This document shows, piece by piece, positions 1 through 64,000 of a stretch of DNA of 64,000 bases (positions within the stretch are counted from its first letter, which is position 1; each line of letters starts with the position of its first letter). Source of the stretch: Lewinella sp. IMCC34183. GTDB lineage: Bacteria > Bacteroidota > Bacteroidia > Chitinophagales > Saprospiraceae. The translations under genes and the position numbers were made by a program. The notes below the pieces were generated by a model. It ran no database searches, was not told the origin of the DNA, and was given only the letters and a program-made list of their open reading frames with translations. Location: the NCBI RefSeq assembly GCF_003390915.1, contig NZ_QMEM01000004.1, forward strand, positions 248,001-312,000. The letters are read 5' to 3'.

Positions 1-718
1 GAACCTGCTCCACCCCCGCCGCCGGGCCGCCACCCACGCCCCCTGGGTGCTTAACCTCAACAGCCGGGTAACTCTCGTGACGACCTTTACCATATCGGCC
101 GTCGCCTTCGTCCTGTTCTACGTCCTGGAGTACAACAATACCCTCGCGGAGCACGACGGTGTCGGCAAGGTCGTCACCGCCCTCTTCGGCGCTACCACCC
201 CGCGCACGGCCGGCTTTAACACCATCGACAATGCGGCGATGCTGTTCCCAACGACGATGATGGTCTTCCTCCTGATGTGGATCGGCGCTTCCCCCGCCTC
301 CACGGGCGGCGGCATCAAGACCAGCACCTTCGCCATCGCGATCCTCAACGTCGTCAGCCTCGCGCGCGGCGAAGAGCGCATCGAGGTGTTCCGCCGGGAA
401 ATTTCCAACCTGTCCGTACGGCGGTCCTTCGCCGTTATGGCCCTGTCGCTGCTCGTGATCGGGCTGGCCGTCATGGCCATCACGTTCTTCGACGGAGGAA
501 CCGACCTGCGCAGCATTGCCTTCGAGTGCTTTTCCGCCTACAGCACCGTTGGGCTGAGCCTCGGCATCACCGGCGGGCTATCCATCGGCAGTAAAATGGT
601 GCTCATCGCGGTGATGTTCTTCGGCCGCGTGGGTATGCTGACGATCCTCGTGTCCGTATACCGGAAGAGCAGCATGCAATCCTACCGCTACCCCACCGAA
701 GAGCTCACCATCAACTAA
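1..718 (+). CDS. ktrB: KtrB-type potassium transporter subunit, 5'-truncated by window edge
   Basis: This is the C-terminal part of a TrkH/KtrB-family K+ (Na+-coupled) channel-like membrane subunit. The frame is open to base 2, so the true start lies before the window; the GTG at 47 is only an internal codon. Visible family marks are the pore-loop TPRTAGFNTID, the segment GASPASTGGGIKTSTF that precedes the gating region, and a last pore loop SAYSTVGLSLGIT, each followed by hydrophobic membrane segments. The short C-terminus (ending near SYRYPTEELTIN) and the following KtrA gene favour KtrB over the longer TrkH. It should sit in the inner membrane and be gated by the cytoplasmic RCK ring made by its neighbour 12 bases downstream. 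Family assignment is firm; ion coupling is inferred. Confidence 0.93.
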   Translation, partial: NLLHPRRRAATHAPWVLNLNSRVTLVTTFTISAVAFVLFYVLEYNNTLAEHDGVGKVVTALFGATTPRTAGFNTIDNAAMLFPTTMMVFLLMWIGASPASTGGGIKTSTFAIAILNVVSLARGEERIEVFRREISNLSVRRSFAVMALSLLVIGLAVMAITFFDGGTDLRSIAFECFSAYSTVGLSLGITGGLSIGSKMVLIAVMFFGRVGMLTILVSVYRKSSMQSYRYPTEELTIN

Positions 719-730
719 ATTACTAGCCCC

Positions 731-1420
731 ATGAAATACCTTATTGTCGGCCTGGGAAGTTTCGGCGCCTCCCTCTCGCAGAAGCTCACCGCCCGGGGCC
801 ACGAGGTCATCGGCATCGATACCAGCATGGAGAAGGTCGACCAGTACAAGGAGAAGATCTCCCACACCATCTGCATGGACGCCACCAACGAGTTTGCCGT
901 GGCCGGCCTGCCGCTCCGGGATGCCGACGTGGTGATCGTAGCCATCGGCGAGCAGCGCGGGGCCAATATTATGGCGACCGCCCTGTTCAAGAACCTGCGG
1001 GTGAAGCGGCTCATCAGCCGGGCCATCAGCCCCATTCACGAAAAGGTGCTGGAAGCCATCGGGGTCGACGAGATCGTCCACCCCGAGGAGGAAGCCGCCG
1101 GCCGGTGGGACAAAAAACTGTCCCTCAACAACGTGGTGGACTCCTTCGAGCTGGGAGCGGACCATAGCATCATCGAGGCCGGCGTGCCGGCCGAGTACAT
1201 CGGCAAGACGATCGAGGAGGTCGGCTTCCGCAAGAAATACAACCTCCTCGTCCTCTCCACCATCAAGCAGACCGATGAGGCCGGCCTGATCGGCAAGGTC
1301 CGCAAACATACCGTGGTGCGGGGCGTCGTCCTGCCGGACCAGGTCCTCGAGGCCGGGGAGCTGGTGGTGCTCTACGGCGCCAACGAAGACCTCCAACACT
1401 TCCTGAAACGCCGCAGCTAG
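731..1420 (+). CDS. ktrA: KtrA-type RCK regulatory subunit of potassium uptake
   Basis: A 229-residue cytoplasmic protein with an N-terminal Rossmann RCK_N domain: the nucleotide-binding motif GLGSFG is at residues 7-12 and an acidic residue ends beta-2 (GIDTS). The C-terminal half (about 140-225) fits an RCK_C domain. In the family, an octameric ring binds ATP/ADP or NAD(H) and gates KtrB. It starts 12 bases after the ktrB stop, so the two are very likely one transcript. Length and single RCK unit match KtrA rather than the double-unit TrkA of enterobacteria. Confidence 0.93.
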   Translation: MKYLIVGLGSFGASLSQKLTARGHEVIGIDTSMEKVDQYKEKISHTICMDATNEFAVAGLPLRDADVVIVAIGEQRGANIMATALFKNLRVKRLISRAISPIHEKVLEAIGVDEIVHPEEEAAGRWDKKLSLNNVVDSFELGADHSIIEAGVPAEYIGKTIEEVGFRKKYNLLVLSTIKQTDEAGLIGKVRKHTVVRGVVLPDQVLEAGELVVLYGANEDLQHFLKRRS

Positions 1421-1428
1421 GGGACCGG

Positions 1429-2268
1429 TCAGCGCTGCAGGTCGGCCACCAGCCGCTCGGTGAAGAAGCGGGCGCCGAATTTATTCAGGTGGTGCTCGTC
1501 CTCCCGGAAGTTATCGGGAAGTTCCAGGTCGCTGTAGTCCAGCAGCTCAATTTGGGAGAATTGGTCGCGGTACGTCGCGTAGTAGTACTCCTCGTCGTAA
1601 AATTCACTTGGCCGGAACATCGGCATGTACAGAAAAATCAGGTTGACGCCCTCCGCCTCGCAGAGGGATATGATCTTGTTGAGGTACCGGTAATTGATGG
1701 CGTGCCCCCGGTCCAGCCATTCGGCAATCTCGTGCTGGTCCTGCCGGCTGTCGAATTGCTTTTCCGAGGGATTGAACCGCCCGTAGGTACGGATCGACCG
1801 GGGTATGTCCTTCAGCACCTTCTGCACGAGCAGGGTGGCGACCGTAGGAGCGTTCGTCCGTCCGTAAAGCTTCCATTCTTCCTCCGAGAAGTACGGGAAG
1901 TACAGGGGAAGGTAAAGGCTCATCTCGTTGGCCGTGTAGTACTTCGAGTCGGTATTGCGGTGCATGTCCGTAGGGGCAAACTCCAGGAACACGGTATCCA
2001 CCTGTGGATTCGCCGTCAGCAGGCGCTCCAGCTTCAGGTAGGTGAAGAGGTAGCGTTCCGACCCCAGAGCCAGGTTGGCACTTCCTTCGTAGAGCGAGTC
2101 GTTGACCCCCTTCGCAATGTGGGAGGCCCCTACGAAAAGCACGTGGGTATCGTCGGGCAGGCTCCAGTCGATCGACCGGATCGTAACCCACCGGTAGGCG
2201 AAGGTCAGCAACAGCATACCCCCGAGGATACCCAGAAACAGCAGCGTAGTCTTGATGAATCTTACCAT
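1429..2268 (-). CDS. SGNH/DltD-like partner of MBOAT acyltransferase
   Basis: A 279-residue protein with one N-terminal membrane anchor (residues about 7-26) and an extracytoplasmic SGNH-hydrolase-like domain. GASH at residues 47-50 resembles the block-I nucleophile region, and DEHHLNKFGA near residues 257-266 resembles the C-terminal Asp-x-x-His block. It follows an MBOAT gene by 6 bases on the same strand. Such pairs (AlgI with AlgJ/X, DltB with DltD, PatA/PatB) move acyl groups across the membrane and place them on cell-surface polymers. The acceptor here is unknown; no alginate or teichoic-acid genes are nearby. The hydrolase/transferase role is inferred from fold motifs and context. Confidence 0.72.
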   Translation of the reverse strand: MVRFIKTTLLFLGILGGMLLLTFAYRWVTIRSIDWSLPDDTHVLFVGASHIAKGVNDSLYEGSANLALGSERYLFTYLKLERLLTANPQVDTVFLEFAPTDMHRNTDSKYYTANEMSLYLPLYFPYFSEEEWKLYGRTNAPTVATLLVQKVLKDIPRSIRTYGRFNPSEKQFDSRQDQHEIAEWLDRGHAINYRYLNKIISLCEAEGVNLIFLYMPMFRPSEFYDEEYYYATYRDQFSQIELLDYSDLELPDNFREDEHHLNKFGARFFTERLVADLQR

Positions 2269-2274
2269 ACCCGG

Positions 2275-3723
2275 CTAAAACTGAAAGTAGATGAAGTCCT
2301 GCTCGCTGCCGCTGAACCAGAAGATCGACAGGGCAATGGCGTAGTAGAACGCCCACCGTAGCGGCCGCGGCCGGTGGAGGGCCAGCCGCTCGATCGCGTA
2401 CTCATCACGGCGGCCCAGCCACTCGATGACCAGGAAGACCCCGACGAACAGCAGGGTGAGGGCCGCCAGCTTCAGGTTGTTGAGACTGGGAAGTTGCAGC
2501 AGGGAGGGCGTGAAGATGTCGCGGATATAGGCGAAGGCGTGGCCGAGACTCGACGCGCGGAAGAAGATCCACGCGAAGACGGTGATCCCAAACGTAGCCA
2601 GCATGCGGGCGGATTCCGACCAGGTGGGCAGGGCCCGGTCCTCCGCCACCGTGTCCAGGTTCCGCCGGTTGCTTTTGGTGAGCAGCAAGGGCAGGAAGAA
2701 GACGGCATTCAGCGCCCCCCAGACGATGAATGTCCAGTTGGCACCGTGCCAGAACCCACTTACGATAAAGATGATGAAGGTATTGCGTATCCGCATCCAC
2801 GTCCCGCCGCGGCTGCCGCCCAGCGGGATGTACAGGTAATCGCGGAACCAGGTGGACAGCGAGATGTGCCACCGCCGCCAGAATTCCGCGATGTCGCGGG
2901 AGAAGTAGGGGTAGGCAAAGTTGCGCATCAGGTCGAAGCCAAACAGCCGGGCCGTGCCGATGGCGATGTCGGAATAGCCCGAGAAGTCCCCGTATATCTG
3001 AAAGGAGAAGAACAGGGCCCCGAGTACTAGGGCGCTGCCGTTCATGTCGGCCGAGTTGTTGAAAATATCGTTGGCGAAGGCGGCGCAGTTATCGGCGATG
3101 ACCACTTTCTTGAACAGCCCCCAGAGTATCTGCCGCAGGCCATCCACGGCCCGCCCGTAGTCGAAGGTCCGCGCGCGGTGAAACTGCGGCAGCAGGTTGG
3201 TGGCCCGCTCGATCGGTCCCGCCACCAGTTGGGGAAAGAAACTGACGAAGGCCGCGAACGAGATCAGGTCATCCGTGGGCTCGAGCTGCCGCCGGTATAC
3301 GTCGATGGTGTAGCTGAGGGTCTGGAAGGTGTAGAAGCTGATCCCCACCGGCAGGATGATGTCGAGCGTATTGAATCCGAGCACGGCCCGGATCCCCGGC
3401 GCGGCCGAGTAGAAGGAGTCGAGGAAGAAGTTGTAGTACTTGAAGACCCCCAGGAAGCCCAGGTTAATGAGGATGCTGGTCCACAGGTACAACTTACGCT
3501 TCCGGGGGTCGGCCTCGCCCCGGAGCCCGAGCCCGATCGAGTAATCGACCAGCGTACTGAAAATGATGAGCGAGAGGAAGCGCCAGTCCCACCACCCGTA
3601 AAATACGTAGCTGGCCACGACGATCAGCAGGTTCTGCACCTTCAGGTTCTTGTTGGCGACGTACCAGTACAGCAGAAAGACCAGCGGCAGAAAAACGGCG
3701 AATTCAACCGAGCTAAATAACAT
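2275..3723 (-). CDS. MBOAT family O-acyltransferase
   Basis: A 482-residue polytopic membrane protein of the membrane-bound O-acyltransferase (AlgI/DltB-like) family. It shows the family block AEFWRRWHISLSTWFRDYLYIPLG (about residues 279-302, split across the active-site region) and the invariant histidine H326 in SGFWHGANWTF. The N-terminus MLFSSVEFAVFLPLVF is the usual AlgI-type first helix. It should transfer acetyl or other acyl groups to an exported polysaccharide, handing them to the SGNH protein encoded immediately downstream. A good promoter lies about 90 bases upstream (see 3816-3846). The start ATG at 3723 is preceded by no closer alternative. Confidence 0.92.
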   Translation of the reverse strand: MLFSSVEFAVFLPLVFLLYWYVANKNLKVQNLLIVVASYVFYGWWDWRFLSLIIFSTLVDYSIGLGLRGEADPRKRKLYLWTSILINLGFLGVFKYYNFFLDSFYSAAPGIRAVLGFNTLDIILPVGISFYTFQTLSYTIDVYRRQLEPTDDLISFAAFVSFFPQLVAGPIERATNLLPQFHRARTFDYGRAVDGLRQILWGLFKKVVIADNCAAFANDIFNNSADMNGSALVLGALFFSFQIYGDFSGYSDIAIGTARLFGFDLMRNFAYPYFSRDIAEFWRRWHISLSTWFRDYLYIPLGGSRGGTWMRIRNTFIIFIVSGFWHGANWTFIVWGALNAVFFLPLLLTKSNRRNLDTVAEDRALPTWSESARMLATFGITVFAWIFFRASSLGHAFAYIRDIFTPSLLQLPSLNNLKLAALTLLFVGVFLVIEWLGRRDEYAIERLALHRPRPLRWAFYYAIALSIFWFSGSEQDFIYFQF

Positions 3724-3815
3724 ACATAACCATTGCGGGGCCGCGGGTGCGGTGCTGAAGTGTCGGGGGGTGCGGGCAGGGCTACGGCCGGGTACGACCC
3801 ACCCTTTCGCCAGAC

Positions 3816-3846
3816 CAAAGCTAGGCTGCCATCACCTATTCTACAA
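3816..3846 (-). promoter_or_regulatory. Bacteroidota-type promoter of the MBOAT-SGNH operon
   Basis: On the minus strand TAGCTTTG (3816-3823) matches the -7 consensus TAnnTTTG exactly, and a TTG (3844-3846) lies 20 bases upstream, the normal -33 spacing. Transcription would start near 3809 and leave a leader of about 85 bases before the MBOAT ATG. The consensus is established for the phylum; use here is inferred. Confidence 0.6.
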
Positions 3847-3978
3847 CCGGGGCCCGGGAAGCGCTGGTGTAAGGATCTGAATTTTAACGGTGCGGGGTGT
3901 AAGCGGGGGGGCGGTGCCACGCGTTGCATTGACTCGATGAGCCCACGGTGGCCAGCGGCTGCAACAAACGGAAACAGC

Positions 3979-4227
3979 ATGAAGGAAAGTGAAAATCTCA
4001 GTACCGGCATATTCGACATCCTGGCCACCGGCGTCGAGGCATTCGGTACCGTAGACACTACCTACATTGGCTTTCACCTGTGTCGGGATTTGGGCGTTGC
4101 CCCCGAAGCAGTAAACGCGGGCCTCCAATCCCTTGAGGACCGGGGCCTGATCGTCTACTCACCGGACCGGGCCACGCTGACGGTTACCGCGAAGGGGCTG
4201 CAGGGCAGCTGGCGGGGGCAGGTTTGA
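3979..4227 (+). CDS. small winged-helix-like protein
   Basis: An 82-residue protein read from the ATG at 3979 (MKESENLSTGIFDIL). The middle, with GVAPEAVNAGLQSLEDRGLIVYSPD, looks like the recognition helix and wing of a small winged-helix DNA-binding domain, and LTVTAKGLQ fits the wing strand typical of MarR/PadR-like minimal domains. An in-frame ATG at 3937 would add 14 residues of low-complexity sequence and is less likely. It ends 16 bases before the convergent GNAT gene. No partner or target can be named; DNA binding is inferred from pattern only. Confidence 0.6.
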   Translation: MKESENLSTGIFDILATGVEAFGTVDTTYIGFHLCRDLGVAPEAVNAGLQSLEDRGLIVYSPDRATLTVTAKGLQGSWRGQV

Positions 4228-4243
4228 GCCCCCTTTCTGGTCC

Positions 4244-4714
4244 CTATTCCCGCGGGGCAGGCTTATCCGCTACCCCTACCCTGTATTCGTACCGCACCAT
4301 GTCGGTTGTTTCCATCCGCGTCCACTGGTTGGCGACAAAGAACCGCTGGGCGGCCCGATTGGACAGCGCTACGTAACACGTCCAACACTGGCCGGGGGCG
4401 GCGGGGATCGTTTTGGTAAGCAGCCGCAGTGCCCGTGTCCCGATGCCCTGACGTCTCCGGTCGGGCTTGATGGCCAAATTCGTGATGACCGGGCATCCTT
4501 CACCGTCCGTCGGGAAGGTGACGCCGATCACGCCCACCAGTCCGGCGCCGGCACAGACGGCCAGTTCCTGTCCGGTCGTATCGTTAAGTACGTAAGCCAG
4601 CCACTCCGCGTCGACGCCTCCCAGGGTGGTCCGCAACTCAGGGTCCGCGAACCAGCGATGGTATTCCGGAAAGTCCGTGGCTGCGAAGGGGCGAAGCCGG
4701 AAGAGAATGGACAC
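4244..4714 (-). CDS. GNAT family N-acetyltransferase
   Basis: A 156-residue cytoplasmic protein with a GNAT fold: the acetyl-CoA pyrophosphate-binding loop RRRQGIGTRAL is at residues 86-96 (consensus Q/RxxGxG/A) after the strand ITNLAIKPD, and a C-terminal FFVANQW segment matches motif B (A-x-x-F-x-x-x-G/N-F/W). Substrate cannot be deduced; RimJ/RimL-like or small-molecule acetyltransferases are both possible. It is convergent with the small winged-helix gene and lies just downstream of the tRNA-Val hairpins, in the same direction. Confidence 0.85.
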   Translation of the reverse strand: MSILFRLRPFAATDFPEYHRWFADPELRTTLGGVDAEWLAYVLNDTTGQELAVCAGAGLVGVIGVTFPTDGEGCPVITNLAIKPDRRRQGIGTRALRLLTKTIPAAPGQCWTCYVALSNRAAQRFFVANQWTRMETTDMVRYEYRVGVADKPAPRE

Positions 4715-4743
4715 GGGCGGGCGGTTGGTCCCGGGTAAAATAC

Positions 4744-4822
4744 AGAACGCCCGGCCAGCTTAGCTGGTCGGGCGTTTCGGCGCAGCCGGAGGCTGCATCG
4801 TACTGGCGCGGCTGGAAGCCGC
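4744..4822 (-). terminator. three hairpins behind tRNA-Val, last one terminator-like
   Basis: Reading away from the tRNA there are three successive stem-loops: GCGGCTTCCAGCCGC (4808-4822), GCAGCCTCCGGCTGC (about 4782-4796), then a long stem AACGCCCGACCAGC / GCTGGCCGGGCGTT with a 3-base loop, followed by CTGTATTTT. The last has the form of an intrinsic terminator. The first two stems are followed or preceded by near copies of the word GTACTGG, so they look like a small duplicated unit. Confidence 0.6.
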
Positions 4823-4829
4823 ATTGTAC

Positions 4830-4907
4830 TGGTGGTCGCTGAGAGACTCGAACTCCCGACCCTCTCGGTGTAAACGAGATGCTCTGAACCAACTGAGCTA
4901 AGCGACC
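4830..4907 (-). tRNA. tRNA-Val (anticodon TAC), CCA encoded
   Basis: Folds fully by eye: 7-bp acceptor GGTCGCT / AGCGACC, D-stem GCTC / GAGC, anticodon stem TCTCG / CGAGA around the loop TTTACAC (anticodon TAC at loop positions 34-36), T-stem GGGAG / CTCTC with loop TTCGAGT. Discriminator A is followed by a genomically encoded CCA (4830-4832). Length is 78 including CCA. An exact TATATTTG promoter lies 55 bases upstream. Confidence 0.96.
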
Positions 4908-4961
4908 CTAAAATCTCCGCGGCACGGACCCACCATCGTGGATTGTACCGCTAAGGGAGTG

Positions 4962-4993
4962 CAAATATACGGTGGGCCCGTTCAATCGTGCAA
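4962..4993 (-). promoter_or_regulatory. promoter of tRNA-Val
   Basis: TATATTTG on the minus strand (4962-4969) is an exact TAnnTTTG match, with TTG (4991-4993) 21 bases upstream as the -33 element. Predicted transcription start is near 4955, about 48 bases before the mature tRNA 5' end. Confidence 0.65.
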
Positions 4994-5013
4994 GGAAGGG
5001 CGGCAAGATTTGG

Positions 5014-5021
5014 TAATTTTG
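5014..5021 (+). promoter_or_regulatory. -7 box of the TonB-dependent receptor gene
   Basis: TAATTTTG is an exact TAnnTTTG match ending 16 bases before the ATG at 5038, so the leader would be only about 10 bases. No clear -33 TTG is seen. It lies back to back with the tRNA promoter. Confidence 0.5.
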
Positions 5022-5037
5022 CCCGTCCACCCACGCC

Positions 5038-7110
5038 ATGCTCATGCTTCGCCCTCTCCTGACCGCCCTTTCCTGCCTCCTGTCCGTAGTTGCCCTGGCC
5101 CAGGACACGCTCACTTTCGGGGGCATCGACCTGCCGGGCGCCGAGGTGCGGGCCACCTACCGGCGGGTGAGTCCGCTGGCGCAGGCCTTCACCATCGAGG
5201 AGGTGCGGCGATTGCCGGCCACCTTTTTCGACCCCGCGCGCCTCATCGCCCTGCTGCCCGGCACCGTACAGACCAACGACCAGGCCAACCACCTGAGCGT
5301 CCGCGGCAATACGCCCAATGCCAACCTGTGGCGGCTCAATGGCCTGGCGGTGGTCAACCCCAACCACACCAGCAACGCGGGTACCTTCTACGACACCCCC
5401 ACCCTCACCGGCGGCGGTACCAACGCGCTGAGCGCCCAGGTCCTGGACAACTCGGCCTTCCTCGCGGCCGGACTGCCCGCCCGCTACGGCAACGTCACCG
5501 GCGGAACCTTCGACCTGCGGCTGCGCCCCGGAAATCACGACCGCCGGCAACACCAGGTGCAGGCCGGGTTCATCGGCTTCGACGCAGCCACGGAGGGGCC
5601 GACCGCGAATCCGGACATCAGCTACCTGGTCAATGCCCGCTACAGTTTCACCGGCTTGCTCGCCAACCTGGGCGTGGGCTTCGGCGGGGAAGCGATCGGC
5701 TTCTATGACCTCAACGCCCACCTGCACTGGGAAACCGACCGCGGAGAGGTCAGCCTCTTTACGGTCCTCGGCCGGAGCACCAACGATTATACGCCGGACC
5801 CCGAGGACGAGATCACCGAGCAGAAGCAACTCTTCAACATCGACTTTCAGAATGATCTCGTAATTGGAGGAGCGAGTTTCCGTCAGGAGATACGCCCGGG
5901 CACGCTCACCGGGGGGCTGGCGTACTCCGAGTTCGAAACGGAGCGTTTCCAGACCTTCGTAGACGAAACTGGCGAGGAATCCACCGCCAGCCTGTTCCAC
6001 AGCCGTCTGAGCACCTACGCCGACCTGGAGCGCATCGTCAGCCAGCGCGTCACCCTCAACGTGGGCGCGGAATTTCTGCGCGACGGGGCCGAGCACACCG
6101 CATTCTACCTGGACCGACCGGGCACGGCGATGTACAGCAACCTCGTGACGGCCAGTCTTGCCCCCTACCTGAGCACGGAGATCCTCTTCCGCGACGGCGA
6201 TGACGCCCTCGACCTGGGGGTGCGGCTGGCCGCTTACGCCCTGCCCAACCGGGAAGCCCTCGCCGCCTTCGAGCCCCGGGTCAGGTACCGGCACCGCTGG
6301 AAGGGCCAGCGGGTGTTGCTCACGGCCGAGCGGGTGAGCCAGACGCCCCTCCTCGGTATCCTGCTGGAAGGGGGCGGGGTACGGGACTTCGTTCCCGTCA
6401 GCAATCAGGCCAGCGTGGCCTACGGGCGCAGCTTTGGCGGAGTGAGCGCGCTGCTTACGGGCTACTTCCAGTATACGGACCGGGAATTCGCCGCCGAGCA
6501 GGACGGCTTCCTGATCAGCGCCAATAATTTCCTGGAAATCGACCCCTACTTTGCCTTCACCACCTCCACCTCCACCCGCCGCTACGGCGTGGAGCTGGAG
6601 GTCTCCGGCGGCAGCCGCGCCACGGGCTGGTACTACCGCGGCAGCACCTCGGTCTACCGCGCCGAAAGCGAACAGACGGACGGCAGCTGGGCAAAGGATC
6701 GCTACAGCAGCGACTACGCGGTGAAACTGACCCTCGGCCGCGAGTGGGCCGGGAGGGACAAGCGGGACAGGGAACGCACCTACGGGCTCAACCTGGCCGT
6801 CATTACCTACGGCGGAGAACGGACCGGCCGGATCGTGGACGTACCCGCGGCCCTGCGGCCCTATTTCGTACCGCCCGACTACAGCCAGGGCTTCATCAAC
6901 TCCAACGGCGCGTACTTCCGCCCCGACCTGCGCCTCTACCGGACCAAGGTGCGCGCACGTACCACCCGGACCCTGGCGCTCGACCTGCAAAACGTGGCGG
7001 GCGTAAGCAACACCGCGGCGACGTATTACGATTCTTACCTCAATCGGGCGAACGAGCGGGAAGCCCTGGGGTTGATACCGGTACTGAGCTACCGGATCCT
7101 CTGGCGGTGA
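5038..7110 (+). CDS. TonB-dependent receptor, plug and beta-barrel
   Basis: A 690-residue outer-membrane protein with a Sec signal peptide (residues 1 to about 22, ending VALAQ). A plug domain follows directly: SVRGNTPNANLWRLNGLAV and the TGGGTNALSAQVLDNSAFLAAGLPARYGN region are typical of TonB plug folds. The rest alternates aromatic strands and turns expected of a 22-stranded barrel. Unlike most Bacteroidota receptors it has no N-terminal carboxypeptidase-like (CarboxypepD_reg) domain and no SusD partner, so import of a small ligand (metal chelate, cofactor) is more likely than glycan import. Ligand unknown. A second in-frame ATG two codons on would give nearly the same signal peptide. Confidence 0.85.
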   Translation: MLMLRPLLTALSCLLSVVALAQDTLTFGGIDLPGAEVRATYRRVSPLAQAFTIEEVRRLPATFFDPARLIALLPGTVQTNDQANHLSVRGNTPNANLWRLNGLAVVNPNHTSNAGTFYDTPTLTGGGTNALSAQVLDNSAFLAAGLPARYGNVTGGTFDLRLRPGNHDRRQHQVQAGFIGFDAATEGPTANPDISYLVNARYSFTGLLANLGVGFGGEAIGFYDLNAHLHWETDRGEVSLFTVLGRSTNDYTPDPEDEITEQKQLFNIDFQNDLVIGGASFRQEIRPGTLTGGLAYSEFETERFQTFVDETGEESTASLFHSRLSTYADLERIVSQRVTLNVGAEFLRDGAEHTAFYLDRPGTAMYSNLVTASLAPYLSTEILFRDGDDALDLGVRLAAYALPNREALAAFEPRVRYRHRWKGQRVLLTAERVSQTPLLGILLEGGGVRDFVPVSNQASVAYGRSFGGVSALLTGYFQYTDREFAAEQDGFLISANNFLEIDPYFAFTTSTSTRRYGVELEVSGGSRATGWYYRGSTSVYRAESEQTDGSWAKDRYSSDYAVKLTLGREWAGRDKRDRERTYGLNLAVITYGGERTGRIVDVPAALRPYFVPPDYSQGFINSNGAYFRPDLRLYRTKVRARTTRTLALDLQNVAGVSNTAATYYDSYLNRANEREALGLIPVLSYRILWR

Positions 7111-7158
7111 CCGGATGTCCGCTGCACCCGCGTCCCCGCCCTACACCCGACCGTCGGC

Positions 7159-7166
7159 TACCTTTG
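7159..7166 (+). promoter_or_regulatory. -7 box of lipoprotein gene
   Basis: TACCTTTG, an exact TAnnTTTG match, 17 bases before the ATG at 7184. It supports the choice of that ATG over the upstream in-frame start at 7115. Confidence 0.6.
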
Positions 7167-7183
7167 TTGCTAAATCGCCTACC

Positions 7184-7663
7184 ATGAAGTTTACTTACCT
7201 GATTGCCCTTTTCCTGCTGCTGGCCACCGCCTGCGGAAACTCCGACGCGGATACCGCCCAGGAACAGGCCTCCATGGCCGCCCAGAAAGCCGCCTACGAA
7301 TCCATGATGGAGGGCCACGACCGCGTCATGCCGCTCATGAACCAGATCACCCAGCGCCAGCGGAGCATCACCGAGCAGCTGAGCTCCGGCACCCACGACG
7401 AAGACTTCCGCGACCTGCTCCAGGCCGCCTACGAGCAACTCGAGGACGCCGACGACGCCATGCACGAGTGGATGAACCAAACCCGCACCCTGGATAACCT
7501 GCGCACGGAATTGGACAGCGACAAAGTAATGGAGCACCTGCGCGACCGCACCCGTTCCATCGCCGAGGTAGAAGCCGACATGAAAGCCAGTATTGCCAAC
7601 GCCGACCAGATTCTGAACGACCACGCCGGTGAAGACCACACCGGTGAAGACCACAGCCACTAG
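7184..7663 (+). CDS. small acidic coiled-coil lipoprotein, function unknown
   Basis: A 159-residue protein. MKFTYLIALFLLLATACGNS is a lipoprotein signal with the lipobox cysteine at residue 17. The mature part is highly charged and helical (about 25-140), with many Glu, Asp and Met-rich turns and no recognised domain, ending in the His/Asp/Glu-rich tail HAGEDHTGEDHSH that could bind metal. An upstream in-frame start at 7115 would bury the signal peptide, so 7184 is chosen. Only three bases separate its stop from the following SDR gene, suggesting co-transcription. No function is proposed. Confidence 0.8.
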   Translation: MKFTYLIALFLLLATACGNSDADTAQEQASMAAQKAAYESMMEGHDRVMPLMNQITQRQRSITEQLSSGTHDEDFRDLLQAAYEQLEDADDAMHEWMNQTRTLDNLRTELDSDKVMEHLRDRTRSIAEVEADMKASIANADQILNDHAGEDHTGEDHSH

Positions 7664-7666
7664 GCC

Positions 7667-8440
7667 GTGGCACAGCACCGTATTCGTAACCGCTTCGACC
7701 TGACGGGCCGCGTAGCCGTGATCACCGGTTCATCCAAGGGGATCGGGGAGGCCATGGCCCGGGGGCTTGCCGAGTTCGGGGCCCACGTGGTGGTAAGCTC
7801 CCGCGATCAGAAAGCCGTCGACGCCGTAGCTGAGGGCTACCGCGCCGACGGGCTGCAGGCCACCGCCATCGCCTGCCACGTAGGGGACGCGGACGACCGC
7901 CGCCGCCTCATCGAGCAAACGGTAGCCTCCTGCGGCCGGCTCGATATCCTGATCAACAACGCCGCCACCAATCCTTACTTCGGGCCCATCGAGGGCCTTA
8001 CGGCCGAGGCCTACCAGAAAACGCTGGACGTCAACCTGACGGCGGCCCTGGAACTAAGCAACCTGGCCCTCCCCCACCTGCGGAAGTCGGGGCACGGCTC
8101 CGTAATCCACATCAGCTCCATCGAAGGGCTGCATGCCAATCCCAACTTCGCCGCCTACAATATCTCCAAGGCGGGCGTGATCATGCTGGGCAAGAGCCAG
8201 GCACGCGAGTGGGCCGTGGACAACGTACGCGTCAACGTGATCTGCCCCGGTCTGGTCAAGACCAAGCTGAGCCGCGCCCTCTGGGAAAACGAGCAACTGG
8301 CCGAGCACTTCGTCCAGTCCATACCCCTGGGCCGTATGGCCGTACCCGACGAACTGGCCGGCCTGGCCTGCTGGCTGGCGGGTGAAGGGGCTAGCTACGT
8401 TACCGGAGGGGTATTCGTGGCCGACGGGGGAATGCTATAG
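7667..8440 (+). CDS. SDR family oxidoreductase
   Basis: A 257-residue classical short-chain dehydrogenase/reductase. Cofactor motif TGSSKGIG at about residues 20-27, NNAA at 97-100, catalytic Ser150/151, Tyr164 and Lys168 (YNISK), then CPGLVKT. Arg47 after beta-2 (SSRDQK) suggests NADP(H). The sequence resembles the DHRS4/FabG-like branch. It starts with GTG at 7667, three bases after the lipoprotein stop; no ATG is available nearby. Substrate unknown. Confidence 0.88.
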   Translation: MAQHRIRNRFDLTGRVAVITGSSKGIGEAMARGLAEFGAHVVVSSRDQKAVDAVAEGYRADGLQATAIACHVGDADDRRRLIEQTVASCGRLDILINNAATNPYFGPIEGLTAEAYQKTLDVNLTAALELSNLALPHLRKSGHGSVIHISSIEGLHANPNFAAYNISKAGVIMLGKSQAREWAVDNVRVNVICPGLVKTKLSRALWENEQLAEHFVQSIPLGRMAVPDELAGLACWLAGEGASYVTGGVFVADGGML

Positions 8441-8632
8441 AGACTTACTGCGTTCGCCGGTGGTGGCGCGCTGCGCGCGGTAGAGGCTCCCTGCGGTCGC
8501 GGTAGAGCTCGCTGCGCTCACGGTAGATTGACCGTTCGAAACGCAGCGAATCTCACCGGCGAAGCCTCTACCACGAGGCGAAGACGAGTCTCTACCGGCG
8601 AAGCCCTCTAAAGCGAGCGCAGCGAGCCCCTA
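8441..8632. repeat. structured convergent intergenic region with nested inverted repeats
   Basis: No gene. The region lies between two convergent genes and is built of mirrored words: GCTCGCTGCGCTC (8517-8529) and its exact complement GAGCGCAGCGAGC (8615-8627); GGTAGAGGCT (about 8479) and AGCCTCTACC (about 8561); TTCGCCGGT near 8454 and ACCGGCGAA near 8551 and 8594. It could fold into a branched structure serving both genes as terminator. GCGAGCnCAGCGAGC recurs in the repeat block at 28.4-28.6 kb. Confidence 0.7.
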
Positions 8633-9373
8633 CTAAATCTCCATCACCTTCCGCCGCAGTACGAAGTTCTTCCCGAGGTACACCTTACGGACCATCTCGT
8701 CTTCGGCCAGTTCCTCGGCGGTGCCGGCCTTGAGGATGTTGCCCTCGAACATGAGGTAGGCCCGGTCGGTGATGCTGAGGGTTTCCTGCACGTTGTGGTC
8801 GGTGATCAGGATGCCGATGTTCTTGGTTTTCAGCTTGGCAACGATGTACTGGATATCCTCCACGGCAATGGGGTCGATACCCGCGAAGGGCTCGTCGAGG
8901 AGGATGAAGCTCGGGTCGGTAGCCAGGGCGCGGGCGATCTCCGTGCGCCGCCGCTCCCCGCCGCTGAGGGTGTCGCCGTGGCTCTTGCGCACCTTGTGGA
9001 GGCTGAATTCGTCGAGCAGGCTTTCTAACTTGTCGCGCCGCTCGGCCTTGTTGAGCTTCGTCATTTCAAGGACGGCGGAGATGTTGTCCTCGACGGTGAG
9101 CTTGCGGAAGACCGACGGCTCCTGGGGCAGGTAGCCGATGCCCCGCTGCGCCCGCTTGTACATGGGCAGGTCGGTGATGTCGTCGTCGTCGAGGTATACG
9201 CGGCCCTCGTTGGGCTTGATAAAGCCGACGGTCATGTAGAAGGTGGTCGTCTTACCGGCGCCGTTCGGGCCCAGGAGGCCTACGATGTCGCCGCGGTCCA
9301 CGTGGATGCTCACGCCCTTCACCACGGTGCGGCTGCCGTATTTTTTGACCAGGTTTTCGCTCTTTAGTCTCAT
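8633..9373 (-). CDS. lptB: LPS export ABC transporter ATP-binding protein LptB
   Basis: A 246-residue ABC ATPase of the LptB type, which powers LPS extraction by LptFG and transport to the outer membrane. Walker [10 protein letters not shown] at residues 35-43, Q-loop in [12 protein letters not shown], signature [15 protein letters not shown] at 136-150, Walker B FILLDEP at 156-162, and H-loop LITDHNV with His193. [15 protein letters not shown] and [10 protein letters not shown] are characteristic of LptB. The start MRLKSENL at 9373 is used; a longer reading adds 18 residues of unrelated sequence toward the htrA stop. The lptFG genes are not in the window, as is common in this phylum. Confidence 0.95.
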
Positions 9374-9401
9374 AAGTTGGTAGGCTGCGTACGACGTGGG
9401 G

Positions 9402-10550
9402 CTATCCGTCCGCCGGCAATAGATCAATGGTAAGTTCCCGGCTTTTATTTTCCCGGATCACGGTAAGTACGAGCCGGTCGCCCGGTCGCGCCCGCCCGAT
9501 GATCTCGGTGAGCACCGGCAGGTCGCGGATGGGCCGGCCGTCGACGGCTACGATGAGATCGTTTACCCGCAGGCCGCCCGTCTCCGCGGCACCGCCGGGG
9601 AAGATAGCATCCACGACGACGCCCTCGCTCCGGTCGCGGAGATCCAGCCGCTCGATGTCGTCGACCGTCAGGGTAGAAATCTCTACACCCATCAGGGCGC
9701 GGCGGTAGCTGCCGTACTGAATGATATCGTCGACGATCCGCCGCACCAGGTCGCTCGGAATGGCAAAGCTGTAGCCCTGGAACCGCCCCGTCCGGGAGGC
9801 AATGGCGGTGTTGATGCCGAGCAGCCGGCCCTCGGTATCGACCAGCGGCCCGCCGCTGTTGCCGGGGTTTACCGCGGCGTCGGTCTGGATGAAGCTCTCG
9901 ATCGCGTCGGGGTCGCGCAGCAGGCTGAGGTTGCGGCCCTTGGCGCTCACGATACCGGCGGTGACGGTGCTGGTCAGTTTTAGCGGGCTGCCGATCGCCA
10001 GTACCCACTGCCCCGGCTCGGCCAAGTCGGAGTCGGCGAACTCCAGGAACGGGAGGTCGACCGCATCGATCTTGAGGACGGCCAGGTCGGTCTTCGGCTC
10101 CATACCGACTACCTCGGCGGTAAAGCGGCGGCGGTCGGAGGTCGTCACCGTGATGTTGTCCGCGGCCTGGACCACGTGGTAGTTCGTGATGATGTAACCA
10201 TTGGCCGAATAGATGACGCCCGATCCCTCGCCGCCCGTGGGACTGTCGGTGTCCTCGCGGCCGAAGAGGGCCTTCACCGTAGCGCGGTCGCGGGCCTCTA
10301 CCTGCGCATTCACGTGCACTACCGCCGGCGTGGCCCGCCGCGCCGCCGGCCGCAGGTCGATGGCCGCGGTGGGAAGGTCGGGGCGGGGGGCCGCGAGGGG
10401 CACGGGGGGCTCGGCAAAGAGCAGCGGGCCAGGGGCATCCGACACCTGCACTACCGGCTGCCCCGCCGGGCGATCGGCGAGCCACAGCACGAGCAGACCG
10501 GCGACCAGGCCACCCACTGCCGCAGAAAAGATGTGTTGGCTAATTTTCAT
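9402..10550 (-). CDS. HtrA/DegQ-like periplasmic serine protease with one PDZ domain
   Basis: A 382-residue envelope protease. An N-terminal membrane helix (about 8-26) acts as signal or anchor, a Pro/Ala-rich linker follows, then a trypsin-like domain with triad His125 (ITNYHVVQ), Asp155 (TDLAVLKID) and Ser232 (NPGNSGGPL). A single PDZ domain occupies about 285-375 ([20 protein letters not shown]). One PDZ and an N-terminal anchor resemble DegS more than two-PDZ DegP, but a sigma-E cascade is not expected in this phylum, so a protein quality-control role is the safer reading. It lies 28 bases upstream of lptB on the same strand. Confidence 0.92.
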
Positions 10551-10619
10551 CTAAAGCGTCGCTTGGGGTACGAAGAACCCGCTTTGAAAAGTTATTAATG
10601 AACAGGAAATCTCTCCATA

Positions 10620-11300
10620 TTGGTTATCGCTTACGCGACTTTACCGCAACTAAGCTATTTTCACAGCCGTTTAGAAATCGTTCCAAGCACCGGCAGTCTG
10701 GTCTATCGCACCTTGAATACCCTCCAATTAACTCAACTGCTTCAACCCGAAACGCCCCTGGAAGCCCGCTTCCTGGAGAGTGAGGAGTTCCGGCAGGGGT
10801 TGGTGTGGGGGCTGCCGCGGTACGGGCATCCGGAAGGTACTATCTGGCGGCACATTCTGGAGGTCAACGCAAATATTGACGCCCTGCCTATCGATGCCGC
10901 CACCCGCCGCAAGCTGCGCACCGTCTGCTGGGTCCACGATACCTTCAAGCACGTAGAACACCGGGGCAACCCCCGTGACTGGTCCAAGCACCACTCCGTT
11001 TACGCCCGTAATTTTCTCGCCCGCTACATCGACGACGCCCAGCTGCTCAACGTCGTTGAGCTCCACGACGAAGCTTACTACTGCTGGCGACTGGCGCACC
11101 TTTTCGGCAATTTCGCCGAGTCCGAGCGCCGCATGCAGCGCCTGCGCGAACGCGTCGGCAGCTACTGGCAGCTGTACTACCTCTTCTTCAAGTGCGATAC
11201 CTGTACGGGCGACAAGAATCCCGCCCCCCTCCTCTGGTTCGAGCGCCACGAAGAGGACATCAAGGTGGTTGAATTCGAGCGGGGCCAGGCCGCCATCTAG
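10620..11300 (+). CDS. HD-domain protein, putative phosphohydrolase
   Basis: Up to 226 residues. A metal-binding HD arrangement is visible: His78 (GTIWRHILEV) and the His106-Asp107 pair (VCWVHDTFKH), with a later histidine in ARNFLARYIDD/VVELHDEAYY. This spacing fits a compact HD hydrolase acting on nucleotides or phosphoesters. The start is uncertain: there is no ATG; TTG at 10620 gives the longest product and TTG at 10713 would give MNTLQLTQLLQPETPLE, a natural-looking N-terminus. It is divergent from htrA and convergent with the galactanase gene, whose stop overlaps its last 4 bases. Confidence 0.7.
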   Translation: MVIAYATLPQLSYFHSRLEIVPSTGSLVYRTLNTLQLTQLLQPETPLEARFLESEEFRQGLVWGLPRYGHPEGTIWRHILEVNANIDALPIDAATRRKLRTVCWVHDTFKHVEHRGNPRDWSKHHSVYARNFLARYIDDAQLLNVVELHDEAYYCWRLAHLFGNFAESERRMQRLRERVGSYWQLYYLFFKCDTCTGDKNPAPLLWFERHEEDIKVVEFERGQAAI

Positions 11301-12664
11301 GGTACCACCACCCGCCGCGTCATCCGGTCACCCCGCTCCGTTTCCACCTCTAAAAGGTATACGCCCCGCACCGCCGTTCCGGTGCGTACGGTGAAGTCAC
11401 GCCCTCCCGCACCGCGTTCGCCCGATGCCCGTACTCTCCCCCTGATGTCCAGCAGCCGCCAGCGGCGGATGGCTACCGAACTCTCCACGTGCAGTTCGGG
11501 ACCCGCCTGTGGATTGGGGAAGACGCGCAGTTCCGCCGCCTCCGCTTCCGCCGCTACCCCGGTGGTGCCCCCGCCCAGGACCTCGAAGGCCGGCAGGGCC
11601 CGCCCCCGGTAGTCGAACCAGCTGGCGTTCTCGTACGATGACCCCCGGCCCCAGGCGTCGCACAGTCCGCTGCTGATCCAGGCCGGTTCCCAGTAGAATA
11701 CGGCGGTGCCGCCGGCCGCGCAAACCGTCCGATCCAGGTCGAGCAGGAAGTCGCGCTGCCCTTCAGGACTGGCCGGATACGCCACTGTGTTGCCATTGTC
11801 GCCGAGGAAATTGGTGTAGTCATCGGCCCCGGTCGCGTTGTTCCAGCTGAAGCCGGTCTCGAAGATCATGACCTCCTTTCCGTAGGTCGCAGTCAGGTGT
11901 TCTACGAGGTCACCCACTGCGTCCAGGTCGGTATCGGGGCTGAAGTTGGGATAGAAAGAGAGCCCCAGCACGTCGTAATTGGTCACGTCGGCGGCAACGA
12001 GGGCGGCGGCCCCGTAGCGGGCGTAGCGCTCCGTCAGGTGGAGGGCCGAACGTATTGTGCTCCCCGTCGCCGCGTTGAAGGCCCGCACGGCCCGTAATCC
12101 TGCGTTGAATTTCGGGCCGTCCACCGCCCAGTCAAAACCATCGGTGCGTTCACCCGCGTCCACGAAGCCGTTGTCGGTCTCGTTGCCGATGGCCACGATC
12201 ACCGGCACCGTACCCTGGCGGTGCAGCGCTACGAGGGTGGCGTAGGTGTAGGCATAGATACTGTCCAGCAGTATCTGCCCGCCCAGGCCCGCCCACGCCC
12301 GGGGCCGCGGCTGCTTGCCGGGGTCGGCAAAGTAGTCGCTGTAGTGAATGGCCAGGTTGAGCCCCATGCCGCTGCTATCGACGCGGCGGGCGGCCAGCAG
12401 AACGTCGGCGCGGCCCCCGCTCGTGATGGGCGCGCCGCAGGCGTCGGTGAGGTTTTCCGGCGTGTGCCACAGCCTGATCCGCGCCAGCTCCGCGCCCCGC
12501 CCGGCAAAGTACCGGTACGGGTCGACCGGGGTACCATCGGGCGCGTAGTAGATTCCCCCGTTCGCCTCGATGGCATTCACGTACGACAGGTCGACCCCCT
12601 GCCGGCACTGACCGAACAACGGGCCGGTGAGCAGGAGAGCGTAAATCAGGCAGCTGAGTTTCAT
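11297..12664 (-). CDS. GH53 endo-beta-1,4-galactanase with T9SS sorting domain
   Basis: A 455-residue secreted enzyme. Signal peptide 1 to about 18, then a glycoside hydrolase family 53 barrel: RQGVDLSYVNAIEANGG, RIRLWHTPE, LAIHYSDYFADPGKQ, acid/base Glu162 in IGNETDNG, and nucleophile Glu269 in IFETGFSW are the hallmark blocks. GH53 cleaves beta-1,4-galactan of type I arabinogalactan and pectin side chains. From about 379 (RVFPNPQAGPELHVES) to the end is a type A C-terminal sorting domain for type IX secretion, so it is exported to the surface or medium. It is the last gene of the susC operon and the best clue to its substrate. Confidence 0.93.
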   Translation of the reverse strand: MKLSCLIYALLLTGPLFGQCRQGVDLSYVNAIEANGGIYYAPDGTPVDPYRYFAGRGAELARIRLWHTPENLTDACGAPITSGGRADVLLAARRVDSSGMGLNLAIHYSDYFADPGKQPRPRAWAGLGGQILLDSIYAYTYATLVALHRQGTVPVIVAIGNETDNGFVDAGERTDGFDWAVDGPKFNAGLRAVRAFNAATGSTIRSALHLTERYARYGAAALVAADVTNYDVLGLSFYPNFSPDTDLDAVGDLVEHLTATYGKEVMIFETGFSWNNATGADDYTNFLGDNGNTVAYPASPEGQRDFLLDLDRTVCAAGGTAVFYWEPAWISSGLCDAWGRGSSYENASWFDYRGRALPAFEVLGGGTTGVAAEAEAAELRVFPNPQAGPELHVESSVAIRRWRLLDIRGRVRASGERGAGGRDFTVRTGTAVRGVYLLEVETERGDRMTRRVVVP

Positions 12665-12698
12665 GGGAAGTAGGGCGGGTGCGCGGGTGCGGTGTGGG

Positions 12699-14369
12699 TC
12701 AGTGGGGGGAGTAAGTTACGGTCAGCGCGACTCGCCGCCGGCCCGACCACCCCACGATCCGGTAAAGGCCAGCCGCCAGACCTACGGGCAGGTCAAGGTA
12801 AGATACTGGCTCCACCACCGGCCGGGCCACGCACCGCCCCAGCACGTCGTATACCCGGACCTCCCGCAGCGGATGCGTAAGGGCGATCCGCCCCGCGGCC
12901 GGGTTGGGGTAGGCGCGAACGTCGGCCGGGGCTCCGGCGGGCGTGGCAACCGGGGTCGTCGCCGTCTCCGGAAAGCGGTAGGCTCGGTCGGCCGGCAGGG
13001 CGTACCGGCGTAGGGTGTCGCCGCCTGGCTGGCGGATGAGTAGGCTGTCGATGTGTTGGGATGTGCCCAGGCCGAAGTGCAGGGCCGTAGCCTGCTGACT
13101 GGCGAAGCTGCCGCCCGCCCGTACCTCGGCGGTGAGCGCCCGCCCGCCCGTCCACACGGTTACCCGTGCACCCAGGGGGGCGGCTTTTCCCGCTTCGTCG
13201 ACGAGTTCCACGCGCGCCCAGTGGTGGTCGGTTGGCAGTTGATTGAGCAGTAGTTGGCTGGGCTGTCCGCTGTTGGCTACGAATAGGTCCGGGCGACCGT
13301 CGGCGTTGAAGTCGGCGGTCACCGCGCCGTAGCCGCTACGGCGGCTGGCGACCGTCGTTCCGGCCACGACGGCAAACGTCCCGCCCTGGTTGTGGTAGAG
13401 CACATCGGGGTACCGCTGCCCGGCCACCGCGAAGCCGGTTTCGTTGGCCACGTACAGGTCCGGCTGGCCATCGAGGTCGTAGTCCAGCCAAGCGGTCCCC
13501 CACCCCATCCCGAGGTCGTTGACGCGGGCATCGAAGCCTGTTTCCCGGAAGGTGCCGTCGCCCCGGTTTTCGAGCAGGAAGTTTTCGTAGAGGTTGGTGA
13601 CGTAGAGGTCAAAATCGCCGTCGCCGTCGTAGTCGGCGGCATCGACGCCCATGCCGTCGCCGACGACGCCAGCCCCGCTTGCGGCGCTCACGTCGGTGAA
13701 GCGGCCGCCGTCGTTGCGCAGGAGCACGTTGGGCTGGCTACCGTCGCGGACGAGGTAGAGGTCGGAATCCCCATCCCCGTCGTAGTCGAAGGCCAGGCAT
13801 CCCATTCCCAGCCCGGTGACCGCCGCACCCGCGTCCGCGCCGACTTCCCGGAAGGTGAAGTTCCCGAGGTTGCGGTAGAGGCGACTGGGTGCGTTGAGGC
13901 AGGAGAGAAAGATGTCGGCACGCCCGTCGCCGTCGTAGTCGAGCAGGGCGCCGGCCTGCACGCGGGCGGTCAGCGTCAGGCCGCTGGTCGCGGTGACTTC
14001 CACGAAACTCTCCGCGGTGTTGCGGTAGAGTCGCACCGGCGCGTCCTGGTGACCAATGACCACGTCCTGCCGGCCGTCGCGGTCGAAGTCCGCCCACAGG
14101 GATACGTAAGCGGGGCCCGTGTCGGCCAGAGCGGTACCGGCGGCCGCCTCGGTAAAGTGGGCGCGGCCGTCGTTGAGGTACAGTAGGTTGGAGCCGTCGA
14201 GCCGGCAGAGGAACAGGTCGGGATGACCGTCGCCGTTGGGGTCGCAGACCGCCACGCCGCGCATGCGTCCGTCCGCGGTGATGCCGGCTTCCGCCGTGGC
14301 ATCGCGGAAGGGATCCTGGGCCGTGAGCGACAGGCCGAGCAGCAGGCCGATGAGCAGCAGGTAGGGCAT
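12699..14369 (-). CDS. FG-GAP/VCBS and ASPIC-UnbV (CRTAC1-like) surface protein with T9SS domain
   Basis: A 556-residue protein with signal peptide (LLGLSLTAQ). About eight FG-GAP/VCBS blade repeats with calcium-binding D-x-D-G-D-G motifs (FDYDGDGDSDLYL, DYDGDGDFDLYV, DFNADGRPDLFV) form a beta-propeller to about residue 380. An ASPIC/UnbV domain follows (GGSFASQQATALHFGLG ... SLLIRQPGGD), then a T9SS sorting domain starting near RAYPNPAAGRIAL. This order is the CRTAC1 architecture. Propellers of this sort bind glycans or proteins on the cell surface. It is placed between susE/F and GH53 in the same direction, so a glycan-related role is inferred, not shown. Confidence 0.85.
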   Translation of the reverse strand: MPYLLLIGLLLGLSLTAQDPFRDATAEAGITADGRMRGVAVCDPNGDGHPDLFLCRLDGSNLLYLNDGRAHFTEAAAGTALADTGPAYVSLWADFDRDGRQDVVIGHQDAPVRLYRNTAESFVEVTATSGLTLTARVQAGALLDYDGDGRADIFLSCLNAPSRLYRNLGNFTFREVGADAGAAVTGLGMGCLAFDYDGDGDSDLYLVRDGSQPNVLLRNDGGRFTDVSAASGAGVVGDGMGVDAADYDGDGDFDLYVTNLYENFLLENRGDGTFRETGFDARVNDLGMGWGTAWLDYDLDGQPDLYVANETGFAVAGQRYPDVLYHNQGGTFAVVAGTTVASRRSGYGAVTADFNADGRPDLFVANSGQPSQLLLNQLPTDHHWARVELVDEAGKAAPLGARVTVWTGGRALTAEVRAGGSFASQQATALHFGLGTSQHIDSLLIRQPGGDTLRRYALPADRAYRFPETATTPVATPAGAPADVRAYPNPAAGRIALTHPLREVRVYDVLGRCVARPVVEPVSYLDLPVGLAAGLYRIVGWSGRRRVALTVTYSPH

Positions 14370-14374
14370 GCGGA

Positions 14375-14411
14375 AAGCAAAACGGGCACGTCCCTTGCGA
14401 AACGTGCCCGT
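14375..14411 (-). terminator. intrinsic terminator after susE/F-like gene
   Basis: On the minus strand ACGGGCACGT and ACGTGCCCGT form a perfect 10-bp stem with a 10-base loop, followed by TTTTGCTTT. It sits 20 bases past the susE/F-like stop and 6 bases before the next gene's ATG. No promoter was found in the 61-base gap, so the two distal genes probably depend on readthrough. Confidence 0.75.
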
Positions 14412-14430
14412 GCTCAGAAGAATCAGATCA

Positions 14431-16053
14431 CTACTGGAAGGAGTAGGTCTTGGTATTTACGTTGAACGTGACGGTGTACGTACCGGGGGTGGCCACGATG
14501 TTGCTGCCGTTGTAGACGGCGGTACCACTCGGGAAGGCATCGCCGCCCCAGTTGTACGTCCACGCATCGTTGACGCGGAACTTGAGTTCGCCCTCGGTAA
14601 GCGTGGTGGATAGCGTGAACGCGCCCAGTTCGTTGGGATCGGCCGACAGGTTGGTGTCGTTGTCCCAGCCGCCGGGGGTGGCGTTGCCGATCACTCCGAT
14701 CTCAGCCGGCGTGAAGGAGAAGGCTCCGTCTTCCGGGTTAAAGGTGACCAGGTAGGTGCCTGCCGTGGCGGGAATATTGGGCCCGTTGTCGGAAGTCGCG
14801 GTACCGGAGGGGAAGTCACTGCTACCCCAGCTCAGGTCCCAGGCATCGTTGGCGCGGAACTTCAGTTCCCCGTCGACCAGGGCCACCACGGTCATCCACA
14901 TGCCGGCGTCCTCATTATAGTCGAGGCTGAAGTCGCCGTTGGGGGCATCCCACCCGCCGGGTACGGCCGAGCCGATGAGGCCGATGGTGGTGATGTCGGG
15001 AGCAAAGCCGCGCAGGAAGGTGAGGGAGTAGGCCAGGGAGCGGTCGTTGAAGGTGATGCTGTAGAAGCCTTCCATAGCGGTGTCGGGCAGTACGATGTTG
15101 CTGCCGTAGCGCTCGGCGATGCCGTCGTTCTCGTTATCGCCGTAGTTGATACCCTGGAAGTCGGGCATCTCGGCCATCCGGAACTGGGCGCCGGGCATCA
15201 GTTCTACTTCGTCGAGCACCCAGCTGTTGTCGTCGACCAGGTCGAACTGGTAGTTGCTGCCCTGGAAGTTGTTGAAGGTACCCAGCAGGTACAGGCTCAT
15301 GGAGTTGGAGGCATAGCTGACGGCGGGCGTGACGCTGTAGCTAAGGGTCTGGTCGTTGAAGCGGATGTTGACCAGTCCGGAGAACCCGCAGTCGGTGTCG
15401 CCGTTGCCGCCGGGGCTCTGGTTGGAGTTCATGAATCCGTCGCATTCGGGATCGCCCCAGTCTTCGCCGCCGAACTCGGGGCCGTCGACCAGTTTCCAGG
15501 CTTCTCCCTGCAAATCTACGTTCTGGGCTTCCCACATATTCGGGCCGACCAGGGTAAGCTGGTTGCTGCTCGGGGTCCAGCCGTTAAAGGCGCCGGCCAG
15601 GTAGATGCCGTCGTAGTTGGCGGGGAAAGGCAGGTTGCTGATCTCGAAGGAGAAGGCCTGCTCGGTGGTCTGCCCTTTGGTATCGGTGACGCTAACCGTC
15701 ATATTGTAGACGCCCACCGGCAGGTCGGCGGCTCCGAAGGCGGAACCCTCGATCACCAGGGAGTCGCGGGTGCCGCTCAGCTCGGTGGTCTGTTCGGCGA
15801 GGGCCGTCATGGCATCGTCCATAAGGACTACCGTGGCGGATTCCAGCGGCGAGACGGTTCCGTCGGCAAACACAACGCGAACGGTGAAGTCGCCGGCAAC
15901 CACCCGGCCGTTGGCCGAGGGGTAGGAGGAGAGGATGGAGGGGGGAAAGTCGGTATTCGCGGCGATGTCGAAGTCCTCGCGCTCGCAGCCGGTAGCCACG
16001 ACAAGCAGAAAGAACAACGACAGGCAGCTGAAGAGGTGCTTCGTGAGTTGCAT
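14431..16053 (-). CDS. SusE/SusF-like glycan-binding outer-membrane lipoprotein
   Basis: A 540-residue protein with lipoprotein signal (SLFFLLVVATGCERED, lipobox Cys near 23). An N-terminal SusE-type Ig-like domain (about 30-140) is followed by at least four beta-sandwich modules of about 95 residues. The last two are clearly related to each other: IGLIGSAVPGGWDAPNGDFSL and IGVIGNATPGGWDNDTNLSAD, each with ELKFRxNDAW and ending TYxVTFN. This is the SusE/SusF pattern of tandem glycan-binding domains displayed on the cell surface. It follows susD by 10 bases, as usual in these loci. The glycan is inferred to be galactan from the GH53 gene. Confidence 0.88.
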   Translation of the reverse strand: MQLTKHLFSCLSLFFLLVVATGCEREDFDIAANTDFPPSILSSYPSANGRVVAGDFTVRVVFADGTVSPLESATVVLMDDAMTALAEQTTELSGTRDSLVIEGSAFGAADLPVGVYNMTVSVTDTKGQTTEQAFSFEISNLPFPANYDGIYLAGAFNGWTPSSNQLTLVGPNMWEAQNVDLQGEAWKLVDGPEFGGEDWGDPECDGFMNSNQSPGGNGDTDCGFSGLVNIRFNDQTLSYSVTPAVSYASNSMSLYLLGTFNNFQGSNYQFDLVDDNSWVLDEVELMPGAQFRMAEMPDFQGINYGDNENDGIAERYGSNIVLPDTAMEGFYSITFNDRSLAYSLTFLRGFAPDITTIGLIGSAVPGGWDAPNGDFSLDYNEDAGMWMTVVALVDGELKFRANDAWDLSWGSSDFPSGTATSDNGPNIPATAGTYLVTFNPEDGAFSFTPAEIGVIGNATPGGWDNDTNLSADPNELGAFTLSTTLTEGELKFRVNDAWTYNWGGDAFPSGTAVYNGSNIVATPGTYTVTFNVNTKTYSFQ

Positions 16054-16063
16054 GATATGCTGT

Positions 16064-17635
16064 TTAGTAGCCGGTGATCTGGCTGAGGTTAGGGTTGGAA
16101 AGAATTTCGGAGGCCGGAATCGGAAAGAGATTGTACTTCTCTTCGGTGGTGCGTCCCTCGGCGACGCCGCCCTTCCAGGGCCAGATACCCTCGGTGGAGA
16201 ATACGCCGAAGCGAATGCGGTCGGTCCGCCGCTGGGCTTCCCAGTAGAGTTCGCGGCCCCGCTCGGCGAGGATGAAGTCGAGGTCGAGGTCGGCGTCCGT
16301 GATGTTGCCGCCCGTGCCGTCGTAGGCCCGTTCGCGCAGCTCGTTGATCAGTTCCACGGCCCGTTCGCGGCTGCCGGTACCGCTCCGGAGGACCTCCTCG
16401 GCGTACATGAGGTAGCCGTCGGCCAGACGGAAGAACGGATAGTCGGTGTCCGGGAAGCGGGGGTCACTGCCGGCCACGCCGTCGCTGGTGATGTTGGTGT
16501 ACTTAGTCACCGCATACCCCTGGGTAAATTCCGAGATATTGTCGATCTCCAGCGTCTGCCCGTCCGTGTAGAATAGCGCGCGCTCATCCGTTGCGCCGGA
16601 CGCATCGTCGAACAGGTTGACCAGGCCGCTGGTGGCCCGCAGACCGAACCATCCCCCGTCGATGCCGTAGTTGGCCGGATCCATCGATCCGCCCACCGGC
16701 GCGTGGGTGAGGTAGGTAAGCCCCCCGAAACCTTGAATGAACTGCCCGTCAAAGGGCACGGCCCAGATGAGCTCATCGGACAGGTTGTTGTCCGCTCCGA
16801 AGAGGTCGGCGTAGTTTTCCTCGAGCGTGTAGGCCTCGGAGTCGATCAGTTGTTCGAGGACGGCTACGGCATCCGCGTGCCGGTCGACGTCGGCGTACAC
16901 TTGTCCGTTCTGGTACAGCTTGGCGAGCAGCATATACAGCGCGCCGCGGTCGACGCGTCCGTACTCGGCGGTTCCCACCGCCGGCAGATCGTTTTCGATG
17001 GCTTCGAGCTCGTTGACGATGAAGGTATACACCTCGGCGCGGGGACGCGGCGAGGGCGGGTCACCGCCGATCACGTCTTCCTCGGTGTAGAAGATGACGT
17101 CACCGAAAAAGTCAATGGCGTGCCAGTAGCTCAGCGCGCGCAGGAAGCGGGCCTCGGCGCGAAACTCGGTGACGGTCGGACGGAAGCCCTCACGGATACC
17201 GCGTGCGTCCAGTTTCTCCGGTGTGGTCTCCCGCAGAAATTCGTTGGCCTGGCTGACCTGGAAGAAGATCCGGTAGTACATGGCCCGGATGAACTGATTG
17301 TTGCTGGTCCAGCTCTGGTAAACGAGCTCCGGCAAGCCCGCGTCGTTCCAGGCGATGACGGCCTCTTCCGTAGGCAACTCCTGGAGTTGCCAGAACTGCC
17401 GCAGGTAATTGGAGAAACCTTCGTCGAGACTCTGGATGTCGCTGGCGCCGGAGGGGCCCTGCTGGCCGGTGACGGCCAGGCCCGCGTACAATTTGGCCAG
17501 GAAGGCCTCGTAGTTCTCCTCCTCGCTGAAGACGAGATCGGGGGACGACTTGTCCAGCGGCTGCAGGTCCAGGTCGGTACACGCCGATAAGCCCGCGATC
17601 AGGAGCAGTAGCAGCAGAAGTGTACGGTTTTGCAT
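16064..17635 (-). CDS. SusD/RagB-family outer-membrane glycan-binding lipoprotein
   Basis: A 523-residue SusD homologue, the lid lipoprotein that sits on the SusC channel. The signal MQNRTLLLLLLLIAGLSACTDLDLQPLD has lipobox Cys19, followed by the DLxPxD motif common just after the lipid anchor. RFLRALSYWHAIDFFGDVIFYTEE is the TPR-like core, and the C-terminus has the family blocks DTDYPFFRLADGYLMYAEE, AVELINELRERAY and ILAERGRELYWEAQRRTDRIRFG. It lies 53 bases after susC and 10 bases before the SusE/F gene. Confidence 0.96.
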   Translation of the reverse strand: MQNRTLLLLLLLIAGLSACTDLDLQPLDKSSPDLVFSEEENYEAFLAKLYAGLAVTGQQGPSGASDIQSLDEGFSNYLRQFWQLQELPTEEAVIAWNDAGLPELVYQSWTSNNQFIRAMYYRIFFQVSQANEFLRETTPEKLDARGIREGFRPTVTEFRAEARFLRALSYWHAIDFFGDVIFYTEEDVIGGDPPSPRPRAEVYTFIVNELEAIENDLPAVGTAEYGRVDRGALYMLLAKLYQNGQVYADVDRHADAVAVLEQLIDSEAYTLEENYADLFGADNNLSDELIWAVPFDGQFIQGFGGLTYLTHAPVGGSMDPANYGIDGGWFGLRATSGLVNLFDDASGATDERALFYTDGQTLEIDNISEFTQGYAVTKYTNITSDGVAGSDPRFPDTDYPFFRLADGYLMYAEEVLRSGTGSRERAVELINELRERAYDGTGGNITDADLDLDFILAERGRELYWEAQRRTDRIRFGVFSTEGIWPWKGGVAEGRTTEEKYNLFPIPASEILSNPNLSQITGY

Positions 17636-17688
17636 GATGGATATAATTGACGCCCCGGGGGGGCGGGTGGTTAAGGGAAAGGGGGGAA

Positions 17689-20679
17689 TTACAGGCCGAA
17701 GCGGGCACCCAGCGTAAAGGTGCGGGCGCGGGGGAAGGGGGAGTTGTCGATACCGTTCCCCTCGGGGTCGTTGCCGCTGTAGTTCGTCAGGATAAAGAGG
17801 TTCTGCGCGGTAGCGTAGATGCCCATCGTAGTGCCGTTGCCGAACAGGGCGCCGAAGTCGTAATCGAGCGACAGGTTGTCCAGGCGCAGGAAGCTGCCGT
17901 CCTGCAGGTAGTAGTCGCTGTAGTACTGGGGAGCCCGGAAGCGGGTGTAGACTACACTCTGGTGTACGTTGGTCACGTAGCCGGAGCCGAGGCTGATCTG
18001 GTTGAAGTTACCGGCGTTGGACGCTGCGTTGTTGTAGACGTAGTTGCCGAGGTTGCCCCGCAGCGTGAAGCTCAGGCCGAGCCGGCCGTAGCGGGCGTTG
18101 GCCGTGAAACCGAGCAGCACGTCGGGCATGGGGGCCTCGTTGATTACGAAGTCCTGGTCGTTGATCACCCCGTCGCCGTTGATGTCCTCGTAGATGTCGA
18201 GGCCATTAGTGAGGCCGTCGTCGTTCCAGTCCACGCCGTCCCGGAGCGGGCGACCGTCCTCCCCGTACTTCTGCTGGTAGAGGTAGAAGGAGTAGGGCGT
18301 TTCTCCCACGCGCAGCAGCTGTACGGTATTACCTACGCCGCCGGCGATGCCGCCCGTCTGGATATCGGCGCTGCCGAAGCCGTCGAGGCGGGTGATCTCC
18401 GTGCTTTGGAAGCTTACGTTGCCCGTCAGGTCGAGGGTGAAGCGTTCCTTATCGACGGCTACCCCGTTGAGCGTGAACTCCACGCCGCGGTTCTCGAGGG
18501 CGCCGATGTTGGTCAGGACGCGGTCGGACAGGTTGGTGCCGGCCGGCACGTTGACCACGAAGAGCAGGTCGTCGGTGGTCTTCTGGTAGTATTCCACGAT
18601 GCCGCTCAGGCGGTTATTGAAGAAGCCGAAATCGACCCCTACGTTGAGGCTCGACGTCTCTTCCCACTTCAGTCCGGCGTCGTAGGCGTTCGGGCGAACG
18701 GTAGATACGTAGCGGTCGCCGAATTGGTACTGGGCGCGCTGGTCGCCGTACTGGTAGACGGCAAGGTAGCCGAAGTTGCCGATCTCCTGGTTGCCCGTCA
18801 CGCCGTATCCTACCCGGACCTTGAGGTCGGAGAAGGTGCTACCCAGGCCGGCGGCAAAGTCCTCCTGGAGCACCCGCCAGGCGAGGGCGGCGGAGGGGAA
18901 CAGGCCCCAGCGGTTGTCCTCTCCGAAGCGGCTGGAACCGTCGCGCCGCAGCGAGGCGGTGATGAGGTAGCGCTCGTCGATGTTGTAGTTGAGGCGACCG
19001 AAGAAGGAGATCAGCCGGTTCGGCTCTACGGTATTGAAGGCAAAGATGTCTTCGGCTACGCCGGGGTTGGCCGTACCGAAGGCATCGGTCGTCAGGTTCT
19101 GGCCGGTGATGGAGGGGCCTTCGAAGTAAAAGTCCTGGTAGGAGTAGCCTAGCTGCAGGCTGGCGCGGTGGGTACCGAAGTCGGTGGCGTAGGTCAGGTA
19201 GGTATCCAGCAGTTTGCTGGTGCGCAAATTGTTGGTGATGGTAAATTCACCGTTGTACCCGTTGGTGGCCAGGGTGGCGTAGGTGGTCGGTACGAAGCGG
19301 TTGCTCTGTCCGCTGTTGATGTCGAAGCCGAGGACAGTCTTATAGCTCAGGCCGGGGATCAGGTCGTCGAATTTGTACTCGATGTCCAGGTTGCCGATGC
19401 CGCGGTAGGTTTGCCCGACGTTGCTGATCTGCTCGGTAGCGCTGACCGGGTTGCGGGGGGCCAGGGTGTTCCCGTACTCGAAGAAGCCGGCGTAGGTCGG
19501 GTCATCCGCGTAGATGGGCTGGGTCGGATCGAAGTCCAGGGCCGCGTTGATGACGCCGGGGTCGAATACGTTGTTGGTATTGGCCCCCTTCAGGCTGGCG
19601 CCGACGATCAGCTTGTCGTTGAACAGGTTCTGGGTGAAGTTGGCGTTGAGGCTGATGCGCTCGGTCTCCGCCCCGCGGATGACGCCCTGCAGTTGCTGGT
19701 AGCCGGCCGACACGCGGTAGGTATTGGTTTCGCCGCCACCGCTGATGCTCAGGTTCTCCTGGGTACCGTAGCCGGTCTGGGTGAGCTCGTCGAACCAGTT
19801 GGTGTTGGCGTTACCCAGTACGGAGAGCCGGGCCGGGGCCGCGAAGGTGACTACGTTGCGGAAGTCTTCGGTAGACAGGTTTTGCTGCCGGTTGACGACC
19901 GTCGACATCGTCCCTTCGGCGCGGAAGGTGATGGACGGGGCACCGGACTTGCCCTTCTTGGTCGTGATGAGGATGACGCCGTTGGCGCCGCGCGAGCCGT
20001 AGATAGCCGCGGCCGACGCGTCCTTGAGGACGGTCATGGAGGCGATGTCGTCGGGGTTGAGGAAGTTGAGGGGGCTGCGACCGCCGGCCACGCCACCCTG
20101 CTGGTCCAGGGGCACCCCGTCGACCACGTACAGGGGGTCGTTGGTGGCATTGATGGAGGTACCGCCGCGGATCCGGACGGTGGGCCCTTCTCCGGGGTTA
20201 CCACTGTTGCTGCTGATGTTGACGCCGGCGATCTTGCCGGAAATCAGGTTCGTGGGCGATACGATGGCGCCCTTGTTGAAGGTTTCCTCCTCGATCGTAT
20301 TGACCGAGCCGGTGAGGTCGTCCTTCTTGACCGCGCCGTAGCCTACCACGACTACCTCTTCCAGTAGCTCTCCGGCCTGCAGGGCCAGATCGATGGTGGT
20401 GCGGCCCGCAATGGCCTGCGTAACGGTGGGGTAGCCGGTGTAGCTGAACTGCAGCTCGGTGACGCCCTCCGGTACGTCGAGGCTGTACATACCGTCAAAG
20501 TCAGTGATCGTTCCCGTAGAGGTACCTACGGCCAGGATACTGGCTCCGATGAGTGGGTCACCGCTTTCCTGGTCGGTAAGCGTACCGCTGACGGTGGTCT
20601 GCGCCACCAGCAATAGGGACGAGCCCAGCAGTAGCACCACCGTGAATAGCGGGCGCAGATAAGTAATGGCTGCTTTCAT
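17689..20679 (-). CDS. SusC/RagA-family TonB-linked outer-membrane transporter
   Basis: A 996-residue SusC-type channel read from MKAAITYLRPLFTVV at 20679; 22 codons of upstream open frame cover a regulatory palindrome and are not used. Signal peptide ends LLLVAQ. Then come a CarboxypepD_reg domain (TVSGTLTDQESGDPLIGASILAVGTSTGTITDFDGMYSLDV), a plug with VVVGYGAVKKDDLTGSV, PTNLISGKIAGVNISSNSG and IYGSRGANGVILITTKKGK, and a long barrel ending RTFTLGARFGL. Those plug phrases are diagnostic. It imports oligosaccharides made by the surface galactanase, energised by TonB. First gene of the locus; no linked HTCS, ECF sigma/anti-sigma or other regulator is visible. Confidence 0.96.
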   Translation of the reverse strand: MKAAITYLRPLFTVVLLLGSSLLLVAQTTVSGTLTDQESGDPLIGASILAVGTSTGTITDFDGMYSLDVPEGVTELQFSYTGYPTVTQAIAGRTTIDLALQAGELLEEVVVVGYGAVKKDDLTGSVNTIEEETFNKGAIVSPTNLISGKIAGVNISSNSGNPGEGPTVRIRGGTSINATNDPLYVVDGVPLDQQGGVAGGRSPLNFLNPDDIASMTVLKDASAAAIYGSRGANGVILITTKKGKSGAPSITFRAEGTMSTVVNRQQNLSTEDFRNVVTFAAPARLSVLGNANTNWFDELTQTGYGTQENLSISGGGETNTYRVSAGYQQLQGVIRGAETERISLNANFTQNLFNDKLIVGASLKGANTNNVFDPGVINAALDFDPTQPIYADDPTYAGFFEYGNTLAPRNPVSATEQISNVGQTYRGIGNLDIEYKFDDLIPGLSYKTVLGFDINSGQSNRFVPTTYATLATNGYNGEFTITNNLRTSKLLDTYLTYATDFGTHRASLQLGYSYQDFYFEGPSITGQNLTTDAFGTANPGVAEDIFAFNTVEPNRLISFFGRLNYNIDERYLITASLRRDGSSRFGEDNRWGLFPSAALAWRVLQEDFAAGLGSTFSDLKVRVGYGVTGNQEIGNFGYLAVYQYGDQRAQYQFGDRYVSTVRPNAYDAGLKWEETSSLNVGVDFGFFNNRLSGIVEYYQKTTDDLLFVVNVPAGTNLSDRVLTNIGALENRGVEFTLNGVAVDKERFTLDLTGNVSFQSTEITRLDGFGSADIQTGGIAGGVGNTVQLLRVGETPYSFYLYQQKYGEDGRPLRDGVDWNDDGLTNGLDIYEDINGDGVINDQDFVINEAPMPDVLLGFTANARYGRLGLSFTLRGNLGNYVYNNAASNAGNFNQISLGSGYVTNVHQSVVYTRFRAPQYYSDYYLQDGSFLRLDNLSLDYDFGALFGNGTTMGIYATAQNLFILTNYSGNDPEGNGIDNSPFPRARTFTLGARFGL

Positions 20680-20705
20680 TATCTTAGTTGATTGATGATC
20701 GAACG

Positions 20706-20724
20706 TCTCCACATAATGTGGAGA
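20706..20724 (-). promoter_or_regulatory. perfect 19-bp palindrome in susC leader
   Basis: TCTCCACAT, one central base, ATGTGGAGA: two perfect 9-bp arms, 27 bases before the susC ATG. A near-match to the -7 box (GATATTTG, minus strand, about 20732-20739) lies just upstream, so the palindrome falls at the start of the transcript. It may be an operator or a leader hairpin controlling the locus. Confidence 0.5.
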
Positions 20725-20823
20725 AAAGGGGCGCAAATATCGCATTTTTCCCGAAAGACCGCTAAGATATATTTAGCCGACCGGCCAACCGCCTCAAAAC
20801 CTAGCACTTAGCGGCCCGCAGAC

Positions 20824-22791
20824 TTATTCCTCCCGCTCCAGCCCCCGCAGTTGTGCCCGGCGACCGACTGCCGCGATTTGCTCCTTCAGGTGCCCGGCCG
20901 TATCAATTTCGAGCAGGCTTCCCAGCGAAAGCGCAAACCCCACCACCCAGGCCGTGAACGCCAGTACGAAGAGGAAATAGTAGCAGAAGGCTTGTAGCAT
21001 CACGTTGCGCGCGTCGATGGTACCCCCGTCGGTGTAGATCACCCAGTCGAGGAACTCAAACAGGTAGCCGCCGAGTACCGAATCCAGCAGGAAGGTCAGT
21101 GGCAGGCCGATCACGACCAGCACCAGCAGGAATCCGTAGCTGTGCCCCAGGTTGGTGTATACCTTGCGGAAGACAACGGGTACGGACAGGCCCCAGATAT
21201 AGGTACCTACCCCCAGCATCAGCAGGAACGGAAAGGTGAGAAAGGTGACGAAGGCGACCGTCACCCCCCCGAAGGCGAAGGTGAGGGCCAGCAGCCCGCT
21301 GACGGCCAGCAACCGCCCCTCGCGCTCCCAGCTGCGGGCGGTGGGCACCAGGTCGGTGTGGCGCAGCACCGCCCCGAGGCCGAGGTGGAGCATCCCGTAG
21401 AACCCGAGCGCGACCAGCGCCGTGTACGAGAGGGAGCGGGAGCGGCCATAGGAGGTCATCAGCTCGTAGACGTTTTCCACGTCGCCGGCTATGTAGGCCA
21501 CGAAATGGTAGCGGTATACCGGGTCGGGGCCGAAGGCAAAGGAGAGCCCGCAGAACGCCAGGGTGAGCAGTAGCGCCCCCCCCAGGATACGCGGCAGCCC
21601 CCGCCGGTAGACGGCGAAGGTGGCCGTAAGCTGCTCCCCGAGCGACCGGATGCGCAGTACTTCCGGCGGGCCGGTGACCGGAGCGGGCCGGCGGCCGGCC
21701 CGGAAGGGGGCGGGGCGGCGGACTACCACCCGGGGATAGATCACGTAGTACCACACGATAAACCCGAAACACAACAGGATGAAGACCAGGCGTAGGCTCT
21801 CCGGCAGGTCGGTTTGCCGGGTCACGAAGCCCTCCAGGAATCCGGCGAGCACGAAGAGCGGTACCGTTCCCAGCATGATCTTCACCCCCGCCCGGGCCGA
21901 ACGCGCAAACGCCTGCAGGCGGGTATACGTACCGGGAAAGAGCAGCCCGCTGCCGAGGGTGAGACCGGCACCGCCGGCAATGACGATACTGCTGATCTCC
22001 AGGGCCCCGTGAATCCAGATGGTCAGCAGGCTCTCCCGGAACACGCCCGTATCCGACACCACGTAGAGCAGGGCGGCGAACACGGGCTGTAGCCCCTCGC
22101 CGCCGGCGGTCAGCACCCAGCTCACCGCCCGCAGTCCCCACTCCGTAGCCGGCGCTACGGCGAGCGTGCCGTAGTCGCCCTGGGCGTAGAAAAAGTATTG
22201 AAATACCCCGAGCATCACTCCGTTACGAACCAGCATCATCACGCTGCCGACGCCCCCGAAGATGCCGGCCACGAAGGTCAGCAGGGCCACAAGCAGGTTA
22301 TTCAGGGTGATGTGGAGGCTCATGTCGAGGCGATCGCGCGACTTATACACGGCCATCGGATCCCCCGCTTCGATGTTGGCCTCCGTCATGGCGACGTAGT
22401 CCGGTCCCAGAATGGTTTCCGCGAAGGCCGGGTCGATACGGTAGCTGACCACTCCGATCAGCATCGCCAAAACAAAGGTGAGCAGGGCCGCGAACAGGTA
22501 ACGGCGGGCACCGTGGACCACCCGCGGCAACTCGTCCGTCCAGAAGGTATAAAACTGGCGCACCTCCCCGCGGCGGCCCCGGTACAGCTGCAGGAAGGTC
22601 CGCTGGGCCAGGCCGTTCAGGTAGACCCGCACGGAGCGGTTGGGGTAGAAGGTGCGGGAGATCGACAGGTCGTCGGTGGTGTGGACGTACAACTGATTAA
22701 GCAGGTCCGGATCCTGGTCGGAGCGCTTGAGCGACTCCTCGTAGCGCTCCCACTTGTCCTTATTCCGCTTTATGAACTCGGTCTCCCGCAC
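20824..22791 (-). CDS. SpoIIM (DUF95)-family multipass membrane protein
   Basis: A 655-residue integral membrane protein. The N-terminal soluble helical part (about 1-90) is followed by a SpoIIM domain (about 95-340) with the conserved phrases RNGVMLGVFQYFF and IHGALEISSIVIAGGAGLTLG, then a second set of about six membrane helices (380-640). Outside sporulating bacteria, SpoIIM-domain proteins often sit beside RDD and MoxR/DUF58 genes and have no proven role; none of those is here. It starts with GTG at 22791, five bases after the SPOR lipoprotein stop, so the pair is an operon. Function is unknown, possibly an envelope or transport role. Confidence 0.78.
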   Translation of the reverse strand: MRETEFIKRNKDKWERYEESLKRSDQDPDLLNQLYVHTTDDLSISRTFYPNRSVRVYLNGLAQRTFLQLYRGRRGEVRQFYTFWTDELPRVVHGARRYLFAALLTFVLAMLIGVVSYRIDPAFAETILGPDYVAMTEANIEAGDPMAVYKSRDRLDMSLHITLNNLLVALLTFVAGIFGGVGSVMMLVRNGVMLGVFQYFFYAQGDYGTLAVAPATEWGLRAVSWVLTAGGEGLQPVFAALLYVVSDTGVFRESLLTIWIHGALEISSIVIAGGAGLTLGSGLLFPGTYTRLQAFARSARAGVKIMLGTVPLFVLAGFLEGFVTRQTDLPESLRLVFILLCFGFIVWYYVIYPRVVVRRPAPFRAGRRPAPVTGPPEVLRIRSLGEQLTATFAVYRRGLPRILGGALLLTLAFCGLSFAFGPDPVYRYHFVAYIAGDVENVYELMTSYGRSRSLSYTALVALGFYGMLHLGLGAVLRHTDLVPTARSWEREGRLLAVSGLLALTFAFGGVTVAFVTFLTFPFLLMLGVGTYIWGLSVPVVFRKVYTNLGHSYGFLLVLVVIGLPLTFLLDSVLGGYLFEFLDWVIYTDGGTIDARNVMLQAFCYYFLFVLAFTAWVVGFALSLGSLLEIDTAGHLKEQIAAVGRRAQLRGLEREE

Positions 22792-22796
22792 GCTGT

Positions 22797-23423
22797 CTAT
22801 TGCTGTCCGGTCAGGCGCAGGGCCTCCTGGATCTCGATGCGCTGGCCGTTATTCATAGCCACGACGAACGCATCGCGTACGCCCATCTGCTTCAGCCGGT
22901 CGCGCAGGTTCGCCGCGTTCTGGTAGGTGCGGAAGCGGCTCACGACCACCTTCTGCATGCCGTTCTGGTCGGTGAGGTCGAGGGCGTCACCGGTGGCCAT
23001 ATCGGCGTCGACGCGGTTCTGGGCGTAGGCACCCAGCTGCACCTGGAAGATCACCCCCTGCACCTTGGGCTGGTCGGTAATCACCTCGTCGGGGCGCTGG
23101 TTGGCCTCGAGGGTAGCGACCTGCTGACGCAGCTGCTGGATCTCCTGGTACGCTTGCTCGGCGGAAGCTTCGGCGGTAGTGACCTGGTTCTGTAGCTCGC
23201 CGGCCTCGCTTTCGTAGCTGCCCACCTGCTGCCGCAGGCTCGCAAGTTCGGTCTGGCTCCGTTCGCAGTCCGCTACGAAGTCGCGAAGGGCGGAGGGGTT
23301 TTCGCGGTATTCTGCGGCGCGGGCGTTCCAGTCGGTGCCGTCTTCCCCGATGACCGGGGCTACTTTGGGGGAACAGCCGACGGCCAGCAGCACGGTCAGC
23401 AGGAGGTAGGTAATTCGATGCAT
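22797..23423 (-). CDS. lipoprotein with coiled coil and SPOR-like domain
   Basis: A 208-residue protein. Lipoprotein signal MHRITYLLLTVLLAVGC with lipobox Cys17; a coiled coil from about 50 to 110 (LASLRQQVGSYESEAGELQNQV and following heptads); and a C-terminal segment (GVIFQVQLGAYAQNR ... VVVSRFRTYQNAANLRDRLKQMGVRDAFVVA) that follows the SPOR pattern, the fold that binds denuded peptidoglycan glycan strands. It is likely a periplasmic, outer-membrane-anchored protein of cell-wall or division sites. First gene of a two-gene operon with the SpoIIM-like gene; an exact -7 box lies 20 bases upstream. Confidence 0.75.
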   Translation of the reverse strand: MHRITYLLLTVLLAVGCSPKVAPVIGEDGTDWNARAAEYRENPSALRDFVADCERSQTELASLRQQVGSYESEAGELQNQVTTAEASAEQAYQEIQQLRQQVATLEANQRPDEVITDQPKVQGVIFQVQLGAYAQNRVDADMATGDALDLTDQNGMQKVVVSRFRTYQNAANLRDRLKQMGVRDAFVVAMNNGQRIEIQEALRLTGQQ

Positions 23424-23443
23424 CAGTAAGTATGGATTTTGAC

Positions 23444-23451
23444 CAAAGGTA
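23444..23451 (-). promoter_or_regulatory. -7 box of SPOR lipoprotein operon
   Basis: TACCTTTG on the minus strand, an exact TAnnTTTG match 20 bases before the ATG at 23423. No convincing -33 TTG at the expected place. Confidence 0.55.
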
Positions 23452-23584
23452 ACGTCCCGCGGGTCTTCGGTGGTATCGTGTCACGACGGGGTAAATCCAC
23501 GCTGGGAATTTATTTAGACTCCGTACAGATAATGCACTTTGCGTATCTTCGCGCTGTTACGAAGCTGACCAATCCCTCATCGCC

Positions 23585-23818
23585 ATGCCCTTTCCCGTCC
23601 CCGCCGCCGCTTCCCTTTTTGAGGTTGGTCAATCCGGCACCATCGAGCGCTTCACCAACGAGTACCTCGCGGGAAAGCTGCTGGACATTGGGGTGCGCCC
23701 CGGCTCCCGGCTGCGGGTGGTCCGGAAATCTCCCTTCGGCGGCAGCTGGTACGTCAAGATCGACCGCCAGTGCCTGGCATTGCGTAAGAAAGAGCTTGCA
23801 TGCATAATGGTCAAATAA
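23585..23818 (+). CDS. feoA: FeoA family ferrous iron transport protein
   Basis: A 77-residue SH3-like FeoA protein: VGQSGTIERFTNEYLAGKLLDIGVRPGSRLRVVRKSPFGG matches the family core, including the (L/M)xxLGxxPG-type block and FGGSWYVKI. FeoA is a small cytoplasmic accessory of the FeoB Fe(II) permease. Its last 19 bases overlap the feoB start in another frame, so the two are translationally coupled. A weak -7-like TATCTTCG lies at 23544-23551; no convincing Fur or IdeR site was identified by eye. Confidence 0.92.
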   Translation: MPFPVPAAASLFEVGQSGTIERFTNEYLAGKLLDIGVRPGSRLRVVRKSPFGGSWYVKIDRQCLALRKKELACIMVK

Positions 23819-25935
23819 AGGCCACTCCCGTCGTCGGCCTGGTCGGCAACCCGAACAGCGGCAAATCTTCCCTCTTCAACGTGCTTACGGGCCTGCGGCA
23901 GCGGATCGGCAACTTCCCCGGCGTCACGGTGGAAAAGAAAGCCGGCATGCTCCGGCTTCCGGGTCTGCCGGTAGTAGAGCTTATCGATTTCCCTGGCGCC
24001 TACAGCTGTTACCCCACCAGCCTCGACGAGCGCCTCGTGGTGCAGGAGCTGACCAACCCCGAGGGAGACCTTTTCCCGGATGCTATCCTCTACGTGGCCG
24101 ATATCACGAAGCTGGACAAGCACCTCCTACTCTTCACGCAATTGCGCGACCTCGACCTTCCCATGGTCCTGGTCCTCAACATGGCCGACCGCATGGACAA
24201 GGACGGCCTGACGGTTGACATTCCCAAGCTCAGCAAGCAGCTCGACGTCCCCGTCGTGCCCGTCAGCAGCCGGGACCACCGCGGCATCACCGAGCTCAAG
24301 GAATCCATTACCGGCCTCCTGCTCGACCCCGGACACTACCGCCCGCGGCAGGCCTTCTACGAGCCCGGAGCGGGCACCCGCGACGTGCTGGCCGAACTGC
24401 GCCTCGAGCTGCCGGCACGCAACGACTACCACGCCCTGCTCCTTACCCACCACGCCCCCTGGCTCCGGCACATCGCCGAGCCCACCCGCCACCGGGTACA
24501 GCAAGCCCGGGTGCGACACGGCTTTCACAGCCTCCGCGCCCAGGTAGAGGAGACCATGGACCGCTATAACACCTTCGAACCTATCGTGCGCGGGGCCGTG
24601 CGCCACGCCGGCGACGCTACCTCCTTCAGCGACCGCATCGACCGCGTGGTGACCCACCCCATCTTCGGCCCGATCCTGTTCGTTGCCATCATGCTGCTGT
24701 TGTTTCAGGCACTGTTCGCCTGGGCCAGCGTGCCGATGGACCTCATCGAGTTGACCTTCGGCACGCTCGGGGAGTCGATCCGGAATACCCTATCGGAAGG
24801 CTGGTTCACCGACCTGCTGGTCGACGGCATCATCGCCGGATTAGGCGGCGTGCTCGTGTTCCTGCCGCAGATCGCCATCCTGTTCTTCTTTATTGCCATC
24901 CTGGAAGAGGTTGGCTACCTCGCCCGCGCCGCCTACCTATTCGACAGCCTGATGCAGCGCTTCGGCCTCAACGGTCGCTCGGTGGTGGCCCTGATCAGCG
25001 GGCACGCCTGCGCTATACCGGCCATCATGAGTACCCGCACCATCGCCAACTGGAAGGAACGCCTCCTTACCATCCTCGTGACCCCCCTCACGTCGTGTTC
25101 GGCCCGCATACCGGTGTACGTGATCCTGATCTCCTTCGCGGTACCGCCGGTGGTATACCTCGACGGCCTGATCGGCCTGCAGGGTCTCGCCTTTGCTGGC
25201 CTTTACTTTCTCGGCATTGCGGGGGCCATGCTCTCTGCCCTGGCGTTCAAGTTCCTGCTCAATACCCCCGAACGCAGTTTCCTGATGCTCGAGCTGCCCG
25301 AGTACCGCGTCCCGGTGTGGCGAAACGTGGGTACTACCGTGTGGCAGAAGTCAAAGACCTTCGTCCTGGAGGCGGGCAAGATCATCATGATAATAAGCAT
25401 CGTCCTCTGGGCCGCATCGACCTACGGCCCCGCCGACGAGATGGCCGCCGCCGAGGCAGAGGTCATGGAACGGGCGGGAACGCAGGAGCTGTCCAACGAG
25501 GAAACCGCGAACCTGCTCGCCTCCGAGCGCCTGGAGGCTAGCTACGCCGGCCACCTCGGCAAGTTTATCGAGCCGGTGATCCGCCCGCTGGGCTACGACT
25601 GGAAGATGGGCATCGCACTCCTTACCAGTTTTGCGGCACGGGAGGTTTTCGTAGGTACCATGGCCACTATTTACAGCGTGGGCAGCAGCGACGACGAATT
25701 CCGGATCCGGGAGCGGTTGGCGGAGGAACGCAACCCGATCACGGGCGAGCCGGTCTATAACCGGGCTACCGCCTGGAGCCTGCTCATCTTTTACGTCTTT
25801 GCGATGATGTGCATGTCGACGCTCGCAGTTACCAAGCGTGAAACCAATGGCTGGAAGTGGCCGATCGTGCAGTTCACCTTCATGACTGCCATCGCTTACC
25901 TTGGGGCGATGATCGTGTACCAGCTGCTGGCCTGA
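23800..25935 (+). CDS. feoB: FeoB ferrous iron transporter
   Basis: A 711-residue Fe(II) permease with an N-terminal G domain: G1 GNPNSGKS at residues 16-23, G2 threonine in NFPGVTVEKK, G3 DFPGAYS at 63-69, G4 NMAD (about 127-130). A GDI-type helical spacer follows, then a membrane domain from about 285 with Gate motifs, including GHACAIPAIMSTRTI and LTSCSARIPVYVILI, where conserved cysteines line the pore. The C-terminus WPIVQFTFMTAIAYLGAMIVYQ is typical. The start ATG at 23800 overlaps feoA. Full family length; no sign of damage. Confidence 0.97.
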   Translation: MHNGQIKATPVVGLVGNPNSGKSSLFNVLTGLRQRIGNFPGVTVEKKAGMLRLPGLPVVELIDFPGAYSCYPTSLDERLVVQELTNPEGDLFPDAILYVADITKLDKHLLLFTQLRDLDLPMVLVLNMADRMDKDGLTVDIPKLSKQLDVPVVPVSSRDHRGITELKESITGLLLDPGHYRPRQAFYEPGAGTRDVLAELRLELPARNDYHALLLTHHAPWLRHIAEPTRHRVQQARVRHGFHSLRAQVEETMDRYNTFEPIVRGAVRHAGDATSFSDRIDRVVTHPIFGPILFVAIMLLLFQALFAWASVPMDLIELTFGTLGESIRNTLSEGWFTDLLVDGIIAGLGGVLVFLPQIAILFFFIAILEEVGYLARAAYLFDSLMQRFGLNGRSVVALISGHACAIPAIMSTRTIANWKERLLTILVTPLTSCSARIPVYVILISFAVPPVVYLDGLIGLQGLAFAGLYFLGIAGAMLSALAFKFLLNTPERSFLMLELPEYRVPVWRNVGTTVWQKSKTFVLEAGKIIMIISIVLWAASTYGPADEMAAAEAEVMERAGTQELSNEETANLLASERLEASYAGHLGKFIEPVIRPLGYDWKMGIALLTSFAAREVFVGTMATIYSVGSSDDEFRIRERLAEERNPITGEPVYNRATAWSLLIFYVFAMMCMSTLAVTKRETNGWKWPIVQFTFMTAIAYLGAMIVYQLLA

Positions 25936-25990
25936 TCCCGACCGGATGCCCCGCGGAGAGTACCTTTAGCCGCTTACCTATCCTACGTCG

Positions 25991-26833
25991 TTGCGCCACT
26001 TCCTTCTCCTGTGCTGCCTCCTCGTCACCGTCGCCGGTCTGCCCGCTCAGGCCGGTGAGCCGACTGTCCCGGTCGCCCGGGAGCAGGCGGGCGACACCTC
26101 GCAGAATCCCTTCGACCTCTACCCTACCCGCCCGGAGCCGGAGCGGTTCCGTCCGGTGCCGGTTGATCCCACGGTACCACCGCCCACCGGAAGCGAGTCG
26201 GTGGTTTTCATCCACCTGCTCCTGCTGCTGATGCTGGCCAGCCTGTGGGTGCTGTTTCGGAACCTGCTGGTGCAATGCTTTACGGCTACCCTCAACGACA
26301 ATATGATGACGCAGCTCTACCGGCGGCGCTCCGGGGGGCAGATCTCCGCCCTTTGGCTCTGCTACCTGCTGTTTTTATTGTCGGCCGGATTCTATCTCTA
26401 CCTTTTTGCTATCTACTACGGACTGGCGTTTCCCGGTGGGGTGTGGCTGGGGTGGCTGGTCAGCGCGCTGGTGGTCGCGTCCGTGGTGGGATTGAAGTTT
26501 TTCGTCCTGCTCCTGCTCGGCCGGGTGTTCCCCCTGCGGCGGGAACTAAGCCGGTATACCTTCGTTTTGATGGTCTTCTCCATCCTGTCGGGTATCGTGC
26601 TGGTCCCCCTCAACCTGCTGGTCAGCTACGCTCCCGAAGCCTACCGTTCGTTCTTCCTCCTGGCGGGTGCCGCGGTCCTGGTACTTATCTATTTGGTTCA
26701 CCTGGTACGGGGTCTATTCATTGCTAACCACTACGTTGGCAGTCGTCCGCTACACTTTTTCTTGTATATTTGCACTATTGAAATAGCCCCGCTGCTAGTG
26801 GTTTACCGCTATCTGTCGCACACATTGACCTAG
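25991..26833 (+). CDS. DUF4271 membrane protein next to hemD
   Basis: A 280-residue protein read from TTG at 25991 (MRHFLLLCCLLVTVAGLPAQA, a clear signal peptide); TACCTTTA about 30 bases upstream resembles a -7 box and supports this start. A Pro-rich periplasmic stretch (about 25-75) is followed by six membrane helices. The arrangement with hemD directly downstream on the same strand is a recurring pair in Bacteroidota, where this family is labelled DUF4271. Its function is unknown; a link to haem or envelope metabolism is suggested only by linkage. Confidence 0.75.
   Translation: MRHFLLLCCLLVTVAGLPAQAGEPTVPVAREQAGDTSQNPFDLYPTRPEPERFRPVPVDPTVPPPTGSESVVFIHLLLLLMLASLWVLFRNLLVQCFTATLNDNMMTQLYRRRSGGQISALWLCYLLFLLSAGFYLYLFAIYYGLAFPGGVWLGWLVSALVVASVVGLKFFVLLLLGRVFPLRRELSRYTFVLMVFSILSGIVLVPLNLLVSYAPEAYRSFFLLAGAAVLVLIYLVHLVRGLFIANHYVGSRPLHFFLYICTIEIAPLLVVYRYLSHTLT
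26765..26772 (+). promoter_or_regulatory. possible internal promoter for hemD
   Basis: TATATTTG, an exact TAnnTTTG match inside the 3' end of the DUF4271 gene, 107 bases before the hemD ATG. It could drive hemD and the NUDIX gene separately. Confidence 0.4.
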
Positions 26834-26879
26834 GTCCAGCCCTACACACCAACAGCTTATTTTACAACGCACACCTCCT

Positions 26880-27659
26880 ATGGCGGCTGAAAGTCAACCC
26901 TCCCAGGAAGCCTACAAGCCCGTACGTACCATTTTGGTTTCACAGCCTGAACCCGAACGCAGCCCGTTCGCCAAGCTGGAAGAAAAGTACGGGCTGAAGA
27001 TCGACTGGCGTCCCTTCATCGAAGTAAAGGGGCTCTCCGAGAAGGAGTTCCGCAAGGAACGGATCCGCCCCGATGAGTACTCAGCGGTCATCTTCACCTC
27101 CAAGCTGGCCATCGAGCACTTTTTTCGCCTCTGCAAGGCCCTGCGCATCGAGATGAGCCAGGAAACGAAGTACTACTGCATGACGGAGGCAATCGCCAAC
27201 TACCTGCAGAAGTTCATCGTGTACCGCAAGCGAAAGGTCTTCTACGGCCAGCGCACGATCCAGGACCTGGCTCCTACCCTCAAGAAACACCGCAGCAAGG
27301 AGAAATTCCTGCTGCCTACCGGCAACCTCGGCTCCGAGTTCGTCTCCCAGTACCTCGACGAGAACAACTTCGACTGGACGCCGGCCCTCATGTACCTCAC
27401 CGTCTCCGCCGACCTCAGCGACCTTGAAGACGTATTCTACGACGTACTGATCTTCTACAGCCCCCTCGGCATCGATTCGCTGTACGAGAACTTCCCGGAC
27501 TTCAAGCAGCGGGATACGCGTCTCGCCGTGGCCGGCCGCAAGACGACCGCGGCCGTGGAGCGCCACGGACTTACCGTCAATATCGCCCCCAACCCTCCCC
27601 AGGTACCGAGCATGGGCATGGCATTGGAGAACTACCTCAAGCAGTCCAACAAAAAGTAA
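26880..27659 (+). CDS. hemD: uroporphyrinogen-III synthase
   Basis: A 259-residue HemD-type protein that would close hydroxymethylbilane to uroporphyrinogen III in tetrapyrrole synthesis. Sequence identity across HemD is low, but the order of marks fits: an N-terminal strand RTILVSQPEP, the AVIFTSKLAIEHFF block, the second-domain linker FYGQRTIQDLAP, the LLPTGNLGSEF strand and the C-terminal DVLIFYSPLGIDSLYENFPDF ... RLAVAGRKTTAAVERHGLTV region, where S/T-P-x-x-V/I-x-x-L and A-x-G-x-x-T are the family blocks. It abuts the NUDIX gene with no spacer. hemB lies elsewhere in the window. Confidence 0.85.
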   Translation: MAAESQPSQEAYKPVRTILVSQPEPERSPFAKLEEKYGLKIDWRPFIEVKGLSEKEFRKERIRPDEYSAVIFTSKLAIEHFFRLCKALRIEMSQETKYYCMTEAIANYLQKFIVYRKRKVFYGQRTIQDLAPTLKKHRSKEKFLLPTGNLGSEFVSQYLDENNFDWTPALMYLTVSADLSDLEDVFYDVLIFYSPLGIDSLYENFPDFKQRDTRLAVAGRKTTAAVERHGLTVNIAPNPPQVPSMGMALENYLKQSNKK

Positions 27660-28298
27660 ATGGACGCTACCGCGCCGGGTGCCGACCGCCTGCAGCGGAT
27701 CCGTACACGTCTGCACAACGGTGACCTGCCCGGCTACGCCGTGCAGGAGCGTATGGGTCACGCCCTGCGACAGCACCACCGCGAAGCCCCCACCAACGCC
27801 CGGGCGGCGGCGGTACTCGCGCTCTTCTATCCCATCGACGGCGTACTCCACCTGCTCTTCATCCAGCGGACCAGCCCGCCCGGCGACCGCCACGGCGGAC
27901 AGGTATCCTTTCCCGGCGGAGCCGCCGATCCCATCGACCGTAACGCGGCAGCCACCGCACTGCGCGAGGCCCGCGAGGAAGTCGGCGTCGACCCGCAATC
28001 CGTCGAGCTCCTCGGCGAACTCACACCGCTCTACATACCAATCAGTAATTTCCTGGTCAACCCCTTCGTAGGCTACACTCCCGTACGTCCCGACTTTATC
28101 CTGCAAACCAGCGAGGTACAGCGTATCCTGGAACTTCCCTTCGTAGGCTTCTTCGGCCCGCAGGCGGTTGCCTACCGCGACAAAACCCTCTACAACGGGC
28201 GTATCCTCGAGGAAGTTCCCCACTGGGAGGTCTCCGGAGAGTCCGTCTGGGGGGCTACGGCCATGATGGTAGGGGAACTGGTGGAGATGGGGAGATAG
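27660..28298 (+). CDS. NUDIX hydrolase, CoA pyrophosphatase-like
   Basis: A 212-residue NUDIX protein. LLFIQRTSPPGDRHGGQVSFPGGAADP (about residues 65-91, with GGQVSFPGG) is the CoA-pyrophosphatase extension placed before the NUDIX box, and TALREAREEVGVD gives the catalytic REx2EE core (Arg102, Glu103, Glu106, Glu107). Such enzymes cleave CoA or its derivatives to phosphopantetheine and 3',5'-ADP. The ATG follows the hemD TAA immediately, so the two are translated together. It is the last gene before the tandem repeat block. Confidence 0.88.
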   Translation: MDATAPGADRLQRIRTRLHNGDLPGYAVQERMGHALRQHHREAPTNARAAAVLALFYPIDGVLHLLFIQRTSPPGDRHGGQVSFPGGAADPIDRNAAATALREAREEVGVDPQSVELLGELTPLYIPISNFLVNPFVGYTPVRPDFILQTSEVQRILELPFVGFFGPQAVAYRDKTLYNGRILEEVPHWEVSGESVWGATAMMVGELVEMGR

Positions 28299-28300
28299 TA

Positions 28301-28577
28301 CTGTAGTTCTGTAGTTCTGTAGTTCTGTAGTTCTTTAGTTCTGTAGTCGCCCACTGCTGATGCGTCCGGCTACCAGCGAGCGATACTACAGAACTATCAG
28401 CGAGCACAGCGAGCGCTACTACCGAACTACAGAACTACCAGCGAGCACAGCGAGCGATACTACAGAACTACAGAACTACCAGCGAGCACAGCGAGCGATA
28501 CTACCGAACTACCAGCGAGCACAGCGAGCGATACTACCGAACTACAGAACTACCAGCGAGCACAGCGAGCGCTACTA
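28301..28577. repeat. tandem repeat block built from 8-bp and 33/41-bp units
   Basis: No gene. It opens with six near copies of CTGTAGTT (28301-28348). After a short unique stretch come five copies of CAGCGAGCACAGCGAGCG beginning at 28398, 28439, 28480, 28513 and 28554, with spacings 41, 41, 33 and 41; a shortened copy is at about 28373. The 8-base difference equals one extra ACTACAGA word, which is the complement of the opening repeat, so both halves can pair into long hairpins. It separates two convergent genes. Confidence 0.85.
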
Positions 28578-28799
28578 CTAAGCAAACCCCTTAAATACCT
28601 CGCTAAGCATGAAGGCTTCCTCTTCCAGAAAACTTTCGAGGGAGCGTTCCTTCTTGGGGTGATCGGTTACCGGGGCCTCCTTCATCTCTGATCGCACCTC
28701 GCGGAGGACGCTGTAAAAGAGTACAGGCTCGCGCACGAGCAGGTCGCGGATGGCGGCCTTGAGTCTGGCGCGGCCTTCGGTGTCGGGGGTGGTGTCCAT
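28578..28799 (-). CDS. small hypothetical protein resembling the antitoxin C-terminus
   Basis: A 73-residue acidic, helical protein beginning MDTTPDTEGRARLKAAIRDLL. Its layout (LKAAIRDLLVREPVLFYSVLREVRSEMKE, a charged linker, then FMLSEVFKGFA at the end) matches the C-terminal half of the protein at 29281-29679 (LKKTIVKTLETDPDVLTEIFSEIRDKKK, linker, FDELDEVFRALA), so the two may be paralogues. It follows the broken Doc gene by 20 bases on the same strand. A role as a second antitoxin-like protein is speculation based on this likeness and place. Confidence 0.5.
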   Translation of the reverse strand: MDTTPDTEGRARLKAAIRDLLVREPVLFYSVLREVRSEMKEAPVTDHPKKERSLESFLEEEAFMLSEVFKGFA

Positions 28800-28819
28800 A
28801 TGTGCTGACTTGGGTAGTG

Positions 28820-29278
28820 CTATAACCCCGGCGCGACGGTGATGTTGGCGGCAAACCAGGCGCGGCAGGCTTCGAGGCTCACTTGGCCGGCGGCCACCTC
28901 AAGGGTGAAGTTGATCAGCATTTCGTTTCTCGTGCCCGCTAACTTTGGAAAAAGCCGTCCTTCGACTATCACCTGCTGGATGTCCCTGGATAGATCACTT
29001 CCGTTCAGGCGGAGAAACAGTTTTGCTGCCTCCTATCCAGTACGCTTATTTCCGTCTTGGAACACATGGTTGCTGATTATGCTGAACATGTACACCGCAG
29101 CCTTGTCATGAAGTGCCGGGTAAAGCGAGTCTCCAAAAACCACACTGCTTACTGATTCTACGAGATAATCAAGAGATTGAGCATGCAAGAGATTATTAGG
29201 TGATACAAAATGTCCTCCGAAGCGCTGAACCGTGGCGTGGTTGATGTAAATCACCTCTTCTTTGCTCAGGTAACCCAT
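28820..29278 (-). pseudogene. Doc/Fic-family toxin interrupted by an in-frame TAG
   Basis: The frame gives a Doc-type protein: VIYINHATVQRFGG at the start and the Fic catalytic motif HVFQDGNKRTG at residues 71-81. Codon 82 is TAG (29033-29035), yet the same frame stays open beyond it for 70 more codons with the expected next helix EAAKLFLRLNG and a plausible C-terminus ending ITVAPGL, stop at 28820-28822. The stop therefore replaces one residue in the normal Fic spacing and nothing else is out of frame. Doc toxins phosphorylate EF-Tu. Unless the amber codon is read through, the product is truncated right after the active site. The antitoxin gene ends 2 bases upstream. Confidence 0.8.
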
Positions 29279-29280
29279 CG

Positions 29281-29679
29281 TTAGGCCAGCGCCCGAAATA
29301 CCTCGTCCAGTTCGTCAAAATCTTGATTGACCAAGCCCTTAATCTTAAGCTGTCTACTTTTCTTCTTTTTGTCTCTGATTTCACTGAAAATTTCAGTCAG
29401 TACATCGGGATCGGTCTCAAGCGTTTTAACAATCGTTTTCTTAAGATCACTTTTGAACCGCTTCTTACCATTTTCTCCCAGACGTTCATATATCGCAGCA
29501 GCATTATGTAGCCTATAACCCGCTTTAGGATTGATAACCCCTGGCGTACTCCGATAGTGTGACCGGACTGATTTTGTACTAGTCTTAACTTCAATTGTGA
29601 AGGACCCCCTCACCTGCTTAATGGGGGTTTTAGTAACTTTTTTTTGTCCGGTTTTCCTTATGTGCTTCGCCATAACCAT
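29281..29679 (-). CDS. putative antitoxin of a Doc toxin-antitoxin pair
   Basis: A 132-residue basic protein with a Lys-rich N-terminus (MAKHIRKTGQKKVTKTP) and a helical C-terminal half (SDLKKTIVKTLETDPDVLTEIFSEIRDKKKK ... FDELDEVFRALA). It is not Phd by sequence. The antitoxin role is inferred from position: same strand, stop two bases before the doc start, as in type II operons. Base composition is clearly lower in GC than the neighbouring genes, pointing to recent acquisition. A second ATG at 29673 is an equally good start. Confidence 0.6.
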   Translation of the reverse strand: MVMAKHIRKTGQKKVTKTPIKQVRGSFTIEVKTSTKSVRSHYRSTPGVINPKAGYRLHNAAAIYERLGENGKKRFKSDLKKTIVKTLETDPDVLTEIFSEIRDKKKKSRQLKIKGLVNQDFDELDEVFRALA

Positions 29680-29696
29680 TACTATTAAAAGAGTAA
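29679..29696 (-). promoter_or_regulatory. possible operator of the toxin-antitoxin operon
   Basis: Inverted repeat TTACT (29679-29683), 8 bases, AGTAA (29692-29696) covering the start of the antitoxin gene, a usual place for autoregulation. Short arms, so only suggestive. Confidence 0.3.
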
Positions 29697-29735
29697 CGCC
29701 CCAAAAACTTCGGAAGTTACCAGCGCCCTGCCGCC

Positions 29736-30425
29736 CTATATTTCCGCGTTATGCCGCGAACGGTACCCCTCGGAATGCCGGGGAATGTGGTGGGTAGCCC
29801 GAAACCAGAATCCGGCCACGATGCCGAAGACGAAGCCCCCGATGTGCGCCCACCAGGCGATGCCCGTGCCGGCACTATCGCCCAGACTGGCGTAGCCGGC
29901 CGAAGATTGCTGGTAAAACCAAAACCCCAAAAACAGGAAGGCCGGTATGTTGATCCGAAAAAAGAAGAAGTAGCCCCGCACGTTAGACCGCGGGAAGAGC
30001 ACGATGTAGGCCCCCATCACCGCCGAGAGGGCACCGCTAGCTCCGACGGCCGGCACCTCGCTGCCCCAGTTGAAGTACAGGTGACACAGCCCCGCCGCGA
30101 TACCGCCCAAAAAGTAAAAGATTACGAAGCGCAGGCTCCCCACCGTGGCCTCGATGTTGTCGGCGAAGATCCACATGTACAGCATGTTGCCGATCAGGTG
30201 CAGCCACCCGCCGTGCAGGAAGATACTCGTGATGAGCGTTTCGTAGCCCTCCCCCGCCTCCAGGCGGGCGGGTATCGTGCCCCACTCATAGATGAACGCC
30301 TGTCCCGCTTCCGGCCCCAGGCTGTACTGATAGGCGTAGATCAGCACGTTGAGCGCGATCAGGCCGTACGCGAAGTGGGGGCGGTGGCCGCCGCGGACCT
30401 GATCATCGCCGGTGGGGAAGAACAT
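29736..30425 (-). CDS. rhomboid family intramembrane serine protease
   Basis: A 229-residue polytopic protease. Catalytic Ser130 is in GASGALSAVMGAY, His194 in WWAHIGGFVFG, and the L1-loop/H2 region LITSIFLHGGWLHLIGNMLYMWIF carries the usual HxxxN pair. Six membrane helices are seen, without the extra seventh of mitochondrial types. It would cut single-pass membrane proteins within the bilayer; its substrate is unknown. Short bacterial architecture with no added domain. Confidence 0.94.
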   Translation of the reverse strand: MFFPTGDDQVRGGHRPHFAYGLIALNVLIYAYQYSLGPEAGQAFIYEWGTIPARLEAGEGYETLITSIFLHGGWLHLIGNMLYMWIFADNIEATVGSLRFVIFYFLGGIAAGLCHLYFNWGSEVPAVGASGALSAVMGAYIVLFPRSNVRGYFFFFRINIPAFLFLGFWFYQQSSAGYASLGDSAGTGIAWWAHIGGFVFGIVAGFWFRATHHIPRHSEGYRSRHNAEI

Positions 30426-30616
30426 GGGATATATAGTTTACCGGGTACAACGCGCTATGGACCATAGCGGGCAAACCTCCGCGAGATCCATAGTTTACTA
30501 CGTACAAGGTACCACATACGCTACCGGGCGATGCGCTACCGGCATGCGCGAAGCGAGCAGACCCGCATATCTTAAACCGTAAAGGGTATATGCTAAATTG
30601 TGTACGCCAACTCTCT

Positions 30617-31012
30617 CTACTCCAGCAGCCGGACAGTAAGCCGGTAAGGGGCCGGATCGTCCACGGCGGCATCCGGGTAGGGCAACAACTCGGTCAGCTG
30701 CAGGGGCCCCAGATCGGTCGCAATGGCGTTGCCGTCAACGGTGACGGTCTCGGAGGTAAGGATGCCGTCGCGCAGCACCTCCACGGCCACCACGGCCCGG
30801 CCCGCCTGGATGCACTGTACACCGCGCGGACAGCGGCTGTCCTCCAGTACGCGTACGAAGGTGAAGAAATCCGGGGCCTTGCGCGTGGCCCGCAGGTGAT
30901 TGCCGGCCGTGAGGCCCAGGGGCTGCTCGGGCTCGACGACGAAGGTACCCTCCGCCAGGCGGGGGCTACAGGCGAGGAGGAGGGGCAGCAGGGCGAGGGG
31001 GACGTACTTCAT
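30617..31012 (-). CDS. small lipoprotein of unknown function
   Basis: A 131-residue protein with a lipoprotein signal (MKYVPLALLPLLLACS, lipobox Cys15). The mature part is a compact beta-rich domain with DSRCPRGVQCIQAGRAVVAVEV, a cysteine pair in a motif seen in many small uncharacterised lipoproteins. The ATG overlaps the TGA of the upstream gene by one base (TGATG at 31010-31014), so translation is coupled to it. No function is proposed. Confidence 0.7.
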   Translation of the reverse strand: MKYVPLALLPLLLACSPRLAEGTFVVEPEQPLGLTAGNHLRATRKAPDFFTFVRVLEDSRCPRGVQCIQAGRAVVAVEVLRDGILTSETVTVDGNAIATDLGPLQLTELLPYPDAAVDDPAPYRLTVRLLE

Positions 31013-32457
31013 CAGCGGGCCTCGTAGGTCATCTTCACCAGCCGCAGGCGGTTGCGGTGCTCGCTGGGCAGCACCAGCTCGTTGGCGGCTACCTGTATTC
31101 CGTCACGGAAACGCAGCCGAAGGTTGAGATCTCGGGTATGGAAGAGACTGTTGCGGTCGAACTCGCCACGGGGGTTGAGGACGTACTGGCTCACCGTATT
31201 TTCAAAGCGGATTTCGTCGTTGAAGAGGAAACGCAGCTGACTGGGCGTCTCCATCAGGAAGAAGCTCGAGTAGACGCCGTTGTCGTCCTGGCTATACTGC
31301 TTCTTGTGCATGATGTTGCTCCAGTGGGGCGAGCCGTCGGGGTTGATGGCGAAGACGACGATCTCGTCGAGGTGGAAGTCGACCAGCGGCCGCCCGCCGT
31401 AGGTATTCAGCAGCTGGTTTTGGGCGGCGGCGCCCCGGCGTTGCAGCTGCCGGTCGCGCTCGGTGAGCATGATCATGCCCCCGTCGCGGCGCAGGATGGC
31501 GTCGCGCACCGTCAGGTCGTTGATGCCGGGGCGGCGCTTGTTGAACTTGCGGCCCTCCACATTCTTCACCAGGTTCAGGGGAAACTTCGAGAAGCGGGGC
31601 TTGAGCTCCTCGCGGGGATTGTCGGGATTGATCCACAAGTAGAAATAGCCCTCGGAGCGCACGAAATCCTTGGTGGAGTACAGTCCGCCCGCCACCAGCC
31701 GCCGGTTGAGGTTATCGTAGCGGAAGAAGACGTCGTAGGTAAGGCTGTCGCCGAGGTTCACCTCGAACTTGTCGCGAACGGCCCCGTCGGCCCGCTGGGT
31801 AAACACCTCGTAGCGGTGCTTCTTGCGCCGGCTTTTGAAGTTGTCGCGCTCCACGACGAAGTACATATCGCCGGAGTTGCTGATCTCGGCCTGCAGGAAG
31901 TCGTCGTTGTAGAAGAACTTCTCGGGCTCCAGTACGCGGTCGTACAGGAGTTGCATGCTATCCAGGTCGATCCCCAGGTAACGCGCCTTGCTCTGTTGCT
32001 CGACCATCAGCAGCAGTAGCTTGCTCTCGTCCTCGGAGCGGTAAATATCGTCTTCGGGGGTGGTGATGAAGAGGCCGAAGTCGACCAGGGTCACGCTGTC
32101 CTGCAGGTTACCCGCCGGATTGTACCGGTCGAGTTGCAGGTGGTTGCGCCCGCGGTCCCGGAACATGTAGAGCAGATGGAAGCCGGTGCCGTCCTGGGCG
32201 GCAATCGTTTCCAGTATCCGGATGTTGCGGCCGCGGAGTTCCAGTTCCTTTTCCCAGCTCTCGTTCATGCTGCGTCCGTAGGCGGTGAGCAGGTGCTTGT
32301 TCTCGCGGTCCTGCAGCAGCAATACCTGACCGCCGAGCTTGCCGACGAGGCTGTACTTCGTATCGTTGCGCATCGGGATTTCCTCGCTGACGGTAAGGAC
32401 CTGGGCACGTACGCAGGTGCAGAGGAAGAGAGAAATGAAAAAAATCAGGGTTCGCAT
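31012..32457 (-). CDS. secreted protein of unknown function, possible propeller
   Basis: A 481-residue protein read from MRTLIFFISLFLCTCVRAQ at 32457, a good Sec signal; 67 codons of Pro-rich open frame upstream are not part of it. The body alternates short hydrophobic strands with charged turns (LVGKLGGQVLLLQDRENKHLLTAYG; MYFVVERDNF; GGMIMLTERD; DEIVVFAINPDGSPHW), suggesting a beta-propeller-like fold. Its style resembles the DUF6770-like protein at 35367-36878, though they are not close copies. It is translationally coupled to the small lipoprotein downstream. Function not recognised. Confidence 0.7.
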   Translation of the reverse strand: MRTLIFFISLFLCTCVRAQVLTVSEEIPMRNDTKYSLVGKLGGQVLLLQDRENKHLLTAYGRSMNESWEKELELRGRNIRILETIAAQDGTGFHLLYMFRDRGRNHLQLDRYNPAGNLQDSVTLVDFGLFITTPEDDIYRSEDESKLLLLMVEQQSKARYLGIDLDSMQLLYDRVLEPEKFFYNDDFLQAEISNSGDMYFVVERDNFKSRRKKHRYEVFTQRADGAVRDKFEVNLGDSLTYDVFFRYDNLNRRLVAGGLYSTKDFVRSEGYFYLWINPDNPREELKPRFSKFPLNLVKNVEGRKFNKRRPGINDLTVRDAILRRDGGMIMLTERDRQLQRRGAAAQNQLLNTYGGRPLVDFHLDEIVVFAINPDGSPHWSNIMHKKQYSQDDNGVYSSFFLMETPSQLRFLFNDEIRFENTVSQYVLNPRGEFDRNSLFHTRDLNLRLRFRDGIQVAANELVLPSEHRNRLRLVKMTYEAR

Positions 32458-32672
32458 AACCGGGCGGATCGGGGGTGACTGACGAATTTGGGGGACGGCC
32501 GAGGTCTCCCAAGGTACTGGTTTAGACAGCGTTGGGGGGTAGTAAGTTTTGACGGGCGGCTTGCGGGGCGGTGGGCGGAGGCCCTGCGGCGGCGGCGTTA
32601 ATCCGTCACGAACCACAATGTCGCTACCCCGACGGCAGTTACATAGCAGACCCCGCATGTACGGTTTCCTGT

Positions 32673-33674
32673 ATGTCCAGACTTCGTTCCCCCGACCAGA
32701 TCAAGGCGATCTCCATCTTCGGGGTAGTTTTCATTCATGCTTCCGTCCTCCTGGGTCAGGACCACCTGGCCCTGGGCATCGCGCGTAACCTGTTCCGCTT
32801 CGACGTGCCCTGCTTCATCATGCTGTGGGCCTTCTTCTTCGAGCGCTCGTACGCCCGCCGCGACCGGGAGGACCGCCGCGACTACACCCTCGATCGCTTT
32901 ATCGATCTCTTCAAGGATTATCTGGGGTGGAGCATCCTCTACTTCCTGGTACTTGCGGACTGGGGTTCCCTGACCCCCGCCAAGGTACTGACCACCCACT
33001 TCGCCGGTTACGGCTGGTCGGGACAGTACTTTTTCATCGTGCTGTTTCAGCTGCTGTTCCTGTTCCCGCTTATCCGCTTCATTTACTCACGGCGGGTCTT
33101 GCGCTACCTCAGCCTGGCGGTACTTTCGGTGGTGCTCGTCGCGTACGGATACGCTTACGACCACCTGCCGGACCTGGTGCAAAAGCTCGGGGAGCGGCCC
33201 TTTTACCTCTGGGTACCCTGCACCTTCGCCGGCATTGCGCTGGCCCGCGGGAAGTTCCCCCCGCTGCCGGCCTGGAGTTGGCTCGCGGTGGTGCTGATCC
33301 CGTTGGAAATGTACCTCCTCGACAGTTTTGGCCGCAACCACTACAGCCACGCGACGCCGGTGGTGATGGTGACGTCCGTGCTGCTGTTCGCTTCCGTGGT
33401 CCAGGCCGACCGGTGGGTGCGCGGCAGGCGGGCGCGGCGCGGCGCGGCCTTTCTGGGCAGCCGTACGCTCATCGTCTTTCTGGCCAATCCGCTGATCATC
33501 CATATCCTCATGCCCTTCCTGCCCGAGCTGCTGGCGGGGATACGGAATCCCGGATTGATGCTGTCCATCGCGCTGTTACTGACCGTCTTCGTCATCAGCG
33601 TGTGCCTCCTGATCGGTGCGCTCAGGAACCGGGTGCGGGCGGCCCTGCTCCGCCCCGTTCGGACGTTGCGCTGA
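32673..33674 (+). CDS. acyltransferase family 3 membrane protein
   Basis: A 333-residue protein with about ten membrane helices. The N-terminus SRLRSPDQIKAISIFGVVFIHASVLL has the family order R-x-x-D-x-x-K-x-x-x-I-x-x-V-x-x-H, with the catalytic-type His in VFIHAS. Members O-acylate exopolysaccharides, O-antigen or other cell-surface sugars. Start at ATG 32673; earlier in-frame starts add 34 residues unlike the family. It is divergent from the secreted protein before it and has no glycan cluster around it, so the acceptor cannot be named. Confidence 0.8.
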   Translation: MSRLRSPDQIKAISIFGVVFIHASVLLGQDHLALGIARNLFRFDVPCFIMLWAFFFERSYARRDREDRRDYTLDRFIDLFKDYLGWSILYFLVLADWGSLTPAKVLTTHFAGYGWSGQYFFIVLFQLLFLFPLIRFIYSRRVLRYLSLAVLSVVLVAYGYAYDHLPDLVQKLGERPFYLWVPCTFAGIALARGKFPPLPAWSWLAVVLIPLEMYLLDSFGRNHYSHATPVVMVTSVLLFASVVQADRWVRGRRARRGAAFLGSRTLIVFLANPLIIHILMPFLPELLAGIRNPGLMLSIALLLTVFVISVCLLIGALRNRVRAALLRPVRTLR

Positions 33675-34008
33675 AAAACTTTGCACAACATCGCGAATGG
33701 CCCCAACCTTAACCTTTTTGCCGCCCAGCGGCCGTTTGTGATCAATTATTTGCCCATACCTGCCGTAGCTTGGGGGATATGTGCGCGTGCTTTCGGACAT
33801 ATGTGAATCATCTTGGCGAAAGGTCGGATCAGCAGGCGTCCCCCTCCCGGCCCGGGAGCGGCGGCGGCGGAAATCCTTACTATCTTTAGTCAGTGATCTC
33901 GTGCCATTCCTTGGTTTTGAGATCGCTCTTACCACATTCACTCCGCCTTCTCCGGACGCTCCCACCTCGCTCCGTTATCCGACGGTCCGGTCCTAATTAG
34001 TTCCCCCT
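33675..34008. other. gene-free intergenic region
   Basis: 334 bases without a credible gene; short open frames here lack codon bias and domain signal. It holds a perfect small palindrome CTCCCGG-C-CCGGGAG (about 33845-33859) and a -7-like TATCTTTA at 33881-33888, about 120 bases before the M48 gene. No terminator with a clear T-run was seen after the acyltransferase gene. Confidence 0.6.
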
Positions 34009-35370
34009 TTGAGACAGACCTATTCCGTTTCGGTATTCGTATGGTTATTTCTTTTGATTCAGGCGACCCTTGCCGGCCAGGCGGGCCCCTACCTTCCCGC
34101 AGATACCACCGCGCTCTTTGCCCGGCTGGAGAGCCTTACGGCCGAGTGTATCGCACGCTTGCCCGCAGACAGTCCGGGTGCCGTGGCGGAAGTCTACCGA
34201 GACCGCGCCGAGGACCTCCGCACCGGCATCAGCGCCGGGGATTACCTGTTCCGTTCCGACCTGCAGCAATTCGTGGATGGGATGTTCCGTACACTCATCG
34301 ACGCCAATGGCCTCTCCCTGGACCCAGTGGTACTCATCAGCCGTTCGCCAGCCGTGAATGCCAGCAGCCTGGGCGATGGACTGTTCGTTATCAATATCGG
34401 CCTGCTGCGCCGCATTCGGAATTCGGATGAGCTAGCCTTCGTGTTTGCCCACGAGCTCTCCCACGACCAGCTGGCACACCTGGCCCGCAAGCTTGAGGTC
34501 ATTGCCGAACAGGACACCGAGGCCAGCAGTGAACGAGAGCGGGAGCGGGCCATGCGGCGGCGGTTACGCCGGGAGGGGCGGGCGCGGGTCATGGAGGACC
34601 TGCGCGATGCCGTATACGAAAACCGCCGGCACAGCCGGGCGGCGGAACTGTCCGCCGATTCTCTGGGAAAACAGTACCTCGCCCGTAGCGGGTACGCCGA
34701 CTCCGCCATGCTACGCGCCCTGCAATTGCTGCGCGACTACGAACCCTTCGTCCTGCCCGACTCGGCGGTAGTGCGCGGTTTCCAGACCCGTACCTACCCC
34801 TTCAAGGAAAAGTGGATCGCCGAGCCTGCCCAGCTGTTTGGCGGATCGTTCGGCGGTGCCGACGCAGATGACCCCAACGCAGCTTTCTGGGCCAAGGATA
34901 GCCTCTCTACCCACCCCGACCTCGAGCACCGCCTCGACCGCGCGGCCACCTCTTCCGCCACCGCGGGACGGGCGCCCGCTGCCCACCCCTTTGCGGAAAT
35001 CAGCCGCAGGGAAATTATCACCCGCTACCTCGAGCGCGGACTTAGCGCCCACGCTCTTTGCCTCGCGCTGGCCGCCCGGGAAGAGCAGCCCGATGAAGTC
35101 TTTTATGCCTTAGCCGCCGGTAAGGGCCTCCTGAATACCTACCGGTCAGTGCGCGAACACCACTTCGACCGGCATATCCCCCCCACCGCCTACTTCGACG
35201 ATCCGGGAGCCAGCCAATTGCTGCGCCTGCTGCACCAGATCCGCAACAGCGAACTGAAAAAACTCACCCTTGCCTACCTGGAGGATCGGGTCGCCGAATT
35301 TCCGGACGACCCGCGTGCTACCGCACTTCAGGAGGAGGCTATTCTTTACTTCAACACTATTGACGAATGA
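34009..35370 (+). CDS. M48-family zinc metallopeptidase, secreted
   Basis: A 453-residue protein with a signal peptide (about 1-23) and an M48 peptidase domain. Zinc site His148-Glu149-x-x-His152 in FAHELSHDQLAHL, third ligand Glu213 in AAELSADSLGKQYL (E-x-x-x-D), and the usual lead-in SLGDGLFVINIGLLRRIRNSDELAFV. This is the BepA/LoiP-like periplasmic branch that clears or matures envelope proteins. The C-terminal third (350-450) is helical, repeat-like and of unknown role. Start is TTG at 34009; the in-frame signal peptide supports it. The last 4 bases overlap the next gene (ATGA). Confidence 0.87.
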   Translation: MRQTYSVSVFVWLFLLIQATLAGQAGPYLPADTTALFARLESLTAECIARLPADSPGAVAEVYRDRAEDLRTGISAGDYLFRSDLQQFVDGMFRTLIDANGLSLDPVVLISRSPAVNASSLGDGLFVINIGLLRRIRNSDELAFVFAHELSHDQLAHLARKLEVIAEQDTEASSERERERAMRRRLRREGRARVMEDLRDAVYENRRHSRAAELSADSLGKQYLARSGYADSAMLRALQLLRDYEPFVLPDSAVVRGFQTRTYPFKEKWIAEPAQLFGGSFGGADADDPNAAFWAKDSLSTHPDLEHRLDRAATSSATAGRAPAAHPFAEISRREIITRYLERGLSAHALCLALAAREEQPDEVFYALAAGKGLLNTYRSVREHHFDRHIPPTAYFDDPGASQLLRLLHQIRNSELKKLTLAYLEDRVAEFPDDPRATALQEEAILYFNTIDE

Positions 35371-36878
35371 GCCATTCCATTTTCAGCCTGGCCCGCCTAC
35401 TCCCGGCCCTGCTACTCTTTACGACTGCTTCCCTAGACGCCCAGAAGGCTACGTTCTCCGGCATCGAATCCACCTACTTCAATAAGAGCGGGGTGCTACG
35501 TAGCGACGGAGCGATCAGCGGCTACTACATCGTCAATTACCACAAGTCTGAAGAAGGCGACGGTAATTACGCCATTCAGTTGCTCGACCAGGACCTGAAT
35601 AAGGTGGGAGAGAAGCGCTTCGACAAGGATCCCGATGTTCGTATCGGTGCCGTAGCCTACAACGGAGAACTGCTGGGTGTGGAAATGGTCAATCACGAGG
35701 CCGGCCGCAAGTGGGTCGAACTATACGACGGCAAGGGTGAGTACGTCCACCGCCGCACCATGAAGTACTCACCCCTGGACGCTCCGGAAGTCGCCGCCGG
35801 CACGGCCCTGTTTGAAATACAGCAACTCGTAGCCGTTCCCGGGGGCTTCATGCACTTTAACTTCAGCACCGACAGCAAGGCGGCTACGGGACGCAGCTAC
35901 TACCGCGTCACCTTTATTCCGAATTCGCCCGAAGAGAAAGGTTGGTCCACCCGCTCATCCAGTAAAACCAAGGATTACGAGGGAGCAGTATACCTGACCT
36001 CCGACGATGAGCTGGTCGTTTTTGGCGTCTTTAAGCGCAAGAGCTTGCTATCTCAGAAATTCACCATGGAGATTCGCGCGTTCAATATTCAGACCGGCCG
36101 GGTGGCCTTCAAGTATTCCCCCGATCAGAAGGCGGATCAGACCCGGTTCATCAAGGGACGTATCATCGGAGACGACATCGTGGTGGTTGGCAGTGGCGTA
36201 GGGAAGAGCAATAAGGTATTTACCGACAATCCCGAGACCATTGACGTGCTGAAGTTCTCGCGGGCTGGCAAGCTCCTGGAGAAACGAAACCTTAGCCTGC
36301 AGGACGACCTGGCCAATTTTCTGGAAGTGAAGAACAACGGAAAAGTCAAGGGCCTGGGTAACCTGATGCTACAGGACATCGGGGTGAACGAAAACCAGGA
36401 GATCGTCATCGCCGGTGAGTTTTTCCGCACCTTCAACGCCGACGTGAAAGTGGAAGAGGGCATGCTCATCCAACTTACCCCCGGGCTGGAGGTCAGCGAC
36501 GTAGTCATCATTGACAAGGGAAAGACCGGTAGCCTGGGCTGGTCGCTGCTCTCGGGAGGAATTGCCCTGGCCAAGAGTTCTACGCTGGGCATCTTCGCCA
36601 AGCTAGAAGGCAAGTTCGATTTCGCCTACCTGGACGACGGCCGGGAGCTCATCACCACGGCCTTCTTCAGCGGGCGCAGCGAGGTCAGGGAGACCAAGCG
36701 CATGTCCCTATACGTCAATACCCTGCTGGACGGAGAACTCGTACAGGAAAAGGTAGAGTTTGCCGCCGGCACGGACCGCGTCACGGTACTACCCGCCAAG
36801 GAGGGCTATATCGCCGTGATCGAATACGACGGAGACACCCGCTCACTCGACGTTCATATGGAACGTCTGAGCCTCTGA
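35367..36878 (+). CDS. DUF6770-like secreted protein
   Basis: A 503-residue protein with Sec signal MSHSIFSLARLLPALLLFTTASLDAQ. The rest is a series of beta-rich repeats with charged turns (KVGEKRFDKDPDVRIGAVAYNGELLGVEMVNHE; EKRNLSLQDDLANFLEV; IQLTPGLEVSDVVIIDKGK), the pattern of a Bacteroidota family catalogued without function (DUF6770 is my best match from memory). Overlap of 4 bases with the M48 protease implies co-translation, so a role as partner or substrate of that protease is a fair guess only. Confidence 0.65.
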   Translation: MSHSIFSLARLLPALLLFTTASLDAQKATFSGIESTYFNKSGVLRSDGAISGYYIVNYHKSEEGDGNYAIQLLDQDLNKVGEKRFDKDPDVRIGAVAYNGELLGVEMVNHEAGRKWVELYDGKGEYVHRRTMKYSPLDAPEVAAGTALFEIQQLVAVPGGFMHFNFSTDSKAATGRSYYRVTFIPNSPEEKGWSTRSSSKTKDYEGAVYLTSDDELVVFGVFKRKSLLSQKFTMEIRAFNIQTGRVAFKYSPDQKADQTRFIKGRIIGDDIVVVGSGVGKSNKVFTDNPETIDVLKFSRAGKLLEKRNLSLQDDLANFLEVKNNGKVKGLGNLMLQDIGVNENQEIVIAGEFFRTFNADVKVEEGMLIQLTPGLEVSDVVIIDKGKTGSLGWSLLSGGIALAKSSTLGIFAKLEGKFDFAYLDDGRELITTAFFSGRSEVRETKRMSLYVNTLLDGELVQEKVEFAAGTDRVTVLPAKEGYIAVIEYDGDTRSLDVHMERLSL

Positions 36879-37004
36879 CCGGAACGGTAGGAGACCGGCT
36901 GCGCGGCAGGCGGCAGGACCTCCCAATCCGGAAGTGGCACCTGACTAGTGCGTCGCGCCGCGAAGACACGTTATCTTGTCGTCTTTGAACTCGATCAGCA
37001 ACGC

Positions 37005-38711
37005 ATGGCCAACTACAACATCGACGCCGACAAATCCTTCACCTACGACGCCATCGTGGTGGGCTCCGGCATATCCGGGGGCTGGGCGGCGAAGGAGCTC
37101 ACCGAGAAAGGACTCAAAACGCTGGTCCTCGAGCGCGGCCGCATCGTAGAGCACGTCAAGGACTACCCCACCATGAACCTCGATCCCTGGGACATGGAGC
37201 TGCGCGGCGGCCTCACCGCCGCGGAGCAGGACAAGCACTACAAAAGCATCCGCTCCGGCTTCGTCGGCAAGGATACCGAGCACTTCCACGCCAACGACCG
37301 CGAGAACCCCTACACGGAGGTGAAGCCCTTCCTGTGGATCCGCGCCCACCAGATGGGCGGCCGCTCCCTGCTCTGGGGCAAGCAGACCTACCGCTGGAGC
37401 GACATTGACTTCACCGCCAACGCCCAGGACGGTCACGGCGTCGACTGGCCGATCCGCTACCGCGACATCGAGCCCTGGTACATCTACGTGGAGAAATTTG
37501 CCGGCATCAGCGGGGCCCCGCTCGGCCTGAAGCAGTTGCCCGACAGCCACTTCCTGCCCCCCATGGAGATGAACGTGGTGGAGAAAGACCTCCGCCAACG
37601 CATCGAAAAGAACCACCCCGGCCGCAACGTGATCATCGGGCGGGTAGCCCACCTGACCGAGCCCCTCAACGGCCGCGGCAAGTGCCAGTACCGCAACCGC
37701 TGTAGCCGGGGCTGTCCCTACGGGGCCTACTTCAGCTCCAACGCCGTCACCCTGCCGGCGGCCGCCGCGACCGGCAAGCTGACGATCCGGCCTTTCTCCA
37801 TCGTACAGGAGGTCATCTACGACGATGCCAAAGGAAAGGCCACCGGCGTGCGGATCATCGACGCGGAAACCAACGAAGTGATCGACTATAAGGCCCGGGT
37901 GATCTTCCTGAACGCCTCCACGCTGTCGACCACCCAGATCATGCTGAACTCGACGTCGAACCGCTTCGAGAATGGGCTCGGCAACGACAGCGGCGAGCTC
38001 GGCCACAACCTGATGGACCACACCTACCGCGTCGGGGCCGCCGGTACCGTGGAGGGCTACGAAGACCGCTACTACAAAGGGAGGCGACCCAACGGTATTT
38101 ACATCCCACGTTACTGGAACATCGACGAGCAGAGCAAGTCCGACAAGTTCGTCCGCGGCTTCGGCTACCAGGGCGGGGCCGGGCGGGCCGGATCGCGCGC
38201 CGCAGCCAACCTGCCGGAGTACGGAGCGGCCTTCAAGGACAAACTCGTGCAGCCGGGCCCGTGGGAGTTCTTCATCACTGGCTTCTCGGAGAGCCTGCCG
38301 CGCCACGAGAACCGGGTCATGCTGAACCCCGACGTCACCGACAAGTGGGGGCAGCCGACCCTCAGTATCGACGCCGAGTGGGGACCCAACGAACTGGCCC
38401 TCAACAAACAGGCCAAAGCGGATGCCGTGGAGATGCTCGAGCGCGCGGGCCTGAAGAACATCGTCCCCTTCGACAACGAGCACGAGATGGGCTACGGCAT
38501 CCACGAGATGGGTACCGCCCGCATGGGCCGCGACCCGAAGACCTCGGTGCTGAACGGCCACAATCAGGTACACGGCGCCCCGAACGTGTACGTCACCGAC
38601 GGTGCGTGTATGACCTCCTCCTCCTGCGTCAACCCCTCCCTCACCTACATGGCCCTGACCGCCCGCGCCGCGGACCACGCCGTCTCCGAACTCAACAAAC
38701 AAAATATCTGA
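37005..38711 (+). CDS. GMC family oxidoreductase (sugar/gluconate dehydrogenase large subunit type)
   Basis: A 568-residue FAD enzyme of the glucose-methanol-choline family. FAD motif VVGSGISGGWAAKELTEKGLK (residues about 14-34), QMGGRSLLWGKQTYRW, GKCQYRNRCSRGCPYGAYFSS, and the C-terminal signature MGYGIHEMGTARMGRDPKTSVLNGHNQVHGAPNVYVTDGACM, which carries the active-site His and Asn region. The three-Cys segment is usual in the gluconate/2-keto-gluconate dehydrogenase branch. The next gene, one base overlapped, encodes the TAT-exported small subunit, so this protein may be exported as a hitchhiker. The ATG at 37005 is chosen; 19 more upstream codons look non-native. Confidence 0.92.
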   Translation: MANYNIDADKSFTYDAIVVGSGISGGWAAKELTEKGLKTLVLERGRIVEHVKDYPTMNLDPWDMELRGGLTAAEQDKHYKSIRSGFVGKDTEHFHANDRENPYTEVKPFLWIRAHQMGGRSLLWGKQTYRWSDIDFTANAQDGHGVDWPIRYRDIEPWYIYVEKFAGISGAPLGLKQLPDSHFLPPMEMNVVEKDLRQRIEKNHPGRNVIIGRVAHLTEPLNGRGKCQYRNRCSRGCPYGAYFSSNAVTLPAAAATGKLTIRPFSIVQEVIYDDAKGKATGVRIIDAETNEVIDYKARVIFLNASTLSTTQIMLNSTSNRFENGLGNDSGELGHNLMDHTYRVGAAGTVEGYEDRYYKGRRPNGIYIPRYWNIDEQSKSDKFVRGFGYQGGAGRAGSRAAANLPEYGAAFKDKLVQPGPWEFFITGFSESLPRHENRVMLNPDVTDKWGQPTLSIDAEWGPNELALNKQAKADAVEMLERAGLKNIVPFDNEHEMGYGIHEMGTARMGRDPKTSVLNGHNQVHGAPNVYVTDGACMTSSSCVNPSLTYMALTARAADHAVSELNKQNI

Positions 38712-39301
38712 TGCTGAACCGCCGCGACGTACTCCGCAACATCAGCTGGCTGGCCGGGGGCGCCATCATCACGCCCGCCCTTCTCTACAGCTGCAACCGG
38801 GAACCGGAACTGGACTGGAAGCCCACCTTCTTCAGCGACGACGAGGCCCGCTTCGTCACCTCCTACATCGATACCCTGCTGCCGACTACCGACACTCCGG
38901 GGGGGTTGGACGTAGGCGTCGACCGCTTCATCGACCGGGTCATGGCCGCCACCCGTCCGGAGGGCGATGATCCGCTCCCCATGCAGACCGGTATCCTGGA
39001 GTTCAACGAGCAGGCCAGCACCCGCTTCGGCAAGGTGTTCCACGAGCTGGAGGCCGACCAGCGCGGCCAGCTGTTTAGCGAGGCCGAGAAATCACCCATC
39101 TACCAGCCCGCCGTGTGGGGTACCGCCGTGGGCGAGCAGCCGCCGATCGGCTTCTACCGCTCGTTCAAGTCGATGGTGCTGTGGGGCTACCTCAGTTCGG
39201 AAAAGATCGGTACGGAAGTCCTGGTCTACGATCCCGTACCGGGGGAGTACGACGGCGACTACCCGCTCAGCGAGACCGGGGGGCGTAGCTGGAGCCTGTA
39301 G
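38711..39301 (+). CDS. gluconate 2-dehydrogenase subunit 3 family protein
   Basis: A 196-residue protein with a twin-arginine leader (LNRRDVLRNISWLAGGAIITPALLYSCN), ending near a possible lipobox Cys. The body FFSDDEARFVTSYIDTLLPTTDTPGGLDVGVDRFIDRVM is the hallmark of the gluconate_2-dh3 family, which pairs with GMC flavoproteins and carries them through Tat. Start ATG shares its A with the TGA of the GMC gene. Substrate of the complex is unknown; in Bacteroidota such pairs are annotated for sugar oxidation. Confidence 0.9.
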   Translation: MLNRRDVLRNISWLAGGAIITPALLYSCNREPELDWKPTFFSDDEARFVTSYIDTLLPTTDTPGGLDVGVDRFIDRVMAATRPEGDDPLPMQTGILEFNEQASTRFGKVFHELEADQRGQLFSEAEKSPIYQPAVWGTAVGEQPPIGFYRSFKSMVLWGYLSSEKIGTEVLVYDPVPGEYDGDYPLSETGGRSWSL

Positions 39302-39326
39302 CATCGTGGACCCCGACCAGGCACTC

Positions 39327-39529
39327 GATCCGGACACTCAGCGGTGCAGGCACGCGATCCGGACACTCAGCGGTGCAGGCACGCGATCCGGACACTCAGC
39401 GGTGCAGGCACGCGATCCGGACACTCAGCGGTGCAGGCACGCGATCCGGATACTCAGCGGTGCAGGCACGCGATCCGGATACTCAGCGGTGCAGGCACGC
39501 GATCCGGACACTCAGCGGTGCAGGCACGC
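39327..39529. repeat. seven perfect-register 29-bp tandem repeats
   Basis: Seven head-to-tail units start at 39327, 39356, 39385, 39414, 39443, 39472 and 39501. Each begins GATCCGGACACTCAGC and ends GCAGGCACGC; two units carry GGATAC instead of GGACAC. There are no spacers. The unit is the left half of the REP-like hairpin that is completed only after the last copy (CTCAGCG 39511-39517 pairing with CGCTGAG 39529-39535), so it looks like an amplified half palindrome. Confidence 0.95.
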
Positions 39530-39535
39530 GCTGAG
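39511..39535. repeat. REP-like hairpin B, left copy
   Basis: CTCAGCGGTGC, AG, GCACGCGCTGAG: an almost perfect stem with one bulge, followed by GTCCTG. Same module as 40463-40487 on the other side of the transposase gene. Confidence 0.75.
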
Positions 39536-39566
39536 GTCCTGTGGTCTTTTTGTTATCGACGGACTC

Positions 39567-39617
39567 AGGACCTTGCAGCGTCCCTGAGCGCCAGCGAAAG
39601 GAATCTGTGAGTGTCCG
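39567..39617. repeat. REP-like module A, left copy
   Basis: Begins AGGACCTTGCAGCGTCC and ends GAGTGTCCG, with the shared core GAGCGCCAGCGAAAGGAA. It is a direct, slightly diverged copy of 40355-40406, and a partial third copy (ACCTGCGAGCGTC) follows at about 39632. Confidence 0.75.
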
Positions 39618-39678
39618 AATCGTAGCCAGGGCACCTGCGAGCGTCGGGATCGCAACCGGAAAGCTGCGGGCGCCAGAC

Positions 39679-40281
39679 TCAGTAGACTATATCTTCCCAC
39701 TGTCCGTTCAACCCCTTTTTTCGGCGAACCCGCTGCCACTCCGCTTTGAAAGCGGCTTCTCCCCCGAAGTCGGCCAGCACCTTCTCTACGTTGATGTAGG
39801 GGGTCACGCAGGGAAAGAGCAGCTCTTGTAGCGAGGTGAAGCGGTAGTCTTCCGGATCGTTAACCATGCCATGGTGGTACCCGTTAGCGTTGATGTAATG
39901 GACGATGTTACGCCGGTAAGCTGGCTCAGCAACTTCCACGCGCTTAAAGGGGCTTTGGAATACCGCACCCTCTCCGATTGACTTATATTTATACCGAAAG
40001 TATTTTGCGTAGGCGTTGCAGAGATGACCTATCGTATTCCCGATAGCTGAGGGTTTATTTCTGTAGAATGGGTCCAGGTCATCCACCTTATCTACGTAGA
40101 CATACAGGTGAAAATGATTGGGCATCACGGCATAGGCCAAGGGGTGAATTGGACCTCGCAGATAACGCTTCATCATGTCCAAAAACCGAATACGATCGTC
40201 GTCGTCTCGGAAGATCGTCTGGCGAAACACTCCACGATTGTAAATATGGTATCGCTTGCCGGGCTCTATTTTGATTGGCAT
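39679..40281 (-). CDS. REP-associated tyrosine transposase (RAYT, Y1/HUH family)
   Basis: A 200-residue single-domain HUH nuclease. The metal-binding HUH is PNHFHLYV with His56 and His58 after AYAVM; the N-terminal YHIYNRGVFRQTIF strand is typical; and a helix with AYAKYFRYKYKSIGEGAVFQSPFKRV holds the candidate catalytic tyrosine (about residues 90-99). This is the RAYT group, domesticated IS200-like proteins that bind and cut REP hairpins rather than move themselves. Matching hairpins on both sides (39511-39617 and 40355-40487) support that. Intact, with no left/right IS ends or target duplication seen. Confidence 0.9.
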   Translation of the reverse strand: MPIKIEPGKRYHIYNRGVFRQTIFRDDDDRIRFLDMMKRYLRGPIHPLAYAVMPNHFHLYVYVDKVDDLDPFYRNKPSAIGNTIGHLCNAYAKYFRYKYKSIGEGAVFQSPFKRVEVAEPAYRRNIVHYINANGYHHGMVNDPEDYRFTSLQELLFPCVTPYINVEKVLADFGGEAAFKAEWQRVRRKKGLNGQWEDIVY

Positions 40282-40354
40282 GGGTTGATCTGACTCGCTG
40301 ACTACATTTTAATAGGCATCGCTATTATAGTAGTTTTCCTCCATCAACGCCCAA

Positions 40355-40406
40355 AGGACCTCGCAGCGTTCCCGAGCGCCAGCGAAAGGAACCTGCGAGC
40401 GTCCGG
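40355..40406. repeat. REP-like module A, right copy
   Basis: AGGACC, then a stem CTCGCAG-CG-TTCC (40360-40372) against GGAA-C-CTGCGAG (40388-40399) around a 15-base loop, then CGTCCGG. A second partial copy (ACCTGCGAGCGTCC) follows at about 40411. Confidence 0.8.
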
Positions 40407-40462
40407 ATCGAAGCCGGGCGACCTGCGAGCGTCCACAATGTAGCCGCCTACCCAACCGGACA

Positions 40463-40487
40463 CTCAAAGGTGCAAGCACGCTTTGAG
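40463..40487. repeat. REP-like hairpin B, right copy
   Basis: CTCAAAGGTGC, AA, GCACGCTTTGAG followed by GTCCTG. It has compensatory changes relative to the left copy (AAA with TTT in place of GCG with CGC), so the fold is kept while the bases differ. B is roughly the reverse complement of A, giving a REP/inverted-REP pair. Confidence 0.8.
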
Positions 40488-40550
40488 GTCCTGATCCTTT
40501 TCCGAAGACGCGCGATCACCCAGCTCCAAAACCCGTTTAAACCATTGCCG

Positions 40551-40558
40551 TACCTTAG
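40551..40558 (+). promoter_or_regulatory. -7-like box of the M14 peptidase gene
   Basis: TACCTTAG, one mismatch from TAnnTTTG, 23 bases before the ATG at 40582. Confidence 0.4.
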
Positions 40559-40581
40559 CGCGCCCCAGAAACTCACACCAG

Positions 40582-43101
40582 ATGCGCTTAATCTTCCTGT
40601 TGCTAGCCCTTGCACCCGCGCTCGCCGCCCAGGTGACGGCCCCCGGCGACTTCCTCCCCCACCAGCTCGGGGAGACCTTCACCCCCCACCATATGCTGGT
40701 CGATTATTACCAGCAAGTAGCGGAGGAGAGCCCCCGCGTCACCCTGCAACAGTACGGCACCACCAACGAGGACCGTCCGTTGTTGCTGGCCACCGTCAGT
40801 ACGCCGGAGAACCTGGCCCGCATCGAGGCCATCCGCGAGAATAACCTGCGCCGCGCCGGCCTGCTGCCGGGCGATTCCGATCCCGCCCTGGACGACATCG
40901 CCATCGTGTGGCTCTCCTTCAGCGTGCACGGCAACGAGGCTGCCGGCTCCGAGGCCAGCATGGGTGTCCTCTACGACCTGGCCGACCCAACCAACAGCCG
41001 GACCGGCGCCTGGCTGGAGAACGTGGTCGTCCTGCTGGACCCCAGCGAGAACCCCGACGGCTACAACCGCTATACCAACTGGTACCGGCAGAACGCCACC
41101 CGCCTGCCCGATACCGACCCCGCCACCCGCGAGCACAACGAGCCCTGGCCCGGCGGCCGCGTGAACCATTACCTGTTTGACCTCAACCGCGACTGGGCCT
41201 GGCAGACACAGGTAGAGAGCCGGCAGCGGATCGCGCAGTACCGGCAGTGGATGCCCCACATCCACGCTGACCTGCACGAGCAGGGCTACACCTCCCCGTA
41301 TTACTTCGCGCCCGCGGCTGCGCCCTTCCACGAGTACATCACGGACTTTCAGGGGGAGTTTCAGACGGAGATCGGGCAGAACCACGCTCGCTACTTCGAC
41401 CAGAACGGCTGGCTGTACTTCACCCGTGAGCGCTTCGACCTGCTCTACCCCAGCTACGGCGACACCTACCCCACCTTCAACGGGGCCATCGGCATGACCT
41501 ACGAGCAGGGCGGCCACAGCCGCGGCGGCCGCGCCATCGACCTGCCCACGGGCGATACGCTGACCCTGAGCGACCGCGTCGCCCACCACCGCACTACCGC
41601 CCTTAGCACCGTAGAGATCGCGGCCCGCGAGGCCGATCGCCTGACCACGGAGTTCGGTAACTACTTCCGGCGGTCCATGACCAGCCCGCAGGGCAGCTAC
41701 AAGACCTACGTCGTCAGCGGTAACAACCCGCAGGGCAAACTCCGCGCCCTCACCCAGCTGCTGGACCGCAACGGCATCGAATACAGCCGCGCCGCCGCGG
41801 GCCGGGGCTACTTCGGCACCGACTACCAGAGCGGAGAAGAGGTCGACGGCGAAGTGAGCGCGGGCGACCTGATCGTCTCCGCCTACCAGCCCCGCTCCGT
41901 GCTGGCGCAGGTACTTTTCGACCCGGCGGCCACGGTGGAGGATTCGGTGACCTACGACATCACGGCCTGGTCCATCCCCCTGGCCTACGGCCTGCGGACG
42001 ACCGCGACCACCGACCGCCTGGAACTGTCAACCGAAGCGTGGGAGAAAGCCCCCTACACCAACCCGCTCGAGGGGGTCGACCTCGCGGAGACCTACGCCC
42101 TGGCCATCCCGTGGGAGGGCATGAACAGCGCCCGCTACCTGGCCGCCCTGCTGCACGCGGGCATCCAGGTACGGAGCTCGGAGACCGACTTCTCCTTCGG
42201 GGGTACCACCTACCCCGCCGGCACGCTCATCGTGAACCGGGGCGACAACCGCGTTCACCCCGACTTCGCCGGTACGCTGCGGCGCATCACCGCCGCCCAC
42301 GAAGCCGAACCCGCGGTGCTGCAGACCGGCTTCAGCGCCACGGTGGGGGGTGACCTCGGCGGCAGCAACTACGCGCTGATCACCGCCCCGAAGGTGGCCC
42401 TGCTCTCCGGCGACGGCGTGGGCCCCAACGACTTCGGGCAGGCGTGGTACTACTTCGAGCAGGAGCTGGAGTACCCCGTCAGTATCTTCTACCGCGAGGA
42501 CCTGGGCAGTATGCTGGCCGGCGACTACGACGTGCTGGTCCTGCCCCAGGGCCGCTACGGCTTCAGCGAGGGGGAGCTCGGCGACCTGCGCGACTGGGTA
42601 AGCGGCGGCGGCAAGCTGATCGCGCTCGGCGGCGCCAACGGGAGCCTGGCCGGCAAGGAGGGCTTCGGGCTGAAGGAGAAGGACGCACCCGCCGATACCC
42701 TCTCCGCGGCCGCCAAGCAGGAGGCCCTGTTGCAACCCTACGCCGGACAGGAGCGCCGCTTCATCGAGGGCTTTATCCCAGGGGCCATCGTGCAGGTGGA
42801 GATGGACGCTACCCACCCGCTGAGCTTCGGCATCGGCGACAGCTACTCCGCCCTGAAGGTGAGCGACGACGCCTACGCCTACCTCGAAAACGGGTGGAAC
42901 GTCGGGCGGGTGCGTTCCAATCCCCGGGTGTCGGGCTTCGTCGGCAACAAGGCCTACGGTAAGATTCAGGAGACCCTCGACTTCGGCGTGGAGCCGATGC
43001 GCCGCGGCCAGGTGATTTACCTGGTCGACAATCCGCTGTACCGGGCGTTCTGGGAGAACGGTAAACTCCTGTTCGCCAACGCGCTGTTTCAGGTGCACTA
43101 G
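40582..43101 (+). CDS. M14-family zinc carboxypeptidase, secreted
   Basis: An 839-residue protein with signal peptide (1-16, ending ALAAQ). The peptidase domain has zinc ligands His116 and Glu119 (SVHGNEAAGSEA), third ligand His232 (ADLHEQG) and the catalytic-type Glu308 (MTYEQGGHS). A long C-terminal part contains a glutamine-amidotransferase-like segment (DYDVLVLPQGRYGFSEGELGDLRDWVSGGGKLIALGG, about 650-690). This M14 plus GATase-like layout is common in Bacteroidota and is thought to act on peptides outside the cell; exact substrates are not known. No T9SS tail is seen. Confidence 0.9.
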   Translation: MRLIFLLLALAPALAAQVTAPGDFLPHQLGETFTPHHMLVDYYQQVAEESPRVTLQQYGTTNEDRPLLLATVSTPENLARIEAIRENNLRRAGLLPGDSDPALDDIAIVWLSFSVHGNEAAGSEASMGVLYDLADPTNSRTGAWLENVVVLLDPSENPDGYNRYTNWYRQNATRLPDTDPATREHNEPWPGGRVNHYLFDLNRDWAWQTQVESRQRIAQYRQWMPHIHADLHEQGYTSPYYFAPAAAPFHEYITDFQGEFQTEIGQNHARYFDQNGWLYFTRERFDLLYPSYGDTYPTFNGAIGMTYEQGGHSRGGRAIDLPTGDTLTLSDRVAHHRTTALSTVEIAAREADRLTTEFGNYFRRSMTSPQGSYKTYVVSGNNPQGKLRALTQLLDRNGIEYSRAAAGRGYFGTDYQSGEEVDGEVSAGDLIVSAYQPRSVLAQVLFDPAATVEDSVTYDITAWSIPLAYGLRTTATTDRLELSTEAWEKAPYTNPLEGVDLAETYALAIPWEGMNSARYLAALLHAGIQVRSSETDFSFGGTTYPAGTLIVNRGDNRVHPDFAGTLRRITAAHEAEPAVLQTGFSATVGGDLGGSNYALITAPKVALLSGDGVGPNDFGQAWYYFEQELEYPVSIFYREDLGSMLAGDYDVLVLPQGRYGFSEGELGDLRDWVSGGGKLIALGGANGSLAGKEGFGLKEKDAPADTLSAAAKQEALLQPYAGQERRFIEGFIPGAIVQVEMDATHPLSFGIGDSYSALKVSDDAYAYLENGWNVGRVRSNPRVSGFVGNKAYGKIQETLDFGVEPMRRGQVIYLVDNPLYRAFWENGKLLFANALFQVH

Positions 43102-43197
43102 GTCGGCCGGGGGTTAAGCTTTGTTAAAACCCGTAGCCCCGCACAGCGTATTACGTGTATAATCTGTTTACCCGTCTACCGCCGTCGAAACCGATTT

Positions 43198-45684
43198 ATG
43201 CCACATCCACTCGTCAAGAAATTCCGGGCCACCTCCGCCCGCCTGGGCCAAGCCGCCGTCCGGTACGTCCGCAGCCAGCCGAAGGGCAAACTCGCCCTGC
43301 AGGCGGTAGGTGCTTCCTTCGCTCTGGTGGCCGTGCTGTTCATCTTTCTGTACCTCGGCGTCCTGCTGGGTGCCTACGGCCACCTGCCCTCGCGGGAGGA
43401 ACTGGCCAAGGTGGAGAACGACGACGCGTCCTCGATCTACACCGAGGACGGCGTGCTGCTCGGCAAGTACTTCGCTACCAACCGCGTCAGCGTCCCGCTC
43501 GATGAGATCAGCCCCTTTGTGACCGATGCGCTCATCGCTACCGAGGACGCCCGCTTCTTTGAGCACCAGGGTATCGACCTGCGTGCGCTGCTGCGGGTAG
43601 CCGTACGCACCGTTATGATGGGCGACCGCAGCGGCGGCGGCGGTAGTACCCTCAGCCAGCAATTGGCCAAGCAGCTTTACCCCCGCCGGCAGTACGACCG
43701 CCTCGGCATGCTGAAGGTCAAGTTGCGCGAGATGGTGATCGCCAGCCGCCTGGAGGACGTCTACAGCAAACGCGAGCTCCTGGGCCTCTACCTCAATACC
43801 GTCCCCTTCGGCGAAGACGCCTATGGCATCGAGGTGGCGGCCCACCGCTTCTTCGGTAAGCCCGCCGCCCGCCTCAATTTGCAGGAGGCCGCCGTACTGG
43901 TGGGGCTGCTGAAGGCCAATACCACCTACAGCCCGCGCGCCCACCCCGACCAAAGCCGCGGCCGCCGCAACGTGGTGCTCTCCCTCATGGCCCGCAACGG
44001 CAGCATCGACGCCACCACGGCCGATAGCGTAGCCCAGCTGCCCATCGAGCTGCGCTACACCCGCGACAACGACCGCATCGGTTCCGCCCCCCACTTCCGC
44101 CAGCGCCTGCGGGCCGACGTACGCGACGCCCTGGCCGACCTCCAGCACCCCGACGGTCGCCCCTACGACGCGGACCGCGACGGACTGCGCATCTTCGTAT
44201 CCATCGACTCCCGCCTGCAGCGGATGGCCGAAGAGTCCGTCCGGGAGCAGCTGCCCCGCATCCAGCAGAACCTGGCCGACGACTGGAAATCGAGCAAGCA
44301 GGCTCCCTGGGAGAGTGCCTTCGGCAACGCCCTGCGCCGCAGCACCCGCTACCGGCAGCTGGCGGACCGCGGACTGGACGAGGCGGCCATCCTCGAGGAG
44401 ATGCGCAAGCCCCGCCGGATGACCGTCTACGACTGGCGCACCGGAGCCCCCGTCGATACCCTGCTCCGGCCAGTCGACAGCCTCCGCCACTACTTCACCC
44501 TGCTCAACGCCGGCCTGCTGGCCTCCGAGCCCGCTACGGGCATCGTGCGCGCGTGGGTGGGCGGCGTCGATTTTCAGTCCGTGCAGTTCGACCACGTGAG
44601 CAGCCGGCGGCAGGTGGGCTCCACCATCAAGCCGGTAGTGTACGCCAACGCCCTGCAGGTGGGCATCCAACCCTGTGAATACACCGAGGCCGAGCAGGTG
44701 GTCTACGCCGATTACCGCAACTACAGTCCCGGCAACCCCAACGGGCAGTACCTGGGTGCCTACTCCATGAAGGGCGGGCTGAGCAAATCGGTCAATACGG
44801 TAGCCGTGAGCCTGGCCGTCCGCAGCGGACTGCCCGGGCTGGCCCGGCAGATCAACCGGATGGGCGTAACGCAGGAGGTACAGTCCATCCCCAGCATCGC
44901 CCTGGGGACCGTGGAGGCCAGCCTGGAAGAAATGAATACCGTGTACAGCGCCTTCGCCAACCGCGGCCGGCGGCCGGAACGGCTGCACTACCTCGACCGC
45001 ATCGAGGACGCCGACGGTAAGGTGCTGGTATCCTTTGACCGCCCCACCGAAACCGAACAGGTACTCGAGGAGCGCACGGCCCAGGTAGCTACCTTCCTGA
45101 TGGCCGGCGTAGTCAACGGCGGCACCGGCGCCCGCCTGCGGTCCACCTACGGGATCCGGGGCGCCCTGGCGGGCAAGACCGGGACCACCCAGGACCAGTC
45201 CGACGGCTGGTTCCTCGGCTTCACGCCCAAGCTCGTCGTGGGTACCTGGGTAGGCGCGGAGTACCCCGCCGTCCACTTCCGCACCCTCGGCCGCGGCTCG
45301 GCCACCGCCACGGCCCTGCCCATCTGGGGCACCTTCATGCGCAAGGTGCAGGGCAGCTCCGCCCTGAAGGCGTACCAGGGCGGCGGGTTTCCGGCCCTCG
45401 ACGAGATGACCCTGGCGGAACTCGACTGTCCAGATTACCTGGAGGAACTGCCCATTTTCGCCGACCTCAACCTCAGCGAGGAGATCGCCCGGGCCCTCAA
45501 CCAGTTCGACGAGGCGACCATCCGGGAAAAAGTGGACGACAAGCGGCAGCGCAACAGCGAATCGGCGGAGGAGTACGCCGCCCGCATCGCCCGCGAACTG
45601 CAGCGCGACAACCGGCAGGAGGAGCGCCGCGAGGAGCGCAAGCAGTCGTGGATCAAGCGCTTATTCGGGAAAAAGGACAACTGA
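43198..45684 (+). CDS. class A penicillin-binding protein (PBP1A type)
   Basis: An 828-residue bifunctional murein synthase. One membrane anchor (about 32-58), a GT51 glycosyltransferase domain with catalytic Glu116 (IATEDARFFEHQGID) and GGSTLSQQLAKQLYP, then a transpeptidase domain with the nucleophile Ser475-x-x-Lys478 (GSTIKPV), Ser531-Val-Asn533 (SKSVNTV) and Lys660-Thr-Gly-Thr (AGKTGTTQDQSDGWF). The tail (about 760-828) is a charged coiled coil ending in basic residues. All catalytic motifs are intact, so both polymerisation and cross-linking are expected. Confidence 0.97.
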   Translation: MPHPLVKKFRATSARLGQAAVRYVRSQPKGKLALQAVGASFALVAVLFIFLYLGVLLGAYGHLPSREELAKVENDDASSIYTEDGVLLGKYFATNRVSVPLDEISPFVTDALIATEDARFFEHQGIDLRALLRVAVRTVMMGDRSGGGGSTLSQQLAKQLYPRRQYDRLGMLKVKLREMVIASRLEDVYSKRELLGLYLNTVPFGEDAYGIEVAAHRFFGKPAARLNLQEAAVLVGLLKANTTYSPRAHPDQSRGRRNVVLSLMARNGSIDATTADSVAQLPIELRYTRDNDRIGSAPHFRQRLRADVRDALADLQHPDGRPYDADRDGLRIFVSIDSRLQRMAEESVREQLPRIQQNLADDWKSSKQAPWESAFGNALRRSTRYRQLADRGLDEAAILEEMRKPRRMTVYDWRTGAPVDTLLRPVDSLRHYFTLLNAGLLASEPATGIVRAWVGGVDFQSVQFDHVSSRRQVGSTIKPVVYANALQVGIQPCEYTEAEQVVYADYRNYSPGNPNGQYLGAYSMKGGLSKSVNTVAVSLAVRSGLPGLARQINRMGVTQEVQSIPSIALGTVEASLEEMNTVYSAFANRGRRPERLHYLDRIEDADGKVLVSFDRPTETEQVLEERTAQVATFLMAGVVNGGTGARLRSTYGIRGALAGKTGTTQDQSDGWFLGFTPKLVVGTWVGAEYPAVHFRTLGRGSATATALPIWGTFMRKVQGSSALKAYQGGGFPALDEMTLAELDCPDYLEELPIFADLNLSEEIARALNQFDEATIREKVDDKRQRNSESAEEYAARIARELQRDNRQEERREERKQSWIKRLFGKKDN

Positions 45685-45745
45685 GCCCCCGAATTTGCAA
45701 CGAACTCCGTGGCGTACGCTTCCGTTGGGATAAGAAAACACGCCA

Positions 45746-46513
45746 ATGTCATTTATCGATTCCCTTGTCGACAGTGTGTCGCACACCATCCAAAGTATAG
45801 ATCCGCGTCCTTCACAGAGCTACGCTGATAAGAAATACCACCAGGCCGCCGCTTCGGCCAGCAAAGCACAGGCCCAGGCCTCGCGCAAGCTGAACGCCGC
45901 CGGTGAGTATGTCTCCGCTACCGCCCACGACGTGAGCGACTATGCCTCTTCCGCAGCCCACGACCTCAGCACCTACGCCGCCGGAGCCCTCGGCGCGGCC
46001 GGCGGTTACCTGAGCCGTACCCAGACCTCCAGCGAGCCCGACTACATGCGTGGCTTCGTTGCCGGTATGATCGGCGGTATCGTAGGTACCGGCGTAAAGT
46101 CACTGCTTGACCGTTCGCTCCCCACCGGACAGCCCTACGAGGAGCACGACGCCCGCCTGCAGGTGGTCGAGGGAGCCGAGGAGCTGACCAATACGAACAT
46201 CAACCGCAACCAGGAAGAGACCGCGCAGTCGGCCGTCAACATCGCCTTCGGTGCGATCGTAGGTGGTGTATACGGCGTCATGGTCGAAGCCTTCCCCGCC
46301 GTACAGACGCCCGCCGGTATCCCCTTCGGTGCCGCCCTCTGGACCGCCGCCCACAAGCTGGCCCTTCCGATCCTCGGCCTCACCCCCGGCCCCATGAACG
46401 AACCCCTGAGCCTGCAGGCCGGCCAACTCGGCAGCCACATGGCCTATGGCGCTACCGTAGAGATGGTGCGCCGCAGCGTTCGCCACGTCATGGACGAGGA
46501 AGATTTGCTGTAA
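45746..46513 (+). CDS. DUF1440/YagU-like membrane protein with helical N-terminus
   Basis: A 255-residue protein. The first 95 residues are Ala/Ser-rich amphipathic helix (AAASASKAQAQASRKLNAAGEYVSATAHDVSDYASSAAHDLSTYAAG), then a membrane domain with FVAGMIGGIVGTGVKSLLDRSLP, AVNIAFGAIVGGVYGVMVEAFPA and HMAYGATVEMVRRSVR. The latter blocks resemble the YagU/DUF1440 inner-membrane family linked to acid stress in enterobacteria. The helical N-terminus is an addition not usual there. Role unknown. Confidence 0.6.
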   Translation: MSFIDSLVDSVSHTIQSIDPRPSQSYADKKYHQAAASASKAQAQASRKLNAAGEYVSATAHDVSDYASSAAHDLSTYAAGALGAAGGYLSRTQTSSEPDYMRGFVAGMIGGIVGTGVKSLLDRSLPTGQPYEEHDARLQVVEGAEELTNTNINRNQEETAQSAVNIAFGAIVGGVYGVMVEAFPAVQTPAGIPFGAALWTAAHKLALPILGLTPGPMNEPLSLQAGQLGSHMAYGATVEMVRRSVRHVMDEEDLL

Positions 46514-46540
46514 CCACTCGGCGCAGCGACCTTTGCGCCC

Positions 46541-47206
46541 GTGCTTTACCTAATTCCCACTCCCATTGGCAACCGGGAAGACATCACCGAGCGGGCCCGT
46601 CGCCTGCTCGGTGAGGTCGATCTGGTCCTCGCCGAAGACACGCGGACCTCGCGTCCGCTCCTCCAGCATTACGGCATCGAGACGCCCCTGCGGGCGTACC
46701 ACGCCCATAACGAACACGCGCTGGTAGAACAGCTTGTTACGGAACTCAAGAACGGTTCCGACTACGCCCTGATCACTGACGCCGGCACGCCCGGCATCAG
46801 CGATCCGGGCTTTTTGTTGGTCCGTGCCTGCCGGGAGGCGGGCATCGAAGTGAGTTGCCTGCCCGGACCCGCGGCCTTCGTGCCCGCCCTGGCGGCCAGT
46901 GGCATCCCCTGCGACCGCTTCCACTTCGAGGGCTTCCTGCCGCATAAAAAAGGACGGCAAACCCGCCTGACCTACCTCGCCGAGCTGCCGAATACCTTCG
47001 TCCTCTACGAAAGCCCCCATCGCATCGCCAAGCTGCTGGGCCAGCTGGAAGAGCACTGCGGACCCGACCGGCAAGCGTGCGTAGCCCGTGAGATTTCCAA
47101 AAAATTCGAAGAGATCACCACCGCCCCCCTTGCCGAACTACGAGCCGACTACACCGCCCGCGGCAAGGTGAAGGGCGAGATCGTGGTCGTCGTTGCCGGT
47201 AAATAA
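46541..47206 (+). CDS. rsmI: 16S rRNA (cytidine1402-2'-O)-methyltransferase RsmI
   Basis: A 221-residue SAM-dependent tetrapyrrole-methylase-fold enzyme that methylates the ribose of C1402 in 16S rRNA. Diagnostic blocks are LYLIPTPIGNREDITERA, ADTRTSRPLLQHY-like AEDTRTSRPLLQHYGI, LITDAGTPGISDPG, CLPGPAAFVPALAASGIP, FHFEGFLPHKKGRQ and YESPHRI. The start is GTG at 46541; a GACCTTTG -7-like box ends 5 bases upstream, so the message may be nearly leaderless. Slightly shorter than the E. coli enzyme, which has a C-terminal extension. Confidence 0.96.
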   Translation: MLYLIPTPIGNREDITERARRLLGEVDLVLAEDTRTSRPLLQHYGIETPLRAYHAHNEHALVEQLVTELKNGSDYALITDAGTPGISDPGFLLVRACREAGIEVSCLPGPAAFVPALAASGIPCDRFHFEGFLPHKKGRQTRLTYLAELPNTFVLYESPHRIAKLLGQLEEHCGPDRQACVAREISKKFEEITTAPLAELRADYTARGKVKGEIVVVVAGK

Positions 47207-47217
47207 GTATATCCCCG

Positions 47218-47838
47218 ATGTTATCCCTCCCCCTTCTCGCCTTCGGCCTGACGCACCTGACCGATGCCCGCTATTTCGCCGCCTGGAACGCGCGCTACCT
47301 GTGCTTCTCCCTGGGCACTGCGGACGGCCTGTCCCTCACCGATTTTCTGGCCATCCGCGAATGGGTCGAGGGCCCCGTCTGCGTAGCCGAGCTAGGCGCG
47401 GACGCGGGTGCGGAGGTTTCTCCCGAGGAATTGGCCGCGGCGGGGGTTTCCCACTTGTTGCTCCCGTACGGGACGGACGCCGCCCCCTTCCGGCAGGCGG
47501 GTATCGAGGTGCTGACTCGCATTCCCGTTGCCGGGTACCACTCCGTGTCAGACGTGAAGGAGCGCCTCTCCGAGACCAGCGGGACCATTCTTCTGGATGT
47601 AGCCGACGGCGGCATCGCGTTCACCGACCTGGCCGAGGGTAGCCCCTTCTCGCTCGGTGAGCTGCAGCGCGTACTGGGCGACCGGGAGGCCTTCCTGCAC
47701 CTTGACATTGACGTTGATGAGGTTGATGAGGCCGCGGCGGTGTTACCCGGACTGGCCCTGCGGGGCAGCAGCGAAGAAAAGGTCGGTTACAAAAGCTTCG
47801 ACGACCTCGACGACCTGCTGGAGGCGCTGGAAGCTTAG
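47218..47838 (+). CDS. TrpF-like (phosphoribosylanthranilate isomerase-like) protein
   Basis: A 206-residue protein with TIM-barrel pattern: a first strand ending in KxCGxT-like LLAFGLTHLTDARYFAAWNARYLCFSL, then alternating strands (VCVAELG, HLLLPYG, EVLTRIPV, GTILLDVADGG, AFLHLDID, GLALRGSSEEKVGYKSFDDL). The ending resembles the phosphate-binding last strand and EExPGxKD of TrpF, but the catalytic KxC and D-S-x-x-GGTG motifs are changed (no Cys-Gly near residue 8; DVADGGIAF in place of DxxxGGTG). It is probably a TrpF paralogue with another function. It follows rsmI by 11 bases. Confidence 0.55.
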   Translation: MLSLPLLAFGLTHLTDARYFAAWNARYLCFSLGTADGLSLTDFLAIREWVEGPVCVAELGADAGAEVSPEELAAAGVSHLLLPYGTDAAPFRQAGIEVLTRIPVAGYHSVSDVKERLSETSGTILLDVADGGIAFTDLAEGSPFSLGELQRVLGDREAFLHLDIDVDEVDEAAAVLPGLALRGSSEEKVGYKSFDDLDDLLEALEA

Positions 47839-47851
47839 CACCCCCCGTCCG

Positions 47852-48841
47852 CTACGCACCGCGCTGCCACCGTGCGTAGTCCTTGGCGAAGTAGCTGATG
47901 ATCACGTCCGCGCCTGCCCGACGTATGCTCACCAGGGCCTCGGTGGCCGCCTGCTCGTAGTCCAGCCAGCCCTTGTCGGCGGCGGCCAGCAGCATGGCGC
48001 ACTCCCCCGACACGTGGTAAGCGGCGATGGGCAGAGGGTGCGCCTCGTGCAGCCGCCAGATGATGTCAAGGTAGTTCAGGGCGGGCTTTACCATGAGGTA
48101 GTCCGCGCCCTCCGCGGCGTCGAGGGCGCCCTCGCGCAGGGCCTCGCGGGCGTTGGCGGGGTCCATCTGGTAGGTCTTCTTGTCGGCGGGTACATCCGCG
48201 AGCTGTCGCGGCGCGCTGTCCAGGGCATCGCGGAAGGGCCCGTAGAAGGCACTGGCGTACTTGGCTGTGTACGACATGATGGAGGTGTCGGTGAGTCCGG
48301 CTCCGTCGAGGGCGCGACGCATACTGCCTACGCGGCCGTCCATCATATCGCTGGGTCCGATAACGTCGAAGCCCGCCTGCGCCTGGGCTACCGCCATGGC
48401 GTCCAGCAATTTCAGGCTCTCGTCATTGTGGATCTTGCCATTGATGACCACGCCGTCGTGCCCGTCGGTGCTGTAGGGATCAAGGGCGGCGTCGGAGATC
48501 AGGCACACCTCGGGAAAGCGGTCCTTGATCGCCCGCGCGGCGTGCAGGTAGAAATTCTGCTCGGCGGTGGCATACGTGCCGGTCTTGTCCTTGTGCTCCT
48601 CCGGCACGGCGGGAAACATCATGAAGCTATGGAGGCCCACTTCGCCGCACTGCTCGATCTCGCGGAGTACTTCGTCAATGCCCAGTCGGTAAGTGCCTGG
48701 CAGGCTCGGGATGGCCAGCCGCGCCTTGGCGTCGGGCATCAGAAAGATGGGCTGCACCAGGTGGCCGGCCGTCAGTTCCGTTTCACGGACTAGGCCGCGG
48801 ACGGCGGCGGAAGAGCGGTTACGGCGGGGGCGGGAAAGCAT
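47852..48841 (-). CDS. hemB: delta-aminolevulinic acid dehydratase (porphobilinogen synthase)
   Basis: A 329-residue enzyme that condenses two 5-aminolevulinate molecules to porphobilinogen. Schiff-base lysines are Lys194 (SYTAKYASAFYGPFR) and Lys252 (YLMVKPALNYLDII). The metal site reads DAALDPYSTDGHDG (about 117-130) with Asp in place of Cys, so it is the magnesium-dependent, not the zinc, form. Start MLSRPRRN at 48841; an upstream in-frame start would run into the large palindrome at 48857-48899, which lies 16 bases upstream of this ATG. Confidence 0.96.
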   Translation of the reverse strand: MLSRPRRNRSSAAVRGLVRETELTAGHLVQPIFLMPDAKARLAIPSLPGTYRLGIDEVLREIEQCGEVGLHSFMMFPAVPEEHKDKTGTYATAEQNFYLHAARAIKDRFPEVCLISDAALDPYSTDGHDGVVINGKIHNDESLKLLDAMAVAQAQAGFDVIGPSDMMDGRVGSMRRALDGAGLTDTSIMSYTAKYASAFYGPFRDALDSAPRQLADVPADKKTYQMDPANAREALREGALDAAEGADYLMVKPALNYLDIIWRLHEAHPLPIAAYHVSGECAMLLAAADKGWLDYEQAATEALVSIRRAGADVIISYFAKDYARWQRGA

Positions 48842-48856
48842 AGCGTGATGGTTGAG

Positions 48857-48899
48857 CCCCCCGGACATCGGATGTGTTCCACATCCGATGTCCGGGGGG
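48857..48899. repeat. double palindrome copy 1 (long-arm form)
   Basis: Perfect 19-bp arms (48857-48875 and 48881-48899) with loop GTTCC. The arms contain ACATCGGATGT and ACATCCGATGT with outer CCCCCCGG / CCGGGGGG. It is 16 bases upstream of the hemB ATG. Confidence 0.95.
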
Positions 48900-49001
48900 C
48901 GGTAAGCAGGAAAAAGGGAACCGCCAGACCCCGGGAAGGATTAGCAAACCCAGCAATCATGGGGCCTTGCGGTGTTTCTTGACGTAATTCTGTCACTCCC
49001 T

Positions 49002-49040
49002 CCCCCGACATCGGATGTCCGGGACATCCGATGTCGGGGG
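49002..49040. repeat. double palindrome copy 2 (long-arm form)
   Basis: Perfect 19-bp arms (49002-49020 and 49022-49040) around one central G; core ACATCGGATGT, CCGGG, ACATCCGATGT, outer CCCCCG / CGGGGG. It begins one base after the stop codon of the next gene, so it is a candidate terminator, but no T-run follows. Confidence 0.95.
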
Positions 49041-49041
49041 A

Positions 49042-51291
49042 TCAGCGACTTACGTACCAGGCGAAGGTGCGGCATTCCGCGATGAGCTCCTCGTAGAAAT
49101 CGGTGTCGGCGTAGTTGTCCGCCAGAATTCCGAAGTAGGTGAACGGCCGCGCCCCGCCCGGCCGCCCCAGGGCATAGTGCTGGTTGCGCTCGGCCTTGGC
49201 GGCGTAGTAGGTGGCCAGGGCGGCGGCCTCCCGGTCCGGGGCGCGGCGCAGGGCCCGCTCGAAGTAGTAGAGCGGCTGGTCCATGCTGAAGTGCTCGAGG
49301 TTGCCGAGGGGTGCATTGGGATTGGAGAAAACGCTAGTGGGGTCCCGTCGCGCGGCGGCGCGGGCGGCACTGGTCCCCGAACGGAAGACGTCGGCGAAGG
49401 GCCAGTTGTAGCTGAAGTAGGTCAGGTTGTAGAGCGCCAGCCCGATGTTGAAGTAATTGCGCGCCGCCAGGGTATCGTTGGTGCTCTGGTCGGCTTCTTC
49501 CTCCAGGGCATTGAGGCGGTCGAGCAACTGCACCTTGTTGTAGGTCGCCGCATCGGCGGGCGGCGAGAAGTTGACCCGGTCGTTGAGCTGGCGGACGAAG
49601 GGGGCGTAGCGGCCATATTCATCGATGCGGCCGGGCGTGATGCGCCGGTAGATCTCAAGGGCGGCCTTCCACTGCCCGCGTTGCAGGTAGTGGTTACCGA
49701 GCAGGTTGTTGAGGTCGTCGGCGGGATGGGCCCCGATGCGGTCGGTGAAGAGGGCCCGGTCGAAGCGGTTGCGGTTCAGGCTGTCGGTAAGCCGCTCCAG
49801 GGCGAGCAACGATTCGATAGCGGGGTTCTTCGCGATGGCGTCGAAGCCGTAGCGCATCAGGTTGGCCTTCGCCTCGCGGCCGGTGCGCAGGTAGATCGCC
49901 TCGAGCTTGCGGTTGACCAGCTCCCGGAAATCCGGGTAGCGTTGTTGCGTCTCCGGATCGGTGAGCAGGCCGTAGTAGTGGATTTCCACCGAATCGCTCA
50001 CCTGACTCAGCTCCAGCACGTCGATCACGTCGCGAAGGATGGCCACCTGCTGCTGCAGGCTGTCGCTCTCCGTATCCTGTCCGAGGGTGGCCAGCGTGCG
50101 GTCGGCGTAGAAGTAATCCCCCACCAGCAATTCCAGCACCCCACGGGCCAGTCGCCAGAATTCCGGTTGCTCGGTCAGCCCATCCTCGATCACGCTATTG
50201 ACGAAGGCCTGCATTTCCACGGCCCGGGCCTCGGCCGCTTCCGGGGGCCCCGCGGGCCGCAGGTTACTGCCCAGCAGCTCGCGCTCGAGCTCCTGCAACT
50301 CGCGCATGGTGAGCAGTTCCAGGGCCCGGTTGGTGGGTTCGAAGGCATAGATGTGCCGCAGTTCCTCCAACACGACCGCCCGCCCGTCGTGGGCCCGCAG
50401 GACATACATCATGGCCCGCTCGTGGTCGTTCTGGCAGAGGAGCAGGGCCTGCCGCCACTGCTCGTCGGTCTGGATCGCGAAGCTGTAGTAGGCGCTTTCC
50501 CGCTTGCTCGGGCTCCGCTCGAAGATGCGGCTGAAGAGGTAGGCCGACTGCGGATAGTCGCCCAATGCCTGCAGGGCTCCCGCGCGGTGCCCCTCGATCC
50601 AGTCGTCGAGCAGACTCGGGTTGGCGTCCACCTTGGGCATGAGGTAATCGTAGAGTTCCAGTACGTAGGCGTACTCCTTCAGGTAGTGGGCCAAGCGGAT
50701 CAGCTGGTAGGCATAGCGCAGGCGTACGTAGTGGCTCTCGAGGCGGGGGAAGCGGTCGAGGCCCTCCGTCAGCAGGTCTTCCATGTCGGCGCGGGAGATG
50801 TTCCGCTCGGCAAAGGCATCGTCCGGCGCTACGACGAAAGGCTCCACCCGCTTGGCGTAGATGAGGTACTCGGTCACTTCGCGGCAGCGGGCCTCCAGCA
50901 GGTGGCGGGCAAAGCCGTTGGCCTGCAGGCCCGGGGGCAGGTCGGCCACGCGGGCGTCCTCGCGGCCCATGAGCCGGAGCAGGATTTCCAGCTGATTGAG
51001 GTTGTCGCCGTACACGACGGCATCGATCTCTTCAGCGTCGGCCTGGTCGCAGAACCGCTCGTGCCACTCCGCCACGTTATCGCGGCGCTGCTGCCGGTAC
51101 GGCTGCTCGAGCTGCTCGCGGTAGGCTCCCCCAAAGTGCAGGAAGAAGGGCGCGAGACGGGAATCAAAGTCGATGACCCGCGGATTGAGAAAATCATACG
51201 TTTCCGTAGGGGGCAGCGGGGTGCATTGTCCCCCGCCGTACAGGTGGGCGAGTCCGAGCAGGAGCAGCAAACACGCGGTGGGCCGTAGCAT
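49042..51291 (-). CDS. large secreted helical-repeat protein, function unknown
   Basis: A 749-residue protein read from MLRPTACLLLLLGLAHLYGGGQC at 51291 (Sec or lipoprotein-like signal). The body is almost all helix with TPR-like pairs (LLDDWIEGHRAGALQALGDYPQSAYLFSRIFERSPSKRESAYYSFAIQ; YFNIGLALYNLTYFSYNWPF; ALRRAPDREAAALATYYAAKAERN), consistent with a long solenoid. Whole-cell role unknown; proteins of this type are found across the phylum without assignment. It is divergent from the patatin gene. The upstream 51 codons of open frame are not used because the signal peptide starts here. Confidence 0.75.
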   Translation of the reverse strand: MLRPTACLLLLLGLAHLYGGGQCTPLPPTETYDFLNPRVIDFDSRLAPFFLHFGGAYREQLEQPYRQQRRDNVAEWHERFCDQADAEEIDAVVYGDNLNQLEILLRLMGREDARVADLPPGLQANGFARHLLEARCREVTEYLIYAKRVEPFVVAPDDAFAERNISRADMEDLLTEGLDRFPRLESHYVRLRYAYQLIRLAHYLKEYAYVLELYDYLMPKVDANPSLLDDWIEGHRAGALQALGDYPQSAYLFSRIFERSPSKRESAYYSFAIQTDEQWRQALLLCQNDHERAMMYVLRAHDGRAVVLEELRHIYAFEPTNRALELLTMRELQELERELLGSNLRPAGPPEAAEARAVEMQAFVNSVIEDGLTEQPEFWRLARGVLELLVGDYFYADRTLATLGQDTESDSLQQQVAILRDVIDVLELSQVSDSVEIHYYGLLTDPETQQRYPDFRELVNRKLEAIYLRTGREAKANLMRYGFDAIAKNPAIESLLALERLTDSLNRNRFDRALFTDRIGAHPADDLNNLLGNHYLQRGQWKAALEIYRRITPGRIDEYGRYAPFVRQLNDRVNFSPPADAATYNKVQLLDRLNALEEEADQSTNDTLAARNYFNIGLALYNLTYFSYNWPFADVFRSGTSAARAAARRDPTSVFSNPNAPLGNLEHFSMDQPLYYFERALRRAPDREAAALATYYAAKAERNQHYALGRPGGARPFTYFGILADNYADTDFYEELIAECRTFAWYVSR

Positions 51292-51359
51292 AACCGCCAA
51301 GGTACTCCGCCACGGGCATCGACCGCTGACGCCGGCCCGGCACCTAGCGTAAAAATCAC

Positions 51360-51367
51360 TAATCTTG
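51360..51367 (+). promoter_or_regulatory. -7-like box of the patatin gene
   Basis: TAATCTTG, one mismatch from TAnnTTTG, 33 bases before the ATG at 51401. On the other strand TACCTTGG (51297-51304) stands 5 bases before the start of the divergent gene. Confidence 0.35.
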
Positions 51368-51400
51368 TCTGACCACCCGCTCCCCGCCACCTTTTTTCCG

Positions 51401-53611
51401 ATGAAAGCCACCTTAGCTCTGCTCCTGACCTGTATGCTCTGCACCTGCGTACGCGCCCAGGGTGATACAAAGGTAGGCTTGGTACTGAGCGGGGGCGGCG
51501 CGAAGGGCTACGCCCACATCGGGGCCCTGCGCGTGATCGAGGAGAGCGGCGTACGCATCGACTACATCGGCGGTACCAGCATGGGGGCGGTGGTCGGCGG
51601 ACTGTACGCGGCCGGCTACAGCGCCGACCAGCTCGAGCAACTGCTGCGCAGCATTGACATCATGGACGAGCTGCAGGACGCCGTGGAACGCGAGGACCGC
51701 ACCATCTACGAAAAGCTCTACAACGAAAAGTACCTGCTGTCGATTTCCATGCAGGACTTCAGCATCCAGCTGCCCACGGCCCTGTCGGACGGGCAGCGGG
51801 TCCACGACCTCTTCTCCAACTGGACGGCGGACGTGGGTCACATCCGCGACTTCGACGACCTGCCCATTCCCTTCCTGGCCGTAGCCACCGACATCGAAAG
51901 CGGCGACGCCCTCGTCATCGAGGAGGGTATGCTGGCCGAGGCCATGCGCGCCAGTGCCGCCCTGCCCGGCGTGCTGAGCCCCTACGAGCTGAACGGACAC
52001 CTGCTCACCGACGGCGGCGTCTCCAATAACTACCCGGCCGAGGAAGTGAAGGAGAAGGGGATGGACTACGTGCTGGGCGTGAGCGTGGAGGCGGACCCCC
52101 TGAAGGCCGACGAGATCAGCAGTGTGGCCGACCTCATCATGCAGATCGCCTTCTTCCAGGCCAACCGCCGCAACCTCGAACAGTACGAGGTGACCGACCT
52201 CGACATCAAGCCCGCCCTGGACGGCTTCACCGTACTCAGCTTCAGTGACATCGACACCCTCATCAACGCCGGCTACCTGGCCGCCCTGGAACTGAAGCCC
52301 ACGCTGGATTCCCTGGCCGCCACCCAGCGGGCCAACCGCAGCACCCGCGATACGAGCGACGTGCAAATCCCCGAATACCTGAACGTAGGCACGCTCAAGA
52401 TCAGCGGAAGCGAAGAACTAAGCGACCGGCAGATCCTAAGCTTCTTCGACGACCAGCTGCCCGGAAAGATCAGCTGGGAAGACTTTCGGCAGGGGCTGAC
52501 CGACCTGCACGTCACCGGCCGCTATGCCAACATCAACTACCGCTGGGAGTACATCGACGAAGAGAGTGAAAAGGTGGCGCTGGAACTGATCTTCGAGCAA
52601 CTGCCCGCCTTCGGACAGCAGGCGCGACTGGGCCTGCACTACGACCCCGTATACCGCGCCAACCTGCTGCTGAACCTGACGCTCTTCGACCAGATCGTGG
52701 ACAACTCCACCACCAGCCTCGACCTGATCGCGGGCGAGCGCCTGCGCTACCGCTTCGACTATCGGGTCAACCGCATCAACGGCTCCGCCTTCGGCCTCCG
52801 CAGCCGCCACGACTATGCCGACGTGGGCTTCGACGTCGACGACATACGCAACGACGAACTGGGGATCGTGCTGGACCGAGTGGATTTCCGCTTTTCCGAC
52901 TGGAACGCGGAACTGTACTGGGATATCCGGCAAACGCACAACAGCTTTACCGGCATCGCCGCCGAACTAAAGTACTACGTGACGGGCTCCGACCAGATAC
53001 AGGAGGTGGACACCGCCCAACTCTTCACGTTGGAGGACGACTTCTACTTCGTACCCAAGATTTACCTGCGTTACGACAAGCTGGACCGGCCCCACTTCCC
53101 CCTGCGCGGCTTCACGATCGACGCCGAGGCACGGGCCATCCGTGACGTCTCCAACGGCGTGCCGGGCTGGGCCTACAACGCCGACGTGGACTTCCTGGGC
53201 ATGATCCCCCTGGCCGAAAAAGCGTCGCTGGGGATCGAAATGAGCCTCGGGGGGTTCACCGGCCGCTCGGCGCTGCCCTACCGCTACTACCTCGGCAGTA
53301 CCAACCGCAAGCTTATGAACAACTTCAAGCCGTTCCCGAGCCTCGACTTCGCCGAGGCCAGCGGCAACAACCTGCTCATGGCCGAGGTGTTCTGGCGGCA
53401 GCGCCTTTTCAGCAATCACTATTTGCACCTGGGCGCGCGCGGCGCGCGCATCGGCAATCCGTACAACGTACCGAGCTCGATCGACAAAAGCTACATCGGG
53501 GCGGGAGTGGTGAGCTACGGACTGGACACGCCCCTCGGCCCCATCGAGCTGGTGTACGGTGCCGGCACCTCGGGCGGGGCACTCTATTTCTACCTGGGCC
53601 ACTGGTTCTAG
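51401..53611 (+). CDS. patatin-like phospholipase with POTRA-like and beta-barrel regions (PlpD type)
   Basis: A 736-residue protein with signal peptide MKATLALLLTCMLCTCVRAQ. The patatin domain has the oxyanion hole SGGGAKG (about 30-36), nucleophile Ser60 in GTSMG and Asp204 in TDGGVSNNYPAEE, forming a Ser-Asp dyad. After about residue 330 comes a POTRA-like segment (LNVGTLKISGSEELSDRQILSFFDDQLPGKISWEDFRQGLTDLH) and then a BamA/Omp85-like barrel ending LYFYLGHWF, with the terminal aromatic expected of outer-membrane strands. This is the PlpD layout (type Vd autotransporter or fused Omp85 lipase). Start ATG at 51401 chosen over TTG 36 bases upstream. Confidence 0.9.
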   Translation: MKATLALLLTCMLCTCVRAQGDTKVGLVLSGGGAKGYAHIGALRVIEESGVRIDYIGGTSMGAVVGGLYAAGYSADQLEQLLRSIDIMDELQDAVEREDRTIYEKLYNEKYLLSISMQDFSIQLPTALSDGQRVHDLFSNWTADVGHIRDFDDLPIPFLAVATDIESGDALVIEEGMLAEAMRASAALPGVLSPYELNGHLLTDGGVSNNYPAEEVKEKGMDYVLGVSVEADPLKADEISSVADLIMQIAFFQANRRNLEQYEVTDLDIKPALDGFTVLSFSDIDTLINAGYLAALELKPTLDSLAATQRANRSTRDTSDVQIPEYLNVGTLKISGSEELSDRQILSFFDDQLPGKISWEDFRQGLTDLHVTGRYANINYRWEYIDEESEKVALELIFEQLPAFGQQARLGLHYDPVYRANLLLNLTLFDQIVDNSTTSLDLIAGERLRYRFDYRVNRINGSAFGLRSRHDYADVGFDVDDIRNDELGIVLDRVDFRFSDWNAELYWDIRQTHNSFTGIAAELKYYVTGSDQIQEVDTAQLFTLEDDFYFVPKIYLRYDKLDRPHFPLRGFTIDAEARAIRDVSNGVPGWAYNADVDFLGMIPLAEKASLGIEMSLGGFTGRSALPYRYYLGSTNRKLMNNFKPFPSLDFAEASGNNLLMAEVFWRQRLFSNHYLHLGARGARIGNPYNVPSSIDKSYIGAGVVSYGLDTPLGPIELVYGAGTSGGALYFYLGHWF

Positions 53612-53631
53612 CGCGGCGGCCACCGGCGCGC

Positions 53632-53639
53632 TACCTTGC
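53632..53639 (+). promoter_or_regulatory. -7-like box with a four-base leader
   Basis: TACCTTGC, one or two mismatches from TAnnTTTG, ends 4 bases before the SDR ATG at 53644. If used, the transcript would start at or inside the start codon (leaderless). Confidence 0.35.
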
Positions 53640-53643
53640 GGAT

Positions 53644-54495
53644 ATGAAAGATTTCAACGGAAAGGTGGTCGTCATCACCGGCGCCGGATCCGGCATCGGC
53701 CGCGAACTCGCCTGGCAGCTCGCCGCCTGCGGGGCCGTGCTCGCCCTCAACGACCTGAAGGAGGACGCCCTGGACGAGACCTGGGCTGAGCTGCCGGAGC
53801 GGACGCGGGGGCTCCGTCGGGCCTTCGACGTGGGCGACCGGGAGGCTATGCAGCACTTTGCTACCGCCGTGAACGAGGAGCTGGGTCGGGTGGACGTCGT
53901 CGTTAACAATGCGGGCTTCAGCGTACGGCAGCAGGCGGTCGTGCATACCCGCGTCGAGGCCTACGAGCGGACCCTCCGCGTGAACCTGTGGGGAGTGATC
54001 TACGGTTCGCTGGCTTTCCTCCCTTACCTGCGCCAGCAGCCGGGCGCCAGCCTGGTCAACGTCAGCAGCGTTTTCGGGCTGTTCGCCTTCCCCGGATCGG
54101 GGCCCTACAATACGAGCAAGTTCGCGGTGCGTGGCTTCACCGAGACATTGCGCGTGGAGATGAGAGGGCACCTGCACGTCTGCTGCGTACATCCCGGCGG
54201 GATCGCCACCAACATTCACCGCAACGTGGAGATCGACGACCCACGAGAACGGGAACGCTTCATCCGTACCTTCGAAAAACAGGCCAAGACCACCGCCGCC
54301 GAGGCCGCGCGGCAGATCATCGCCGGCATCGAAAAGCGGAAGTCGCGCATCCTCATCGGCCGCGACGCCTACTGGATCGACAAGGTGACCCGCCTGCTGC
54401 CGGCGCGCTACGAGTCGGTACTGGCCCGCTGGCTCGATCGCAACCGCTTTCTGGCGGGGCCGCAGGTGCAAGGCTCATCAGAAAAGGGGGGATAA
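53644..54495 (+). CDS. SDR family NAD(P)-dependent oxidoreductase
   Basis: A 283-residue short-chain dehydrogenase. Cofactor motif TGAGSGIG at about 12-19, NNAG at 88-91, Ser141/142, Tyr155 and Lys159 (YNTSK), then HPGGIATNIHRN. The extended C-terminus after residue 220 (FEKQAKTTAAEAARQIIAGIEKRKSRILIGRDAYWIDKVTRLLPARY) is the pattern of a lipid/acyl-linked SDR branch that touches membranes. Asp at the end of beta-2 (NDLKED) suggests NAD(H). Substrate unknown. Confidence 0.87.
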   Translation: MKDFNGKVVVITGAGSGIGRELAWQLAACGAVLALNDLKEDALDETWAELPERTRGLRRAFDVGDREAMQHFATAVNEELGRVDVVVNNAGFSVRQQAVVHTRVEAYERTLRVNLWGVIYGSLAFLPYLRQQPGASLVNVSSVFGLFAFPGSGPYNTSKFAVRGFTETLRVEMRGHLHVCCVHPGGIATNIHRNVEIDDPRERERFIRTFEKQAKTTAAEAARQIIAGIEKRKSRILIGRDAYWIDKVTRLLPARYESVLARWLDRNRFLAGPQVQGSSEKGG

Positions 54496-54605
54496 GGCGT
54501 TGGTTCCGGACGTCGGACGGACCCGCTCCCCAAGAACGACCGTAATATGACGAAACCTTCATATATCCGGGCAACCCCTCCCCCGCTGCGGTGTATACCA
54601 CCCGT

Positions 54606-55193
54606 ATGCAAGCAATCCTGGATTTTATCTCTCAACCCTGGCACTGGTCGGTAAGCGGTTTTTTGATCGCGGTGACCATGCTGGTCCTGTTACTCCTCGG
54701 CAAAGAATTTGGCGTCAGCTCCAACCTGCGTACCATGTGTACCCTGGCGGGGGCAGGCCGTTCGTCCGACTTTTTCCGGATCGACTGGCGCGCCCAGACC
54801 TGGAACCTGGTCTTCGCCGGCGGCGCGGTACTGGGTGGGTTTATTGCCACGACGGTATTAGCCAATCCGGAGCCGGTGGCTATCTCGGCGGAAACGACTG
54901 GCTACCTGCATTCGGTGGGCATCAGCTACCCGGACGGGGCGGGCTTCGTCCCCGCCGAACTTTACGACATGGAGCGGCTGCTGCGCCCGGCAAACTGGCT
55001 GTTCCTGGTGGTGGGTGGCTTCCTGATCGGCTTCGGGGCCCGCTGGGCGGGGGGCTGCACCTCCGGCCACGCGATCAGCGGACTGGCCAACCTGCAGTTG
55101 CCCAGCCTGGTAGCCGTGATCGGCTTTTTTATCGGAGGACTGGTCATGACGTGGCTGATCCTTCCCTCACTCCTCCCCTACCTAAGCCAGTAA
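54606..55193 (+). CDS. YeeE/YedE family sulfur transporter, first half
   Basis: A 195-residue membrane protein with about five helices and the signature RWAGGCTSGHAISGLANL (Cys near residue 153), in which cysteines relay thiosulfate or another sulfur species in TsuA/YeeE proteins. Bacteroidota often carry the transporter as two genes; this one holds the GGCTSGH motif and the next gene the GACPGP motif. Three bases separate them. The start is ATG 54606; a GTG five codons earlier is possible. Confidence 0.88.
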   Translation: MQAILDFISQPWHWSVSGFLIAVTMLVLLLLGKEFGVSSNLRTMCTLAGAGRSSDFFRIDWRAQTWNLVFAGGAVLGGFIATTVLANPEPVAISAETTGYLHSVGISYPDGAGFVPAELYDMERLLRPANWLFLVVGGFLIGFGARWAGGCTSGHAISGLANLQLPSLVAVIGFFIGGLVMTWLILPSLLPYLSQ

Positions 55194-55196
55194 GCC

Positions 55197-55610
55197 ATGA
55201 AATTTCTAGTCTACCTGCTCGTCGGTACCATTTTCGGCATCGTGATGACCAAATCGGAGGCCGTGTCCTGGTTTCGCATCCAGGAAATGTTCCGCTTTGA
55301 AAGCTTCCATATGTACGGCATCATCGGCGTGGCCGTGGTGGTGGGGGCCCTCTTCGTGTCCCTGCTGAAGCGCTTTGATATCCACGCCGTCGACGGCAGC
55401 GAATTGCGCCTCAAGCCCAAGGCGCACACCTACAAGCGGTACATCCTGGGCGGCATCCTGTTCGGCTTCGGCTGGGCGATGACGGGGGCGTGCCCGGGTC
55501 CGCTGTTTACCCTGCTCGGCCAGGGCATCTGGACGATCCTGCTGGTCATTGCCAGCGCGGTGCTGGGTACCTACGTATACGGCTTGCTGCGGCCGCGGCT
55601 GCCGCACTGA
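55197..55610 (+). CDS. YeeE/YedE family sulfur transporter, second half
   Basis: A 137-residue membrane protein with about four helices and the second YeeE/YedE motif GWAMTGACPGPLFTLLG (Cys near 101). The pair would form one pseudo-symmetric pore for thiosulfate or sulfane sulfur. No rhodanese, persulfide dioxygenase or MBL-fold gene adjoins, though these are frequent companions. The stop is followed at once by a 31-bp palindrome shared with the convergent nth gene. Confidence 0.88.
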   Translation: MKFLVYLLVGTIFGIVMTKSEAVSWFRIQEMFRFESFHMYGIIGVAVVVGALFVSLLKRFDIHAVDGSELRLKPKAHTYKRYILGGILFGFGWAMTGACPGPLFTLLGQGIWTILLVIASAVLGTYVYGLLRPRLPH

Positions 55611-55615
55611 GTTTT

Positions 55616-55646
55616 GCACATCGGATGTCCGGGACATCCGATGTGC
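55616..55646. repeat. double palindrome copy 3 between convergent genes
   Basis: Perfect 15-bp arms (55616-55630 and 55632-55646) around a single G: GCACATCGGATGTCC and its complement. It fills the 36-base gap between two convergent stop codons (ends one base before the nth stop), so it could act as a two-way terminator. The 31 bases are identical to copy 4. Confidence 0.95.
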
Positions 55647-56321
55647 TCAGTGACTCGCGAAGTACCGGCACCGCTCACGCACCACGCAATTGCCACACTT
55701 CGGGTGGGAGTAGGTGCACACCCGCTGCCCGTGCTTGAACAGCAACTTGTGAAAGTTGAGGAGTTCGTCGGCGTCGGCGGGCAACATCTCCAGTAGCGCG
55801 CCGTGTGATTTGGCCTGGCTGATCTTCTCCGGCAGGATCCCGAAGCGGGTACTCACCCGGTGTACGTGGGTATCTACTGGCAACACGGGCCGGCGCAGGG
55901 AAAACAGGAGTACGAAAGTGGCGGTCTTGAAGCCTACGCCGGGCAGCTCCATGAGTAGCGCCTGGGCCTCTTCGACGGGCATCTCGGTCAGTAGCCGGTC
56001 GAGGTTGTTGCCGTAGGTACCGATGACGTACGTAAGTATTTCCTTAATGCGTGGGGCCTTGATCTCCGGCCAGCGGGTGGTCTGGATACAATCCTCGATT
56101 TCCGCGACCGTTGCACCTGCGACCCCGCCCCAGTCGCCGAAGGTTGCCAGCAGCTTGTCGTAGGCGGCCTTTTCGTCGGCGTAGTTAGTGCGCTGGCTCA
56201 GGGTAGTGGCGATCAGCTGATCGAGGGCCGACTTGGTACTGTAGCGGGTCTGCCGGCCGTAGGTTTCCTGCAGGATGGAGATGAGGTAGTCGAGCTGGGG
56301 CAGGGTATCGGTGTCGGGCAT
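55647..56321 (-). CDS. nth: endonuclease III-like DNA glycosylase/AP lyase
   Basis: A 224-residue base-excision repair enzyme for oxidised pyrimidines. Helix-hairpin-helix LMELPGVGFKTATFVLLF contains the catalytic Lys, and LPVDTHVHRVSTRFG the catalytic Asp. The [4Fe-4S] ligands are Cys-x6-Cys-x2-Cys-x5-Cys in VCTYSHPKCGNCVVRERC. Start MPDTDTLPQL at 56321; a longer open frame upstream runs through two palindromes and is not coding. Phe instead of the usual Arg in LPGVGRKTA is a small deviation. Confidence 0.93.
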   Translation of the reverse strand: MPDTDTLPQLDYLISILQETYGRQTRYSTKSALDQLIATTLSQRTNYADEKAAYDKLLATFGDWGGVAGATVAEIEDCIQTTRWPEIKAPRIKEILTYVIGTYGNNLDRLLTEMPVEEAQALLMELPGVGFKTATFVLLFSLRRPVLPVDTHVHRVSTRFGILPEKISQAKSHGALLEMLPADADELLNFHKLLFKHGQRVCTYSHPKCGNCVVRERCRYFASH

Positions 56322-56370
56322 GGTCAGGGCGTCGGGCCCCTCTATAGGTGGCGGGGCGACCGGATGTTTG

Positions 56371-56401
56371 GCACATCGGATGTCCGGGACATCCGATGTG
56401 C
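56371..56401. repeat. double palindrome copy 4 upstream of nth
   Basis: Identical over 31 bases to copy 3 (arms 56371-56385 and 56387-56401). A degenerate half, CGGATGT then TTGGC then ACATC, leads into it, hinting that a further copy decayed here. It lies 50 bases upstream of the nth ATG. Confidence 0.95.
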
Positions 56402-56463
56402 TCCGTCGATTTCGAATTTTCCAGGTGATGAAGCCGCGTATTCGGTACACGTATGGATGCCGT

Positions 56464-56490
56464 ACATCGGATGTGGTGCACATCCGATGT
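56464..56490. repeat. double palindrome copy 5
   Basis: ACATCGGATGT (56464-56474), loop GGTGC, ACATCCGATGT (56480-56490). Lies 10 bases beyond the stop of the M56 gene, on the way to nth. Confidence 0.95.
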
Positions 56491-56499
56491 GCAAAACCC

Positions 56500-58983
56500 C
56501 TACCGCCGCGAAGACCGCACGATGGAATAGTTAATCAGGTCTTCCAGGGTATCGCCCTCCCGGCGGTTCTTTTTAATGAATTCCGGAGTGACGTGGTGGA
56601 TGCGCAGATTCGTGAGCGTATCGAAGGAAATTTTGCCGTACCCCAGGTCGGCGTAGGAGGCGACGAAGTCCGGCGTGATGCCGTGAATGCGGGCGTTAAC
56701 GAAGTCCTCACCCTTCAGCTCGGTATACCCCAGGTCGCGCAGCCCAACCACAAGGTCCGGAGTCACCCGATGGATGCTATAATTCATCAGTTGCTCCAAA
56801 TTGTCGATCTCCAGCCCCGCTTCCATCATCTGCTTGGCCTGCCGGGCGTTGACGCCGTGGATTTTCGCCCCGATCACGTCTTCGATCGTCAGGTTCGCGA
56901 AGCCGAGGTCGGAAAGCTCCTTCAGGTAATCCGGGTCGACCCCGTGGATGGAGGCATTCCGCACTTCCTCCAATGTAAGGTCGGCGAAGCCCGCGCGCTC
57001 CATTGCCCATACGTACTCAGGTTGTACGTTATGGATCTTGGCGGCGATAATCTCCTCGGCGCTGAGATTGCCGTAGCCCGCGGCGGCCAGTTCCGCTACG
57101 TAGGCGGGCGTCACGCTGTGGATGGCCAGTTGCAGGACCTGCTCGAAGGGCACGTCTCCAAAGCCCAGGCCCGCCATCTCCTTCAGGAAGGTCGGCGATA
57201 GCCCGTGGATCTTGGCCTGCACCACGTTTTCCAGGGTCAGGCCGGAATATCCCGCTTCGGAAAGTGCTTTCACGTAGGCGGCGTTGATGTTGAAGATGCG
57301 CAACTGGATCAACCCTTCCAGTTCCGGTCGTTCGTAGCCGGCCGCATCCAGGTCGGCCAGTACCGCCTTCATGGTCTGCTCGCCGATGTCGAAGATCGCC
57401 AGCTGCATCAGTTCGTCGTGGTTGGGGTTGAACTGCTCCCGCTCCAGGTAGTCGAGGTACCCCGCGGTGATGTCGTTCAGGAAGAAAAGCGTCAGTTCCC
57501 GGTTGGCGTACTTGCCGTACCCGCGATCCGCGAGCATGCGCTTGTAGTCGGCGGAGGAGACAAAGCTGTAGGTGCCGGTACCCATGCCGTTCTCGAAGGT
57601 CCCGCGCAGCGTCAGCGTACCGGCTTCGCGGTTCAGGGAAAACTCACCGATGCTGTTCCCCGGCAGGGTTCCCAGCACCGCCCTGTCGAAGCAGCGATCG
57701 GTCTGGAAATTGTAACTGTTCCCGTCTCCGTCGTTCCGTTCCCGGAAGGTGAAGCAGACCTCGTTGCCGGTCACTTCGGCCGTCCAGCTGCGGACCTGGG
57801 TTACGCCTTCCGGTAGCGGTGGCGGTGCCGGCGCGGGCGGCGGGGGTGCCGGAGCCGGAGGTGGGGGCACCGGAGCGGAAGGTGCGGGCGGCGGCGCGGG
57901 GGCGGATGGAGGTAGGGGCGGCGGCAAGGGTGCCCGGTTACCGTAGGGACGGTCGAGGGTATCGGGTGTCGTCTGCTGCGCCACTGCATTAAAGGAGCTC
58001 AGCGAGAAGAGGAGGAGTCCAGGCAGGGCCAGGTACTTCCAGGCGACCCGGTTGGAGGATCTTTTGGTCTTCATCATTTTGATTCGTTGTTCGAGAAAGT
58101 GTTGGTTGTAGTTGGTGACCAGCCCCCGGGCGTGCCGGGGTACGGCCACCTGCAGGAGGCTGAGTTGGTAGCCTACCGGGTCGGCACCGCGGCGCAGGAC
58201 CTCAGCGTCGGTCAGGTATTCCAGGTTGTTTTCCACGGCGCGGCGATATAGCCAGGCGAAGGGGTTGCACCACTGCACGACGATGAGCAGTTCGGCCAGA
58301 ATGAGGTCGACGCTATGCCGCCCGTGTACGTGTACCCGCTCGTGTTCCAGGATCCGGTCGCGGGTAGCGGGATCGTATCCGTCAGGGTTCAGAAAAACCC
58401 GGTTCCAGAAGGAATAGGGTGCGGCATCTTCTTCGATCTCCACGATATACAGGTCGTCCATCCGGTAGCCGGGTGACCGGCGGATCGTTCGCAGCACACC
58501 TACTAGCTGCATCAGGAATTGCAATCCCAGTACCACCACGCCCAGCAGGTAGGCGTAGCCCAGGAGGCCTCTCCAGTCCAGGTCCGTGTACCAGGCGGGG
58601 GCCACGGCAACGGCTGTTTGCGCGGACGCAGGTGCGGGGTTACTATCCGAAGCGGCAACCTTGGCTGGTGCGGCGTAGGTACGCTTTGGGTCTTGCATAC
58701 TTGACTGCCCGCGGGTTGTTGCCGTCGCGGGGTCCGCTACTTCCAGGAGTGCGGCGGGAGCCACGGCCAGGGGAAAGGCCGTAAGTCGCGGGGCTACTCC
58801 CCCTGTGGCCGTCCGCAGCGACAGGCCGGCCGGCACCGTCACCAGCGGCAGCAGGAAACAGGCAGCCATCCCCCCCAGCAGCAGCCAACGGTTAAGGCGG
58901 AAAAAGGTCTCGGTGCGCAGTACGTACTGATAGTACAGGTAGCAGGCCGCCAGCAGGAGGGCAACATGGACGGGATAGATCAT
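56500..58983 (-). CDS. M56 (BlaR1-like) metallopeptidase sensor with Pro-rich linker and 29-residue repeats
   Basis: An 827-residue membrane protein. Three N-terminal helices (about 5-22, 33-52, 138-165) precede the cytoplasmic zinc protease site His214-Glu215-x-x-His218 (LEHERVHVHG), with the later Glu in ENNLEYLTDAEVL; a fourth helix is at 314-335. Residues 352-392 are almost only Pro and Ala. After a beta-rich region (395-480) come about ten 29-residue repeats (roughly 520-820) of the form AKIHGVxPxYxxELxxLGFxxLTxEDVI. In BlaR1/MecR1 an outside ligand triggers cleavage of the BlaI repressor; here the penicillin-binding sensor is absent and the repeats probably replace it. It overlaps blaI by 4 bases. 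Confidence 0.88.
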   Translation of the reverse strand: MIYPVHVALLLAACYLYYQYVLRTETFFRLNRWLLLGGMAACFLLPLVTVPAGLSLRTATGGVAPRLTAFPLAVAPAALLEVADPATATTRGQSSMQDPKRTYAAPAKVAASDSNPAPASAQTAVAVAPAWYTDLDWRGLLGYAYLLGVVVLGLQFLMQLVGVLRTIRRSPGYRMDDLYIVEIEEDAAPYSFWNRVFLNPDGYDPATRDRILEHERVHVHGRHSVDLILAELLIVVQWCNPFAWLYRRAVENNLEYLTDAEVLRRGADPVGYQLSLLQVAVPRHARGLVTNYNQHFLEQRIKMMKTKRSSNRVAWKYLALPGLLLFSLSSFNAVAQQTTPDTLDRPYGNRAPLPPPLPPSAPAPPPAPSAPVPPPPAPAPPPPAPAPPPLPEGVTQVRSWTAEVTGNEVCFTFRERNDGDGNSYNFQTDRCFDRAVLGTLPGNSIGEFSLNREAGTLTLRGTFENGMGTGTYSFVSSADYKRMLADRGYGKYANRELTLFFLNDITAGYLDYLEREQFNPNHDELMQLAIFDIGEQTMKAVLADLDAAGYERPELEGLIQLRIFNINAAYVKALSEAGYSGLTLENVVQAKIHGLSPTFLKEMAGLGFGDVPFEQVLQLAIHSVTPAYVAELAAAGYGNLSAEEIIAAKIHNVQPEYVWAMERAGFADLTLEEVRNASIHGVDPDYLKELSDLGFANLTIEDVIGAKIHGVNARQAKQMMEAGLEIDNLEQLMNYSIHRVTPDLVVGLRDLGYTELKGEDFVNARIHGITPDFVASYADLGYGKISFDTLTNLRIHHVTPEFIKKNRREGDTLEDLINYSIVRSSRR

Positions 58984-59342
58984 GATTCCTGGTCTTTAAT
59001 GAGGCGGATGAGGCGCTCCAGCTCCGAGGGGTCGAGCTGCTGCTCCTTCGCGAAGTAGTTGACGAGCTTCATGGGCGAGTTGTCGAAGAAGCGCTTCACG
59101 ACGTCGTCCACGGCTTTCTTCTGGTACTCCTCCTCCGCAACGACGGGAAAGAAGCGGTAGGCGTTGCCCAGTTTCTCGTGGGCCACGAAACCTTTTTCTT
59201 CCAGGATCTTCACCATGGTGGAAACGGTATTGTAGTGCGGTTTGGGATCGGGTAGTTCCTCGATGATCTCCTTGACAAAGGCCTTCTTGAGTCGCCAGAG
59301 GACTTCCATCAGTTGGGCTTCGCGCCGGGCTAGCTTTTGCAT
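58980..59342 (-). CDS. BlaI/MecI/CopY-family transcriptional repressor
   Basis: A 120-residue winged-helix repressor: LARREAQLMEVLWRLKKAFVKEIIEELPDPKPHYNTVSTMVKILEEKGFVAHEKLGNAYRFFPVVAEEEYQKKAV has the family order, with recognition helix HYNTVSTMVKIL and the usual protease cleavage region near residues 100-105. It forms an operon with the M56 sensor (ATGA overlap) and has three matching operators just upstream, so it most likely represses itself and its partner. Confidence 0.93.
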   Translation of the reverse strand: MQKLARREAQLMEVLWRLKKAFVKEIIEELPDPKPHYNTVSTMVKILEEKGFVAHEKLGNAYRFFPVVAEEEYQKKAVDDVVKRFFDNSPMKLVNYFAKEQQLDPSELERLIRLIKDQES

Positions 59343-59345
59343 GTC

Positions 59346-59406
59346 TACTAATTGATTAGTACAAGTATAATACTAATATCTTAGTATTTCAACTAATGCG
59401 TTAGTA
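59346..59406 (-). promoter_or_regulatory. three BlaI operators TACTAA-N4-TTAGTA
   Basis: Dyads at 59346-59361 (TACTAA, TTGA, TTAGTA), 59371-59386 (TACTAA, TATC, TTAGTA; arms extend to AATACTAA / TTAGTATT) and 59391-59406 (AACTAA, TGCG, TTAGTA; one mismatch). Centres are 25 and 20 bases apart. They cover the whole leader and promoter area of blaI, starting 4 bases before its ATG. Confidence 0.8.
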
Positions 59407-59412
59407 TTTTGC

Positions 59413-59439
59413 ACATCGGATGTGGCGCACATCCGATGT
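59413..59439. repeat. double palindrome copy 6 beside the BlaI operators
   Basis: ACATCGGATGT (59413-59423), loop GGCGC, ACATCCGATGT (59429-59439), 7 bases from the third BlaI dyad. Confidence 0.95.
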
Positions 59440-59509
59440 ACGCGCTCGTTTTCGCCTTTTTTGGGTGAGATGATGCTATTTTGTGGTGATGAATTGCCCG
59501 GTCAACTGC

Positions 59510-59536
59510 ACATCGGATGTGCAGCACATCCGATGT
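59510..59536. repeat. double palindrome copy 7
   Basis: ACATCGGATGT (59510-59520), loop GCAGC, ACATCCGATGT (59526-59536). It lies 4 bases beyond the histidine kinase stop. Confidence 0.95.
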
Positions 59537-59540
59537 CCGA

Positions 59541-60812
59541 TCACGAAAACGTCACCCGCAGCCGCGTCCAGCCGTCGGCTTCCGTGGCCAGCCGGTACGT
59601 GGCGCCGTGATTTTCGAGAATCTCGCGGGTGAGGGTCAGGCCCACACCCTGCCCGGCAGCTTTGGTGCTGAAGAAGGGCGTGAAGAGCTGACCCGCTGCC
59701 GCCTCGGGTATGCCGGGCCCGTCGTCGCCGATCACGAAACCCGCCGGTACCGACCGGCTGCTCACGTGGATGCGGCCGCCGGTGCCGATACTTTCTCGCG
59801 CGTTAGTCAGCGCATTGATGATTACCTGCTCGAGCTGGGCCCGATCGGCCCGGAGCCACACCGGCGCGGCGGGCAGATCGGTGGTCAGCGCGATGTCCTG
59901 TTCGCTCAGCAGGGATACCATCACTTCAGTGGCGCCACGCAGGATGTCGTTCAGGTCGACCCGCTCGCGGGCCGGGGCCGGCAGTCGGACCACCCGGGCG
60001 AAGTTGCGCATGAAGGCGGTCATGTTCTCGGCCCGCAGAATCACGGCGGGCAGGTTCTCACGGGCGATGTCCCCCAACTCGGGATCCTCCTCCCGGGCCA
60101 CCTCCAGTATGGTCTTCAAAAGGGAAACTACCGCCGCGTTGGAGTTATTCACTTCGTGGGCCATCATCCGGATCACCTTTCCGTAGGCCTCCTTTTCGGC
60201 GCGCAGCAGATCGGCCGTCACGTCCTGCAGGACCACGAACCCCCGTTCGAAACCGCGGTCCACGAAGGAGGCCTTCTCGGCGTGCACCCGGCGATTGTCG
60301 GGCGTACTGAACAGCCGCTTCTCCCCCGCCCCGAGTGCCAGACTGGGCTCGAGCACCGCCGCGGCGAATTCCGGACTCCCGCTCCGCCGCGCAGCCACCC
60401 ACGCATTCTCCGATTCAACGCGGCCGTCGAAATCCAGAATGATTATTCCCACCTCCGCGGCATTCACGAGCTGGTCGAGGAAGTCTTCCCGCTGCCGGGC
60501 CGTGACCCGCTCGTTGCGCAGCTGATCGATCATCCGGTTGTACACCTCCCCGAGCCGGTCGATTTCCGGACTTCCCGACTTGGTCATCTTTACCGAAAAG
60601 TCCTGGTCGGCCAGTGCACCCGCCCCCCGGCTCAGCAGCTGCAGCGGCGCCACCAGCACCTCGTACAGCCGGTAGCCTACGTACGCGGAGAGGAGCAGGA
60701 CCATCTCCACAAGCAGCAGGACCGGCCCCTTCCCCACCACCTGGTAGATCAGTCCTCCGATCACCAGGTGAAGCGCGACGAGGTAGACGATGTATTTGGC
60801 GGCGGCGGACAA
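59541..60812 (-). CDS. NtrB-like sensor histidine kinase
   Basis: A 423-residue membrane kinase: two N-terminal helices (about 5-45), HAMP-like region (50-100), PAS-like domain (105-200), phospho-acceptor His219 in MMAHEVNNSNAAVVSLL, and HATPase domain with N-box EQVIINALTNARE, G1 GDDGPGIPE, F-box LFTPFFSTK and G2 GQGVGLTLTREIL. H-box and order resemble NtrB/AtoS kinases that work with sigma-54 activators, and the partner lies 24 bases upstream. Translation begins at TTG 60812; the only alternatives are non-canonical. Confidence 0.92.
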   Translation of the reverse strand: MSAAAKYIVYLVALHLVIGGLIYQVVGKGPVLLLVEMVLLLSAYVGYRLYEVLVAPLQLLSRGAGALADQDFSVKMTKSGSPEIDRLGEVYNRMIDQLRNERVTARQREDFLDQLVNAAEVGIIILDFDGRVESENAWVAARRSGSPEFAAAVLEPSLALGAGEKRLFSTPDNRRVHAEKASFVDRGFERGFVVLQDVTADLLRAEKEAYGKVIRMMAHEVNNSNAAVVSLLKTILEVAREEDPELGDIARENLPAVILRAENMTAFMRNFARVVRLPAPARERVDLNDILRGATEVMVSLLSEQDIALTTDLPAAPVWLRADRAQLEQVIINALTNARESIGTGGRIHVSSRSVPAGFVIGDDGPGIPEAAAGQLFTPFFSTKAAGQGVGLTLTREILENHGATYRLATEADGWTRLRVTFS

Positions 60813-60819
60813 GCCCTCA

Positions 60820-60842
60820 ATTTAAAATGTGAAATTTTAAAT
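60820..60842. repeat. AT-rich hairpin at the regulator-kinase junction
   Basis: ATTTAAAAT (60820-60828), loop GTGAA, ATTTTAAAT (60834-60842): perfect 9-bp arms spanning the stop codon of the regulator gene, 8 bases before the TTG of the kinase. It may tune translation or processing between the two. Confidence 0.5.
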
Positions 60843-62186
60843 CTTAAATTTCTCGATCCTGCGGTACAGCGCCGCCCGGGTGATGCCCAGCTCCCGCGCC
60901 GTGGCGGTAATCTCCCCGTCGTTGCGGGCCAGGGCAGTCCGGATCATTTTGATCTCCATCTGTTCAAGGGTAACGCCCGAAGGAGCGAAGTTCGTGACCG
61001 GCCCCTGGGTACCCGACTGCCGCTCCAGCTGGTCGGCCGTGATCCTCTCTTCCGGCGCCAGGATGGCCGTCCGCTCGATCAGGTTCTGTAGCTGCCGGAT
61101 GTTGCCCGGGAAGGGTTGGCGGCGCAACCAGTGCAGGGCGGCCGGCTCGAAGGTCAGTTCCGGTCGGTCGTAGCGCCCGCGCGCGGACGTCAGGAAGTGC
61201 TCGGCGAGGAGCGCCACGTCGTCGGGCCGGTCGCGGAGGGCCGGCAAGTGCAGGTGAATAAGGTTGATGCGGTAGAGCAGGTCCTCCCGGAAGCTGCCCG
61301 CCGTTACCCGCGCGGAAAGGTTGCGGCTGGTGGCGCTGACGATGCGTACGTCGGTGGCGCGCGATCTACTCTCTCCCAGCCGCTCGTACTGCCGTTCCTG
61401 GAGCACGCGCAGCAGTTTTACCTGGGCGGGCGGGGCCAGGTCGCCGATCTCGTCGAGAAAGAGCGTACCCCCCTCCGCCAGCTCGAAGCGCCCCTTGCGG
61501 TCCGCCCGTGCGTCGGTAAAGGCGCCGGCCTTGTGGCCGAACAGTTCCGACTCGAACAAGCCCTCGGGTATCCCCCCCAGGTTGACGGCCACGAAGGGCG
61601 CCTCATTGCGCCGGCTCGCGGCGTGGATGGCTTCGGCCACCAGTTCCTTGCCCGTACCGCTCTCGCCGGTGATGAGCACCGGGGCCTGGGTAGCGGACAC
61701 CCGCCGCGCCTGGTCGAGGACGGCGGTAAGCGCCGGCGAATTTCCGACGATGGAGCCAAAGGGGTCTTCCTTACCTACCGGCCCCGCACCCGCGTCCGCG
61801 CCCCACGAACCACGGGAGTTATCCAGCTGTGTCTTGATGGCGTTGAGCAACTCGTGATTGTCCCAGGGCTTGGCGATGAAGTCGCGCGCGCCGGCCTTCA
61901 TGCCCTCCACCGCCAGCTGCACCGTGGCCCAGCCCGTCATCTGGATGACGGGCAGTTCCGGGACCGCCCGCAGCAGCTCACCGAGCAACTTCATTCCGCC
62001 CCGGCCGGTGGTTTCCACGGAGAAGTTAAGGTCGAGCAGCACCAGGTCGGGGCGGAAGCTACGCACCCGGTCGAGGGCGTCCGCCGGCCCGTGGATACTG
62101 TCTACCGTGTATCCGGCCCGCTTGAGCAGCAGCTCGAGGCTTTTGCAGACCGTACGGTCGTCGTCGATAATGAGGATGTTGCTGAT
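60837..62186 (-). CDS. NtrC-type sigma-54-dependent response regulator, non-canonical start
   Basis: A response regulator of about 449 residues. Receiver domain: acidic pocket in ILIIDDDRTV, phospho-Asp in DLVLLDLNF, Lys in FIAKPW. AAA+ domain: Walker A GESGTGKE, GAFTDA in place of GAFTGA, Walker B GGTLFLDEIGDL, and arginine-finger region. C-terminal Fis-type helix-turn-helix (ITATARELGITRAALYRRIEKF). The frame has no ATG, GTG or TTG before residue 41, which lies after the acidic pocket. The expected MSNILIIDDD reads ISNILIIDDD with ATC at 62184-62186, so that codon is taken as start. Mutation, sequence error or true ATC initiation are all possible. Confidence 0.82.
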   Translation of the reverse strand: MSNILIIDDDRTVCKSLELLLKRAGYTVDSIHGPADALDRVRSFRPDLVLLDLNFSVETTGRGGMKLLGELLRAVPELPVIQMTGWATVQLAVEGMKAGARDFIAKPWDNHELLNAIKTQLDNSRGSWGADAGAGPVGKEDPFGSIVGNSPALTAVLDQARRVSATQAPVLITGESGTGKELVAEAIHAASRRNEAPFVAVNLGGIPEGLFESELFGHKAGAFTDARADRKGRFELAEGGTLFLDEIGDLAPPAQVKLLRVLQERQYERLGESRSRATDVRIVSATSRNLSARVTAGSFREDLLYRINLIHLHLPALRDRPDDVALLAEHFLTSARGRYDRPELTFEPAALHWLRRQPFPGNIRQLQNLIERTAILAPEERITADQLERQSGTQGPVTNFAPSGVTLEQMEIKMIRTALARNDGEITATARELGITRAALYRRIEKFKI

Positions 62187-62191
62187 GCTAA

Positions 62192-62572
62192 CTAGATTTT
62201 TCCGCCGCGTTCCGGCGTCGGGGCCTCCTGCGGCAGGTGAAGGTCTTCGCGTATCACCCTTGCTTTGCGACGGGCGACCTCCGTCGTGGCCGCATCGTCC
62301 CCGCGGTACCGGATGGCCAGGAAGTGGCGGGGGGTATTGAGGCTGTATTCGATACCGTCGCTGTCGGTGGTGGTCCAGTCGCCGGAGAAGCTAGGGTGCA
62401 CCGTCACTCCGCTGGCGCGGGCGAATGCCTGTACGAGTTCAAATCGGTCCACCGCGTCCGACTTCAGCGTATAGGTATAGTGGGTGCCGTCTTCCAATTC
62501 GGTCTGGGCGCTGCGCTGGGCGCTGACGCAGGTGCCGAGGAGGAGCAGGAAGGTGAAGAGCATGGGTTTCAT
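62192..62572 (-). CDS. small secreted protein, paralogue of next
   Basis: A 126-residue protein with signal peptide MKPMLFTFLLLLGTCVSAQ. Body: THYTYTLKSDAVDRFELVQAFARASGV, then DGIEYSLNTPRHFLAIRYRGDDAAT and a charged helix ARRKARVIREDL. The layout matches that of 62615-62998, so the two are likely duplicates. It ends 5 bases before the regulator's presumed start and is in the same direction, suggesting a link to the two-component system. No function recognised. Confidence 0.7.
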   Translation of the reverse strand: MKPMLFTFLLLLGTCVSAQRSAQTELEDGTHYTYTLKSDAVDRFELVQAFARASGVTVHPSFSGDWTTTDSDGIEYSLNTPRHFLAIRYRGDDAATTEVARRKARVIREDLHLPQEAPTPERGGKI

Positions 62573-62614
62573 AATAGTGGTAGGTCTTTTGGATTGGGAT
62601 GGTCACGGGTCACC

Positions 62615-62998
62615 TTACTGCTTTCCGGCAGCCCCATCGGGTCCGATATTCAGGCTTCGCTTCAGTTCCTCGCCGATGCGGTGAGCACGGTCGGCGTTGT
62701 CCGCCGAGGGGGCGGACGTGGAAAGCACGAGCATGTGGCGGCTGGCTAGGTAGGTCAGGTTGATGCCGTCGTTCTCGGCGGTGATGGTTTCGGCCCCGGG
62801 TTCGGAGAGGTCCTGTCCGGTAAGGGCCTCCATGTAGTCCAGCATATCCGCTTCACGGTTTTCGTCGAGGCGGACGGTGAGGTTGTAGGTATCGGTTTCG
62901 GTGATCTCGGTCACGAGGTACCGGCTCGACCGTTGCGCGTCGCCGGGAGCGAAGAAAGCCGTAAATAAGAGGGCGAGAAGCAGGTACTGAAAAAGCAT
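62615..62998 (-). CDS. small secreted protein, paralogue of previous
   Basis: A 127-residue protein read from MLFQYLLLALLFTAFFAPGDAQ at 62998 (signal peptide). Shares with its neighbour the order TDTYNLTVRLDENREADMLDYMEALTG, NDGINLTYLASRHMLVLSTSAP and the helix ADRAHRIGEELKRSL. An upstream in-frame start would add 25 residues without signal character. Function unknown. Confidence 0.7.
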   Translation of the reverse strand: MLFQYLLLALLFTAFFAPGDAQRSSRYLVTEITETDTYNLTVRLDENREADMLDYMEALTGQDLSEPGAETITAENDGINLTYLASRHMLVLSTSAPSADNADRAHRIGEELKRSLNIGPDGAAGKQ

Positions 62999-63117
62999 GT
63001 CTGGATGGGTTGTCGAAGTGAGGGTCAGTAGTATGACGTAGTCTACCGGGGCTTTCGTTGGATGGTTACACACCCTACCGGGCCGTCGCGGATCACACGG
63101 CCCACGGTGCTAAAAAG

Positions 63118-64000
63118 TTACTCCTCGTGCAGTACCAGCGCCGGATGGAGCCGCGCGGCCTGCCGGCTCGGGATGAGGGCGCAGAGCACGACGATGAGCA
63201 CGATCGTCACGATGGCCGCTACGATACCGAGGTAAAAGAAGCGGTCGGGGATCGGCAGTAGTTCCAGCAACGGCACCTGCACAGCGAAGAACGTCCCCAA
63301 GAGTAGGCCTGCGGCCGTAACGATCAAAATCTCGAGGACGAACTGTGTCGTGATCTCGACGGGCGTAGCTCCCATCGCCTTGCGCAGGCCAATCTCGGCA
63401 CGGCGGTGGCTGATCTGGGTGAAAAGGACACCGAACAGGCCGAGGGCAATGTTGATGAGGAGGAAGGCGGAAATGGAGATCAGAATGATGAGTGGGATGA
63501 CCACCGGGCGGTTGGCCTTGATGCGGTCCTGGGCCATGTTCCAAATCACCACGTCGGTATTCTTGGTCAGGTCGGTAAGGAGGTTGTAGAGGGGTTCCTC
63601 GATCTCGGCGGTGCGGCCCGGCTCGGCACGGATGACCAACTGCTCGAAGGGGTCGGTACCGTCGGGGTTGTATTCCTGCTGGGTGAAGAAGGTGAGGGGC
63701 ATATTCTCGGCAAAGTTGCTGTGATACTTATAGTCCTCGACCACCCCGACGATCTTTTTCTCTCCGTTGATCTGGATGACGGAATCCAGCATGCTCTCGC
63801 GGTCGGGGTAGTACTGGTCGATGAACTTGCCATTGACCACGATGGGATCGTACTTGCCGGCGCCATCGGCCACGGTGAACCACCGGCCCTGCCGAAACTT
63901 CAATTCCATGGTTTCGGCGAAGTGCTCGTCGGCAAAGACCATCATGGTGTTCAGGTCAAAGCCGTTGTCGTCGCTGCCCGTCCTCCAGGTGTTTCCACCG
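63118..64000 (-). CDS. FtsX/MacB-type ABC transporter permease, 5'-truncated by window end
   Basis: The C-terminal 294 residues or so of a MacB-like permease; the frame is open to the last base, so the start lies outside. The periplasmic MacB_PCD part (MELKFRQGRWFTVADGAG ... VVNGKFIDQYYPDRESMLDSVIQINGEKKIVGVVEDYKYHS) is followed by the FtsX domain with three helices: IPLIILISISAFLLINIALGLFGVLFTQISHRRAEIGLRKAMGATPVEI is diagnostic. Such permeases, with a MacB ATPase, move or extract lipoproteins, peptides or macrolides. The partner ATPase is presumably beyond the window. Confidence 0.9.
   Translation of the reverse strand, partial: GGNTWRTGSDDNGFDLNTMMVFADEHFAETMELKFRQGRWFTVADGAGKYDPIVVNGKFIDQYYPDRESMLDSVIQINGEKKIVGVVEDYKYHSNFAENMPLTFFTQQEYNPDGTDPFEQLVIRAEPGRTAEIEEPLYNLLTDLTKNTDVVIWNMAQDRIKANRPVVIPLIILISISAFLLINIALGLFGVLFTQISHRRAEIGLRKAMGATPVEITTQFVLEILIVTAAGLLLGTFFAVQVPLLELLPIPDRFFYLGIVAAIVTIVLIVVLCALIPSRQAARLHPALVLHEE

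Follow-up and report, generated by a model that had tools for sequence, protein, structure and literature searches.

The seven copies of a double palindrome found in the window, a 64,000-nucleotide stretch of the Lewinella sp. IMCC34183 genome, are very probably repetitive extragenic palindromes (REP elements) belonging to a RAYT/REP system. We read them so because the palindromes form a near-wholly intergenic family, because a single-copy gene of the RAYT type (HUH/tyrosine) is flanked by its palindromes, and because a change of the core in a related genome matches the flank of the RAYT there. From sequence, we class the system as a RAYT/REP system without the GTAG foot, and infer its mobility and function.

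Palindromes in the window

An earlier note on this DNA had described seven exact copies of ACATCGGATGT-N5-ACATCCGATGT, and all seven are present at the positions claimed (Table 1). When up to one mismatch was allowed, the 11-mer had fourteen matches in the whole window, all exact (0.60 expected from shuffles, with 3 as the largest shuffled count). With up to three mismatches, the pair pattern gave the seven exact copies and one overlapping match with 3 mismatches, for 0.00 expected. Folded as single strands, all seven copies form perfect hairpins with a 3-nt loop, and for each copy 0 of 200 shuffles folded as well.

All seven copies lie outside genes called with a small purpose-written codon-usage script, and one fills a gap between convergent stops, 36 bp between the stops at 55610 and 55647, both as the note had stated. 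The intergenic status depends on which start codon is chosen: the longest possible ORFs 47852-48868, 49015-51288, 55647-56483 and 59517-61091 start within copies because GATGT contains an ATG.

Table 1 Probable REP hairpins in the window.
Feature	Position	Strand	Sequence and placement
REP hairpin copy 1	48857..48899	.	19-bp arms; core ACATCGGATGT-GTTCC-ACATCCGATGT; core 23 bp upstream of called start (48841) of the ALAD gene, minus strand
REP hairpin copy 2	49002..49040	.	1 bp past stop of minus-strand gene 49042-51291; core 7 bp past
REP hairpin copy 3	55616..55646	.	within 36-bp convergent gap 55611-55646
REP hairpin copy 4	56371..56401	.	upstream of called DNA glycosylase start (minus)
REP hairpin copy 5	56464..56490	.	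9 bp past M56/BlaR1-like stop (minus); gap common with copy 4
REP hairpin copy 6	59413..59439	.	upstream of BlaI-like gene 58980-59342 (minus)
REP hairpin copy 7	59510..59536	.	4 bp past stop of gene 59541-60812 (minus); gap common with copy 6

A genome-wide intergenic family

The palindromes had been thought to be confined to 48.8-59.6 kb. This was refuted by a scan of the genome, which holds many further copies: 78 ACATCSGATGT-N5-ACATCSGATGT pairs and 221 single 11-mers (control 0). Placement is not random with respect to genes, as only 1 of the 78 pairs falls in a called gene at a coding fraction of 0.877. Many gaps hold several copies and only some gaps are used. The lone 11-mers in stretches L035-L040 are within genes in 6 of 6 cases and look like background.

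The core is nearly invariant, with 173 exact 11-mers and 3 copies with one mismatch across the 381 kb of stretches that bear the repeat. The central base is inverted in 60 of the 78 pairs. Perfect pairing extends past the core by 3.71 bp in the 56 copies of ordinary orientation, compared with 1.01 bp when the right flanks were shuffled (maximum of 1000 shuffles, 1.73). Of the inner loop, described as five variable bases, the length held and the free variation did not: the first and last loop bases pair in 46 of the 56 ordinary-orientation copies.

The four RAYT-bearing, motif-rich genomes among 21 Neolewinella genomes (a presumed genus assignment) carry 221 (own genome), 120 (N. marina), 74 (N. 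xylanilytica) and 40 (IMCC34191) ACATCSGATGT 11-mers, and the remaining 17 have 0-5. The pair pattern was absent from 198 other genomes of the host's family, a draw that left out N. marina, IMCC34191 and N. xylanilytica. Each unit consists of an 11-bp dyad around one central S; the window species arranges these as N5 hairpins, its relatives as pairs spaced by 33 bp. The canonical GT[AG]G foot of GTAG REPs is absent, its frequency in the own genome being that of random intergenic points: GT[AG]G is found no more than 6 nt from the stem foot in 4/78 pairs and at 73/1240 such points. Directly beside the core it occurs in 0/78 pairs of the own genome and in 4/99, 1/59, 4/40 and 7/56 cases in relatives.

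The probable cognate RAYT

The suggestion of a REP family acting in trans is supported by a RAYT gene elsewhere in the genome (contig C55:80664-81215), which is flanked by the motif. It belongs to a distinct clade (support 1.0 in a tree of 18 protein sequences; another 6 of the 24 loci tried had yielded no frame that passed the filter) found in 6 of the 21 genus genomes, including all four motif-rich ones. Each of the six has one member, scoring 365, 360, 359, 320, 299.5 and 236 bits, and the next match reaches 104 bits or less. The multiple near-identical transposase copies per genome that mark an IS200/IS605 insertion sequence were not found. The motif lies on both sides of the RAYT in the own genome, N. 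marina, IMCC34191 and N. xylanilytica. Both sides carry ACGTCSGACGT in the genome designated G202 and one-mismatch variant cores in G199.

Alignments of the protein contain the RAYT motifs MPNHFHLL and Y-x-H-x-N. The best PDB match of the predicted model (pLDDT 90.1) is 4er8 (E 6e-7, TM 0.58/0.63), a structure of the E. coli RAYT in complex with a REP hairpin. The match to NCBIfam REP_Tyr_transpos (1e-11) is under the curated cut-off, as is the weak match to Pfam Y1_Tnp (E 0.039). The own cognate RAYT was missed by PF01797 (Y1_Tnp) and was found by searching with aligned RAYTs of three MAGs with small genomes. Genes with PF01797, two in the own genome and others in relatives, were rejected as the cognate: 0 of 14 loci examined in the four motif-rich genomes had the exact motif nearby. 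The earlier statement that the window holds no matching RAYT or transposase was correct only in part. A Y1 transposase-like gene is present (39679-40281, minus), one from another lineage with no motif in the 3.4 kb around it.

The RAYT would recognise the hairpin of single-stranded DNA, with the 11-mers as the sequence-specific part, and, acting in trans from its distant locus, would have propagated and maintained the copies. Once placed, a copy would be passed on in its orthologous gap over long periods, and the REP population may keep pace with the RAYT through in-place change of the 11-bp core, not only through copying to new sites. Against the RAYT/REP reading count the missing GT[AG]G foot, the weak Pfam match and two further observations. 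In N. xylanilytica, the RAYT frame has one in-frame TAG and the 74 cores are still present, so present RAYT activity appears not to be needed for short-term survival of the cores. The orthologue in the own genome of the N. marina RAYT gap has three cores and no RAYT.

Apparent core exchange at shared places

The occurrence of ACGTCSGACGT beside the G202 RAYT predicted a genome-wide population of this core, which was then found by a scan: 96 copies in G202, versus 0-6 in each of the 20 others of the genus (controls 0-5). The G202 sample comprised 14 stretches, 13 around copies among the matches listed and one at the RAYT locus, and 14 of the 16 G202 gaps examined are common to N. marina. In 12 shared gaps, the cores fitting ACRTCSGAYGT are all of the old type in N. 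marina (42/42), while those of G202 are of the new type in 40 of 45 cases, mixed in 5 and old in none. In seven aligned pairs of gaps the order of the cores and the 33-bp pair spacing are kept, and some copies are degenerate in one species. The flanks of the units around the exchanged G202 cores are still partly locus-specific.

The places used by the own genome are also shared to some extent. Of its 51 gaps, 10 were found shared with N. marina, 6 with G202, 11 with IMCC34191 and 16 with N. xylanilytica, as counted within sampled stretches, where most of the 51 were not found shared. These stretches held 174 (own), 99 (N. marina), 59 (G202), 40 (IMCC34191) and 56 (N. xylanilytica) ACRTCSGAYGT cores; the genome-wide counts for comparison are 221, 120, 96 (new core), 40 and 74 in the same order. 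For copy 3, the N. marina gap that ends at the stop of the orthologous glycosylase carries four cores. The orthologous gap of copy 4 is 56 bp long without a core in N. marina, has two cores in N. xylanilytica and has none in IMCC34191. That of copy 6 has 2 cores in N. marina, 4 in IMCC34191 (across an extra called gene) and 1 in N. xylanilytica. REP-free orthologous gaps also occur, and they are under-sampled since the stretches were taken around known copies.

The G202 pattern looks like a complete in-place "orthoswitch". We tentatively propose, at somewhat less than even chances, that since the split of G202 and N. marina essentially the whole G202 REP population exchanged its core symmetrically at the old places, from ACATC/GATGT to ACGTC/GACGT, a direction taken from the single protein tree of 18 sequences. 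About 96 sites would have been rewritten, either by selection under a changed RAYT specificity or by short-tract, RAYT-driven conversion. If this is true, the REPs would form a network of recognition sites that is maintained and coevolves, and not a drifting cloud of mobile copies. Places are so well shared between close species, and cores so uniform, that the family resembles a set of maintained protein sites more than an element that actively jumps.

The same features raise the alternative that the 11-mers are sites of another protein binding double-stranded DNA, chromosome-organising or regulatory, that sites and protein coevolve like operators, and that the RAYT merely lies in a site-rich gap. 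Every 11-mer is a perfect dyad, one-mismatch cores are almost absent, places are common to different species, the bases adjoining each 11-mer also frequently pair locally, and the G202 change is symmetric per 11-mer, with the great majority of shared-gap cores fully switched amid partly locus-specific flanks. We nevertheless regard this alternative as unlikely: the motif or variant cores stand on either side of the RAYT in 6/6 genomes that have the clade and at more than one chromosomal place, the outer arms pair as a hairpin that a dimer site on double-stranded DNA does not need, and no coherent gene set is evident beside the seven copies of the window. The regulon operator of the earlier note is likewise disfavoured by the RAYT link and by a placement that extends to convergent gaps and has a median of 10 bp past stop codons; the gap types are those of neighbouring gaps and not the promoter placement expected of operators.

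Insertion hot spots, in which REPs were inserted afresh into the same few gaps in each species, so that a shared place need not reflect shared descent and G202 gained its core through new insertions, would explain why only some gaps are used, many by several copies. The non-core similarity of orthologous units is only modestly over that of shuffled partners (0.521 vs 0.474; 10 pairs), and two unit pairs of G202 and N. xylanilytica have no similarity excess. However, shuffled partners were less alike in all but 7 of 2000 shuffles, the G202 and N. marina cores align in order with their spacing kept, and REP-free orthologous gaps exist, which makes fresh insertion an improbable source of the pattern.

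It is very doubtful that the copies are intrinsic terminators, the "terminator family" of the earlier note, or hairpins stabilising mRNA ends, with a distribution reflecting that role: the hairpins are stable and the nearest pair lies at a median of 10 bp from stops (n=41) versus 59 bp from starts (n=55), but a T-rich tract follows only 3/78 hairpins (81/1240 random intergenic points), convergent gaps are not favoured (6/30; co-directional 29/133; divergent 15/47) and terminators require pairing, not invariant sequence.

Comparison with known systems

RAYT/REP systems (REPtrons, REPINs) have been described in gamma-proteobacteria (PMC2817692, PMC3116915 and PMC3686654). The REP elements proposed here agree with them in the single RAYT flanked on both sides by palindromes, the tens to hundreds of gene-gap copies in close inverted arrangements, the identity of the RAYT-side core with the genome-wide core, and the different REPs of orthologous RAYTs. 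In contrast to them, the Neolewinella family has no GT[AG]G foot and an 11-bp dyad with central S as its unit, its places are shared between species, and the core is exchanged in place.

A candidate class is TnpAY1 subclass 2.6 (Bertels group 5), given in PMC6006769 as Bacteroidetes proteins of about 179 aa with NH[LIV]H, WQ and YIH[QN]NP motifs and atypical REPs. The Neolewinella protein resembles it in host group, length (183 aa), a Y-motif near YIH[QN]NP, and atypical GT[AG]G-free structures beside the gene and elsewhere; it differs in its HuH motif (NHFH) and W motif (FQ). TIRYTs/TIRtrons (PMC3733652) share with Neolewinella a tyrosine transposase between inverted repeats that are partly self-complementary and make up families across the genome. 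Most described TIRYTs are of subclass 2.1 with a median of 238 aa (PMC6006769); the Neolewinella proteins have 180-188 aa.

In the orthoswitch model (Nunvar et al. 2013, PMC3686654), the old REP class remains and decays. The syntenic RAYT, its changed flanking REP and the genome-wide population of a new class fit that outline. What departs from it is that no old-type core remains among the 45 matching G202 cores of the 12 shared gaps and that new cores stand in old places. The question behind it is how a RAYT stays matched to scores of scattered REPs; on the mechanism of the orthoswitch, the authors who named it can by their own account only speculate (PMC3686654). The present case is small and clean: a single syntenic RAYT in two sister species, gaps in common, and two cores set apart by one symmetric exchange. 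With it one can ask directly whether the protein specificity changed, via which residues, and whether selection or copying rewrote the sites. Core letters changed symmetrically at unchanged places bear on how such repeats evolve, and the family adds an atypical GTAG-free REP type in Bacteroidota.

Literature and other phyla

Neither ACATCGGATGT nor GACATCCGATGTC was found in open-licence PMC papers, and among the matches listed for ACATCCGATGT in such papers none is about repeats by its title. No open-licence PMC paper was found for RAYT with "concerted evolution" and "REP sequences", or for Lewinella with repetitive extragenic palindromes.

Viral contigs gave no motif match. Judged by eye, tandem repeats seem to account for the matches in Symploca and Sphingobacteriaceae, and mostly one shared site for those in Kribbella; these were set aside. 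The identical 11-mer recurs, among the matches listed, in Patescibacteria MAGs and in MAG MS-B_bin-24 (366 copies). This shared core is a lead, possibly convergent. In the reverse direction, a RAYT-like ORF lies within 200 bp of 2 of 93 motif loci outside Neolewinella, and the exact motif is found within 4 of 30 RAYT loci examined in 14 motif-bearing genomes.

Repeat copies and their hairpin structure

The double palindrome ACATCGGATGT-N5-ACATCCGATGT, a pair of 11-mers of the type ACATCSGATGT, had been described in the earlier note as seven intergenic copies, and a search of the window recovered all seven as exact matches in place. A one-mismatch search of the window returned fourteen 11-mers, every one exact. 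The intergenic position also held for all seven copies with genes called by a codon-usage script, and some longest-possible ORFs in the window begin within a repeat copy. The features are listed in the table below.

Coordinates of the repeat copies and associated features (window positions unless a contig is named).
Feature	Position	Strand	Observation
Repeat copy	48857-48899		
Repeat copy	49002-49040		
Repeat copy	55616-55646		
Repeat copy	56371-56401		
Repeat copy	56464-56490		
Repeat copy	59413-59439		
Repeat copy	59510-59536		
RAYT-like gene	39679-40281	minus	distantly related
Two genes resembling TsuA/YedE-type transporter parts	54678-55610		between SDR gene and repeat
Repeat gap	56321-56499		N. 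marina equivalent 56 bp, empty; N. xylanilytica equivalent with cores
Repeat gap	59342-59540		cores also in N. marina, IMCC34191 and N. xylanilytica
Stretches upstream of BlaI-like gene	59341-59411		several of ACTAAT/ATTAGT type, presumably resembling BlaI operators
Cognate RAYT gene, own genome	C55:80664-81215		five cores upstream, one 14 bp past the stop

The whole genome of Lewinella sp. IMCC34183 holds 78 pairs and 221 single 11-mers, and the reversed control gave 0. Within the stretches fetched around the copies, one of the 78 pairs lies inside a called gene, compared with a coding fraction of 0.877, and 173 exact 11-mers were found versus 3 with one mismatch.

Each repeat copy is a hairpin with an invariant self-complementary core within variable outer sequence, as indicated by the pairing data. 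The central bases of the two 11-mers are complementary in 60 of 78 pairs, and the outermost loop bases pair with each other in 46 of the 56 copies in ordinary orientation. Perfect pairing in these 56 copies extends 3.71 bp past the core, while shuffled right flanks gave 1.01 (maximum of 1000 shuffles, 1.73), and folding of the seven window copies yielded perfect hairpins with 3-nt loops in every case. Fully long-range pairing was found in 34/56 and fully local pairing beside the 11-mers in 24/56; since local pairing is also common, the two foldings are incompletely separable.

The cognate RAYT gene

The motif was not found in the vicinity of the Pfam Y1_Tnp genes of this genome. Three aligned RAYTs (REP-associated tyrosine transposases) from small-genome MAGs served as the query that led to the cognate gene (table). 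Cores flank both sides of its orthologues in Neolewinella marina MKG-38, Lewinella sp. IMCC34191 and N. xylanilytica DSM 29526, the frame of the last being broken by one TAG. Searched with three aligned intact members, 6 of 21 genus genomes contained the clade, at 236-365 bits (next match, 104), and the top score outside the genus was 139 bits (298 family genomes, E cut-off 1e-15). In an 18-protein tree the clade is supported at 1.0. The RAYT model (pLDDT 90.1) gave 4er8, a RAYT bound to a REP (repetitive extragenic palindrome) hairpin, as the best match among 350,542 chains.

The 11-mer is enriched in 4 of the 21 genus genomes: the own genome (221), N. marina (120), N. xylanilytica (74) and IMCC34191 (40); the remaining 17 contain 0-5 copies. 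The pair pattern was found in 0 of 198 other family genomes drawn. Unlike in the own genome, the 11-mers of the relatives are frequently arranged as two cores spaced 33 bp, and in N. marina such pairs are commonly mirrored across an unrelated stretch of ~100 bp.

Proposed core exchange and shared gaps

The RAYT occupies one orthologous gap common to N. marina, G202 (a further Neolewinella genome), IMCC34191 and N. xylanilytica; in the own genome that gap contains three cores but lacks the RAYT. G202 and N. marina are sisters in the RAYT phylogeny (support 0.966), and the syntenic G202 RAYT is flanked by ACGTCSGACGT, likewise at 33-bp spacing; one of these cores is mixed. On the premise that core and RAYT go together, this new core type is expected throughout the G202 genome. 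As predicted, it has 96 copies versus 0-6 in the other 20 genus genomes (controls, 0-5), and just 5 old-type 11-mers, close to the control of 4.

The cores were compared in place in 12 gaps common to G202 and N. marina, counting those that fit ACRTCSGAYGT and leaving more degenerate copies uncounted. All 42 N. marina cores are of the old type, and the 45 G202 cores comprise 40 of the new type, 5 with one arm changed and none of the old type. In seven aligned gap pairs the cores are in register and the 33-bp spacing is kept, with some copies degenerate in one species. Similarity outside the cores was 0.521 for orthologous units (10 unit pairs) versus 0.474 for shuffled partners, and 7 of 2000 shuffles reached the orthologous value; no such signal was seen in other species pairs, with two unit pairs or fewer each. 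From these comparisons, we interpret the G202 pattern as in-place descent accompanied by an exchange of cores. The difference in non-core sequence is small, and fresh re-insertion of REPs at these gaps therefore stays in consideration as the alternative to descent in place.

Gene calls in stretches fetched from five species allowed a wider comparison, which is biased in that the stretches were chosen around copies. Repeat gaps are shared between G202 and N. marina (14/16), IMCC34191 and N. xylanilytica (14/16), N. xylanilytica and the own genome (16/26), and the own genome and N. marina (10/51), the majority of own gaps not being found shared. One window gap is empty in N. marina and filled in N. 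xylanilytica (table), so gain and loss occur too. The window's transporter-like genes stand between the SDR gene and the repeat (table), and in N. marina the SDR and glycosylase genes are immediate neighbours on either side of a repeat-filled gap. The uniformity of the cores and the places common to species could also reflect a dsDNA-binding protein. Repeat copies sit close behind stop codons; T tracts and gap types gave no support for a terminator role.

Relation to known systems

Earlier papers already describe REPs flanking RAYTs, coevolution of RAYTs and REPs, and syntenic RAYTs that carry differing REPs (PMC2817692, PMC3116915, PMC3686654), as well as RAYT-like genes with other inverted repeats at their sides (PMC3733652). 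In the 2013 paper, a change of REP class is termed "orthoswitch", old copies are expected to stay and decay, and the mechanism is called speculation by its authors (PMC3686654). A TnpAY1 subclass from Bacteroidetes, 2.6, is described as having atypical REPs without GT[AG]G (PMC6006769); by that description the Neolewinella gene is alike in host, size and REP type, although some motifs deviate. The GT[AG]G foot is absent here (4/78 pairs versus 73/1240 random points). On comparison with these published systems, the Neolewinella system is of the RAYT/REP kind, is not among the GTAG REPs and is probably near subclass 2.6.

Other RAYT-like genes and repeats

The second RAYT-like gene in the window matched NCBIfam REP_Tyr_transpos at 2.8e-11, below the cut-off, and the surrounding 3.4 kb that was fetched contains no 11-mer copy. 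The sixth clade member (locus L288, Neolewinella genome G199) is flanked by the one-mismatch variants TCATCGGATGT and ACATCCGATGA in a different arrangement. In the MAG Bacteroidetes/Chlorobi bacterium MS-B_bin-24 (G222; L097-L195, RCNO01 contigs) the 11-mer occurs 366 times, in many cases within tight N7 hairpins, alongside another palindrome family, of the GTAGGGGCG type. Three small-genome MAGs named "bacterium" only have RAYT genes (L233, L232, L230) with ACATCSGATGT hairpins near the gene ends or inserted in frame inside the RAYT gene itself. More distant family RAYTs (L314, L315, L316) have long perfect palindromes of very different sequence on their flanks, and other RAYT lineages may therefore own separate repeats.
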